Assembly: GCA_019693395.1 (NCBI GenBank)
Contig: JAAMXP010005576.1
Span: 1-55,778, forward strand
Source of the DNA: Ettlia oleoabundans
Lineage: Eukaryota > Chlorophyta > Chlorophyceae > Chlamydomonadales
Direction of reading: 5' to 3'
DNA: 55,778 nt
Position 1 is the first letter of the stretch, and every line of letters begins with the position of its first letter. Below the pieces are notes generated by a model. That model was not told where the DNA came from and ran no database searches. It was given only the letters and a program-made list of their open reading frames with translations. Made by a program: the position numbers and the translations under genes. Below, piece after piece: positions 1 to 55,778 of the stretch.

Positions 1-11
1 CCCCCCCCCCC
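1..11. repeat. Poly-C run at left edge of window
   Basis: The window opens with 11 consecutive C followed by TCCC. The right edge is also a C homopolymer. This probably marks contig ends that stop at G/C homopolymers. It does not match the chlorophyte telomere repeat (TTTTAGGG or TTTAGGG types). Confidence 0.8.
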
Positions 12-643
12 TCCCTTGGCTTTATTTTGACAGCACGCAGATGGGCAGCGCCAGCGTATACGTGCCGCAGCCTGCCCCGCACGCAACAGTGCCACCGGTC
101 TTTCTGCTGGCGGACCAGCAAGCAGCGGGATCTCCAGCAGCGCAAGAGGTGCTTCCAGTGCAGCCGATTGTACATCTGCAGCCCCCATGCACCTTTCCCT
201 CGACGCTCGTGCCACTACTGGGTCAAACCTCCGGTAGCGGCGCAATCAGTGAAGTGTGGCTCTCCCAGATTGTAGCATCTAACACCCTCCTAGCTCCCTT
301 TCAAATAGACACCTGACATGCGCTTGTGCTAGTTGGCTGCACCTTGTCGTGTTTCGGCAGATTTGGGGTTTGCTGCGGTGCTACCCGGCCGCCATGGCCC
401 TTCCTCAACTTCTCAAACTTCCGCTGTCCCCTCGCCTCTCACTTGCATTCACATGTATTCCATCCTGCATTTCTTTCTCCTCACCCTCCTTCCCCCAGTT
501 TGTCTTTTGTGTTTATGTTTCACATCGTATATGTCTTCCAACTCTTTTAAGTTGGGCACCACAGCTTCGGTCAAGGCCCTCCGGCCAGGTGTCGTTTATT
601 GCATGATGGATTGCCCGAGCACAGGGCTGCAACAGTCATCAGG

Positions 644-649
644 TTTATT
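644..649 (-). terminator. Candidate poly(A) signal AATAAA downstream of the PKS stop
   Basis: AATAAA lies on the minus strand about 115 nt beyond the PKS stop codon at 764, and a second copy occurs near 595-600. The usual chlorophyte signal TGTAA was not seen on the minus strand between 1 and 763, so this assignment is weak. Confidence 0.25.
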
Positions 650-763
650 CCATTATGACATTGAGAATAAAAGAAGACCAGTACAAATTCAACAAATGAG
701 ATACATGAAATTACGGTGCTCGTGTTGGGAACTGTAAGTGTCGTGGAATACTGCTTGCATTAT

Positions 764-1681
764 TCAGAGCCAGGAGTCCAACTTGAGCATCCACACCCCT
801 TCGTCTGCGTCATAATGCACGAATATGCCATTGAGCCGTGCCGATGCCTCCCGCAGGCGCCCTCGGAAAGCGTCAACCGTGCGCCGGTCGTCCTTCTCCC
901 GCACTGCCATGCGTCGGAAGGTGAGTAGCGCTGGCTGGTTGAGGCCCTGGCCTGGTGGTGGAAGTGCCCGTGCCCTCCGTAGCATCATATTCGCCTCTCG
1001 TTGCCGTGTTAGCTTAAGAATCAACTCCTTTCGCGCAGCACTGTCGGTGCTGCGGAAAGCAAGCGGCCCGGCACTTGACCCAGCCTTTGAAGAACCATTG
1101 GCAACAGCTGCTTGGCGACCATAGATGGGAGTGTGTTGGTTGTGCCGTGGTTGTTGCTGCGGCTGCAACTGCTGTGGTTGTTGATGCTCTTGTGGGGTTG
1201 GATACAACGTCATGCGCCCAAGCTCAATGCTGACAACCTCATCAAGGTTGACAGAAAGCAGGTCAACTGCAAGAATGATGCAAATGAGGGTCGATTGTTA
1301 CGCTTGAACGCGGTTGCATTTGCCTGAGATGCAAAAGCGAATTCCACGTGCAAGGCGATGTTGACCCTGATACAGTAGATGCTAGACAACATTGAGCTAA
1401 CTTTTCTCACCAGGGTACAGGAAGCTAATTTCGCCAAACCCTTTGCGTCCAATGGTAAATTGAGGCACAACACTGAGTTGAGCATCACTCATAAGTTGAA
1501 GGCGTTGTAAACTGGGCACCTGCATTGGCATTAGCATTAGCAGCAAACTTATACTTGGATCTATTGAACTCACTTTCAAGTACCAGTCAGGATACCGCAC
1601 AGGGATTGTGGAACAGCCAACTCGAGTTTTCATGGCTCGCAATCTCACCGTAAAGTAGTCTGGAAGTGTGAGTTTGGGGGC
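764..1681 (-). other. Nup98-type autopeptidase-like domain fused to the PKS C-terminus
   Basis: Joining exons 1994-1649, 1519-1411 and 1266-764 in phase gives, in the order known for the Nup98 autoproteolytic domain: [72 protein letters not shown] and [19 protein letters not shown], then stop. A Gln-rich insertion of about 70 residues lies between MTLYP and PPPGQGLN. In cleaving Nup98 proteins the end is His-Phe with cleavage before Ser; here the aligned end reads S-W-L and stops. The first exon also encodes the end of ACP6b and an acidic linker with no stop between, so the fusion is read directly. No FG/GLFG repeats precede it. The domain binds Nup88/Nup82-type propellers or Nup96 in known nucleoporins; its role here is unknown. 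Confidence 0.85.
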
Positions 1682-4600
1682 ATTCTTGTTGAACGGTTTC
1701 AAGGCCAACGGTAAGGGTACTGTACTGCTTGGGTCGTGCTGCTCCGGCTCAGGATCAGGGGTTTCCACGTCTAGCTGACGTTGCGTACCAGGATTGCCGG
1801 CGTCCTCAGCGTCTGAAACATCCTCGCTTTGAGATATGTCGCTGCCAGCGACGTCTGCATGCTCTGGATCCCCAGCAGCTGCCAGCGCAGGAACCAGAGC
1901 GGCATCCTTAACTAGCGGTACCAACATGCCAGCAAGCTCGCTGATTGAGGGGTAGTCGAAAAGGGCTGTTACAAGAAGCTTTACGTCAAGCGCACTGCAG
2001 TACATATAGGACATGCCAATTGTTACACACTGCTTTAAGTAGCAGAAGATGGATATAGCAGAAGATGGAAAGCAATACTCCATGCCTGATCAGGTTGGAT
2101 GAGGCATACAGAACGCAGGCCCCGTTTGAGCCGCAGCAACAACATGCCAGCCATCCACACATCCTTCACAACCCATCAACCTACCAACCTGCTAAGCTCC
2201 TTCCGCAGCTCCCCGGATCCTAGAGAGTCAAGGCCAGCTGTCATAAGCGGGGTAGAGTCTGCCACCTCCACGCCGCCCAGCACAACTGCCACACACTGCC
2301 GCACCTGCAATAACGAAGCGGTCAGTGGCAACAAGCTATACTTTGGTAATGAGAAAAAGATGACATAAAAATAAAGAAAGAAATATACGCCTTTGGGCGT
2401 GGGTTGAGGAAGCCAGCGGAGGAATACTTCAGTATCGACAAACAAATCTCTGAGGTTGAGGGTCAGGTGAGCCTTGCCGCCGAGCTGTGTGTGTTACATA
2501 ACCCCGCTACTTAGGCCCTATTGGACCTGGGCAGGGGAGCCGTACCGGCCGACTCAAAACCGTGCCTGCGGGTGTAGCCGGCATCCAAGGGACACCCCTC
2601 CCTTGACCTGCCAGCAGCCAAGGGACACCCCTCCCCTGGCCTACGACCGTCCTGCCGGACACGCAACCCCTAACCTCAGTGAGGGGGGGACGTGTTGATC
2701 CTTGGCAGCTTAGGTGAGTTAGACCGACGGTGGCCAACGATTCGCAAGCGTTATGCGTTCGCACACGTGGTATGCGCTCATGTCGAGTGATGCACAGGTC
2801 AATATGTCAATGTAAACATGATGTTAGCAGTCAGGTCATATGTCAGGATTGTCAATGTGGCATTGTATGTCAGACACAGTATGTCAAGGTGTCATGATGC
2901 AAATGCATGAATGAAATGCAATGCAGTAGTGGTGATAGGTGTTGCATGGTAGATTTCGGTCTGTCGTAGGGCTGCCTAGGTATGAGCCGTTAATGCTGAC
3001 AGCTGACGCAGAGGCTGTTGGGCTGCAAGTGTAGCTGTTGTAGATTGGCAGTATTAACGATGACGCTCACCTTTACCAATAGGAGTTCAAGCTTCTTCTC
3101 GGCGGACAAAGCAACCGGTGTTTTGACCGCTCTGCTTGGTCGGCTAGAGCGCCGCTTCTTCTGCCGCCTGCGGTTCTGAACGCTTCCACTGCTACAGTCA
3201 TCTGTTGCCACTTGTGATGGCGTAGCTGTTTGCTGCATGGTAGCTGGAAGAAGTGTCCTGTCAATGAAGTCAGCTATTTCTTCGATGGATGGGTAATCAT
3301 AAATAAGCGTCGCAGGAAGATTCAACCCAGTCATGGCGGACACTTCACGCCTAATCTCCACAGCTCCTGCATTCAATTGAGGCTTTGAAGATCTCAACGG
3401 GCTACATACGGGGTCCATATTGTATTTTACGTTGCGGTTAAGCAGACTATAAACACAAACAGCAAGAAGCATAGTTGGGCAGATACACCAGGGATTGCTG
3501 ACTTGATGCCAGCACTTGCCTATGGAATCCAGGCCTGCAGATTGCAGGGGCTCCGCATCGTCGACAATCTTTCCCACAGCATGAGCAACAAGCGAAGATA
3601 GAGCCTTCTTGAGGTATGCGGTGCGTTCCAATATGGGCAAATTGCGCCAGGAGGGCAGATCTTGCAAAGTTGCATTGCTTGCGCTGACTGAGTTCAGATC
3701 ATGGCCTTGCTTGATGGAGCCGCCCTTGTGTACGGTCACTGCTACACTGGCATCAGGCAGAATAGCATCAGCTGCTTGGGTGCTGTGTGTTGTTTTTGCT
3801 GTTGCTGCCACAACTGCAACCTCTGAGTAGAAAGGCTTATCTGGCCTGCCGTCCACCAGTAGTCGCTCCCAAACAAAGCTGGCAGCCACAATGGAGCCGC
3901 TGCCTGCTGCCACAGACAACATGACTCCGGTCTGTAAGGCCACCAGTCCCGCTGCAGGCTGGATAGCTGTGATGCCGACCTTGCTGAGCCTGGCCGCCAC
4001 CACACGATCTGCTGCTGCCATTCCCGCTCCGCCCCAAGCTCCCCATGCAATGCTAATGGATGTCAGCCCCTGATGCATCCAGCTCTGGGCCATGCCATCC
4101 AGCATGGCGTTGCCAGCTGCATAATTGGTTTGACCGGCGCTGCCCAATGTGGAGGCAATGCTGCCAAACAGCTGCACGGCACTGACGGGAGCTGCCAATG
4201 CCAAGCTCTCTTGTAGGCGATGGGCAGCAGCTGCCTTTGGAGCCATGACGAGCCGCAGGCTGCCTGCTGTTTGGTTTGCGAGGATAGCATCCTGCATGTG
4301 CATACAGAAGGGGGAGATGGTGGTCGAGGTTCAAGCTATTCTCCATTGACAGTGTGGCAGAGCTTTGGCACTACATCTGCTTGTACAACAGCAGGCATGG
4401 CAGGAGCTGCGGCTATGCAGCAATTGTAAGGGGATTCATGGCTGTGTCGCAGCTCTGTGTCCCATGCCACAAAACTTACCTTCAGCACCCCTGCCGCATG
4501 AAGCAAGTTGCTAATTCTGCTGCCACTCTTGTGCAAGGTGTGTGCCAGTACCGCCACGTCAGCAGTGACAGCGGAGTCACACTTGGCCACCGTCAGTACT

Positions 4601-7600
4601 GCTGAGCTGGGAACATATGCGCAAGCTTGACGCCAACTGGTGCCCACGCCTGCCTCCAATGCTGCCAAATCAAGGCTGCGGCCAAGCAACACAATGTGCC
4701 GGGTGTTATGGCTGACGCCTGCCAGCTGATGCCTGGCAATCAGCAAGCCCAGCGCTCCCAGGCCGCCGCTGATCACAGCTGCACCAGGCTGGGCGGCCTG
4801 TAAAATGGAGGCGTAATCGCCAGCACCGCAGGCAGCTGGCCGCAGAATTGGCGCCATGTAAGCGCCTGCTGCCGAGCAAGGCCCAAAAACGTCTCTTGGC
4901 AGCGAAGGCACGGCAGCCGCTGGTGTCAACTGAGCTGCGGATGGCAGCATGGAGAGGCTGCTGCTGTGAGACCAATGCAGTTCACGGGCATCCAGCGCTG
5001 CAACCTTAACCATGCTTTGCAAAATGTGCTGCCTCTGGGCAGCATTGCCGCCTGGTTTGCTCATACCGCCAGCCTGAGGCAGGCAGTGATCACCGAATGT
5101 GTGTAAGGCAACAGCCGAGTCCGGTTGCAACAAGGTCACAGCCTGCAACATGCCCAAAAGGTAACAGCGACATTCACGACTGTGAGAGGGGTTGGCAAGG
5201 TGGGAGGGTACGGCTCAACAGAGTGCTTGGCGCATTTGAGAGTTGCTGCCACATGCGGCTTTCTCCTTGCAACCGTAGCAGAGCTGGCTGCCTATTCTTA
5301 CAGGAACATGAGCGTCAGGGCAGCAAAGAACCGAGAGCGGGACGCCCTACTCACTTCCTGCATAATGGCCAGGGCGGCAGCCGCATACGCCGCAACGCAG
5401 GTGTTGTGCATCTGCCAGAGCCCGGCACCGCCACCAAGCCACCAGCTTGCGCCCGCGACAGAACGGGGCTTGGAGTTTGGCACAGCGGAAACGGCGGGGG
5501 CGCTGCTGTATGCCTGCCATTCAACCATGTATAACAGCTGATTACCAGCTGCAGCCAGCGCCGCCGAGGACGCGGCGGTCACAACATTTGGGACCGCTTT
5601 TGCCATCAACCCGCCGAGCTTGACCTTGCAGCCGGCATTGTGCCCCCCAGTCCAGCGGATGTTGTTCATGGCTGACAGGTCTTCTGCGCTGATGCTGACG
5701 GACTCAGCACCAGCCCAGCCAGCACACGTCATGCCTACACGAAAGCAAGAGAAGAGGTGGCACTGGGATGGGTCGCTTGTGGTGGTAGTGATGGATGGTG
5801 AAAATGGAGGGGTGCAAAACAAGCGTGGACCGCACTTGTAGTTGCTATGGTTTCTACATATCAATCCTGCTACAGGCATCGGGGATGCACAATGTCACCA
5901 CCCCATGCAAATCGTTCAACACTAAGCAACGCTTGCCTGGCTCTGGGATCGACAATATGCCTGCTGCTACCGGCACGCGAGTGACAATGATGGGTGTGCC
6001 AGCAGCCGGCACAGGAGCCAGGTGGATGCATGCATCAAACATCCCAGGATGCAAGCGATAGCTGCAACAGAACGGATGATCAACAGCATGGTAAATGGGG
6101 GGCGGGTGCATGGGTGACCATAGCATCGAAGCCAGCATAGCATGCACCCGTGCTGCCAGAACCAAAGGCCCACTCACCCAGCAGCGTCTTCATTGTTTCC
6201 ATCAATAACAGCTATATTGCTGCCATCCGCGGCTTTGCTATCTTGCTTGCACAGCCACCAAAGGGCAGCTGCAATAGACCTGGGCTGCGAGGCTGCTCCA
6301 GAGGGGTTTATTGGTCTCCAAGGCAGGAAAGCGGAGAGCCCATGCAAGTGTACCGCATGCCTACCGCTCTGTACCTCCAGACCGCCATGCTGGCTGTCCA
6401 CCGAGCAGCGCAGTCTCAGTTTTGACCTACTACTGCTGCTTTCAATTGGCAGAAAACAGGGCACCATGATGGACAAGGAGCTGAGCACTGGTGCCAGGCT
6501 GGAAGTCATGCTGCCGTCAGCGGGAATACACACATGTACAGCAACCGCAGCCATCTCAAACATGGCAGCGCCAGGCAGCATTGGCCTGCCTTGCACGCTG
6601 TGGTCACACAGCCAAGCCAGCCTGCTGCTGGACACATCAGCCGCACAGTCCACCAGCTTGCTGCCAGCTCCAGCACTCAGTCGCAAAGAAGCAAGGGAGA
6701 TGAGGGGATGAAGGGTGGGGGCTGGCCAGAAGTAAGTCCGATGCCAGGTCAGCAATGCATGGCCACTGGCCGTGACATCCTCCTGCCTCGCGCTGCTGCT
6801 GTCAGCTGCCGACAGCAGAGCGTGCGCATTGACGCCGCTCATGCCAAAGGAACTGGTGCCTGCCATGCTGGAGCTAACAACATGTGCCGCTGTGCTGAGC
6901 TGGCGGCTGGCTGCTGCTGCCAGGCTGCGCTTTCCTCTCCAGTCTGAGAGCGCTGCCGACACATACGGGTTGATTTCCCGCAGGTTGACAATGGGTGCCA
7001 GAAGCTGTTGCTGCAACCCAAGTGCTGCAAGCAGCGTTCCAGACAGGCCCGCTGTGCCCTCCGTGTGGCCGTAGCAGCTCTTGCTGCTGACAACTGCCAG
7101 CACCCTGGCTTGCCTGCTTCCTGCACCTAGCGATGAAGCGAGCGCGCCCACTTCGATAGGGTCGCCCAGCGGGGTGCCAGTGCCGTGAAGGGACACACAT
7201 GCCACCCACTCCGGCAGAGCACCTGCTGCCAGCAAAGCATCCCGAACCAGCATAGACTGAGCTGGGCCGTTGGGGGCTGTCAGGCTGCTGCTGCGCCCAT
7301 CCTGGTTCACGGCACTGCTATGCACGTAGGCCAGCACCCTGCGAGTGGCGGATGTGCTGGGTACAATGTCGGCACGCTGCAGCATGCCCACCGCAACTGC
7401 CTCGCCACGCCCATATCCATCTGCTGAGGCTTCAAAGGTTTTGCAACGCCCCAAGGGTGATAGGGCTTGGAGCAGGCAAATGCGTGCGGTGGTCTGCAAC
7501 GGGTGGATGTGCAGTCAGACGTTCAGTGAGCAGGCCAGGGGGCAGGCAGGTGGGCAGGCTAACGAGCAACAAGGAGGCAGGTTAATCCAACCAGCAGTTT

Positions 7601-10600
7601 CAGTTGCTGGGTAGGCTGAGCGAGGCAAGGCCAAACAGCAAAAACTGCAGCATGCTAGTGAGCCAGCATCAGTCAAACCCGAAAAGCTCTTGCCTGCGGA
7701 ATAAGCATCACATTCACACCGCCGACCATGCCAGCCATAGCCTCGTGTGACATGATGCCACTGTGCGCCATATGCAGAGCCACCAAGGAACTGCTACAAG
7801 CGGTGTCGGTACTGATGCAAGGGCCCTGCATCATTATCAGCATGAAAGAGAGTGGCACTGCCTAATCCACATTCTAAGCGATTCAGAACGGTGGGGGCTG
7901 CCCCGACAGCAACTTTGCCTGCTGAGAATTTGTGTAGCACAGGTGCGTATACGAGTTATGTCGCACAGATACCCACCTGTAGGCCGAATGTGTAGCTGGT
8001 GCGGCCAATTAAGAAGGACAGGCCATGGCCCACGATGGCGTTGGAGTTAGAATCAGCAATACCGCTAGGCGCCAGAATGCCATCCAGGTACTCTGCAGAT
8101 GAGGGTTACCCCGTGAATAGTGTGTGGCATGAGCTTGCTTTTTGTGTTTACAGTCTGCCTAACCGCAACAAAACTTGCGACACAAAACCACACAGAGCAA
8201 TGTTGAAAAGCAGCGGGGTGGAAACTTGGATAAGGTGTGTGCCGTAGCAGGATGACACAGAAGACCCCAGTGTGGAATGGCAGATGCAGCAATGTGGCGG
8301 GTGAATCCACCTGTATACATGCAACCAATGTAGACGCCCACAGATGTGCCCGTGGTGCCAGCTGCTGAAGTAGCAGCAGGTGAGGCGAGCAGCTCCTGAG
8401 AATGCTCCAGAAGAATGCGTGCTTGGGGGTCCAGACAAAGGGCCTCACTGCACGTGGCAAAAAAGCGGATGAGTCAAACTTTTGTCCAATGTGCATGCCA
8501 GGGTGACCACCATTACTCAACAGATTGTCAGCCGACTCACCTGGAGCTGAGCCGGAATGCAGCGGCATCAAAAGCTGACATGCCATCCAGCCAGCCACTG
8601 AACCGTACGTACATGCTGCCGGTGCCCCCATCTGCAAATGCTCACACAATTATGAGTGGTTAGAAAACGACACAGGCAAGCATATGTGCGGCAAATTTTA
8701 AGTTGGTTGCTAAAATGATGTTGAGTAGGTTGGTACAGGAGTTTGGCAAAAGGATGCAAATCTTACCTGGATTGAAGTAACTGTCGATGTCCCAGCGCTG
8801 GGGCGGCACGGTGGATTGAACATCGGCACCACTTGCTACTGCAGCTTGGAATCCAGCTAAGTCAACATTGCCGTTAGTTGTGCTGCCGGCAGGCGCCGTG
8901 TGCTGTGCGCTCACGCCGTGGAAAGCCTTCGAGGTGGGGTAGCGGCACGATACTGCCACTAATGCAGTTGGGCCGCTAATGCTGTCAGCAGAGCTGCTCA
9001 GCTCGCGATGCTGCAACACTCTGGCATCTGCAGGTCCGCTAATGCCATCCACGTCGAACTCTGCAGTAGTGCTATCTGCGACAAAAGCTGCAAGGCTAGC
9101 TATTGTTGGGTAGTCAAATGTGACCGTGGCAGGCAGCTGTAGACCAAACGCTGAGCCTACAGCATTGCGCAACTCCAAGGCGGCAAGCGAGTCCAGACCA
9201 GCCTGCATACAATGGATGTAGCCACATTGACATAGCAGAGTATACCAAGACGTTTGTAGCAGAAATAAAAACACACCACGGCACATTGCCCTTGCAGTTG
9301 CTGTTCTCCCCTCTGTCACGGCAGCAAGAGCTTACCTCCATCAAGGGCTGCTCCGGAGCCACATGCTTGCCGACAACTCCCGCTGTGATGTCCAACAGCT
9401 TGTGCAACACAGGAGCAACAAACCGATTCTGATCATGGGCGGGTCCATTGTTGTTAAGAGCTGCAAACACACCGCGTCGTCCTCTGCCGCCGGCACATTG
9501 CCGGTGCATCGCGGGAATGTCGAACGCTGCTGGAGAGCCCCACACACTGCTTTCCACTTCAGCGTCAGCCGCAACAGCTGCTGTATAGGCTGAGGCCATT
9601 GCCAACTGGCTATGCACATATGCGGATAACATGGCGGGCGTGGGGTAGTCAAATGTGACAGTTGCCGGCAGCTCCAAGGCAAAGCGGGCAGCAATTGAGC
9701 CCCGCAGCTCCCCAGCGCCTGCAGATTGAATCAACACATTAGGGGATCAGGCAGCTATCAGTTGCCTGCTGGCTTGAAACTATGCAGGTGGGTGAGTAGC
9801 CATGGTCTTAGCAAGCAATGCCTCTATATAAAGGGTTGCACCACTCACCCAGGGAGTCGAGGCCAGCAGACATGAAGGCTGTTGAGGGGTCGATGTTGAG
9901 CCCAATGACGCCGCTTGCAAGTTGCAGCACCTGCCCTTGCACCTGCTCCAGGCTGAGTGTGCTACTGACTGTTGTTGCTGCCGTTGCGTGCGCCCCAGCC
10001 CCAGCAACAAGGGAACGAACGCTTTGCTGCCCAACCCAAGACGCTGCCACATCAGCGAAGAATGGCAACTGCTGCTGTGTGGAGCGCAACAAGCGCTGCC
10101 AGTTCAGAGCAACCATTGGTGCAACCACTGCTCCAGCTGTGGCTGCGCCATTGCGCTGCATCAACATGGTGAGCAGAAGCTGCAGCCCGTCAGCAGGCTG
10201 CACAAGGCCAACTCCCTTTGCTGCCAAGCTGGCAGCCACGGTAGCTGTAGCCATGCCGCCACCAGACCAGGGGCCGTATTGCAAGCTGGTGGTTGCAGCG
10301 CCCTGGTGCTGCAAGACCTGCGCTGCAACATCCATGGCAGCGTTGGCTGCAGCGTAGTTGACCTGACCAGCGTTGCCCAGCAAGGAAGCAACACTGCTGA
10401 AGAACGCCCGGTGGCCCAGGGGCTGTGCATGCTGACCAGCTGTTGCATTCAAGCATCCATTGAACTTGGGGGCCAATACCGAGCGAAGAGTGGCAACGGT
10501 CTGCTTGCGCACGAGTGCGTCTGCCAAAACCCCACCGGCATGGAGGTAGCAGCACATACCCCGCTGCAGGTTAGTGGCTGATGCCATGTCGTCAACACTG

Positions 10601-13600
10601 GCAGCATCATAATGAACTGCGCTAACAAGGCTGCTGCTGTAAGCTAAGGAATGGGGAAGCTGACGGGAAGCTGTGCGACCCCAAAGGACAATGTGGGCCT
10701 GCTCACCAGCCAGCCAAGTGGCCGCCAGCAGGCCTAGAGAACCCATGCCGCCGCTGATGGTGGTTGCACCACCGATAGGCTGCACAAGGCAGCGTTCTTG
10801 TCCTGCTAGCAAAGTTCCCTGTTGTGCTTGGCCGAGCCGTGCACACAACCACGCACCCTGGCGCAGATGTGGCCCAGAGAACATATCTGCTGGGTCCGGC
10901 GCCTCTGCGGCACAAGCGCCCGACTGCAGGCAGGTGTTGCTGGTGACGCTGGGATCCGCTGCCGCCCACCCTGGCTCCGCTGCCACGGATTTAAGCATGC
11001 CCTGCACTGCTGCTGCAACCATGTGACTGCCAATGTACCACCGGCTGTCTACGCCCGCTGGGTTGCTGCCTTCAACCATGCATGTGACTGCCGACAGTTG
11101 CAGACCACCAGTGCCGCCCTGCTGATGCTGGTGCTGTAGATAGTGCAAAGCTCGCTGTGCGCCGCTGAGCAGATCAGTTGCCAAGTGTGCGGTGCTGCCT
11201 GGGCTTCCCAGTAATGCAGCTTTGCCGCCACGCCCCGCCAAGCTGACATTGGGCAAAGGGGCTCCAGCCGCTTTGAAAGGATACTCCCAGGTGGCAACGG
11301 AGGCTACTGCATATTGTGAGTAATAAGTTGACAGGAGAACCGGCGCTGCCACCGTGCGGGCTGAGACTGGCGCGGCTGCAGCCTTGGACTGGAGATGCTG
11401 CAGCTGGAAAGCGTTCCCATTGGAACTGCTGCTGCCGCTAAGCAAAGCGTAGGTGGCTGTGGTGTCGGCAGCTGTGACACGATCACAGCACATCACTGGC
11501 CAGCAGCTGGCGCTCTCGGGGGGCAAGCTGGGGGTGTGGAAGTAGGCTGCAGCTACTGGCACTTTGGGAACCAGGGCGCTGCTGCCGCCATTGCTGGAGT
11601 GTTCATGCATAGCTGGTTCAGCGAACAGAGCCAGGTGCAGCGTGGAATCCAGAGTGGTCGGGTGGCAGTGGTATCCAGGGCCGACATGCTCTGGGGTCAG
11701 CTGCATGCTGCCAACTGCCATGAGTGGAACTGGCGCAACATCTTCCACTGCTGACCTGGCCGTCAGCTGCCGCAGCATCCGACTACTGGTAGATACATGC
11801 GGTGAGCATGCGGCAGCCCATGGTGCTCGTGGAGCACATCTGCAGGGCTGAGCCTGGAGGTTTGTGGCAACAGTTGTGCTGCCCCCTGTCCGGCTCTGCA
11901 GTTTGGCGGCTGGCTGGGCGCTGGTGCGCCCGTGGCTGATGGTGACGCGGACTGCCGGCAGCACTGCTGACGAGCCGCCCTTGACGCCGGCAGGCAACAC
12001 AAGCGGCGCTGTAATGCTGGAGCCGGACAATGCTGCTGACACACCCAATCTGCCGCTGGTTTTGGTGCCGTCGCTGATGAGTGTTGCAGCCGCTGACCTG
12101 GCGACTTCCAGCATGGCCGCTGCCGGAACAAGCACACGGTTTTGCACCTGTAGAGAGCAACAACACAAGGGGGATCTGTGAGTTGCCTGGGAGGGAACCA
12201 GCAGTGGCAAACGTGCAGCCAGGCGATTTCTGTGTGTGGCCTGGAAGGAAACCAGCAGCAGCAAACGCACAGCCAGACAAATAGTGGGATGAAGACAAGC
12301 TCAACAGTCAGCATGAAAGGAGCCCACCTGATGTTCCCAAATGTAGGCAAGTGATGGGTGGCCCAAGCCCACATCAAAAGCCGCACTGCTGCCGCCGGTG
12401 CCTACAGCTGCCACACTGGCAAGCATTCTGTGTGGAGGCGGCTGGTACCAGAAACGCTGGCGCTGCCACAGGATGGACGCAGGCTGCTGTGCTGGTTGGT
12501 GGCTGTCGCCTTCTGGCTGGCTGCTCAGAACAGCGTGAGCGTTGGTACCCTGGAAGGCAAATGCGCTGCATCCAGCATGAAGGCAGCCTCCGTCAACAGA
12601 CAACAGCCCCGGTGCCGCCTGCCGCGCTGTCGTGAAGCCAGTGCTGCCGCTTTCCAGAGCACCCTCAACATATGCATTCAGGCTGCGCAGGTGTAGGAGC
12701 TCGCTGCGCCTCAGCTGCTGCAGCCTACGAGACGTGCGTAGCACACCCAGAAGCCCAGCAGCCGTTTCTGCATGACCATAGCACGACTTGGCAGCCGCAA
12801 GTTCTGTTGGCAGCTTCACACCAGCTGCCGCTGCGAGTGGCCGTTGAACCACAGCCACAAGAGCTCCCACCTCAATTGGGTCCCCCAATGCTGTGCCTGC
12901 AGGCCAGGCAGGAGGCGGGGAAAGAGTGAAGGATCTTAGCCCCCACGTCTGCTCAAGAGGCAATTCTTCAAAGCGTATGTTCTTGTTCAGTGGCGCATCC
13001 CCTGCCCAAGTCCCGAGCATTGCCGAGGGTGGATCAGGCAAAACCACTCGCTCACCAGTGCCGTGCATCTCCACAGCATGCAGCTCGCCAGCTAGGATGC
13101 CAGCCGCAGCAGTAGCAGCAACAACCACTGCCTGCTGGCTTGGCCCGTGAGGTGCAGTCAAGCTGCTGCTGCGCCCATCTTGGTTGACAGCTGTGCCTGC
13201 CAGCACCAGCGCCAGCTCATATTCATGACAGAGACTGATGCCGCCAACTTGTGTGGCAGTTGCCTCCAAGAGGATGACGACTGCCGCCTCTGATCGGACG
13301 TAGCCATCAGCGGCTGCATCCAGCGCCTTGCAGCGGCCATCTGGCGCCATCATGCCTGCAATTCACAAACAGTCGGATTCTTGAAAAAGCCGCAGAGCAG
13401 CTCAAGGGGTGAATGCAGCACATTTAAGAGCGAGGGCAAGTGAGCCGATCCGCCGCCGCCACCTCAGCACAGGCATGTGGCTCCCATCTGTACAGGTCAG
13501 CAGCAGCTTGCCAACCTGCTGCTGCAAACATGGCGCTCGTCTCCCAGTTCATGGGGAGGTTAACACCGGCGCTGAGGCCGCGGCTGGAACCTTCACTCAG

Positions 13601-16600
13601 GATGGCAGCAGCGGTGAAGTGCGCGCCGACCAGGGAGCTGCTGCAAGCGGTGTCGATGGCCACTGCAGGACAAGTGGGGCACACAGGTCCAAGGTTCTGT
13701 GTGTCGTTGAAAACTTAAAGCAATGCATCAGGTAGAGCGCATCTGCTTCCATCGCATTAGCTGGCCTGGGGGACATGCATTTTGCTGAAAGCTTGCAGCA
13801 ATGCATTGGGTAGACCGTAACTGATGAAATAAGGCTCGCTGGCCTGTGGGACATTCATTTTGATGAAAGTTTCCAGCAATGCATTGGGTAGATCCTAGCT
13901 GGCCTGTGGGACATGCATTTTGTGAGTTTTAGACCCACCTGCAGGTCCTTCCAAGCCGAAGGAGTAGCTGAGGCGCCCAGCAGCTGCTGAAAGTGCCCGC
14001 CCCGTGCCAACATAGCTGCTGCCAGCTGCCACAGCGGCCGCACTGCCAGTTGCCACAACTTGCGGCTCTCCAAGCTTTGCTATGCCGACGGCGATGGCAG
14101 TGTTCTGGTGAAGGCTGCTGCTCAAGCTGCCCTTGCTGACGCTGTCTGGATACCGCAGCAAGCCTGCTGCTTCCTCCAGCAACACGCGTTGTTGAGGGTC
14201 CATATGAGCAGCTTCTGCAGCGATGGCAGCAACAATGACAAAACCATATGCAACTGAACAATGTGCATTCACAGCTTCAGCAGTATTGCAAACCAACAAG
14301 CAGCACAAGTAGGGTATTCTGAGCCGCACAACAGCAGTCCAAATGCAGCAAACCCAGCAGGCGCAACGCGAAGGCCACCTGATATGTGGATGGAGAACAG
14401 CTCAGAGTCGAACCAGGCCCAGTCGAGAACAAATCCACCAAAGCGGCCTCCCAGCACTCCAGCTGTACTGCCACCTGTACCACGGGGCCTGGCGCTGCCC
14501 TGGGCGAAGCTCGCCAGCATGCGGCCAAAGTCGGCGTCCCAGCGGTCGCACGGCACAGGGCAGATGGGATCAACCTGTGCATCTGCACTGCCAGGCAGGT
14601 CCGCTACCCTGCTGCGAATGCCCGTCACAAGCACCGTCGCCTGCTGCTTGCTGGCTGCAGCCCCGCGTGTAAGTCCCATACAGCCTGCTGGCGCCGGAGC
14701 TGCATCCGCATCTGCATGTTTTGCAGGTAGTGATGGCACCAGCCTGTCTGCTAGGTAGGAGGTGATGGCTGCCACTGTGGGGTAGTCATACACCAGGGTG
14801 CCTGGAAGCTCGCAGCCCATCCGCCGCCCAACCTCGTTGCGCAGTTCAACAGCGCCTGCAAAGGGGAAGAGTGAATGATTAGTTGCTACGTGTGTAAGGG
14901 GTGCCCAATCGTCTCCCATACTGCAACGTCCAACGTCCTGTTATTGAATGCAACAAGCACTCCACCTACAACCCCCAAAACAGTAGCAGAAGAGTTACAG
15001 AAAGCTTACCAAGTGAGTCCAGCCCGGCGCCAACAAGCGGTGTGTCACTGCCTACGTCGCTGCCCAGGACAGTCACCACCGCGGCAATAACTGCCGCCGT
15101 GATTGCATCTGCTGTTAGGGCAGCTGTTGTCGTGCCTGCTGCGCCAGCTGACGACAAAACATTGCCGACCACAACACAGCCAGAGGCAGAATCAGAGGCA
15201 GCGGGGACCTTCTGCAACTGCTGTTTCAGCTCAGAGAACAGCGGACTGCTGCTCTTGAGCCGGTCCCAATAGAACACAGATGCCACCAGCGCTGGTGGCA
15301 GCAACGTAGAGCCAGCCGCAGCAGGAGAAGAGTGCATCCCCAAGCAGCCCAGCAGTGCTGACATCACAGCCATGCCCTTAGAAGGCTGAATGGCACCAAA
15401 GCCGAGCCTTTCCATTCTTTCCAAGCCTGCAGTTAAGGCACAACAGATTGACCTGCCAGCATGGCGCCACCAAGATGCATTGGGCTTGCAATCGCATCAT
15501 TCTGTGCAAGTGAGTCTCACCTGCATGTGACGCCATGCCAGCGCCCGACCAGGCGCCCCAGTTCACTGCCAGGCCTGGCAGGCCACTTTGCTGCATGCTG
15601 CAAGCCCAGCCATCCAGAGCCGCATTTGCAGATGCATAGTTGGCCTGCCCTCCGCTGCCGAGTGCTGCCGCCACAGAGGAGAAGAGCTTGGCAGCAGAGA
15701 GGGGCTGCAGAGTGGCAGCTGGGGCTGACACAAGGTGAGAAGCGCCAGCCACCTTTGGCGCAAAGACAGTGCGCAGTCCTGCAATTTGTAACAAACAAAA
15801 GCAACGAATCGATGTTTAAAAAGCAGTGGCAAGAGCACGACAGCAGGCCGTGCACACAATGAAGGGAGAGTCCGTTTGGTGTAAGCGCCCGGCATCGGCT
15901 ACCTGAAAGGTTCTGGTTCTGCAGCGTGGCGTCCTGAAGCACACCGCCAGCATGAAGCACGCCGGCAAGCGTCAGCCGCTGCTGCCCATCTGGCACACAA
16001 GCAGTGTTTAATGCGCCAGCTGCATCTGCTGCCGTTGCTGCGTCACACTTGACGAGGGTTACGGCTGCCGCCCAGCTGCCCTCTACTGTGGCACTACCAA
16101 GAGTTGCCGACAGGTCGGCAGCAGCAACGCCGGCGGTGGTTGCCACCCCATTGCGTCCCAGCAGTGTGATGTGCTTGGCACCTGCTGCAGCCAGCCAGTT
16201 GGCAGCAAGGGCTCCCAAAGCACCGGTGCCTCCGCTGATCACCCACCGGCCCATTCCCCTGCTGCCGCTGCTGCTGGCGGTGCCACCCTTGCTGCTGTTG
16301 GCTGTCACAACCTTGCCAATGTGGCGGGCAGCTGATAACTGCCTCAGGGCCACTGCTGCTGAACCCTTGCTGTAGGTCAGCTGTGGAAGCGGGGACAGTT
16401 TCCCTGCAGCACAACAAATCATGTTTATTGTGACGCCAGAGCATCAAATTCTACAGGGGTCTAGTCTGCCAGAAGCGTGCAACTTGCACACGTCATGGGC
16501 AAGGTCAAGGTATCGCCACATGACATCTGCGACAGCCACCTTTAGCGAGAAGAGCGGCGATGCGGGACATGGCGGCACCAATGACTGGTCCTGGAAGGAA

Positions 16601-19600
16601 GTCAACTGCCACGGTGTGGTATCGCACATCCGGCCGCTCCTGCATAATATGTTTTGAGCAACAACCAGTTGCAAGGTGAAGCACTACATGCGCTTGCCGC
16701 CCAAGCATGCCCAAATGGTGCAGGCTGATTATGCCTGCTGCCACCCTGCCCTAGCAAAGCAACCCTCGAAGCAGCACCGACTGCTCACCTGCGCCACACG
16801 GGCAGCAGCCCAGATGTCACGCTTGCCTACTTCGATGAAGGAGCCGCCATGCTTGAGCACAGCGAGTGAGGCAGCAAGCATGCCGGGGCTGGTGAGAGAG
16901 TTGAGCACAACGTCCACCCCGTCGGGGCACAGCTGCGCCAGATCAGCCGCAAAATCTGCAGAGAAAGATGCAGAGCAGCGGCAGTGTGGGACAGGTATTG
17001 AAATGCTTTGCGGAAAGTGGCGTAGTTGAAACAAAGCACACTGCCAAGCAAGAAGCTCGATCAGTCACCTGTGCTCCTGCTGCTGACTGCTGTGTGCACT
17101 CCTGCACCATAGCTACGTAGGAAGGCTCGTTTGCTGCTGGTGCCAGCAGAGCCCAGGGGCACTCCTCCCATGGAGGTGACCACTTGGACTGCTGCTAGTC
17201 CCAGACCACCTGTAGGGAAGTGAAGCAGAGCAATGTAGTGAGCGTAATGCATTAGCTTATAGACGAGGTAAGCAGAAGCAGAGCAACGCAGTCAGCGTAT
17301 TGCATCAGCTAGTAAAGCAAAGCAAGCAAGAGCCTGCCAGCGGGGCTACTGGGTTGTGCCTGCCAGTCCACAAACCTGTTGCAGCATGCACCAAGACTCG
17401 CTGCCCTGGTTGCACCAGTGTCGCTCCCTTCAGGCAGGCGTCAGCGGTGAGGAAGACCGTGGGAACGGTGGAGGCGTCCTGGGTTGACAAAGTGGGTGGT
17501 ACGGGCACCACTGCAGGGAGCACAGGGAGCGCAGGTGACATGATATCATAAGGGCTCATTAAGCTGATGTGGCAGAAAGCAGCATCCCATTGCAATGTGG
17601 ATACACTGCACTGCCTAGCAGGTTTCAGCACAAGCAGCGCTGATGTGCAGCAGCAGAGTGCGACCACACTGTGCCTACATCCCTTCGTCAGTACCTGTGT
17701 GGTGTGCAGTGAGGACTGCAGTGCCAAGGCAGCCAGCCGCCTGCCCAAACACGAGGTCCCCCACGCTGCACCAAGATGTAGTGATGCACAAGAAGGCCAA
17801 CACATCAAGGGATTGATAGACCGTGACACAGAACCTGACAGTGCATGTGCAGAGAATGCATCATATGATAGTAAATTAAACAGGAGCATGCTACCGCAGC
17901 CGCAAATAAGTGCAGACGTCGATCCGTACCGATAAGGTGCCTTGTATCCGGCGGCGGTGACCAGAGCCGCCACGTCGCCGCCAGGTGGGCCGGGATCTCC
18001 AGGGTACATACCCAGCACGTTGAGTACGTCCCTGCATGGTGCAGTGGGGTGTGACAGCAGTGGGCATGTTACACTGCTTGGCATCAACCCCATCAGCGGC
18101 AAGTTTGGGCGCAGGTGATGCATTCCAAAGAGCAGTGACATCACACGCACCCTGTTCTCTTACCTAAAATTAAGGCCGACAGCCTTCACTGCTAGCGCAA
18201 CATGGGATGCTGGAGGGTGATTCAGACCGCTGACTGGTTTTGCCATCATGTTGGCAAGAGAGCCGCGTGGCTCGGGACAGAGATGGACAGGCCCCAGTGG
18301 CACAGCGCTGCAAAGAAGGCAGGGGACACCATGCAAGAGACCAAGAGAGTGCCACGTCATCATCTGCACTTTCTTTCCAGGCCGTGTCAAGGAACGGACA
18401 GAGGCAAACAATAGTGATCCCAGTATGCCCTAATCTCACATGGGCCGGCGCAGTAGCTTGGCCTGCCGCAGGATTGCCGCTGAAAGCTGACTTCCATGCT
18501 GGTCTGCAGCGCCTGCCTCCTGCTGGGCTAGTGCTGAATGGAAAGCATGCGGCTGCAGACAGTCTGCTACCACAGTTGAACATCGGCGCTCGGGGTTTTC
18601 TACAGCTGCCACCTTCATCAAGGCGCCAAGCACCCCCTCAGCAGCAGATACAGTGATGCTTCCGGGCGCACAAGCCGAAGCGTTTGGTGCAAGGGTGATA
18701 GCTTGCAATGCAGGGGTGCTGCCTGGCGCCAGCACGCGCTGTAGGATCTCGATGCACCTTGCGGCAGTGGCAGCTGGGTTGATGGCGTTCTCGTTGCTGC
18801 TGCAATTTGACAGGATGCTGACCTGACTGGCAGCCGACAAAGTGGTCTGCAGGTCGCCCAAGCCGGCAGCCCCTGCACCTTTGTCAGCAAACAGCCGCAG
18901 GCCGCCGCTCCCCATTACCGAAAGAAGCTGCTGCTGAGGGAGGGATCCAGCGGCACTGCTGCTCTGTACGGCTGCTGCCTGCCACTCAACTTGATATGTG
19001 AAGTTCTGCTGCTCATAAGCTTTGGAACCAACGGCAGCGGCGGCTGGTGCTGTCGCTGCCTTCCTGCCTGACAGCTGCTTGGCCTGCAGGTCGCAGGCCA
19101 TGTATCTGCTGCCGCCAGCTAGCTGGGCGCTGATGTTGCTAAGCGCTGACCCATCAGGAGCTGCATCAGGCAGCTGTGATGTTGACCACGGCTGCGCTTC
19201 GTTACTGCTGCCCAGGGGTCTGCGGAGGGTTGTGCTAATTGCTGCAACCCCCACTGGCACCCTGCCCACAACATCTGCCATGCCTGGCGTCGGCACCGCT
19301 GACAGGTGCAGAGCGGCATCGGCTGCTGCTGGGTGGGCCAGCCAGCCATCGCCAGCGGCTAGCGCGCCTTGGATCGCAGCAAAGTTATAGCGGAATTTTG
19401 AGACTTCATATAACTGGCTGAGAAGCAGCGGCAGCAAACGCAAGCTGCCTGTAGCAGAAGCCACAGGCGACCATTGCTGCACTTCAGCTGCCTCCCATAC
19501 ATCTCTGACAGTGCTGCTGACATGCACGCTGTTGTCTGGTGATGTCACGTGGGCGGCACCGCTATTCAGCTGGAGCTCACATTCCACAGCATCCATGTCC

Positions 19601-22600
19601 AGAGCCCCACTGAGCTGTTGATGCAAGATCTTTGGCGCTTGGATGGCCACGGAGGCAAGTGTGGGCTGCAGCTGCTGGTGCATGCCAGGGTCCAATGCCG
19701 TAGCCGTTGCAGCCAGCAGCAGCTCAAAGCTGCAGGTTGCTGGCAGCAGCAGCCGGTTGCTGATGACATGTGCCCGCAGGAAAGCAGACCTAGCAGAGGA
19801 GAGGTTGCATGCAAAGCGCACGCGTCCTGCACTATCCGCATCGCCGCTGCTGGCGGCAAATGCCTGGCAGGAGGCTTGCAGTAGCAGGGGATGTGGTGCT
19901 GGGACTGGCCAATAGTGGTGCTGCTTGTAAGGCAGTGGGGATGCCAGGCCTGGAGTATGGCAAGCTGTAGAGGCTGACAGCAGCAGGTGTGCGTTCACGC
20001 CACTCATGCCAAAAGAGCTGGTGCCTGCCGCTTGGGCGCCTGCTGCCGCTTCAGCTGCCAGCGGCGCCTGCTGACGTGGCATTACCGCCAGCAGCATGTT
20101 CTTGCTGCGCCAGTCCTCCACAGCAGACATCACGTAGGGGTTGACCTGTCGCAGGTTCACTATGGGCGCCAGCAAGCGTTGGTGTTGGCCGCTGAGCGCC
20201 AGCAGCATGCCGGCGAGACCTGCAGCCCATGACACAGAGGAGAGCGTTCTTAACAGCTTTGTTGTGTGTGATGGCGGCAAGCCAGACAGTGGTTTGATAG
20301 TGGGTGTCTTCAATCCGCAGCATACTTGTGACCCACCTGCTGCTCCCTCAGTGTGCCCAAAGCAGCTCTTGTTGCTGCCAAGCGCCAGTCGGCGGGGGCC
20401 ACGCTGAGCATGCTGTGCAGACAGCGCGCCGCCAATTGCGCCAACCTCTGCAGGGCATCAAACAACCTCGTGTGGAAAGTACTTACAGCAGGTCGAGTAG
20501 GAGGTGTCAGAACTGCTGATACTATCACGAAGAAAGAAATGTAGCAACAGCTAAGAGGAAAAATATAGCAACAGCTACGAGGAATGATGTAGCAACAGCT
20601 AAACACCTATTGGGTCGCCAAGCGGGGTTCCAGTGCCGTGCACGGCAAGGTACTCCACATCAGACGTGCTGAGCTGCCCATCCGCCAGCGCAGCAACGAT
20701 CAGCGAGTGCTGAGCCGGGCCGCTTGGTGCAGTCAGCCCGCTGCTCCGTCCTGCTGTGTTGACTGCACTGCCGCTGACTAAAGCCAGCAGATCATTGCCA
20801 GCTGCCTCAAGGCGAGCAGAGTTGTGTTGCGTGAGCATTAGAGCAACAAAGCCTTCGCCGCGCCCGTAGCCGTCAGCAGAGTAATCAAAGGTCTTGCAAC
20901 GGCCAACAGGCGAGAGAGCCTGCAGTGCCAGTCATAACACAATAAAAATCAGCTGCTCAGAAGACTAGGCGCTGCTGAGTGTGCACCTGCTGTGGCCACC
21001 CTTCCACAGCATAGACCAGTGTCTATCAAGACAGATCCAAACTGCACATCAGCATCTTATGCCAGGGCAGCAGCAACCAAGCCACAGCAGTTTCCCCACC
21101 TGGAGTGCTGAAATCTTCACCATGGTTTTGCTCCATATCAACGCATTGACCCCGGCAGCAACAGCAGAGGCACACTCTTCCTGCCTCAGCGCAGATGCTG
21201 CTTGGTGGGCGCTGACAAGAGAGCTGCTGCAGGCTGTATCAGTACTGACAGCGGGGCCCTACAGAGAGTGAAGAACCAGCAAATTTCAGCAATACAATTT
21301 AGCATAGAGCACACGATTGCAGCTGCAGATTTGCAGCAGATGGGCAGCAGATGCCTTGTATTGCAAGCGGCAAAGCAAGAGCGGCGTGTGGGCTGCCGAC
21401 GGGCAGCTTGCCTGGAAGTTAAAGGTGTATGCCACTCGACCAACCATGAAGGGGAATGTGTTCCCTGCGGGCAGGATGCGGCACAAGAGCTGGCATAATG
21501 TATCAGCAGGCCGCAGGTGTGTGGGCATTGCACACCATAGTGCTGCTGTGTCTGGCCTTGCTGCTTGTGCTGCTGCGGGCTTGAGCAGTGTGTGCAGTCC
21601 CCTCCCTGGGGAGTCTGATCAGCAGCAGCAGCAGGGCGGCTGCAGCGGCGGCCGTGCCGGCGGCAGAAGTGGCGGCAGCAGCCTCACAGGCACCAATGAA
21701 AAAGCAACGCCCCAGATGGCAGCGACTGCGGTGCACCTGTGGTGACGTTGGCGGCGGTGTCACTCACTCCTAGATGGGGCAGCAGCTCGACATACTCTGC
21801 ATGGCATGAGGGTTGGGTTTTGGATGCAGGAGCGGTGCATGATGTTTGTTTCGTCCGATGATGGTTCTTGCAGCCTAGTGATGGGAACAGAGATTCACTC
21901 TTCAGGTTGGCCGTACCTGTGGCCCACATGCAGCCCACGTACACTCCGGTATCGCGGCCCACCACTGACCCAGCTGCTTGCTGCGCCATGCGGCCCCGGG
22001 CGTCAGCCGCAGCTTCAGCTGTCAGCTGCAGCAGCAAGCGGGCCTGTGGGTCCATGAGGGCTGCCTCAGCTCGCGTCAGCCTGAAGATGTCGGCATCGAA
22101 TAAAGACAGGCAAGCTGAGCCATCAGGGCTGCCATCCAAAGTTCCAGCACACCGGACGTAGGTGGACTGACCACCGCTAGCTGCGGCATTCTGGTCTGGG
22201 CTGTACAGAGCATCCACATCCCATCTGTTCAGGGGCACAATTGTCTGCACATCCATGCCTGAAGCTGCCTGCTGGCAAAAGCCTGTCAGTCCAGTAGTAG
22301 TGGAACTGCCGCCAGGGTACAGGCAAGCAGCGCCAGCAACTGCTGTGGCGGCAGCTGCCGGCACAAGCTGTGGTGCGAGCGCTAGTGAGGAACCAGCAGC
22401 TGCGATGTGTGAAGACAGCACATTGGCGCTGCTGGCCAGCTCGGTACCCAGCCATGCTGCCAGGGCATCCAGGGTAGGGTGGTCAAAGATAAGCGTGGCG
22501 GGCGACTGGACACCATAGCGCTCGGAAATGACGTTCCTGCATTGGACGAGGCAAGTGCGGTAAAACGATAATGTGGGCCACAGTAGGCCCCGTGATGCTA

Positions 22601-25600
22601 CGGGACAGTGGCTCTCCTTCCTACAAGTAGCTGCAAAGATGGCGATTGCTGCAAACTGCCATTGCCCAAAAATTACATGTTACATGGCAACATGCCAGCA
22701 GCCGGCTAGGCGTGCGCTCACCTGAGTTCAACAGCACCGATGCTGTCTAGGCCGCCATCCATGAGTGGCTGATCGCCCACCAACATAACACCCGCCAGCT
22801 CTGCCACGAGTTGTGCCAGCTCATGAACCAGCTGTGCTGGGCTGGGAATCATGTTAGCCCCTGAAGCAGCTGGTATTGTGTTCACCGGCAATAAAGCAGT
22901 TGAGGTGTAAAGAAGGGAGGAGGTACGTCTAGCGACCCCTGGCAGGCTGTGGTTGCCAAGGCTGTTAAGCTCGGCTGCCACGTGTGCAGCCAGGCTGGCC
23001 GGGGTGGGGTAGCTGAACATGAGAGTGGCAGGCAGGTCCAGCCCAAACCGTGCCGATAAGCCGTTCCTGCAGCACAGTCAAGGTAACGAACAGATATTAG
23101 TGCCGTTAGGAGCGGGCATCTCAATGGCGCACATAGGCGATAATTCACCTAAGCATCAACAATGGAAAAAGAAAAGAATATTTCAAAGGAAAAAGAAAAA
23201 GGAAGGAAAAAGAAAACAAATCCTCAACACCACTTGCAATACCTGAGCTCAACAGCGTCAATGCTATCTATGCCTGTCTCCAGGAAGGGCACATGTGCTG
23301 CTGCTTCTGAAGACACTGCTGTGCTGCTGCCTGGCTGCTTATAGCTCTCCGCCCCCATGTCAGCCAGGAGCTGATGCAACACTGGCAGCACCGCTTCCGC
23401 TGTTACTGTCTGGTGAGCTGGTGATGTGAAGGCTAGCGACATTGTACTCGGCTGCTGTGGCTCTGCAGCTGTGCTTTCCATCTCGCTGAAGAAGGGCAGC
23501 TCACGACGGTGGCCGTTCAGGAAGCGGCACCAATCAAAAGGAGCCGCCATCAGCACTGCTGATGCACGAGATGCGCAGCCATGCAAAATGTGGTGGATGA
23601 GAGTGAGCCCATCGCCAGGCATCACAGCACCGTAGCCCTGCCGCTGTAGCCTGGCCAGTAGTTGAGCCTCCACTGTGGCCATGCCAGCTCCTGCCCAGGC
23701 GCCCCACTGCACGCTGCTGCTCGAGCGACCTTGCTGCTGTAGCGCTACTGATGCTGCGTCCAGTGCACTGTTGGCTGCGGCATAGTTACCTTGCCCTGCA
23801 GTACCCAGCTCCCCAGCAATGCTGCTATACATCAGCAGCTGCTGCAACGGCTGCTGGTGTGTGGCGCTTGAGAGCAAAGCTGTACCGCTGTCCTTTGGTG
23901 CTGCAACCACGCGCAGGGTGCCGGCACTCTGATTGACGAGCAAAGAATCAGCCAGCAAGCCGCCAGCGTGCAGCACAGCATGCAGAGCGTGCTGCTCCGT
24001 TGCTGCAACCACTGTTGCTTCAACCTCGGCTGCCGCCGCCACATCACATAGCCGCATGCTGACCTGGCAAGTGCTGGCGGTGATGCTTGAGGAAGCAGGG
24101 TCTGATGCTATGCTGCTGGCGCAGCGCCCATTCCTGCCAAGAAGGAACAGGTGCTGGTTGCTGCTCTGTTGCTGCTCCAGCCATGCTGCTGCCAGCAGGC
24201 CCAGCCCGCCCAGGCCCCCTGTGAGGAGCATGGCACCCGTGGAGGCAGGTGCGCCAGCTGCCTTGGAAATGCCAATGGCTGGTGGGTTAGTAGACAACAG
24301 CACCGATGAGAAAAGGGCTCCAGCGTGCTGTGCAGACCCCATTATCCTGTTCGCATTCATAGTAGTCAGTGCTGCGCTGTCGATGCCAGAGCTGCTGCTG
24401 TCGCTATAGGCAATGGTTGCATCTGCATTGATAAGCCGCTCGGCAGCTGCGACCTTGAGCATCCCGTGGAGGCTGGCGGCAGCTGCGCTAATAGATGATG
24501 ACCCTTTTTCTGGGACTAAGCAGCTTGGCATCGAGGCAGGAAGGGCACTGCTGAGCAACCAGGCCCTGGCGCTGTCGAGACCATTTGAGGCGCCGCATTG
24601 CAGCGCTTGGAGCAGCTGGGCGGTTGGGCTGCAGCAGCTGCTGCCAACTGATGGACCGACCACGGCCAATCGCTCTCCTGTTTGCAACTGAGCAGCAAGC
24701 AATGGCTGCCGTCCCTTTGGCTGGAGAATGGTGGCGCTAGCAGCAACAGCCTGCCACTGCACTGTGTAAAGGAGTTGCTGCTGCTGCTGCTCTGGTTGTG
24801 GCAGTGGCTGCCCAGATGTCAGTGCCCTCAGCATATCGGTCTGTTGCCTGGTGTTTGTGCTGCTCCCCACATCTCTGGCAATAAGCTCATCCATAGAGAA
24901 CACAGCAGGGTTAACTCCTATTGACCGCAGGGGATGTTGGATGAAGGTGACCGATGTGAGGGATTCTGTGGCACTCGGGAGAGATACCTGCATGGCAAAT
25001 AGCGTGCACAGCACGGTTGTTGTTAACTTAGGCTGATAAAGCCCCAGTCTGAGCAGCGCATAATCAAGGTGCAGAAGCTGTTTTCAAATACAAAGCGCTG
25101 AAATGTGTGCACATTTCGCGCATGCAATGCATTCACAAAAGCAAATGCTGTTGCCAAAGCAGATACAGGCTTTGCGAACCTTGACTGCAGCCCAGCCACA
25201 GCTGCTTCCCGCTGCACTGATCTTTGCTGGCGCTGTGAACACGCCGGTTGCCACTGGGATGCGAGGAACCAAAGGACCAGACAACTTATCCTGGTTCATA
25301 AAAAGCCAGCCGGTAACTGGCGACAGGTGCAGGCTAGCATCGGTGGCAGCAGGGTGCTGGTAGTAGGCAGCAGTTGCGTCAACTGGTGGTGCTTCAATCC
25401 GTGCACAGCTCACAGCTGTGGGGATGGTACTGCTTCTGCTGACTGCTGCACCAACAGTTGAGATGAGGCAGGCTGATGCTGCAGAGCTTGCGTGACTAGC
25501 GGCATGATGCCAGCTGGTCACAGCCTTGTTCGGGTGTAGTGTGGCAATGCATCCTGCAGATGCTGTGACACAGGTGAGCGAAGAGCTGCCCCCTGCAGCT

Positions 25601-28600
25601 GTCTGAACTTCTAGAGCACCTGTCCTTGTGCTGACAGCTGCCTCGAGCACCACAAGCTTTCTGCTGCCGGGAGGAGGCAGCAGGCAAGGTGCGATAAGGG
25701 CAACACTAGTAACAGCTGCGACTGCTGATGAGGTAGCAGGCTCCGCTAAGCAAGCTGCTGTAGCTGCTGCCATCTCTAGGAGCACGCCACCAGGCATCAA
25801 AGGTCGTCCTGCCACCCCGTGCTCCCACATGTATGCCAGGCCGGCCGTGCTGGTGATAGCCGCCGCAAAACGCACTGAGCTGGGGGCGCGCATCCGCAGG
25901 ACCTGCACCAGCCGGTGCTGCTGTGGTATCGGCCAGTACTGTTGAAGATACCAGGGCAGGGCTGCTGCAATGGCTGGTGCAGGAGCATCATCCGCTGGCG
26001 ACAGAAGGGCATGGGCATTCACTCCACTCATGCCAAAAGAGCTGCTGCCTGCCACCTGCGCTGTGCTGCTGCTGTGAGAAGCAGCGTCAGGCGCTGCCTG
26101 CCGAGGGATGAAAGCACCATGGTGGCTGCTGGTGATGCCGGCATTAAAGCCGCCCAGCGCTGCTGCCACGTAAGGGTTGACGTTGCACAAGTTCGCCACG
26201 GGCGGCAGCACTGTCTGTTGCGCCGCCGCCGCCGCCAGCAGCAGGCCTGTGAGGCCAGCAGTGCCTTCAGTGTGGCCATAGCAGCTCTTGACCGAAACCA
26301 GGCTGAGGCCTCTGCTGCCACTACCTCTGCTGCTACCGCTGGTTGCAGGAGGTGGGCATAGGGCTGAAGCAAGAGCACCCACTTCAATGGGGTCGCCCAG
26401 TGGAGTGCCAGTGCCATGGACAGCCACAAGGCCCACCCTGCTGGCCTGCAGCATTCCTGCTGAAAGCGCCATGCTGACAAGCACCTGCTGGCTGGGGCCG
26501 TTGGGGGCTGTCAGGCTGCTGCTGCGGCCATCCTGGTTCACTGCACTGCCGTGAATGTGTGCCTGGATGTTGCCATCAGCTGAGCTGGCGATGCCGTACT
26601 GCGTCAGCACGATGGTTGCGAAGCCCTCTCCACGGCCGTAGCCATCAGCAGCAGCCTCAAATGACTGGCAGCGCCCCACAGGAGACAGGGCCTGCAGCTG
26701 GCAGATGCCCACAGTGACCTCGTACCACACCATGACGTTGATGCCGGCGGCCACAGCTGCAATGCTCTCTCCACCGAGAATGCCTGCATCAGCAGCAGCA
26801 GCAAGGGCCACTGGTTCAGCGAGTCAAATCACCCACCCTCCAAGAGAGCAATGTACTAAATGGAGCATTGCTGGAGCAAGCCTGGCAGCGCTCAGGCAGC
26901 ATTCCGATAGGCTGCTGGGACGGGGCGCGGCTTTAACTGTGCCCCACCCGAAAAGACAGCGATGCACTAAGTGGGACTTTTTGGTGGTGGCCTGGCAGCG
27001 CTCAGGCAGCGCTCCGACAGGATGCTGAACCAGGTTGCAACAATTTAGCATGTGCCCACCTTTGTGAGCATTGTGTGCGGCAACCAAGGAGGAAGAGCAC
27101 GCGGTGTCAATACCATTGCAGGGGCCCTGTAAGTTGAAGCTGTAAGCCACTCTGCCGCTCTGGTATGGGGCGCCGTTGCCTGAGACACACGAATGGAAGC
27201 ATGAGAAAGCCGCACCAAGGAGCAAAAGACAGCAGCCGTTGGCCTCAGGAAGAATCACTGTGCCAGGCTGCGATATGGTGTGACGGGTTGTGCACGACAC
27301 AGCTGTGTTATCGTGCTAGGCAGCGCCATGCCGCTGCGGCAGAATTGTAGCAGCCCTCACAGCCAGCCCACCTGTCATGACGGGCCCTGTGGGCTTTTGC
27401 TGGAGGGATGCCCGCAGCAGGCATATGTAATCGTTGAACATGCAGCCAACATATGTGCCCGTCAGTGGTGCCAGCTCAGCAGCATCATAGGCCGGGCCTG
27501 CAACAGAGCAAAGTGAGGTACATCAATCAGAGTGTGATGGCTAGGTGTCAAGGGACAGTATCCTCATGCCAGCTGGACCCATGTTGTGGAACATGTGTGA
27601 GGGAATAGCAGCAGGGGCGATAGCGCAACACAGACCTAGGCCTACATGCATTGGACAGATGCCCACCTGCGTCGACGAAAGCCTCTTGTGTGATCCGTAG
27701 CAGCAGGCGAGTTTGAGGATCCAGCGCAATCGCTTCTGTGCGGCTGAGGCGGAAGAAAGGCGCATCAAACAGGTCAACTCCCTGCAGTGATAGAACAGGC
27801 GCAGGAGAAGCAGCACTTGCCTGGGTGTTTGGAACAGCTGGATTCAAGCAGGTGGGTGCTGTCCGAGGGCATTTAGGAGCAAGAACAAGAATAGGCCCAG
27901 GGCAGGCAGCATAAGCAATTACCCCACCCAGACGCACCTCTTCAAATGCAGCAAAGCGGGCGTAACTCTTGCCAGGTGCGGCTTCTGTGCCATAGAACCA
28001 CTCAAGGTCCCAGCGCTGGTGTGGCACCAGGCGCTGCAAGTTGGCGCCAGCGGCGGCAGCTGCCCAGAAGCTGCCAAACCCTGCACCTTGGCAAACATGA
28101 CCAGCAAGAGGGGGCTGTTTGCAGGCAAGCAATCAGGCTGCCAATGCATGGACTGCGTGCCGGGTCTTGTGCCTTGCCCGTGCACGCTACCCCATCAGCA
28201 ACACGAGAAGCAGCACCTCACCTGCAGCGCTAATGGCGGCGTTGCTTCCAGATGCGCCAGGATAGATGCAACCCACTCCCACCAGATCCGTCACAATGTC
28301 AGCAGGGTGCGCTGAGTTGGCAGCAGCTGACAACCAACCATTCAGCGACACTTCACCAACGCTGCCACCCAACCACCCTTCCTGTCTGTAAGGCTGAAAG
28401 CCCTCCTGGTCGGCATTTCCTGCCGCAAGGCTGCTGTTTCCAGGCAATGAAGCGAGCTGGCGGTCGATAAAGCCTGCCAGTGCAGAGACGGTGGGGTAGT
28501 CAAGCACTGCTGTGGCAGGCAGCTCGATCTGGAACTGGGAGGTCAGCAACTCACGCAGCTCCACAGAGCCAATTGAATCCAGCCCGGCCTGCAATGCACA

Positions 28601-31600
28601 ACCAATGAACACATGGTTGAGATATATTGCACTATAGCGGCGGCAACCCTGTCAAAGGCGGTTTGGTTGCCTAGGCAGGCCCGGGTTGCGAAATGAGTCA
28701 GGTAATGCATGCAATGCGCAGGTGCATGACGGCGACACCTACCTCCATCAACGGCGTTTCAACATCAAGTGTTGAGCCCAGGACCTGCGCAGCAGCTGCC
28801 GCCACAGCTTCAGCCACAGCTGTGCCTGCTGCCTGCTGCCGTGACCGTCCCAAGGCGCGATGGCGCAAATGCTGACGGTATCTCTGGCGACCAGCTGGAA
28901 GGTCACCGCCTGATCCCTCGTCATCGCCTTCAGCTGCCAGCCCGGCATGAGCAGGCAGCCTGCTAGCGACGAATTTGGCCAGGCTGCTCAGAGTCGGGTA
29001 GTCGAATGCGACGGTTGCGGGCAGGTCAACTTCAAAGGCTGCTGACACAGTGTTCCTCAGCTCTACAGAGCCAAGAGAGTCCAAGCCAGCCTGCACAAGC
29101 CGGGAAGCACCCCATCAGGTCTTGGATCAACAAAGCCAGTCTGGTAAAGAGAAGGATGGCATAGGAGGTCACGGGGCAGTCAGGTGGGCATTGGAGGCAA
29201 CAGGACAGTCAGGTAGGCAGGTGTAACCCAAACATGATGCCGAGATGGGGTCGGAAAACAACAAACCCACGATACGCACCTCCATCAGCGACTGGTCAGG
29301 GTCGAGGGTGATGCCTAGAACCTCGGCAGCGATAGCCAAAACCTTAAACTGTACCTCTGCAGACCTGTCCACAGCTACAGCTGCTGGCCTGGTGGGTAGC
29401 ATGCTACGCACGCTGGGAGCAACCCTGCCCTTCACAGCACGGCTGGTAGCGAGGCTAGTGAAGCCATCAAACACAAGCCTGGGCTGCTGTTTCAGCAGGT
29501 TGCGCCAAATCAGCGGGCTGGCAGCTATTACTGGCGCCATTTGCTGCATTTGTAAGCAACTGAGCAGCACGGCAAGGCCCTGCTCTGGCTGGACCGCGCC
29601 CAGGCCTGCACAGTGAAGCACTTCACACATGGATTGTTAACCAAACAGTTCCATCAAAGGGGCCAAGTTCCGACGAGAGTGTACCCTAATACACACCCAC
29701 CTTGGGCCTCGAGGCTGTCCAGCAGTTGTGGTGTATTGGCAGCCATACCAGAACCAGCCCATGCTCCCCACTGGAAGCTGCAGCTGCAGCAGCCACTTGC
29801 AGCAAGTGCCACAGCTGCAGCATCCATGACTGCGTTGGCTGCTGCATAGTTGCCCTGCCCCCGGTTGCCAAGCGCAGCAGAGATGCTGCTGAAGAGCGCT
29901 ATCTGCTGCACAGGCTGGCGCTGCAGCAAGGGCAGCGCAGCTGCAAGGCCTGACAACTTGGGAGCGAACACTGAACGGGCATCAGTCAAGCGCTGGTTGA
30001 ACAGGAGCTTGTCCGACAAAGTGCCAGCGGAATGAATAAAAAAGGAGGCTGGTGTGCGAGCAAGCAGAAGCGAAAGGGCTTCTGCTTCCATGTCTGTCGC
30101 TGACGCCACATCAGCCTTCACCAGCTTGATGCAGCTGCTGCCGCCTTGCAGCTTTGCCTGCTGAGCACTCCCAGCTGCAAAGCTGGGAAGCCGCCCTGAG
30201 CGCCCGAGCAGCACCAGGCGGCAGCCAGCTGGCGCCTGCTGGGACAAGTGGCAAGCTGTGAGCAGTCCGAGGCCGCCCATGCCCCCCGAGATGACATGGC
30301 AGCTGTTGCTGCTGCCTAGCTGCAGGTCGGTGTGACAAACGCCATGCCTGCTGACAGCTGACTGCTTGGCCACGAGTTGCATGTTGGGCACGAAGCCAAC
30401 TGAGCCTGCCGCTGCTGCCCCATACACGTCTGCCGGCACTGTGGCGCCTGGCACAGGCGAGGAACTGGCGGCAGAGCGGTCTGCATATGCCAGCTCAAGC
30501 TGCCATGCTGGCTCCTCCAGCGCTGCTACCCTCAGGAGCCCTCCTGCGACAGCAGCAACTGAAGCTGTGAAGCTGCCGCCGTTTGAGCAGGGTGGGGGCA
30601 CTGATCCGCCGCACGGAGAAAGAGCCGCACTTGCCACTGCTGTCAGCTGCTGCGTCTGGCCAGATTGCAGCAGTTGCAGCATGCGAAGCGTGGCGGCATA
30701 AGTGCGCAATGCTGCACTGGGCAGGTCAGAGGCGGTCGCGGGTACCGCCAAGCTTCGCGCTTTGGCCTTCAGCCGCAGCAGGCTGCGTTGTGCGGGCTCA
30801 AGAGCTAGTCCCAATGCTGCTGCTGCCTGCCAGACCGTCTGATAAGTGCAGGTGTTTGCTGCCAAGGCCGCTGCAACTTCGTGCTCAGTACTGGCAGCTG
30901 CTGCGGTTGGCTGTTTGCTGCCAATGGGGCGTGAGTGCAGCTGACCAAGAGCCAGCTTGCCGTCAATGCTGAAGGAGCTTACCCTGCTGCCGTCCATTTG
31001 TATCTGGCCTCGCGTGGCTGCTGCAAAGAACTGCTGGCTGTTGGAGGGGCTCCCCCGGCCGACGGGCGCCGCCAAGCGGGATGTTGAGGGTGCGAGGTAG
31101 CAACCCAGGCTCACAGGCACCCGGGCTGCTGCTCCCTGCCACAAGTCAAAGGCGGCGCCGAAATGGGTAGCCGCATCTGCTGCTGCTGGGTGGCAGTTGT
31201 AGCAGTCGTCTGTTGGTGACAGGGGTTGTTGGCATGTTGTCCCGAAAGCCTCGCCGCCCCAAGCAATCGAGCGGGCCGACTGACCAGCCGCCAGTTGCTG
31301 CGTGACCATGGCGCCCAAGAAGGAAGCTGGAGCCTTACTGGTGCAGCCCACCTGAGCTGTGCTGATTGCTGGAATGCAAACAGCCGTGTCGCTCAGGTGC
31401 ACGGTCGGCTTGATATGCCTGCTGCCGCCAACCGGATCCTTGCTGCTTAGCCGGACAGCGCCACTCGACTGCTGTACAGTCACAGCCAGCCGCAAGCTGA
31501 AGCTGTTGCTGCCTGGTGCGCCGAGCAGAAGAGGTGCTACGATGGAAGCTCCCTGCACGGCCACTTGGCGCTGCTGGTGAAGCTGATCATCTTTCAGCAG

Positions 31601-34600
31601 CACTGCTGCCGCAGAGGATGCTGCCTCAAACATGGCTGTGCCTGGCAGGACGCTTCTGCCACTGACCACATGTTGCCACAGATAGGAGTGCTGAATATGA
31701 GAGAGGTGGCACTCCAGCTGGCTGATGCCGGCTTGGATGCTGCTCCGGGAGTGGTGCTGCAGCAGCATGCGGTGTGGAGTAGCCGTGAACCAGTGTCGCC
31801 GCCTCTCCCAAATGCAGGCAGAGGTGGTGCTTGAGCCAGCTGTTTTTAGCAAGTCTAGAGGCCTACATGGGGAGCAAGAGCGGTGGGTGCTGCTGCAGAT
31901 TAAACGTTTAGCAAGTTTTTTATAAGCTGGCGAAGGCTAGACGCACGAATATATGCTAGAAGGTGACAAAATGCAGAAGGCGCAGGCGGTGGTTACCTGG
32001 CCAGCATGACATGAGCGTTTGTGCCTTGGAAAGCAAAACCACTGATGCCAACCGCACAGCCCCACTGGCTGCTGGCATGGGTGCTGCCTGCCGCCGCCGC
32101 CGTGCTAGGCTCGCGTGGCATCCACACAGCTGCACCAGAGTGGCTGCCCTGCTGCTGCTCCAAGGTTCCAGCGATGTACGGATTGATGGCTGTGAGGTGC
32201 AGAATGCCTACAGCGCTGCTGCTTTGCAACCTGAACATCGCACGCAGCATGCCTGCCGTGCCAGCAGCAGGCTCAGCATGCCCCAAGCTGCTCTTGGCAG
32301 CCGACAGTTCCAGAACTGGCTGCGGCTGGCCTGGGCTCCCCTGCTTGTTGCGAACACTGCCGAACACAGCCAGGGCCGCACCCACTTCAATTGGATCTCC
32401 GAGGGCAGTCCCTGCATGTGCCGCAATGAATATCAGACAACGGCAAGCACGACTCCAACTTGGAAAAGAGGGTACGAACTAATGACACTACCAACCATAC
32501 CACCTCAATTCACATACTATCACATGGCGTCTCAATTAACTTTCTAACCTGTGCCGTGCATCTCAAGAGTTGCCACCTCGTTTGCAGCCAAGTTGGCGTC
32601 GCTCAATGCAAGTCGAATGACCTGCATGATAGGCAGCAGAGGCCAGCAGAAAAATTATGTCAGCTTCTGTGATATGCTTGAACCATTCCAGCAAGCCTCA
32701 GATCGAGCTGGATAGCCTGCCATATGCAAACATTGTTCAGGTAACGGCAAGCAGGGTGCCAACACGCCTGCCAGCCGATTAGAGTTACCTGCTGCTGACT
32801 GGGCCCATGGGGTGCTGTTAAGCTGCTGCTCCGTCCATCCTGATTGATAAAGGCGCCAAGCACCACCGCATTATATGCAGTGTCATTGCCGCAAGTCTGA
32901 CTCGAGCAGGTGAGCAGGCTGCGCTTGCTGAGTCCTAGAGTGATGCACGCTTCACCGCGCACGTACCTACAGCAGTGCAATTTGATATTTTTTTGATTTT
33001 CCAGGGCACTTTATCAAGAAACACTGGATGAAAACTCTTGGAGCTGTGACATGGTGCCTTAAGCGCAAGCCATGCTCAACGCACCCGTCAGCAGCTGCAT
33101 CAAGCGTTTTGCAGCGCCCATCCGGCGCCAGCATGGCAGCTGATGTCAGCATGCTGATGGTGGCAGGGTCAAGAGTCAGCAGTGCTGCAGCAGAGAAAAA
33201 GGGCAGGAGTCAGCGGTACCCAACCCAACCCTGTGAGATTATCGGGCCTGATGACCTCAGAACTACAAGCAGTTTGAACAAAATGCAACGCTAAGCTGAG
33301 CAACAAGCACCAGGTGCACTCACCTGCTGTCATTAAGCCCTGCTGGCAACGTCCTTCTAGCAGGAGGCGCTGCAACAGGTGGGTGCCGCTCAGGCTGCTG
33401 CTGCAGGCTGTGTCTAGACTAACGGCTGGGCCTGCAGTGCAACGAGAGTGACCAGCAGAGGTGATCCGCCCTCAGGCAAGCAGGGTGGCCATTGCATTGC
33501 GCCAGCTTCCTGACTTGCTACAGATCAGATGCTGAAGACATGGAAATGGACCACAGAAGTAAGGATTGGTGTCTCACCTTTCAAGCCGTAGCAGTAGGAA
33601 ATCCGCCCGGCTGCCACGCTAAAACACCGGCCTGTTGCTTTGTATGCCTCGCCAACCTGCAGCGCAGCAAACAACAACCCACTTCACTTCACCAAAGATC
33701 CAGCTCAACTGTATCTGTAGGGTTTTATGTCGGGCCGCGAGTAATAGCATATCAACAGCAAGTGCACTCACCCCTGGCAGCGCCTTGTCAGTCTGTTGAG
33801 CGTAATCCCAGAAAGACTGGGCGGCGACAACCGCCACATCAGCACCGCTGCTGTCTTCGCTTGAGACAGGAGTGCCGCATGGGGAGTAAGCAGACAGCAC
33901 CTCCCAAGAGTCCTGCAGTGGCAGAGCAGCAGCATTGGTGAGGCATACCAAACTGCCTTGACAAGTCAGATATAGGTATGCTCAAGCAGCGCGGCATCAG
34001 CCAGCAGACCCCAGCGTCTAATTCCACCATGTTGAAACGCTTACCTCCAGCATCATGCGCTGCTGAGGGTCGATCAACTGTGCCTCAGCAGGGGAAATGC
34101 CGAAGGCACCAGAGTCGAATACCTCCACGCCTTCCAGGAACCTGCCACAACGTTTGATGCGGTACACAAAGATAAACAGGTCATAAGGTGGTGGAGCATT
34201 GCCTGTGCATCCGGGACCAGAGCGTGATACTAGGCCAACTGCATGAGAGTATTCGGCATTAGCACTGCGACGAGTGGCAATGCAAATACCTGCCAAAGCG
34301 ACTGCCATGGCGGTGGGGCACGTGGGCAGCGGCACCGTCAGCATCCCAGCGACGGTATGGTGTCACCCGACAGGTGTCTGCTGTGCTGCTGATGCTGGGT
34401 GTTGCCAGGCGGGAGGAAGTCGAGTCGATGGTTACAACCGACTGCTGGTGGTTGACTGCCGCCGGCGAGCCGACGCGAGATTGCGTAGCCAGAGCGCCAA
34501 CGGCAGCACCAGGACCAGGTGTGGCTGCACTATTTGCCAAAAGTTGTTGGTGCAGATAGGCCACGAGTGCAGCAGGCGTGGGGTAGTCAAAGATGAGCGT

Positions 34601-37600
34601 CCCTGGCAGGGAGATGCCAAGCTGCTGCTGCAGGGTGTTGCGCAGCTCCACAGCTGAAAGGCTGTCCAAGCCTGCACAGGTGTCAAGGGTTGGCAGCAGG
34701 GCAATAGGACGAGATGGGATATTATCAGTAGAGGATAAGGGCACGGTGTCAGGAAGGCTGCTTCAAGAAGAGCGCATGGCAGCAAGGAATGTGGTGCATG
34801 GCGGCAGGCTTACCAGCTGCTACCAGAGCTGTAGTGGGCAGCAGGTCCGAAATGCCAGCCACAGCGTGCACGGCAGTTGCCAGCATGGCATGCAGATCCT
34901 GTAGTGTGGGAATCGATATTTTGGACATTCGGTCAGTTTCGGAACCAGCAGCAGATGATGCTGCAAGCTGCTTGTGGCAGAAAGCTGCAATGGCAACAGG
35001 GGTCGGGTAGTCAAACACAAGGGTGCCTGGCAGCTGCAGGTCAAGCCGCTGCTGCAGGGTGTTGCGAAGCCCCACAGCGCCTGCGAGCAACAAGGGAAGC
35101 AGAGTTGGGACTATGTGAGTTTGGGGACGGTAGGTGATGCGCTATAAATGGAAGGTACAGCGAGTGAGGGAACCAGCCGTACAGGTGCATGCATCTCAAT
35201 TGCATGGCATTTCAGTGCCGAACCAGCGAATGCAGAAGGACGCGTTCTCACCAAGGGGGTCTAGTCCAGCTTGCACCAAGGGCTGGCGAGGGTCAACGCT
35301 GCTGCGACGCACTGCCGCCACTGCTGCCAGCACCTGCTGCAGCACATCTTCTCTGGAAAGGAACGGTGAAGGGCCTGGCAGTGGGCGGGCATCCAATGGG
35401 GCAAGCTGGCCTCCATCAAGCTGCTGCTGCTCTGGCAAGAGAAGAAAATCTCCGAAAATGAAAGCAGCAGCGTTGCGCTGATCCCGCATGAAGGTTTGCC
35501 ACAAAAAGGGAATGGCAGCGACTTGCGCCGCTGTGCCACCTGCCGGGCTGGCTAGCAGTTGCTGTATGACCTCCAGCCCAAGGCAGGGCTGCACCATCCC
35601 CACACCCGAACGATGCATGGCTCGTTGCACTGCGCGGCTGTCGGCGACCATGCCGATTGATGCCCAGGCGCCCCACTGCACGCTGCTGCTGCTCACGCCT
35701 GCACAGCCATGCACGTGAGGTTAAGCAGTGTGAGGAGCATTGCAGGTGAAAGCTAATCTTCAACACCTCGACAAGGGAAGTTACGTGGCACAGAACTTGC
35801 AGGGCAGTAAGCCTACCTTGCAGCTGGAGATGGGAGGCAGTGGCATCCAGGACAGCATTTGCTGCCGCGTAGTTGGTGCTGCCAGCGGGTCCCGTAACCG
35901 CTGCAATGCTGCTGAACAGAAGTGTTTGTTGCATTGGCAAGATTGCAACGGCACCATTGACTATTCGCTGCAAGCCGCCCGTCTTGGGAGCAAACACGGC
36001 CCTGATGGAGGCCGGTGTTTGCTGCTGGAGCGGGGCATCCTGCAACACACCCCCAGCATGCATGATGCCAGCCACTGGTGCTGCTTGAGCTGCCGCAGGC
36101 GCCCGCAATGCTGCGGCTGCATCTGACTGCATAGCTGCGTCACACATGGTGAAGGTCAGGCAACACGAAGTTGTGTCCGTCCCATGTGAGAGCAAAGATG
36201 GGGGCGCTGCCCTGGCCAAACGTCCGGTGCGGCCCAACAGGCATACCCTGGGTGCCTGGCTGTGCTGCAGCCAGCCAGCTAACAAGAGCCCAATGGCGCC
36301 CGTGCCTCCAGACACTGCCCAGTGGTGGTGTACTGGGATTGCTTGGCAAGGCCCGCCCTGCTGCCTGACTGGGGTTGCAGATGTGAGTCTGGCCGCAAGG
36401 TGGACTCCAACTGACAACTGTTGATCGTGACATCCAAAGGCGGCATCCCAACCGGCAGCCGCAGCCGCTGCCTGGGAAAAAAGCCCAGGTGGTGCCCACT
36501 CGTCAAGGCTGCCAGCCGCAAACTGCACATGCGGCTGTTCGCTGGCAGCACAGCGCAGCATAGCAAGCAAAGCTGCATGAGCGGCGTGCCTGCCGCTGCT
36601 ACGGTTGCAGCCAGCTGACACTTGCAAAGAACCTGGGCTGATGGTGGTGAGGCTGAGAGCCCTGCTGCCCCTGGACGCAACCACTTGGAGCGACTGCATG
36701 GCTCTGAAGCATACAAGCTGCCCCGCATTTTTGCTGTTCGTTGTGCTGCCCAGTAGGCGGCCAACAGTCCGCTGGGTGTTGCGCTGCCCAGGGCTGGTGA
36801 GGTTAAACAATGCTGTGTGCTGCGGCATCGCAACTTTGGAAGCAGCCGCATAGGTAGGCGCTGGCTGTATGGCTTGCCACACTGTTGTGTAGCTACTGCT
36901 GCTGCTGCCAGTAGCCAGATGGGCACTACTACAGGCTGGCAAGGGCGAGTTGTGACTAATATTGGAAGCCCGTGCATAGCGCACACCGCTGCGGCACATA
37001 GCTGCTGCGCTGCTGCACAGGCGTAAGCTGCGGCGGCAGGCGCTGGCCTGCCAGAGCGGAATGCTGGTCTGCAACCGCTTGCTGCCCCCGCCGCCGCTGC
37101 TGCCGCTGCTGCTGCTGCTGCAGCTCGTAGGAGTTGAGCTGCTCAGTGCCAGACACTCAAACGCTACTGGTGCGGCTCGCTCAGGCTGCTCTGCATCAGC
37201 TCCATGTGGCAGCTGCTGAAGCACGGAGCTGGCCAGCAGCAGGGCGGGTTGCAAGAACAGTCCCTCCTGCTGCTGTGCCTGCTGTGCTGCCGGAGCCATC
37301 AAGTCCGCAGTTGCCGGTGCATCGGCTGGCTGCCCGATCAAGCCACGAGCAGGGGTGGTAACTGCCGCTGGCATGGAGGCCCGATATTGAGGCTGCTGTT
37401 GGGCTCTGTGGCTTTGCCGTACCTTTGAACGCGCAGCTGCCACTATGATTGCAGACAGAAGAAGGCCACTGGCTTTGCTGCCACCTGTGGCAACTGCCAC
37501 GCTGCCAGCTCTGCTGGCAATCTCTACTGTCAACAAGGAGGCCGCCGCTAGCGCCTCGCCTGCCGCTGGAGCAACAATAGCGGCACACAAGCCATGTGGT

Positions 37601-40600
37601 GGTAGTTGTTTGCCGTCATATACTGAAGCCGACACAGCAACGGCGGCGTACGCTGCCTCTGTTGCCAAGGCCCAAGCTCCGCTGCCGCCACTTTCATGCA
37701 GCACATCAGCCGCAGCTGCGGTCTGCAGCTGACTGTGGAACACCATCAGCGGGGCGGCACCCTTGCTGATAGAGCAGCTGCGCAGCAGGAGGCTGATGGG
37801 AGGCAGCAGCCAGAAAGGGCTTCGCCGCCAGGCAGGCTCGCTACGGTTGAACACGCTCTGTAGCTGCTCTGGATCAAGCACTTCCAGCACAGCATGGGCG
37901 TTGGTGCCCTGCACAAAGCAGTGGGGAGCGACATGGTGACTGTCTTGCCTGATTGACAGGCAATGTATGCTAGAAGAGACAGGCATGGGACTTGGTGAAG
38001 CAGAAAGTGGGATATATTACACTACTCCCACCTGGAAGGCAAAGGCGCTGATGCCAGCTGCCATCCTGCCGTGCTCTGATCCAGCTGGCAAGGTTCCGAG
38101 AGCACGAGGTACGGACACGCCCACAACACATCCAGCAACAGGCTTGCAGGCATTGCTCATTGAATGCTGGACATGCACGTTCAGAGTTCTGCAGCAGTGG
38201 GGGACTTAGGCGGTGGACATAGTCAGGGCATTGGTGATGCTAAATGGATCAGGCTCCACCGTTGCAGGTGTGCTACAGCACCCCACCCGGCACAAGCCCT
38301 CCTCATAATAACAGCATGCAGCAGCACCAGAGCTGAGCCATTCACCCACCTGAGATGCAGCATCTGCGGCAGAGCCCGCCCCTCGACTGAGAGCACAGCA
38401 GCTGCAAAGCCCACCAGGCCTGCGCCAGCCTCAGCGTGTCCAACTGCCGCTTTGCTGGCAGACAGTGCTAGCGGGCCATCAGAACCTGCTGGCATGGCAA
38501 GTCAACATGAGCTTCACGATGAGCAAGGCAGATGGCTCCAGGTGCCGCCTATGTCACCTCAGCAGGAAGCGCACCAGCTGATGCATGTGACTTGTAAAGT
38601 CAGGCAGCCAAGCAAACCCCACCTTTTCGCCGGTACATCAGTACCGCCAGTGCCGCACCGACCTCAATAGGATCCCCCAGCGAAGTGCCTGCAGCATCAC
38701 ATTGGAGCAGGAGTGTCGCTGTTTGGTGTTTCCAAAAGGAGAATGTGGGTGACAAAGAGGGCATCTGGAGCGGACGTAGCGGTCCCGTTGCTGCCACTGC
38801 CCTCAAGTCACAGCCAGCTTACCCGTGCCATGCATCGACAGCAGGTTGAGCCTGGCAGCTGGGATCGTTGCCGCTGCCACTGCCGAGCAAATGAGGGCCT
38901 GCTGGCTGGGCCCGTTTGGAGCAGTAAGGCTGCTGCTGCGTCCGTCCTGGTTGACTGAGCTGCCAAGCAGCAACACGGGGTTGGCTGCAGTGAAGCTGCC
39001 ACATCTTTGCTCGGGTGCAGGGGCAGTCAAGCTGTCGACAGCTCGCAAGACAACAGCTGCTGCAGCCTCTAAACGGACGTAACCATCAGCGGAGGCATCT
39101 AGGGCTTTGCAGCGGCCATCAGCAGCCAGCATGCCTGCGTCACAGGAGCAGCGGCTTAGTAACTGTTTTTTCATGGACCAGCAGTCCTTTGCGACTGGTA
39201 GATGGCGAAAGGCTTGTCTGTCATACAAGCTGCACTTCAAATCATCGAACGATCAATTGAACTTCAAATTTGAGAAACAGACCCACCTGCCACATTGTAC
39301 ATCTCTGTGGTGGCTGAATGCAGCATGAGGTTGATGCCGCAGGCCAGGGTGGTGCGGCACACTCCCATCTGCAGCCAAAAGGAGCAGGCCACTGAGCGAC
39401 AGTAATAAACCAGTTCAATAGGAACGCTTTGTGAGGTTGCCCAAGCTTTAAACTGGCTATGGCGGTGGTGCCAGCAGGCACTTGCAGTACACCCTGCATC
39501 CAGCACCTGGTTGCACAGTACAACCTTGTAAAACAACCTGTTGACACAAGGCTGATACCCAGTCAAAAGCCGACCCACCATGAGCGACTGACGAGCGCTG
39601 CTGAGAGCCACAAGCGAGGAGGAGCAGGCGGTGTCTGTGACGGTGGAGGGCCCCACCCAGCTGAACACATAGCTTATGCGGCCTGCATTGAGGACACAGG
39701 AGAAGCTGGTAACCCGGTACTGCTGACTAGTGGCGTCGCTGCTCATACGAGCGTATAAGAATCAAGCTACAGCAGGCACAGCATAGGCAGCAGCAGACCC
39801 CAGCACGCACAGCAGAGGCAGCAGCAAATCCCAGCACGCACAGCAGGGGCAGCAACTGGCCCCCACCTGCCAGCACGCTGAGCCCAGAGCCGCTGGCAGT
39901 GTAAGTGGACTGCGGTTGCCGGTAGTGCTGCTGCAGCATCGCCCACTCTGCATAGCTGGCTCCAGCAAACACGCCAACATTTGCCGCCCCTTGCCCTGCC
40001 TTGCCCGGCAATCGCTGTGGCCCCCGACAGCGCAGCAAGCTGCCGCCGATGCTGCCAGCAGCAGCCTCCCAGACAGCCTCCAGCAGCAAGCGCTGCTGTG
40101 GGTCGAGCAGCATGCACTCTGAAGGGCTGACGCCAAATAGGCTGCTGTCAAACTCAGTCACGTCTGCAGCAGAGTGAGCAGATATTGCGGCACAGGTCAG
40201 CCTGCCAGGGGAGAGACGCAGATGTATTTGATATTTGCGCCAAACCAGGAGCAGCTCATAGCTGTTTGCTCAATCACCTGGCAGGAAGCCGCCAAACCGG
40301 GCAGGGAGAGCACTAGCTGTGTGATTCTCAGCAAAGGATGCCTTATCCCAGTCCCAGCGGGCTAGGGGGATGGGAGTCGGCATGTCTACGCCAAGAGTGG
40401 CAGCGCTGTGCCCGCCGGTGCTAGTTGGCAGCCGCATTGCTGCTGATTCAGCAACCACAACTTGCAGAGTCGGGATGGACGGTCCTGTGACCGCGTTGCT
40501 GGTAATCGACACTGAGGCCCTGCAACAATAATAAAAATACTTTGCAGAGGAAAGTCGAACCATGGTCTGGCAGAAGGGATGCCTCACAGGTAATCAGGCC

Positions 40601-43600
40601 AGAGTCAACGTGAAGGCCCAAAACAAGGAGACAACTTCCATCTGCCGTCCTTCCTACCTCCGGCCATCCAGCGGGATTGCTGCCAGGCTGGTGTGGGCAA
40701 AGATGCTCTGGGAAGTGCGCAGGCGGCGGCCGTCAACTGCACCAAAGGAATAATACATTTCGGGATAAGAAAACTGCACCCAAGTTAGAATGCATTTGTG
40801 GGTGAAGCATGGGGAAAGCTGCCAGTAGAAGCAAGTTGGCTCCCTGGATGGCAAGGCCCAACCGTGGTAAATATTCTTTGAGGGTTACGGTATCCTGCAA
40901 CCCACTGACCAAGACAAACGCTGATCGCTGAATGCGCTAAAGTAGAGAATCAAAGCAACAGGCACCTCACCTATGGATGTGCGCCGCACATCAACTGAGT
41001 CTGCTGTGCGACGCACACTGGATCTGCGCCGCCCAAAGCCGCCGGATACGCCGGGTGCGCTGCCGCCTGATAGCGCCGCTGCCGCTGCTGCTGCCGCACA
41101 GTTATCTCGCTCTGCCTGATCAAGAGTGGAGGCGCGGCGGCTGAGCATGGAAGCGCGGCGGCTGGGCACAGTGGGCACCTGCGCATTCAATATATTATTC
41201 CCCGTGCAACTTGGGCATGCCTAGCAATGTACTGGTGTAGAAGCATGCTGCGCATGGCATAGCGTGGGCATGCAGGGATCATATGGCTCGTCATTGCCGC
41301 ACATACACTCCCAGCGTTCTTCCGATTTCTTCCGATGAACGGTGTCAGCAGTGCACTTGCGGTACCAACAATGCCCCGAAAAGCGACTTGCCTGAGAGGC
41401 GAGGATGTAGGCACATAGAGCCTCCACAGATGGGTAGTCAAAGAGCACGGTGGAGGGCAGCACCACCCCAAGCGCCTCCGACACCAGGCTGCAGCAGAGA
41501 CATGAAGAGCGGCAAAGCCCGGCTGGTGTTAAGAAAGCGCAGGGCTGGATGTAAGCGCAGCGTGGACCTCCAACCCAGTCCTATTGATGCGTTTCTTCAT
41601 TCAGAAAGCAGCGCTGCTCGTGTGCTCTTCCCACCTTGCCAGCTTCAGCATGTCAAGTGAATCCAAGCCAGCATCCATGAGGGGGGTTGCAGTGGTGAAG
41701 ATTTCGGCTGTAGAAGCACCAAGGAATGGAAAATTTGCACAATGGAGTGCAGCGCTGTAGCATGCAGACAGCAGGTAGGCTTGATAGACCAACAAAGCAG
41801 TCTAGGCAAAACCAGAAGGCCAGCTGTCCCAGAGAGCCACCACAGGCACTTGCCAGCTCCCAGCAGGTGCTAAACCACTGGCGCACTGCCGCAGAAAGGA
41901 GCAGCAACATGTGCTCACTTGGGAAGCCAGCCGCTTCCATATAGCCAACCACCACAGCAGTGGCCTCTTCTAGCAGGTGCTCTGCTGCTGCAGCCTCATC
42001 AGCTGGAGTGATGGGGGCTTCATCCATCTTAATCACACTCAGCCGCCGTGCCGCCTTGACCACTGCCGCTACTGAGCCGGGTCCGCGATTGGAGTCTGGG
42101 GAATGAGAGGCAGCATCAGAGGCGGCGACATCGGGGGCTGGGGTGGCAAGGTCCAGCATGTTGGTGGCCACAGCGCTGGCCAGGGCTCCCAGGCTGCAGC
42201 CAGCTGCAAAGTGCAGGGAACGCTGCTGCCACGTCATAGCCTGCTGGTTATTACTGCTGCCAGCCGTGGACTCGAGAGTAGGGCATGCAGTTGTGGTGAT
42301 GTGTAGCAGCGGAGCTGAGGGCAATCCGCTGGCAGACGGCAGGCCCTGGCCCATTGCTGCATCGGCAGCCACACCAGCCTGTTGCTGCATGGCTCGCTGC
42401 AGCAGCAGGTTCCCCTGCATCACAACCACCTCTGGATAGCTGGCATCCGCTAGCAGCTGCTGCAGTGCATAGCTGGCAAGTGCCGCAAAAATTTCGGTGC
42501 ACTGTTCCATTTCAGGGAACACAGCTGCCAGCTGCAGCTCGAGATGCAATATCTGCCCCTGGGCTTGAGACTCTGGCTGTCTGACTGCATTACTCGTCGC
42601 TTCAGACGGCTGCATAAGAAGGGCAGCTGCCGGGAAGCCGCCAATTTCGGCCACAAAGCAAAACGGTGCCCGCAACCCGGGCAGCAGCTGCTGCTGGATC
42701 TGCTGCATGCTGAGCGCGCTGCGCTGCAGGCGCCCGCCCAAAGCATACGACTGCAGCCAGTACACGTGCTCCCCGTCTGAATCACGGCCTGCAAGAAAAA
42801 AATATGTAATACACACGTGGGCCCAGGGACAAAAATTACAAGTCAAGGCGTGCATGCATATTACGAAAAAGCAGTGGCACAGGCAGCACGCGATGCAACA
42901 CAGCTGCCACTTACAAATAATTGCTGGCAGTCTCAACGCATAGCTTCAACACACAGGGATTTGCAGCAGAAGTCTACAGCTCACCGTTATGGATGTTGAA
43001 GGGAATGGCATCAAGGTGCAGCAACAACATGTGACATTTGCCATCGCCACGGGCCAGGTGGCAGCCTGACCCGGGGCGTGGCACAAGTCCCGCTGCCGCG
43101 GCAACAGCCAACAGCTCAGCAGCAGACATCAGAGACGAGCCGCCCCAGGAGGCGTCCTCGGCAGCTGCAGCAGCGGTGGCAGCCGCTGCTGTTGCTCCCT
43201 CTGTCGCTCCCTGTTCGCTGGACTCTGTCTCTAGTTGTTCCTGCGATTCTGCTACTGGCAGCAGGCTACCCTCTTCTGCAGCATGGCCAGCATCGTCATC
43301 TGACGAAGCTTTTTCAGCTTCTTCAGTCCCCTCCGCCACCATCGACAGCATTTTCCTGAGCTGGCAGGCCCACAGCGGCCGTACCGGGGCCACAGAGGCA
43401 GCACCCTCAGCCGTGGGAGTGGCAGCTCCCATGCCGCTGTTGCTGCAGCTGGCAGCCCTTTGCGCAGGCAGATGCCATGAGTCACCGCTGCTGCTGCTGG
43501 TGGTGCTAGCGCTCCCACTGCTTCGCCTGCTGCTGTTGCAGGCAATGGAGTCAAGAGTGATGATGCCATGTTGTGCTGCCAGCTCAGACCAGCCCTGGAG

Positions 43601-44683
43601 GCATGCCGATCCATCGCCAGCGTGCGACACGCAGTCAGCCTGCATACCAGAGGGAGCAAAGACAGCCAGGCAGGGAAGCTTCTCGATCGCAATTTAGGCC
43701 GCAAAGAAGCAACCGCAGCTCCGCCCATGCAAGCCTCAGATTCGATGCGGCACGTTGGGCTGGTGGGACCCGTTGAGGGGCAGCTCACCAGGCTGATCAG
43801 GAACACAAAGTCTTGCAGGTTGCTGATTCCAGCCTCCTGGGCAGCCGCCAGCACCTCCACGGGCTCATGTGCAGGGGCCGCCACTGCAGCAGCAGCCAAC
43901 GCATTTCGGCACATGTGGAGTATCATAGCAACCTGGCCACATTATGATGAGGCAAGCGCTGGATTTGGAATAGGTTCTTGTAGACTGTCGTGTATACTGT
44001 AGCAATCCCTGAGGGCACCAACGGTGTGTTCTGTATAGCCAGTAGTTTGTGTAGCACACAGTACCTGCTGTGTGCGGCGTGCCCTCCGCCGCCAACTGCT
44101 GCGAAACGGCGGCGAGGATGTGGGCATCTGTGTGTGCCACAAGCAGCCTCACACTACTGCTCCTGCACCTTCATATTGGGGGTTGCCAACCAGGACGTAA
44201 ATACCACCAGCAGGGAGCCGCAATAATACCCTTGCTTATGCCCATTCGGCTGTCCCGCAGGAACAGGAGGCAGTTGACAGCATTAACGGCAGGTTCCTTA
44301 AATCTTCCATAAAGGTCAGGCCGCTGCAGTCATGCTATTTTCGCTGCTTTTAACGCAAGCGGCATTGTGCGTGTAACGACTTGCCTGTGCAACACGGCGC
44401 GCCAGCACGCAGCAGCTGTCGCCGCGACTGCTTCGGCGCTGCCACCGGAAGCGCAACATAGCGCCAAGCCTGCAGGCTGGGCAACACTGCCATCAAAAAG
44501 CTGCTGAAGGTATCCGACAAGGTGAGGAAGCAGAGGTCGTTGGGCCGTCATGTGTTTGGAATGTGCCGCCCCTGCATAGCGCATGTGAGGGTGCGACAAA
44601 GGGCGGCTGGTGATGTGCCATGCTTGGCCACATGATACCGAGGTCGTGCGGCAGACCCTGCCGTCATGCAAGCTTGCCCACAC
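764..44683 (-). CDS. Giant six-module type I polyketide synthase with C-terminal Nup98-autopeptidase-like domain
   Basis: This is a multi-domain PKS that extends an acyl chain by repeated decarboxylative condensation and graded reduction. It has about 60 exons and on the order of 10,000 residues. The domain order is N-terminal unknown region, ACP0, linker, then six modules: KS-(decayed DH)-KR-ACP-ACP; KS-DH-KR-ACP-ACP; KS-DH-KR-ACP-ACP; KS-DH-ER-KR-ACP; KS-DH-KR-ACP-ACP; KS-DH-KR-ACP-ACP; then a Nup98-type domain. The start is either M at 44683 or M at 44551. I prefer 44551, because its first ten exons (44551-44385, 44156-44065, 43883-43789, 43639-42985, 42788-41919, 41707-41635, 41488-41392, 41178-40971, 40736-40658, 40519-40278) join in phase. 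The last four exons (2304-2189, 1994-1649, 1519-1411, 1266-764) also join in phase to the stop. ACP-to-KS transitions lie inside single exons for modules 1/2, 2/3, 3/4, 4/5 and 5/6, so this is one gene rather than a cluster. No AT, methyltransferase or thioesterase was seen. Chlorophytes are known to carry such PKSs with acyltransferases in trans. Internal exon edges not listed here are approximate. Confidence 0.9.
1920..3110 (-). other. ACP6b, last carrier domain
   Basis: Helix I is split (KKLELLLVK | [14 protein letters not shown]). [20 protein letters not shown] follows, with serine codon TCT at 2226-2224. The next exon (1994-1649) gives [20 protein letters not shown]. It is the terminal carrier, so the finished chain should sit here. 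No thioesterase or reductase follows. Confidence 0.87.
2305..3070 (-). other. Large last-but-three intron with repeats
   Basis: This 766-nt intron separates ...LELLLVK from [11 protein letters not shown] inside ACP6b and splices in phase 0. It holds an 18-bp direct repeat (CCAAGGGACACCCCTCCC at 2585 and 2618). A region at about 2790-2900 is full of ATGTCA-like words. No coding signature was seen. Confidence 0.7.
3240..3625 (-). other. ACP6a
   Basis: [27 protein letters not shown] (serine present), a GC-AG intron (donor at 3520-3519), then [20 protein letters not shown] and [15 protein letters not shown] basic stretch ([18 protein letters not shown]) follows in the same exon and could act as a nuclear localisation signal. 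Confidence 0.86.
4020..5540 (-). other. Module 6 ketoreductase (KR6)
   Basis: Starts at [14 protein letters not shown] (about 5520). [19 protein letters not shown] binds NADPH (about 4735-4790). HAAGVLK|DAILANQ is split by an intron. Lys lies in VMAPKAAA, Ser in [11 protein letters not shown], and Tyr/Asn in [11 protein letters not shown]. Catalytic residues are present, with small changes from the other KRs (FGS for FSS, AAGN for AAAN). Confidence 0.86.
5930..6760 (-). other. Module 6 dehydratase (DH6)
   Basis: [20 protein letters not shown] (about 6555-6615) is a full HxxxGxxxxP. After an intron the second motif is [15 protein letters not shown] (about 6010-6060). Both motifs are complete, so it is predicted active. 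Confidence 0.84.
6800..8980 (-). other. Module 6 ketosynthase (KS6)
   Basis: [17 protein letters not shown] at the start, [30 protein letters not shown], Cys in [15 protein letters not shown] (about 7785-7825), [70 protein letters not shown] and [14 protein letters not shown]. The triad is complete. Lineage B. Confidence 0.9.
9050..9420 (-). other. ACP5b
   Basis: [20 protein letters not shown] and QPLMEV, an intron, then [20 protein letters not shown] and [13 protein letters not shown]. The serine is present. The intron position is shared with ACP2a and ACP2b. The exon runs on into KS6. Confidence 0.88.
9590..9960 (-). other. ACP5a
   Basis: [29 protein letters not shown] (serine present), then [19 protein letters not shown] and [13 protein letters not shown]. 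The intron is at DSLG|AGELR. The usual VELR reads GELR. Confidence 0.86.
10200..11340 (-). other. Module 5 ketoreductase (KR5)
   Basis: [18 protein letters not shown] binds NADPH (about 10710-10765). [14 protein letters not shown] follows, then Lys in VLAPKFNG, Ser in [11 protein letters not shown], and Tyr/Asn in [11 protein letters not shown]. All catalytic residues are present. The structural half lacks the YxVxWQA start seen in modules 1-4 and 6 and reads [12 protein letters not shown] there. Confidence 0.87.
11480..12440 (-). other. Module 5 dehydratase (DH5) with Gly-to-Asn change and an intron in the catalytic motif
   Basis: YIWEHQ ends one exon and [16 protein letters not shown] opens the next (about 12330 and 12150). 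Joined, the motif is HxxxNxxxxP, with Asn for Gly as in DH4. The second motif, [15 protein letters not shown] (about 11630-11670), is intact. Activity is uncertain. Confidence 0.75.
12500..14700 (-). other. Module 5 ketosynthase (KS5)
   Basis: The N-terminal GxxCRxPG signature is poorly kept. Present are [26 protein letters not shown], Cys in [15 protein letters not shown] (about 13620-13665), [73 protein letters not shown] and [14 protein letters not shown]. The triad is complete. Lineage A, with the HGT|GT phase-1 intron. Confidence 0.9.
13707..13925. repeat. Minisatellite-like tandem repeat in a KS5 intron
   Basis: GCTGGCCTG(G/T)GGGACAT begins units at 13760, 13838 and 13898, each followed by TCATTTTG/GCATTTTG and, in the first two, a GCAATGCATTGGGTAGA tail. 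A partial copy precedes them near 13710. Spacing is 78 and 60 bp. Confidence 0.8.
14740..15130 (-). other. ACP4, single carrier of module 4
   Basis: [28 protein letters not shown] (serine present), then [18 protein letters not shown] and [15 protein letters not shown]. The intron is at DSLG|AV. Module 4 is the only module with one ACP. The second exon leads into KS5 ([13 protein letters not shown]). Confidence 0.88.
15530..16260 (-). other. Module 4 ketoreductase catalytic half (KR4)
   Basis: [20 protein letters not shown] binds [19 protein letters not shown] follows, then Lys in VFAPKVAG, Ser in [11 protein letters not shown], and Tyr/Asn in [11 protein letters not shown]. All catalytic residues are present. 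Several introns interrupt the domain, unlike KR2 and KR3. Confidence 0.88.
16320..18330 (-). other. Module 4 enoylreductase (ER4), the only ER in the gene
   Basis: Medium-chain reductase family, spread over about eight exons: [15 protein letters not shown] and [64 protein letters not shown] and [26 protein letters not shown] (NADPH loop); [19 protein letters not shown] and [23 protein letters not shown]; and [10 protein letters not shown] at the C-terminus. The order and motifs match fully reducing PKS and fatty-acid-synthase ERs. Where checked, splice phases agree (for example PYR|VGDLVFG). Confidence 0.88.
17224..17310. repeat. Imperfect 34-bp direct repeat in an ER4 intron
   Basis: AGCAGAGCAATGTAGTGAGC (17224-17257) and AGCAGAGCAACGCAGTCAGC (17277-17310) continue alike through GTAWTGCATYAGCT. 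The two units are 53 bp apart, start to start. Confidence 0.75.
19030..19950 (-). other. Module 4 dehydratase (DH4) with Gly-to-Asn change
   Basis: The first motif reads [19 protein letters not shown] (about 19730-19785), which is HxxxNxxxxP, so the usual Gly is Asn. The second motif, [15 protein letters not shown] (about 19300-19350), is intact. His and Asp are both present, so activity is possible. DH5 has the same substitution. YQVEWQA (about 18985) then opens the structural KR half, ahead of the ER. Confidence 0.75.
19950..22400 (-). other. Module 4 ketosynthase (KS4)
   Basis: [33 protein letters not shown], Cys in [15 protein letters not shown] (about 21215-21260), [47 protein letters not shown] and [14 protein letters not shown]. 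The triad is complete. The NQDGRSSS segment found in the other modules reads NTAGRSSG. One intron uses a GC donor (TTCCAG|GCAAGC, donor at 21411-21410) just before [13 protein letters not shown]. Confidence 0.9.
20542..20601. repeat. 24-bp tandem repeat, three copies, in a KS4 intron
   Basis: TAGCAACAGCTA recurs at 20542, 20566 and 20590 with GAGGAA spacers. It lies in the intron that splits DPI|EVGA of KS4. Confidence 0.8.
22420..22850 (-). other. ACP3b
   Basis: [19 protein letters not shown], then [13 protein letters not shown] (serine present), an intron, then [19 protein letters not shown]. The same exon as the second half continues into KS4 ([24 protein letters not shown]). Confidence 0.87.
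22930..23410 (-). other. ACP3a
   Basis: [17 protein letters not shown], then [15 protein letters not shown] (serine present), an intron, then [20 protein letters not shown]. The intron directly after VELR is shared with ACP3b and ACP0 only. Confidence 0.87.
23630..24780 (-). other. Module 3 ketoreductase (KR3)
   Basis: Starts at [29 protein letters not shown] binds [19 protein letters not shown] follows, then Lys in VVAAPK, Ser in [10 protein letters not shown], and Tyr/Asn in [11 protein letters not shown]. All catalytic residues are present. Confidence 0.88.
25180..25990 (-). other. Module 3 dehydratase (DH3)
   Basis: [15 protein letters not shown] (about 25795-25840) is a full HxxxGxxxxP, and [15 protein letters not shown] (about 25320-25370) carries the second motif Asp and His. 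Predicted active. Confidence 0.85.
25990..28290 (-). other. Module 3 ketosynthase (KS3)
   Basis: Starts with [10 protein letters not shown]. Further segments are [31 protein letters not shown], Cys in [15 protein letters not shown] (about 27075-27120), [53 protein letters not shown] and [14 protein letters not shown]. The triad is complete. There is no intron in HGTGT. Lineage B. Confidence 0.9.
26881..27027. repeat. Direct repeat in a KS3 intron
   Basis: CCTGGCAGCGCTCAGGCAGC occurs at 26881 and 26991, each followed by a related (G/A)(C/T)TCCGA(T/C)AGG tail. The sequences upstream of the two copies are also similar (AGAGAGCAATG... and AGACAGCGATG...). The duplicated unit is roughly 110 bp. 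Confidence 0.75.
28430..28870 (-). other. ACP2b
   Basis: [19 protein letters not shown], then [19 protein letters not shown] and [14 protein letters not shown]. The serine is present. The intron position is identical to ACP2a, indicating recent tandem duplication. The same exon runs on into the N-terminus of KS3 ([15 protein letters not shown]). Confidence 0.88.
28960..29420 (-). other. ACP2a
   Basis: [20 protein letters not shown] ends one exon, and [20 protein letters not shown] with [14 protein letters not shown] opens the next. The serine is present. The intron sits between LMEV and QAGLDS, at the same place as in ACP2b and ACP5b. Confidence 0.88.
29700..30855 (-). other. Module 2 ketoreductase (KR2)
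   Basis: Starts at [17 protein letters not shown] loop [16 protein letters not shown], then [14 protein letters not shown], Lys in VFAPK, Ser in [11 protein letters not shown], and Tyr/Asn in [11 protein letters not shown]. All catalytic residues are present. [13 protein letters not shown] follows, as in the other KRs. Confidence 0.88.
30860..31790 (-). other. Module 2 dehydratase (DH2)
   Basis: The first catalytic motif [14 protein letters not shown] (about 31640-31680) is a full HxxxGxxxxP. The second is [15 protein letters not shown] (about 31155-31195) with the Asp and His in place. This DH is predicted to be active and to form an enoyl intermediate with KR2. Confidence 0.85.
31996..34430 (-). 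other. Module 2 ketosynthase (KS2)
   Basis: About nine exons. Recognisable segments are [29 protein letters not shown], the active-site Cys in [14 protein letters not shown] (about 33395-33430), [76 protein letters not shown] and [12 protein letters not shown]. The catalytic triad is complete. Lineage A, with the HGT|GT phase-1 intron. Confidence 0.9.
34545..34907 (-). other. ACP1b, active second carrier of module 1
   Basis: Reads [19 protein letters not shown], then [15 protein letters not shown], then [15 protein letters not shown]. The serine is present in GLDSLS. The intron falls just before the GLDS motif, unlike in ACP1a. The same exon continues into the first residues of KS2 ([10 protein letters not shown]), which ties modules 1 and 2 together. 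Confidence 0.87.
34970..35360 (-). other. ACP1a, carrier domain with Pro in place of the phosphopantetheine Ser
   Basis: Helix I is [16 protein letters not shown]. The attachment motif reads VQAGLDPLG, with codon CCC on the minus strand (35258-35256) where every other ACP in this gene has a serine codon. The next exon continues [18 protein letters not shown] and [13 protein letters not shown]. The fold signature is intact but the domain cannot be pantetheinylated as read. The intron at DPLG|AV matches ACP4, ACP5a and ACP6a. Confidence 0.85.
35600..36890 (-). other. Module 1 ketoreductase (KR1)
   Basis: The structural half begins at YTTVWQA (about 36880). The NADPH-binding loop is [18 protein letters not shown] (about 36290-36330). 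[11 protein letters not shown] follows, with the Asp typical of B-type KRs. The catalytic residues are Lys in VFAPK, Ser in [11 protein letters not shown], and Tyr and Asn in [11 protein letters not shown]. All are present. An intron follows LQLQG, before [15 protein letters not shown]. Confidence 0.88.
36890..37860 (-). other. Module 1 decayed dehydratase-like region
   Basis: About 320 residues lie between KS1 and KR1 where modules 2-6 carry a DH. No HxxxGxxxxP and no DxxxH/Q motif can be found. The stretch is low-complexity, rich in Ala, Ser and Gln, with a serine/glycine run near 37080-37130. Either the DH has been lost or it has diverged beyond recognition, so module 1 should leave a beta-hydroxyl. 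Confidence 0.6.
37860..40519 (-). other. Module 1 ketosynthase (KS1)
   Basis: The KS is spread over about nine exons. The N-terminal GxxCRxPG signature is degenerate ([14 protein letters not shown]). After it come [18 protein letters not shown], the active-site Cys in [12 protein letters not shown] (about 39600-39640), ADGYVRLEA, the first His in SMHGTGT, the second His in [12 protein letters not shown], and [14 protein letters not shown]. The catalytic Cys-His-His is therefore complete. A phase-1 intron splits HGT|GT, as in KS2 and KS5. It belongs to KS lineage A. Confidence 0.88.
39769..39861. repeat. 31-bp tandem repeat, three copies, in a KS1 intron
   Basis: Three imperfect units read close to CCAGCACGCACAGCAGAGG plus a 12-base tail, starting near 39769, 39800 and 39831. 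They sit in the intron between the LDPQQR exon and the active-site-Cys exon of KS1. Confidence 0.75.
40658..41178 (-). other. Basic, serine-rich linker between ACP0 and KS1 with repeated RRxS motifs
   Basis: Exons 8 and 9 encode about 95 residues with no fold signature. They contain [16 protein letters not shown], an alanine run, [14 protein letters not shown] and VRRTS. The exon 9-10 junction (ag+g) creates a further RRAS. R-R-x-S/T is the consensus of basophilic kinases of the PKA/CaMK type. No other inter-domain linker read in this protein has this composition. Confidence 0.75.
41392..41990 (-). other. ACP0, carrier domain of the presumed loading region
   Basis: Helix I (about [20 protein letters not shown]) ends exon 5. 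Exon 6 holds [17 protein letters not shown], with the phosphopantetheine-attachment serine in GLDSLD. Exon 7 supplies [15 protein letters not shown], the usual helix III-IV signature. The intron after LKLA matches the intron position in ACP3a and ACP3b. Exon 7 ends at a GC donor (41391-41390). Confidence 0.85.
41919..44683 (-). other. PKS N-terminal region of unknown family (exons 1-5)
   Basis: About 625 residues precede the first ACP. The first part (exons 1-3 and the start of exon 4) reads as an alpha/beta-like stretch with segments such as [37 protein letters not shown] and [14 protein letters not shown] low-complexity acidic and alanine-rich spacer follows in exon 4 (about 43130-43500). 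Exon 5 carries a second compact segment ([17 protein letters not shown] ... [17 protein letters not shown]). I cannot assign either part to adenylation, acyltransferase, GNAT or methyltransferase families by eye. Its position directly before ACP0 suggests a starter-loading or priming function. Exon 1 ends at a GC donor. Confidence 0.6.
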
Positions 44684-45195
44684 GCACTGAACAAGTCCTG
44701 CTGCAAATCCCTAAGTGGCAGATCGGTGCCACCTCGCGGTCAAAGCTGAAGAGCCGATGCCCGTCGGCCTCTGCGCCCGTCAGATAGTCATGGTCAGTTG
44801 AGATTAGTATAGTGCAGCGGTTTGGCATGCTGCCGAGGCTGGAGAGTCTCGAGCGTGCCGGGATCGCCAGCGTGGCAGGAATGGCAGGAGAGGAATGCGC
44901 GATCTATTCAGCAGCGCATTTATCGTACGCGCCTGGCAAGCTTGTTAACACATTACAAACGCCCCACGCCAGGGTTTACATCTGGCTGGCCAGATCGGTG
45001 TCGGAGAGCTGCTTTCCCTCATCTTTCGCCGCTGTATTTCCTGTAGCCGGTACTCAGCAATGGAAAACATAATCATTGCACCTTGCAAACCCTCGCGGCC
45101 CACCCTGAAGGCTCCCGCCGGTGGGCCTCACTCAGCGGGCTGCGACGTGGCCCTAGGGCTCGCCAGCCACATGAACGAGCACAAATCAATAGGCG
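44684..45195. promoter_or_regulatory. Shared upstream region of the divergent PKS and FKBP genes
   Basis: Roughly 500-650 bp separate the PKS start (minus) from the FKBP start (plus). No TATA box or other element could be assigned with confidence. The two genes are head to head, so this stretch must hold both promoters. Confidence 0.5.
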
Positions 45196-45348
45196 ATGTT
45201 TCCGTTCATGATTTGTTTGTGGTGCGTGTGCGCAGGCACCCGCCCCTCCCGCTGCTGCCGCCTCACCGCCCTGCAGCATATCGTCACAGCTGAAGGATGC
45301 CAGCTGCGCAGCCCCTTTCGTGGTGCTGATCAGCAAGCTGTTCCCTCC

Positions 45349-46531
45349 ATGGCACCATGCCACTCTCGGCGAACATCACTGGCGTTGCTATCCTTGGGGG
45401 CAGCTTTGCTGACACAGCAGGGCCGCGTGGCACAGGCTGCGAGCAAGGCCCGCGGCGATGCTGGTGACTGGAGCAGCCCAGGCCTTGCAGCGCCAGTGGA
45501 CGAATCACAACCCAAGTGAGTCAGTTGCTTGGTTAGAAACTGTATAGTTGAGGTGCCCCACACAACTTCTCGCTTGCAGCCAGTTGCTGTGTGCCTGACG
45601 CATAATTTGGCTGCAAGCCTACTTGTTTTTGGACCACCGGATGTTGTCTGAACGCCTGTGCATGTGCAGCGGTACTCCGGGCATTGTCAACCTGCCTACC
45701 TCCCGGTTCAGGTGTCGGCACAACTCCGTCCTCCTCTATTGTTTCCCATGTGCCAGTCCCTGCCAATCCCTGCCAGTCGGAGTGCGGTGATGCTTCCACC
45801 ATAGGCTTCTCTGTCTTCTGTGCAGGTTTTTCAAGACTCCAGGAGGCGTTAAGGTGCAAGTGCTGTCAGAGGGTAGCAGTGCGGGGCCTGCTGCCGCTCC
45901 CGGCGACACTGTGCTTGTTGACTTTGTCCTTCGGCGCAGCAACGGCTACTTCATATACGGCACCGTTGATGGCGTCAGCTTCCAGCCCAAAGACGTGCCA
46001 GTAGGCCCCCTGGCACTTAAACTGGTGCGCATGACCATGAAGGCAGCGGGCATGTGTTGGTTGTGACTCTGTTGCATGCAGGCGGTTGCCTGAATGAACC
46101 CTCTACTATGCTTTGTTGGGCTGAGCTGATGCCATCTGCCCCTTGCCTTTGCTGCCTGGCGTGCCGCTTTCACCTTCGTTCATGTACAGGGTGACGGCAG
46201 CACGGTGCCTGGTCTAGAGGAGGCGCTATTGGGAGCACGCCCAGGGACAAAGCTGCGCGCGCTAGTGCCGCCTGAGCTTGGCTACCAGGCGCAGCCAGGG
46301 AGCCTGCCGCAGGTGGGTCAGCATGTGGGTGCACCAGTACCCCTGTGCAAAAACGGCGGTCCAATGCACATGTTGGGATATTGATGAATATACCTGTATG
46401 TTATTCATTTTGCATACCCCATTCTGCCAATGCAGATGCCTACGTTTGCAACTCAGCGGCAGCTAACAAACCATAAGAATGAGCCACTTCTCTTTGAGGT
46501 GCAGCTGCTGCGGGTGGGCGGCATGCGTTGA
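45349..46531 (+). CDS. FKBP-like thylakoid-lumen protein
   Basis: FKBP-type peptidyl-prolyl isomerase family. Exons 45349-45515, 45826-46024, 46190-46312 and 46436-46531 join in phase to 194 residues. The N-terminus has a twin-arginine lumen-targeting signal: SRRTSLALLSLGAALL, then a charged turn and an AQA|A cleavage site. The FKBP fold follows: FFKTPGGVKVQVLSEG, DTVLVDFVLRRSNGYFIYGT, VSFQPKDVPVGPLALKL, TVPGLEEALLGARPG, ALVPPELGYQ and the typical end PTFATQRQLTNHKNEPLLFE. The pocket Trp of active FKBPs (V-I-x-G-W) is Leu here (TVPGLEEAL), so isomerase activity is doubtful, as in several lumen FKBPs. The RR is only seven residues from this Met, too short for the stromal part of the transit peptide, so translation probably starts upstream. 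An in-frame Met lies at 45196. Confidence 0.85.
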
Positions 46532-47417
46532 AAGTGTGATGAACACCTATTTCGCACTGGCAGTCCAGTTTGAACATTGCTTTCAATGGATGTTGGGCCC
46601 AAGGTACCCTTGAGTGGTGCATGAATCCAAGGTCAGGCAGGCAAGCAATTTTCAAGCAACAGATGTAATGCAAGGCCAGGCTGCAGCAGACGAAGTAATA
46701 GCCAAGTCTTTGTGGATGATGTTACAGAAGAACAGACAAGAAGTTCTTGGATCCAGTGAGTTGTAGGGATCAACAGCAGATGGTATGGTGGACGACTGCA
46801 GCGATGTGGGTTTGCGTTGACCTTGCCGTGTAGAGGCACCACCAGTGGGCGCATGAAGGTGCCGCTGCGTCACCCCCAAACGCCAAACGCTCAAAATAAT
46901 CATCCTACCCTACTGCCCTGTGGAACGGCCTTGCCAGTGCGGACAGCGATTGGGCCAGGACATGTCCACAGGAGTCCCGGCAGTGGCCCCGACGGCCTCG
47001 CGCACAGGTGCACAAGAAAGTATGGGTGCAAAGGGCGAAAAATGGTTAGCCGGCAGAGATTTGTTCTCGGGAGGCCTCGCTCCGCATGCGGAGCCAGCCA
47101 TGCCATGTCGTCAGCAAAGATGGCTTTTTTCCTGGCTCTGACCCATGCTCTCGTCCTGTCTGTAGCCGCATCCTTCGTGCCGCAACTGCTTGGCAACAGC
47201 CGGGCAGCAGCGCCACGGGACCTTACTTCGCCCGGAGACATCTCTCGCGCGAGGCACACGGCTGAACTTGAAGCGGCCACAAAGGCGACTAGGGCGCCGC
47301 AGGGCTGGTACCACGGCGACAGCTGCCGCCCATTGAGTGCAGGGCGCACACCGCACCTGTGGCTCGTGACCGCTTCACACGGTCCTCAGCAAGCCGGCCA
47401 CCCCTGGCATCCTATGT
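46532..47417. other. FKBP 3' flank and SBP gene upstream region
   Basis: 886 bp between two same-strand genes. A 211-residue plus-strand open frame (46817-47452) overlaps the start of the SBP gene in another frame. It has no family signature and is best read as chance or 5' UTR. No other element was recognised. Confidence 0.5.
46664..46668 (+). terminator. Candidate TGTAA poly(A) signal of the FKBP gene
   Basis: TGTAA, the usual chlorophyte polyadenylation signal, lies 133 nt after the stop codon at 46531. Confidence 0.45.
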
Positions 47418-50400
47418 ATGAGTGTCGCTGTCATGTCCTTCGAAGAGGATGACATTGAGGAGTGGCGTATGGATTCGGTGGATTGGAACCCAGTGGAAAT
47501 GACGGCACATTCCAAGGCCAGGCGTACCGGGGCAGCCAAGAAGCGGCACAACACACGTTCAGCCAACTTGCTGTGCCAGGTGGGTGCTGCCAGTAAAGAT
47601 AACAGCCATGCCCCTTCCCTTCTTCATTGTTATTTCAGCTTGGGTGTGTGCTCTGTGCTCTATCGCATGCCCAATTGGGCTGGTAATCTCGTGCCAGCTG
47701 AGCTACAGTTGTACTTCAGTACTACATTCGCCACACAGCTTGCAGCGGGGTTGTTCAGCGCATGCTGCTAGCCTGGCACGCTCGACCATGGTGCCATTTA
47801 TGTTGCAGGTGGAGGGGTGCCACGTGCAGCTCCTTCCCCTACGTTCATACTACCAACGGCAGCACATTTGCGGTGAGGACAGCTGTTGTAGCTGTGCCTC
47901 CCACCCTGCTTGAACAGCCACGTGCCAGTTCATATCACAAAAAGCTGCCACGTCAGCGTCAAGGCAACGCCGCTTCTGAAACTGATCCTTGCTCATTCAT
48001 TTTGCCTGCGCACGGCTCCCCTTCTCCTGGCTTGCACCCAAGTTAAATCTCTCGACCAGCCGTTGCCTCTGTTCCCTCTTTATGGCGCCCTACACCATCA
48101 CATGTTCCACTCGCCTTTGTTCCTTTGCAGAGGAGCATTTCAGAGCCCTCGTCATCTCAGATGCCTCAGGCCGAGTCACTCGCTTCTGCCAGCAGTGCAC
48201 CAAGCTGGAGCCTCTCAGCAAGTGAGACTCAGGCCGCAGTGCCCTGTGCCACACAGGAATTGGGCTGGGCACTGCCTTGCAGCCCTGATGTCGCATCAGT
48301 GTCATCTGCACGCTGCTGACATAGCCCCTTCTTCCGCTTTCTGCCTCCTGACCTATGCGCCTGTGGTCCTGCAGCTTTGATGGTGAGCGGCGAAGCTGCC
48401 GAGTCAGCCTGGAGCGACGCAACCAGCGGCGGCAAGGCAAGCGTGTGGACGCACGCTCAGCATCCCGCGCCAAGTCTTTGCGTCCCAAGCCCGCACCACA
48501 TGCAACCTCCAGCCCCAGGAGTACCGCCGGCGTTCCGGACAGTAACAGCAGCGGGGGTGCCAGCGGTACCGGCAGCGTGACAGGCATCAACGGCAACGTG
48601 CCCGCCGGGTTCCCAGCCCAGCCCTCACTCTCAGCTGATGAGGCTGCGTGTGGCGGTCTTGCTGGGCAGTTCCTGGCAAACGGCACTGGCTGGAATGTGG
48701 CATGCGGTCCCACAGCCGCCTCAGCTGCAGATGTCCATAACCTGCCGACCACCGCCGCCACGACCAGCCCCTCTTCCTGGCAGTCCCAGGACCTGGGCTT
48801 CGCCAGCATTGCCAGCAGTGGTTTACAGGGCTTCTGGCTGCATCCAGTGGAGGCCTCCCGGAAGACACAGGCTCAGGCTGCATCAGATCATTCAGCCAGC
48901 TTTCATGAGCCACCTTTTGCAGCACTGCCTCCCAGCGTGCCTGCCATTGTACCGCAGCTACAGCAGCAGCCACCACAGCTTGCTCTGCTGCCAGACCTAC
49001 CTCCCACGTCCCACACAGCAGCGTTGCCGGCCGCAGCATGCAGCGCTATGCCGGAAGTGCGTGTCGAGGATATGAGTGGCGGTCTGGGCACCCTTTCGAC
49101 CTTTGAAATGGACAAGCTGCTGGCGTTGGATGCTGGTGAGTGGGGCAGCACTGGTTGGCTGTCCAAGGATGTTCATGTTTGCTGAAGCGATAAAGACTCT
49201 AAGTGGGAGTTGATGAGTGGGTGGTGTGCGACCGGCATTGGTTGGGGTCTCCAGGTGCCAGCAGTTTGTCTTGCTAAGGACAGGTAACACAGGCTGTTGT
49301 GCATGTTTGCTTCATTTCGTTGGTTTGTTATACACGTATTTAATTTCTTTGTAAATTTATACTTCTTCAATTATATTTTGTGGATTTATGCTTAGTAGAT
49401 TTATACTTTGTATTATACGGTATTTAATTTCTTTGTAGAGTTGTATTTTTTTGTTGCGGATCCTTACAGAGCATGCTGCATGCTGTGTGACCTACTTATT
49501 ATGGCTGGAACCATGTCCTGCTGCAGACTCGTTGGCTGACGCCATCCTGCAGACCTCTGCGCCGCCGTCGTTGCCCTCACCTATTGGCGGCACTGCTGCA
49601 GTTTCAGGCTTAGCCTTCCCGCTGCCCTCTCCTCATCAGCCGGCTGCAGCTGGGAAGTGGCAGCAGTCAAGCAATGCCACTATGGGCACTGACTTGCCAT
49701 CCATACTGCCGTCGACACAGCAACACGCTTCAGCCTTGCAGTGGCAGCAGACAGCTGCCGCAGCTGCACCCCCCGCTGGTTTCGCACCAGTGCCGGCACG
49801 CTGGGCGCCAGTCGATCAAGCGCCTTCGTTCGTGCCGACACAGAAGGAGCAGCCACGTGCCTGGCATCAAGCCCTGCTGCACGGCAGCAGCGCCCTGCCC
49901 TCGCCAGCCATGACTGTGCCCCAGTCGGCAGCTTACCAGGGAATGCCCACTGCCTCCATGCTGTACGCTGGCCAGCTCTCCCCTGCGGAGCACCTTTCAA
50001 CTCCGCAGCTGCTGGGTGATTTGAATGCGCTGGGAGTCAAGGATGCAGAGCTGGACCTGCTGCTGGCGCCAGATCTGGATGAAATGCGCGCCTGCTTCAA
50101 GGTTGGTGTACGTCTGGCGAGTTGGATGAGTGCTTGTGTGCGTGGTTGTGTGGGTGAAGAGGACACGGCGGTGGTGTCACTTTTGCTTGCTGACTGGTTG
50201 AAGGCAGTGAGATGCTGATCAGGGGAACAGGGCCAGGCATCACCTTTGCGGCCCATTGTGTCAGCGGAGGCAAGGCAAGTTGAGACTGCACTTTTCCATG
50301 CCAACTTCTATCCACATTCACGCATGCGGCTAGTTGTGCCGCACGCCCTGGCATGTCATCCTCAGGTGGATGACTCTCCTATCTTTCTCTTCCTTCTGTG

Positions 50401-51428
50401 CCCCTCCTGTCCTCCTGCAGCTGTACGGCGTGCGGCCGGAGCAGCTGCCGCCGCAGCTGCGGGCAGATATAATGAATGCCCTGGCTTTGCCAAACACTGT
50501 GATGCAAGCCACCGTGCGGTCCGGCTGCGTGCACCTCACCCTCACCGCTTTACTCAGCACCGAAGAACGGGAGCGTTTGTCCCAGCCCGGCGCAGCGGCG
50601 ACAGTGCTGTCGCGCCTGCTGCCGCTGGCGCAGCAGCTGCCCTCGGGGCGCATTGTGGCGCAGGTGGGCACCAACAGCGCTGCTCTGCTGGCGCAGCCCA
50701 GCGGCGGGCGGCCCGCCGTGCTGCTCAGCCTTCCACCGGCGCAGCTCCCTCGTGTGCTTCCGGCCTCGCCTCTCGCCACCACCGTCTCCGCAGCAGCGGG
50801 GCGCTTCCGGCTGCGCTGCACCCGGGCCCTGCTTATGGGCAGTGCCGGCTATAGCGCGCCTCCTCTGGGCTTGCACTGCCGCTGCGGCGGGAAGCATGTG
50901 GCTGTCAGCCTGTCACAGCCGGGGGCGGCTGATTTTGAGGCAGATGCGGGCAGCTCTGATGATGACTATTCAGACGAGGAGGCGCTGCAGCACCACGATC
51001 AGGGAGCAGGGCATGCAACCAGCACCCCTCAGGCACGGGCCAGCCAGGCGGGCGGCCCAGACAGCCTGGAGGCTGATGGGGCTGGTAGCGGGGAACAGGA
51101 GGACGACAAGGAGGGCGCAGCTGAAGCTGCAGCCATACCAGATGCCGGCAGCATTGTCGAGGTGGAGGCATGGGTCCCCGCTGCTGCTCACCCAGCATTG
51201 AATGGCAGCAGTGATGACACGGCACAGGGAGATGCATCGTCCGGGCGGTGCTGGCAGGCTGGCTGGGGCCTGTACGAGTTTGAGGTGTCACAAGGTGAGC
51301 GCTGCTTGTGTGCTGCACTGCTGTCTCGTGTTGCTCGCTGCCGTCTGTGTACAGCCAGAACATGGTCGCTGGTGAGTTGGGCAGAGTGCCTTTTTCATTG
51401 CTGGTGTTAACTTGTGGGATACAATACA

Positions 51429-51469
<41 letters not shown>

Positions 51470-52241
51470 AAGCGTGTGCTTCAAGCTGTTTTTTTTGTTT
51501 GAAAATTTTGACATCCACCATCACCTGCCTTCCTGACCTGCAGGTGCGCTTGTGGGAGAGACTCTTCCCATCCTGGTGCTGCCCGACAGCCAGGCGGCGG
51601 CCGCTGTTGAGCTGGCACGCATGTCGCACAGCGCGCTGAGCGTGTCGCTGCTTCGCCTGGTGGCAGTGGTGCTGACTTATCTAGAGTCACGGGAGGGAGC
51701 AGCTGCTGGTGCAGCCACATTGGCAGAGCTGCAGCAGCGGTACCCTCCCTTGGCTCTTGCCCGCGTGGCGGCGGCCGCTCGGAAGCTGCTGGACATTGCA
51801 GAGCGTGCCAGCTGGCCCGCTCTTGCCAGCCTGCTTCTTCCGGCAGCCACCGTTGATGGCTGGCGCCCTCCAAGTGCGGCGGTGCAGCAAGCGGCAGCAC
51901 AGACACCCTCCACAATGCCAGTGCCACAGGCAGAGGCATTCCCTGCAGCAGCTGCAGATGCGGCGCCGCAATCACCTCATAAGGGCACCTCTCGCATGCC
52001 ACTCAGCATTGACAAACTCGGCGCCGCCAGCTGCAGCACTGCGGGCGAGATGGAGGTATGTGGCAAGGCCGCCAGCGGCGGCAAGCTGGCTGCAGCTGGC
52101 GTCACAGTGCCTGAGCTTGCAATGATGGATGCTGACCAGCAGCGTGTGATGCACCCAGCCGTGCTGGGGGCAGCCACACTGATGGTGGCAGGTGTAGTGA
52201 TGGGCGTGGGTGCTGCCCTGGTGACCGGTCACCTGGGCTGA
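47418..52241 (+). CDS. SBP-box (SQUAMOSA promoter-binding protein) transcription factor with C-terminal hydrophobic tail
   Basis: DNA-binding regulator of the plant/algal SBP family, which recognises GTAC-core sites. Seven exons (47418-47579, 47809-47872, 48131-48221, 48375-49135, 49527-50101, 50421-51294, 51544-52241) sum to 3225 nt, giving 1074 residues in phase. The N-terminus is acidic and Trp-containing (SFEEDDIEEWRMDSVDWNP), like the activation segment of large SBP proteins. The SBP domain follows at about residues 53-125. A long Ala/Gln/Pro-rich middle comes next, then segments resembling the conserved C-terminal half of large SPL proteins (LYGVRPEQLPPQLRADIMN, VRSGCVHLTLTALLS). An acidic low-complexity stretch (about 50930-51240) precedes a last exon ending in a 20-23-residue hydrophobic segment. 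Large SBP members include Chlamydomonas CRR1 and Arabidopsis SPL7, the copper regulators; I see no ankyrin repeats or metallothionein-like Cys cluster, so that role is not supported. Confidence 0.9.
47574..48444 (+). other. SBP DNA-binding domain, split by three introns
   Basis: Zinc site 1 is complete: CQVEGC, then Cys and His in HICEEHF. Zinc site 2 has the two Cys of RFCQQC and the Cys of RRSCR. The position that is His in plant SBP domains (CSRFH) reads CTKLE, so the ligand is Glu or is replaced by another residue. The basic C-terminal end, RRNQRRQGKR, doubles as the nuclear localisation signal. Confidence 0.9.
49300..49455. repeat. AT-rich island with a 17-bp direct repeat in SBP intron 4
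   Basis: TATTTAATTTCTTTGTA occurs at 49337-49353 and 49421-49437. The surrounding 150 bp are strongly AT-rich, in contrast to the rest of the window. Confidence 0.8.
51430..51468. repeat. (CTG)13 microsatellite in SBP intron 6
   Basis: Thirteen uninterrupted CTG units lie between exon 6 (ends 51294) and exon 7 (starts 51544). Confidence 0.95.
52155..52238 (+). other. C-terminal transmembrane-like tail of the SBP protein
   Basis: The last residues read HPAVLGAATLMVAGVV then MGVGAALVTGHLG and stop. This is an uncharged segment of over 20 residues at the extreme C-terminus, which fits a tail anchor. Confidence 0.65.
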
Positions 52242-53044
52242 GCTGCCATGTGCCTGCGCGAGTAAGTCATGTTTCAAGCCCCCCTTTACTCTGTTACTTA
52301 TTATTGTCCAGTTCCGTTCCGAACGCTGCCTGGTACCGTCCTTACTATGGCGGTGTCATCTGGGCGTTGCTTTTCTGTGTTTGTATGGCTGGCTTGGTGT
52401 GTGACCACCTGCTGTGCACCATGTTGTCAGCGCAACCTGCGCTGTGCCCCTCCCCCACTTGCCTTGCATGGAAGATCGCCTCCTCTGCGCCTGCATGTAC
52501 CCTTCTTACTTCTCGTAATGCATGCATCGACCGTCCGTTTCCTCAAATTGTACACCTCAACCCTGGTTCCGAGGCAGACGGTGCTCGCCACTACAGTTTG
52601 TTTGTACCGTAGCGTGACCTCTGCGTTTTATATCATTAAGGTTAAGCATGCGGCGGCAGATGGTTTCTATAAAGCCGGCATGCCCAATACCGTTACCTTT
52701 CCTTTGCGTTCATTTGTTGCTGGCTGCATTCCACAGCAAGCTACCTCACGCAGCTATTTCGACCCGGTAGAAAACACACTTTCCCCAACATTTTGCTATC
52801 CTGTTCACAGCGGAGTCATTGTGCCACATGTGCATTGTTAGGCAATCAACACCAAACAACAGATGCAGTAGCCAGTCACGAGAGGGCGCATAAGAGGCGA
52901 AGCAGAAGTCGAGCAGGGGCAAAAGAGTACCGTGTGGTTGTAGTCTAGTGCGTCAAAAGGAGGTACTGAACGCGATGATACAGGCTGCGAGGAAGGGCCG
53001 GTATCACAGGCGTGGCTTCATAGAAACCAAAAAGGGTGCTGTCG
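52242..53044. other. Convergent intergenic region
   Basis: About 800 bp between the 3' ends of the SBP gene (plus) and the membrane-protein gene (minus). No gene, repeat or clear poly(A) signal was seen. It presumably holds both 3' UTRs. Confidence 0.5.
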
Positions 53045-55536
53045 TCATATCAGGACCCAGGCTAGACCCAGCCACAGCAACCAGGCGCTACAGGCCAGCC
53101 AACCCACAAGCGCGGCGGCTGACAAAGGCTGGAGGGCCCAACAATACTGGCTGGTGTGTGGTGGCAAACTTTCTTCTTCTTGTTCCTGCTGCTGGAGCAG
53201 CACTTCTTGCTGGCGCCACGTGTTGACCTCCCTCCAGCGCAGGCGCTCTTCCACTGCCCACAACAGCGCCACTGGAACCAGCACGCCTCCGACCGCCTGC
53301 AAGGCATGGGGTGTGCTAGCCGTAAAAACGTGTGCGCACAGAGGCATATGGAGTGCAAGAAACAGCGCTAAGTTCTCCCTAGTACAGCATGCATGGGCAA
53401 GCGGGGTGGGTGCAGCAGATCGCACCTGGAGCCAGCTGTGAACCAAGAAGCAGAGTCCCAGGCATGAGGCGCCAGGCTGCCCGCCAGAGCCGAGTGCATG
53501 GGCGGGGCTGTATAGCAGGCGGCCGATCCAGGACGCCACTTGCTTGTAGTATGCCTCTGTAAGGACTGGATCAGGCTCTGCCATGCAGGCTGCGTTGCCT
53601 GCTTCCGTGCTACTGTTGCTGCCCAGTGCAACGCTGCAAATCTGAGGCCAGCTGGAGGCGGTGAGGGGCCAGGAGAGTGTGGCAGCGTCCACGCCACACT
53701 CAAGGCGGCAGCGCTGTGCAGTGAAGGCCAGTGTGGCGAGGAGGGAGACCAGTTGGAGGGGAATAGTGACGCGCATCGGCGTCACAAAGCTGACCGCCCC
53801 AAAGAAAAGCAGGTTGGTCTGCAGGGGGATGAAAGTTCGCAAGGTTGCAGGTGGGTTTGGAGAGCTGTGCGGCCAAGAAGGTGGGGCGTCAGGGCTAGCT
53901 TTACTGAACCATGAATACCCAGGGACCCTCATGCTGGAAAGGCCAGAAACCATCTGCTCTGCCTCAGCTTTCACCCATCTTTGCCCTACCAGGCATGCTT
54001 TAATTATCAACCTGCTCTTTTCTCACTTCCTGAGATGTATCCAGGGCCCTGCCGTTCCGGGCTGCACCACACAGTAAATGCCGCGTACATCACGCCACAC
54101 ATAAATGCCACGCACCAATCGCCATCCAAACTACGCCGCCGCCTCACCTTCCAGTACAGGTGCAGGAAGATGGGCCACGCACTGTTGGGCACCGTGTTAT
54201 ATGTGCCGACATACTTTGCCTCCCGCCATGGCAGTCGGCTGTTCATGACTGCAGCAATCACAACAAGAAGCAGTGCTTGAAACACCAGCAGGGAGTGACC
54301 TGGCGGCACCAGTGTTGCAGCTGTGGCAGGCAGCACCAGAGGCAGATCACTGCACAGACAGGAAGAAAAACCTTAGATAGGTATCTGGGCAGGTAACCGC
54401 GTCGCAGCCGTGGCAGTACCGCAGCCTGGTGGCCACCCACTCACCCATGAGGGTGCGGCACAGGCGCAGGCAGCACATGAGTGTGTTGCGATGCCGCAGA
54501 TACCACTGCGTCCTGCAAGGGCACGGTTTACGGGTAATGTGGGCCACCCCATGTCGTGAGCGCATGCAAACGGTGGCGCAACATAGGCTAGTGAACAGTG
54601 TGCAGGCAAGTGGTGCAACAAGGATGTTTTGTTGTAAGGCGGCTTAAGGGGCACCATAGCATGGCATCATAAATCACCGCTTGCAGGACAAAATCGCGTC
54701 GGTGTACAATTCAACAGCTAAATTCATGCAGCTACTGCCTCACTTTCTCCCAATCCACGCACCTGAAGCGGATGAGGATGAGCAGTAGCGGCAGCCAGGA
54801 TGCCCAGGTGAACAGGATGGCAACCTCGGTCCATGGGAACTGATGCCGCTCCTCGGCACGGAACTGCGTGCAGGGGGGAGCAACAGAAATCACACAATGG
54901 TCACAGGATCTTATACCCTAAGCCAAACAGAGAGGCAGGCACGCAGGGAACCAAGAAGCAAGCCTTGAATGATCAGCGGCAGCGACTCGCACTGAACGGC
55001 GCCAGTTGAGACACAGGCGGGACCCTAGCTCTCCTGAGGCGGCATCATGCGGCTGGCATTCTCTCCCAGCAATGTGCTGCATGGCAGCCTGCCACCATGG
55101 TGTGCGATGAAGCAAGATGTAACACAGCAGTATCAGCATGGTAATGTCAGCCAAAATGGCTGCCGGCAGGGTGGGCCCACCTTGCTCACCCCCACCACTT
55201 GGAACAGCATCCACATCACCGCCCAACTGGCATCAAAGCGGAGAAGCTGCGAGTTGCGCTTGCGTGTGAAGGCCTGAACGTGGGAGATCAGGAGGAGATC
55301 ATGGCACCAGAAGCTTAGTGCATCAGCAAGGCCTGCAAGGGTCTCACCGCATCGCCCTCGCCCAGCCGCAGCTCCGCCGCCCAAGAGGCGGTGCTACCAG
55401 CCATGCACCAGCCACCCGACAGGCTGGACGCGCGTGTTCCCGACACTGCGCTAGAGGTTGTAACACGGGCTTCTCCGAGATGCACGCACAGGCGTGCCAC
55501 CGAGTGTGGCTGGGACCCCCGGCGCACGCCCGACAA
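53045..55536 (-). CDS. Multi-pass membrane protein of unknown family
   Basis: I do not recognise the family. One phase-consistent model has exons 55536-55348, 55273-55190, 54863-54763, 54512-54420, 54349-54148, 53818-53426 and 53296-53045, giving 437 residues. The donor after exon 4 is the weakest call. Hydrophobic segments, in order: ASWAVMWMLFQVVG; EVAILFTWASWLPLLLILI; LLVFQALLLVVIAAVM; LLFFGAVSFVTPM with LQLVSLLATLAFTA; SCLGLCFLVHSWLQ; AVGGVLVPVALLWAV; and AALVGWLACSAWLLWLGLAW at the C-terminus. A polar Gln/Glu-rich stretch (WRQQEVLLQQQEQEEES) sits before the last membrane segment and could form a short coiled coil. It is convergent with the SBP gene. Nothing ties it to polyketide synthesis or export. 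Confidence 0.65.
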
Positions 55537-55778
55537 ACCGCTGTTGTTCCTACACCGATGCGGCTAAAGTCACTCCCACCTCTTCTGCAGGCGCTTTGAA
55601 CGACAGGAGGCGGATCATCCTTGGCCCCCCTATCCCTGCTTGGATTCCGTGCGTGTCGATCGTCTATCCGACGGGGAGCTTTGGCATGCTAGTTGAGCCG
55701 GTAGAACTCGTGCCAGCGGCACGGTCTCGCCAATGGCGTCGTCGTAAACACATGGGTGTTCATGTGCATCCCCCCCCC
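55537..55778. other. Upstream flank of the membrane-protein gene
   Basis: GC-rich sequence with no recognisable gene; it probably holds the 5' UTR and promoter of the minus-strand gene. It ends in nine C (55770-55778). Confidence 0.5.
55770..55778. repeat. Poly-C run at right edge of window
   Basis: Nine consecutive C close the window, mirroring the poly-C start. Confidence 0.8.

Follow-up and report, generated by a model that had tools for sequence, protein, structure and literature searches.

The window, a 55,778-base stretch that is the whole of contig C1182 of a 32.9-Mb genome, encodes a giant modular type I polyketide synthase (PKS) that ends in a Nup98-type autoproteolytic domain (APD; Pfam PF04096). 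At the level of sequence, the PKS-APD fusion is confirmed as real and conserved, because numerous related sequences contain it as well. To our knowledge, the APD, a hallmark of Nup98, is otherwise known only from nucleoporins; its conservation at the ends of giant synthases would mean that algae recruited a docking fold of the nuclear pore for metabolism.

As far as the open papers searched go, the fusion is undescribed. The words "nucleoporin" and "nup98" have 0 occurrences in the available main texts of two surveys of algal PKSs (PMC4661987, PMC7073580), "polyketide" is not mentioned in the available text of a review of nuclear pore complex evolution (PMC8421043), and searches of the open literature for a link between PKSs and Nup98 or nucleoporins, or under the domain's own names (by title for the latter), returned nothing relevant. 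Fused sequences are already present in public databases with both Pfam domains called. The statement of the first-pass annotation that no PKS with this domain was known therefore holds for the open papers searched and fails for the sequence databases, in which the combination recurs.

Gene structure at the 3' end of the synthase

Exons were derived for the end of the synthase gene only, on the minus strand. The KR of the last module begins in an open frame at 4339..5214 (PF08659, E 7e-9) and ends in an exon at 3520..4291, the 5' border of which is our own reading of the sequence; this exon also carries the first half of an ACP (ACP6a), with the motif GLDSIG at the border, and is in phase with all downstream exons. 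A GC-AG intron lies within ACP6a (3367..3519, GCAAGTGC...ATGCAG), and joining across it gives a continuous peptide. The remaining half of ACP6a follows in the exon at 3071..3366, together with a basic linker, as indicated by the frame join and by the open frame 2990-4330, in which both KR (PF08659, E 2.4e-21) and ACP (PF00550, E 6e-5) were recognised. The two ACPs are separated by an intron of 766 bases (2305..3070, GTGAGCGT...TTGCAG), and an exon at 2189..2304, placed by the frame join, encodes the first half of the second ACP (ACP6b) with the motif GLDSLG.

The first-pass annotation had described exon 1994-1649 as encoding the end of ACP6b, an acidic linker and the start of the APD, and had joined it in phase to exons 1519-1411 and 1266-764. 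Both statements were confirmed: exon 1649..1994 is one open frame with GT-AG borders and contains no stop, and the three exons, separated by GT...AG introns, form a single frame of 318 residues that terminates with a stop at 764 and bears the APD signatures in the expected order. The exon at 1411..1519 lies inside the APD, and the last exon (764..1266) encodes the second half of the domain, the C-terminus LDSWL and the stop. The intron between these two spans 144 bases (1267..1410, GTGAGAAA...TTGCAG). The preceding intron (1520..1648, 129 bases) has no stop in the reading frame, and the open frame 2089-1397 crosses it; as its length is also divisible by three, a transcript that retained it would stay in frame and gain 43 residues within the APD. 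A Q-rich insert of ~79 residues (~962..1198) splits the APD between TLYP and PPPGQGLN. The insert is absent from the relatives P0001 and P0004; shorter ones occur in P0002, P0003 and P0006.

Joined in phase to exons 4291-3520, 3366-3071 and 2304-2189, the three downstream exons complete a reading frame of 713 codons with one terminal stop; the other two frames of this join contain 21 and 30 stops. They encode, in this order, the end of the KR, an ACP with GLDSIG, the basic linker, an ACP with GLDSLG, the 79-residue acidic linker and the APD. The acidic linker comprises 16 D+E and 4 K+R residues and no Met, so that a separate protein starting there would have no ATG. GC content by codon position is alike on the two sides of the junction (0.65/0.49/0.55 before, 0.67/0.45/0.55 after).

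The C-terminal domain and its relatives

A profile search of the fused end against PF04096, a comparison of structure with the Nup98-type fold and a search of other PKS C-termini for the same domain had been suggested as checks by the first-pass annotation, and each supported the fusion and the identity of the domain. The spliced 318-residue piece matched PF04096 with an E value of 1.5e-23 and 84 bits (cut-off 28.4). The unspliced pieces scored lower, with 33.5 bits (E 5.6e-8) for the last open frame (764-1297) alone and 28.0 bits, just below the cut-off, for the stretch 2089-1397; in the six-frame genome scan, the exon at 1411..1519 gave a match of 29 bits, above the cut-off, and the piece 779-970 reached 25.7 bits, below it. 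By sequence, the best match in the PDB was a Nup98-Nup96 APD (E 3.1e-12), and the modelled structure of a relative matched the APD fold over ~140 residues. Both the profile match and the predicted fold of a relative thus support the assignment of the C-terminal domain as a Nup98-type APD.

The cleavage site of the active Nup98 autopeptidase is the motif HFS (or HFT), with sequence behind it. HFS is absent from the window and from all 26 match proteins (P0001-P0026), and no HF occurs in the last 30 residues of the 26. P0007 and P0019 have a C-terminal FS without the His, and P0012 contains HFT elsewhere, not near its end. At the position of the Nup98 cleavage-site F, 24 of the 26 have F or W, and the chain ends 0-4 residues further on; the exceptions are P0022, with C, and P0024, with A and 13 further residues. 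The label "autopeptidase-like" given to the domain at the outset is therefore valid for the fold and not for the peptidase, because HFS is missing from the window and all 26 match proteins.

In the whole genome, PF04096 matched five exons, which belong to two loci, one on this contig and one on C1174. The C1174 locus (L006, minus strand) encodes many FG repeats distributed over small exons and an APD ending in VEHFSKYG with more sequence behind it, including a Nup96 match (PF12110, E 3.2e-29); judged by these features, this gene is an ordinary Nup98-96 precursor. The PKS-borne domain shares with the APD of Nup98/Nup145N (PF04096, peptidase family S59) the profile, the order of motifs, the fold (in a relative) and a chain end near the cleavage point. 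Unlike Nup98/Nup145N, it has no HFS site and no Nup96 behind it, and it is preceded by ACPs rather than FG repeats (KR-ACP-ACP in the window protein). On sequence grounds, the PKS-borne domain is not a Nup98 and is without the autopeptidase motif; a PF04096 match in an alga need not mean Nup98.

A search with the joined C-terminal end returned six proteins, two of which combined an ACP with a complete APD in a single chain (P0001, 470 residues, PF04096 101.8 bits; P0004, 439 residues, 102.5 bits). A second search used a profile of P0001, P0004 and the window. Among the best 120 of its 125 matches, PF04096 and PF00550 were both present in at least 21 proteins (P0001, P0004, P0007-P0021 and P0023-P0026), 15 of which also contained a KR; the other 99 were without PF04096 and were mostly bacterial or unnamed PKS pieces. 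As the query held both ACP and APD, these numbers are no census. Among the named relatives, those from Micractinium are nearest, which makes a trebouxiophyte green alga the likely source. Over the APD, the 21 relatives and the window fall into 11 groups at 70% identity; the relatives are 47-61% identical to the APD of the window, and the 27 columns that are invariant across the 21 relatives all lie within the APD.

The relatives were taken as deposited, at the level of the protein rather than of the underlying DNA and gene calling, and the named P0025 may be a spliced model. By eye, P0001, P0007, P0016 and P0017 contain stretches that resemble introns, located within or ahead of the KR, as in an unspliced reading; in these proteins, ACP and APD are therefore probably joined without an intron. 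P0005 (180 residues, on a 2,636-base contig) has a formamidase N-terminus (PF03069) in frame with a PKS-type APD represented by its second half, and looks like a chimeric contig. In P0022, one of the 99 and annotated as "polyketide synthase" of Micractinium conductrix, the second half of an APD is visible by eye without a Pfam call; the gene model seems to skip the first half, and the domain may have escaped Pfam for this reason. P0005, P0022 and the half domains P0002, P0003 and P0006 were left out of the fusion count and the residue alignment. None of 94 candidates for giant full-length relatives (annotated proteins of ~5,500-17,500 residues with the domain) was significant. No relative was confirmed among viral contigs (10 pattern matches) or bacterial and archaeal genomes (27 pattern matches); since these collections hold no algae, this result speaks only against a prokaryotic or viral source.

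The remainder of the synthase and other PKS loci

Pfam scans of chosen open frames and genome family scans placed the rest of the synthase at 6174..42945 on the minus strand, as a probable loading ACP followed by six modules; 42945 is merely the end of an open frame, not a derived gene start. KS matches lie at six places (near 38.4-40.2k, 32.2k, 26.2k, 20.3-22.4k, 12.7-13.2k and 7.0-7.3k), and the modules contain DH, KR and ACP pieces. Together with the motif DTACSS in the first KS and GLDSIG/GLDSLG in the last ACPs, this composition is that of a modular type I PKS. The probable loading ACP (41604-41801, minus strand) carries the motif GLDSLD (PF00550, E 0.0042). Upstream of it, long minus-strand open frames at 41656-43941, without a Pfam match at E 1, are possibly an unrecognised loading domain.

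No acyltransferase (AT, PF00698) was found on this contig by an exon-wise scan, which can miss intron-split domains and which gave matches in 10 of 14 control genomes. The single PF00698 match found in the genome (C350:15189-15458) is a candidate trans loader of AT-less synthases. An exon-wise scan for thioesterases (TE, PF00975), which likewise can miss split domains and matched in 10 of 14 control genomes, found none on this contig; matches elsewhere in the genome lie on C360 and C90. The synthase is not TE-terminated: its open frame ends in the APD. According to the available texts of PMC4661987 and PMC7073580, the giant AT-less PKSs of chlorophytes (Chlamydomonas PKS1, Chlorella variabilis) likewise consist of many KS-DH-KR-ACP modules encoded on a single strand, lack an AT match and have doubled ACPs, but they end in TE or hydrolase-like domains, whereas an APD is found here.

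A second giant PKS is encoded at C360:37300-110800, with KS at about ten places and, at its start, ACPs and a ligase-like motif, YTSGTTGVPKG (by eye). Its thioesterase match lies behind the last KS, an arrangement resembling the published PKS1 type. We considered that the APD-bearing synthase might pass its chain to the C360 PKS; this idea is weakened by the ligase-like loading part (by eye) and the TE match that the latter has of its own. Further KS pieces were found on C134, C30, C1089, C909 and C392; of these, parts of C134 and C30 were inspected, and no KS-first partner was found among them. The inspected portion of C30 is mostly stop-free in every frame, as in a masked run.

Conserved residues and possible roles of the domain

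The 22 PKS-APDs, cut by the motif FLYPV that is present in all 21 relatives, were aligned with the alga's own Nup98 and Xenopus Nup98. Three residues (E41, Y46 and H198) are invariant in the 22 PKS-APDs and different in both Nup98s, and L161 is found in 21 of the 22. His198, Asp200 and Lys209 are each invariant (22 of 22); Asp200 is also present in the alga's own Nup98, and Lys209 in that of Xenopus. H198 is additionally seen, by eye, in P0002, P0003, P0005, P0006 and P0022. Over the APD, the window is 33% identical to the alga's own Nup98 and 34% to frog Nup98.

From these features we propose, with moderate confidence, that the APD is a C-terminal docking domain for a synthase-specific partner. 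In Nup98, the APD, once folded and cleaved, binds either the Nup96 tail or the propeller of Nup88. The PKS-APD chain ends at nearly the same place as cut Nup98; the domain would thus start out "mature" and free to hold a partner in trans. The giant modular type I PKS of this green alga, in which AT and TE were not detected, carries the APD on the last of its two tandem ACPs via the flexible acidic linker. The domain would perform no chemistry: without FG repeats and Nup96, the surface used for gripping in Nup98 would make a ready docking domain. Since the PKS-borne domains have invariant residues that neither of the two Nup98s has, we consider a synthase-specific partner most likely, rather than that of Nup98; it would be a trans-acting enzyme, for example for acyl transfer or chain release, or a further subunit. 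The C-terminal docking domains of bacterial modular PKSs are likewise small folded elements that follow the last ACP on a flexible linker without a TE; they are short helical elements, in contrast to the ~140-residue nuclear-pore fold with an insert seen here. The APD may extend the PKS tool set by a novel type of docking domain, and it offers a direct way to learn at which site and with which partners these poorly understood synthases work.

It is possible, though rather doubtful, that the APD instead keeps the old partner of Nup98, so that the synthase would be anchored beside the ER, at the nuclear pore or envelope. As the available part of PMC11148069 describes for animals, the APD holds the flexible N-terminus of Nup96 or the Nup88 propeller; a scan for the Nup88 family gave no match in this genome or in any other scanned, and so had no positive control. 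The APD of the window resembles the Nup98 of the alga itself no more than it does that of the frog, and the invariant PKS-APD residues are found in neither, which argues against tethering. The division between a synthase-specific and a nuclear-pore partner is nevertheless soft because it draws on residue pattern and identities with two Nup98s only. We consider it unlikely that the captured domain causes the megasynthase to reside at the nuclear pore or envelope, with the polyketide made and handed over at that membrane.

A mere folded end-cap, or a vestige with no partner, is improbable. Such a domain could tolerate the large Q-rich insert and the divergence of one subfamily (P0015-P0017 and P0026) to GLDRPALL, but it would hardly be expected to retain 27 invariant columns over 21 relatives, all in the APD, or 47-61% identity to the window. 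Still less probable is a role in place of the missing thioesterase, in which the APD would assist the release or transfer of the completed chain. It does occupy the end of a synthase with no TE match on its contig, the place at which the C360 PKS has one, and strand alternation, rather than coordinates, would put the invariant His198, Asp200 and Lys209 on one face by the C-terminus; a His that is invariant so close to the C-terminus could point to a catalytic function. The domain no longer has the HFS motif, however, and with Asp200 and Lys209 each shared with one Nup98, only His198 is special; compared with tethering and subunit contact, release looks the least likely, given the loss of the residues that made up the former active-site motif. 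A separate gene or transcript for the APD, with the fusion a gene-model error, is extremely improbable: although the fusion is known here from genomic sequence and deposited protein models, the ACP end and the APD start share one exon, the linker has no Met, and at least 21 relatives have both domains in one protein, some with unspliced-looking stretches near the KR.
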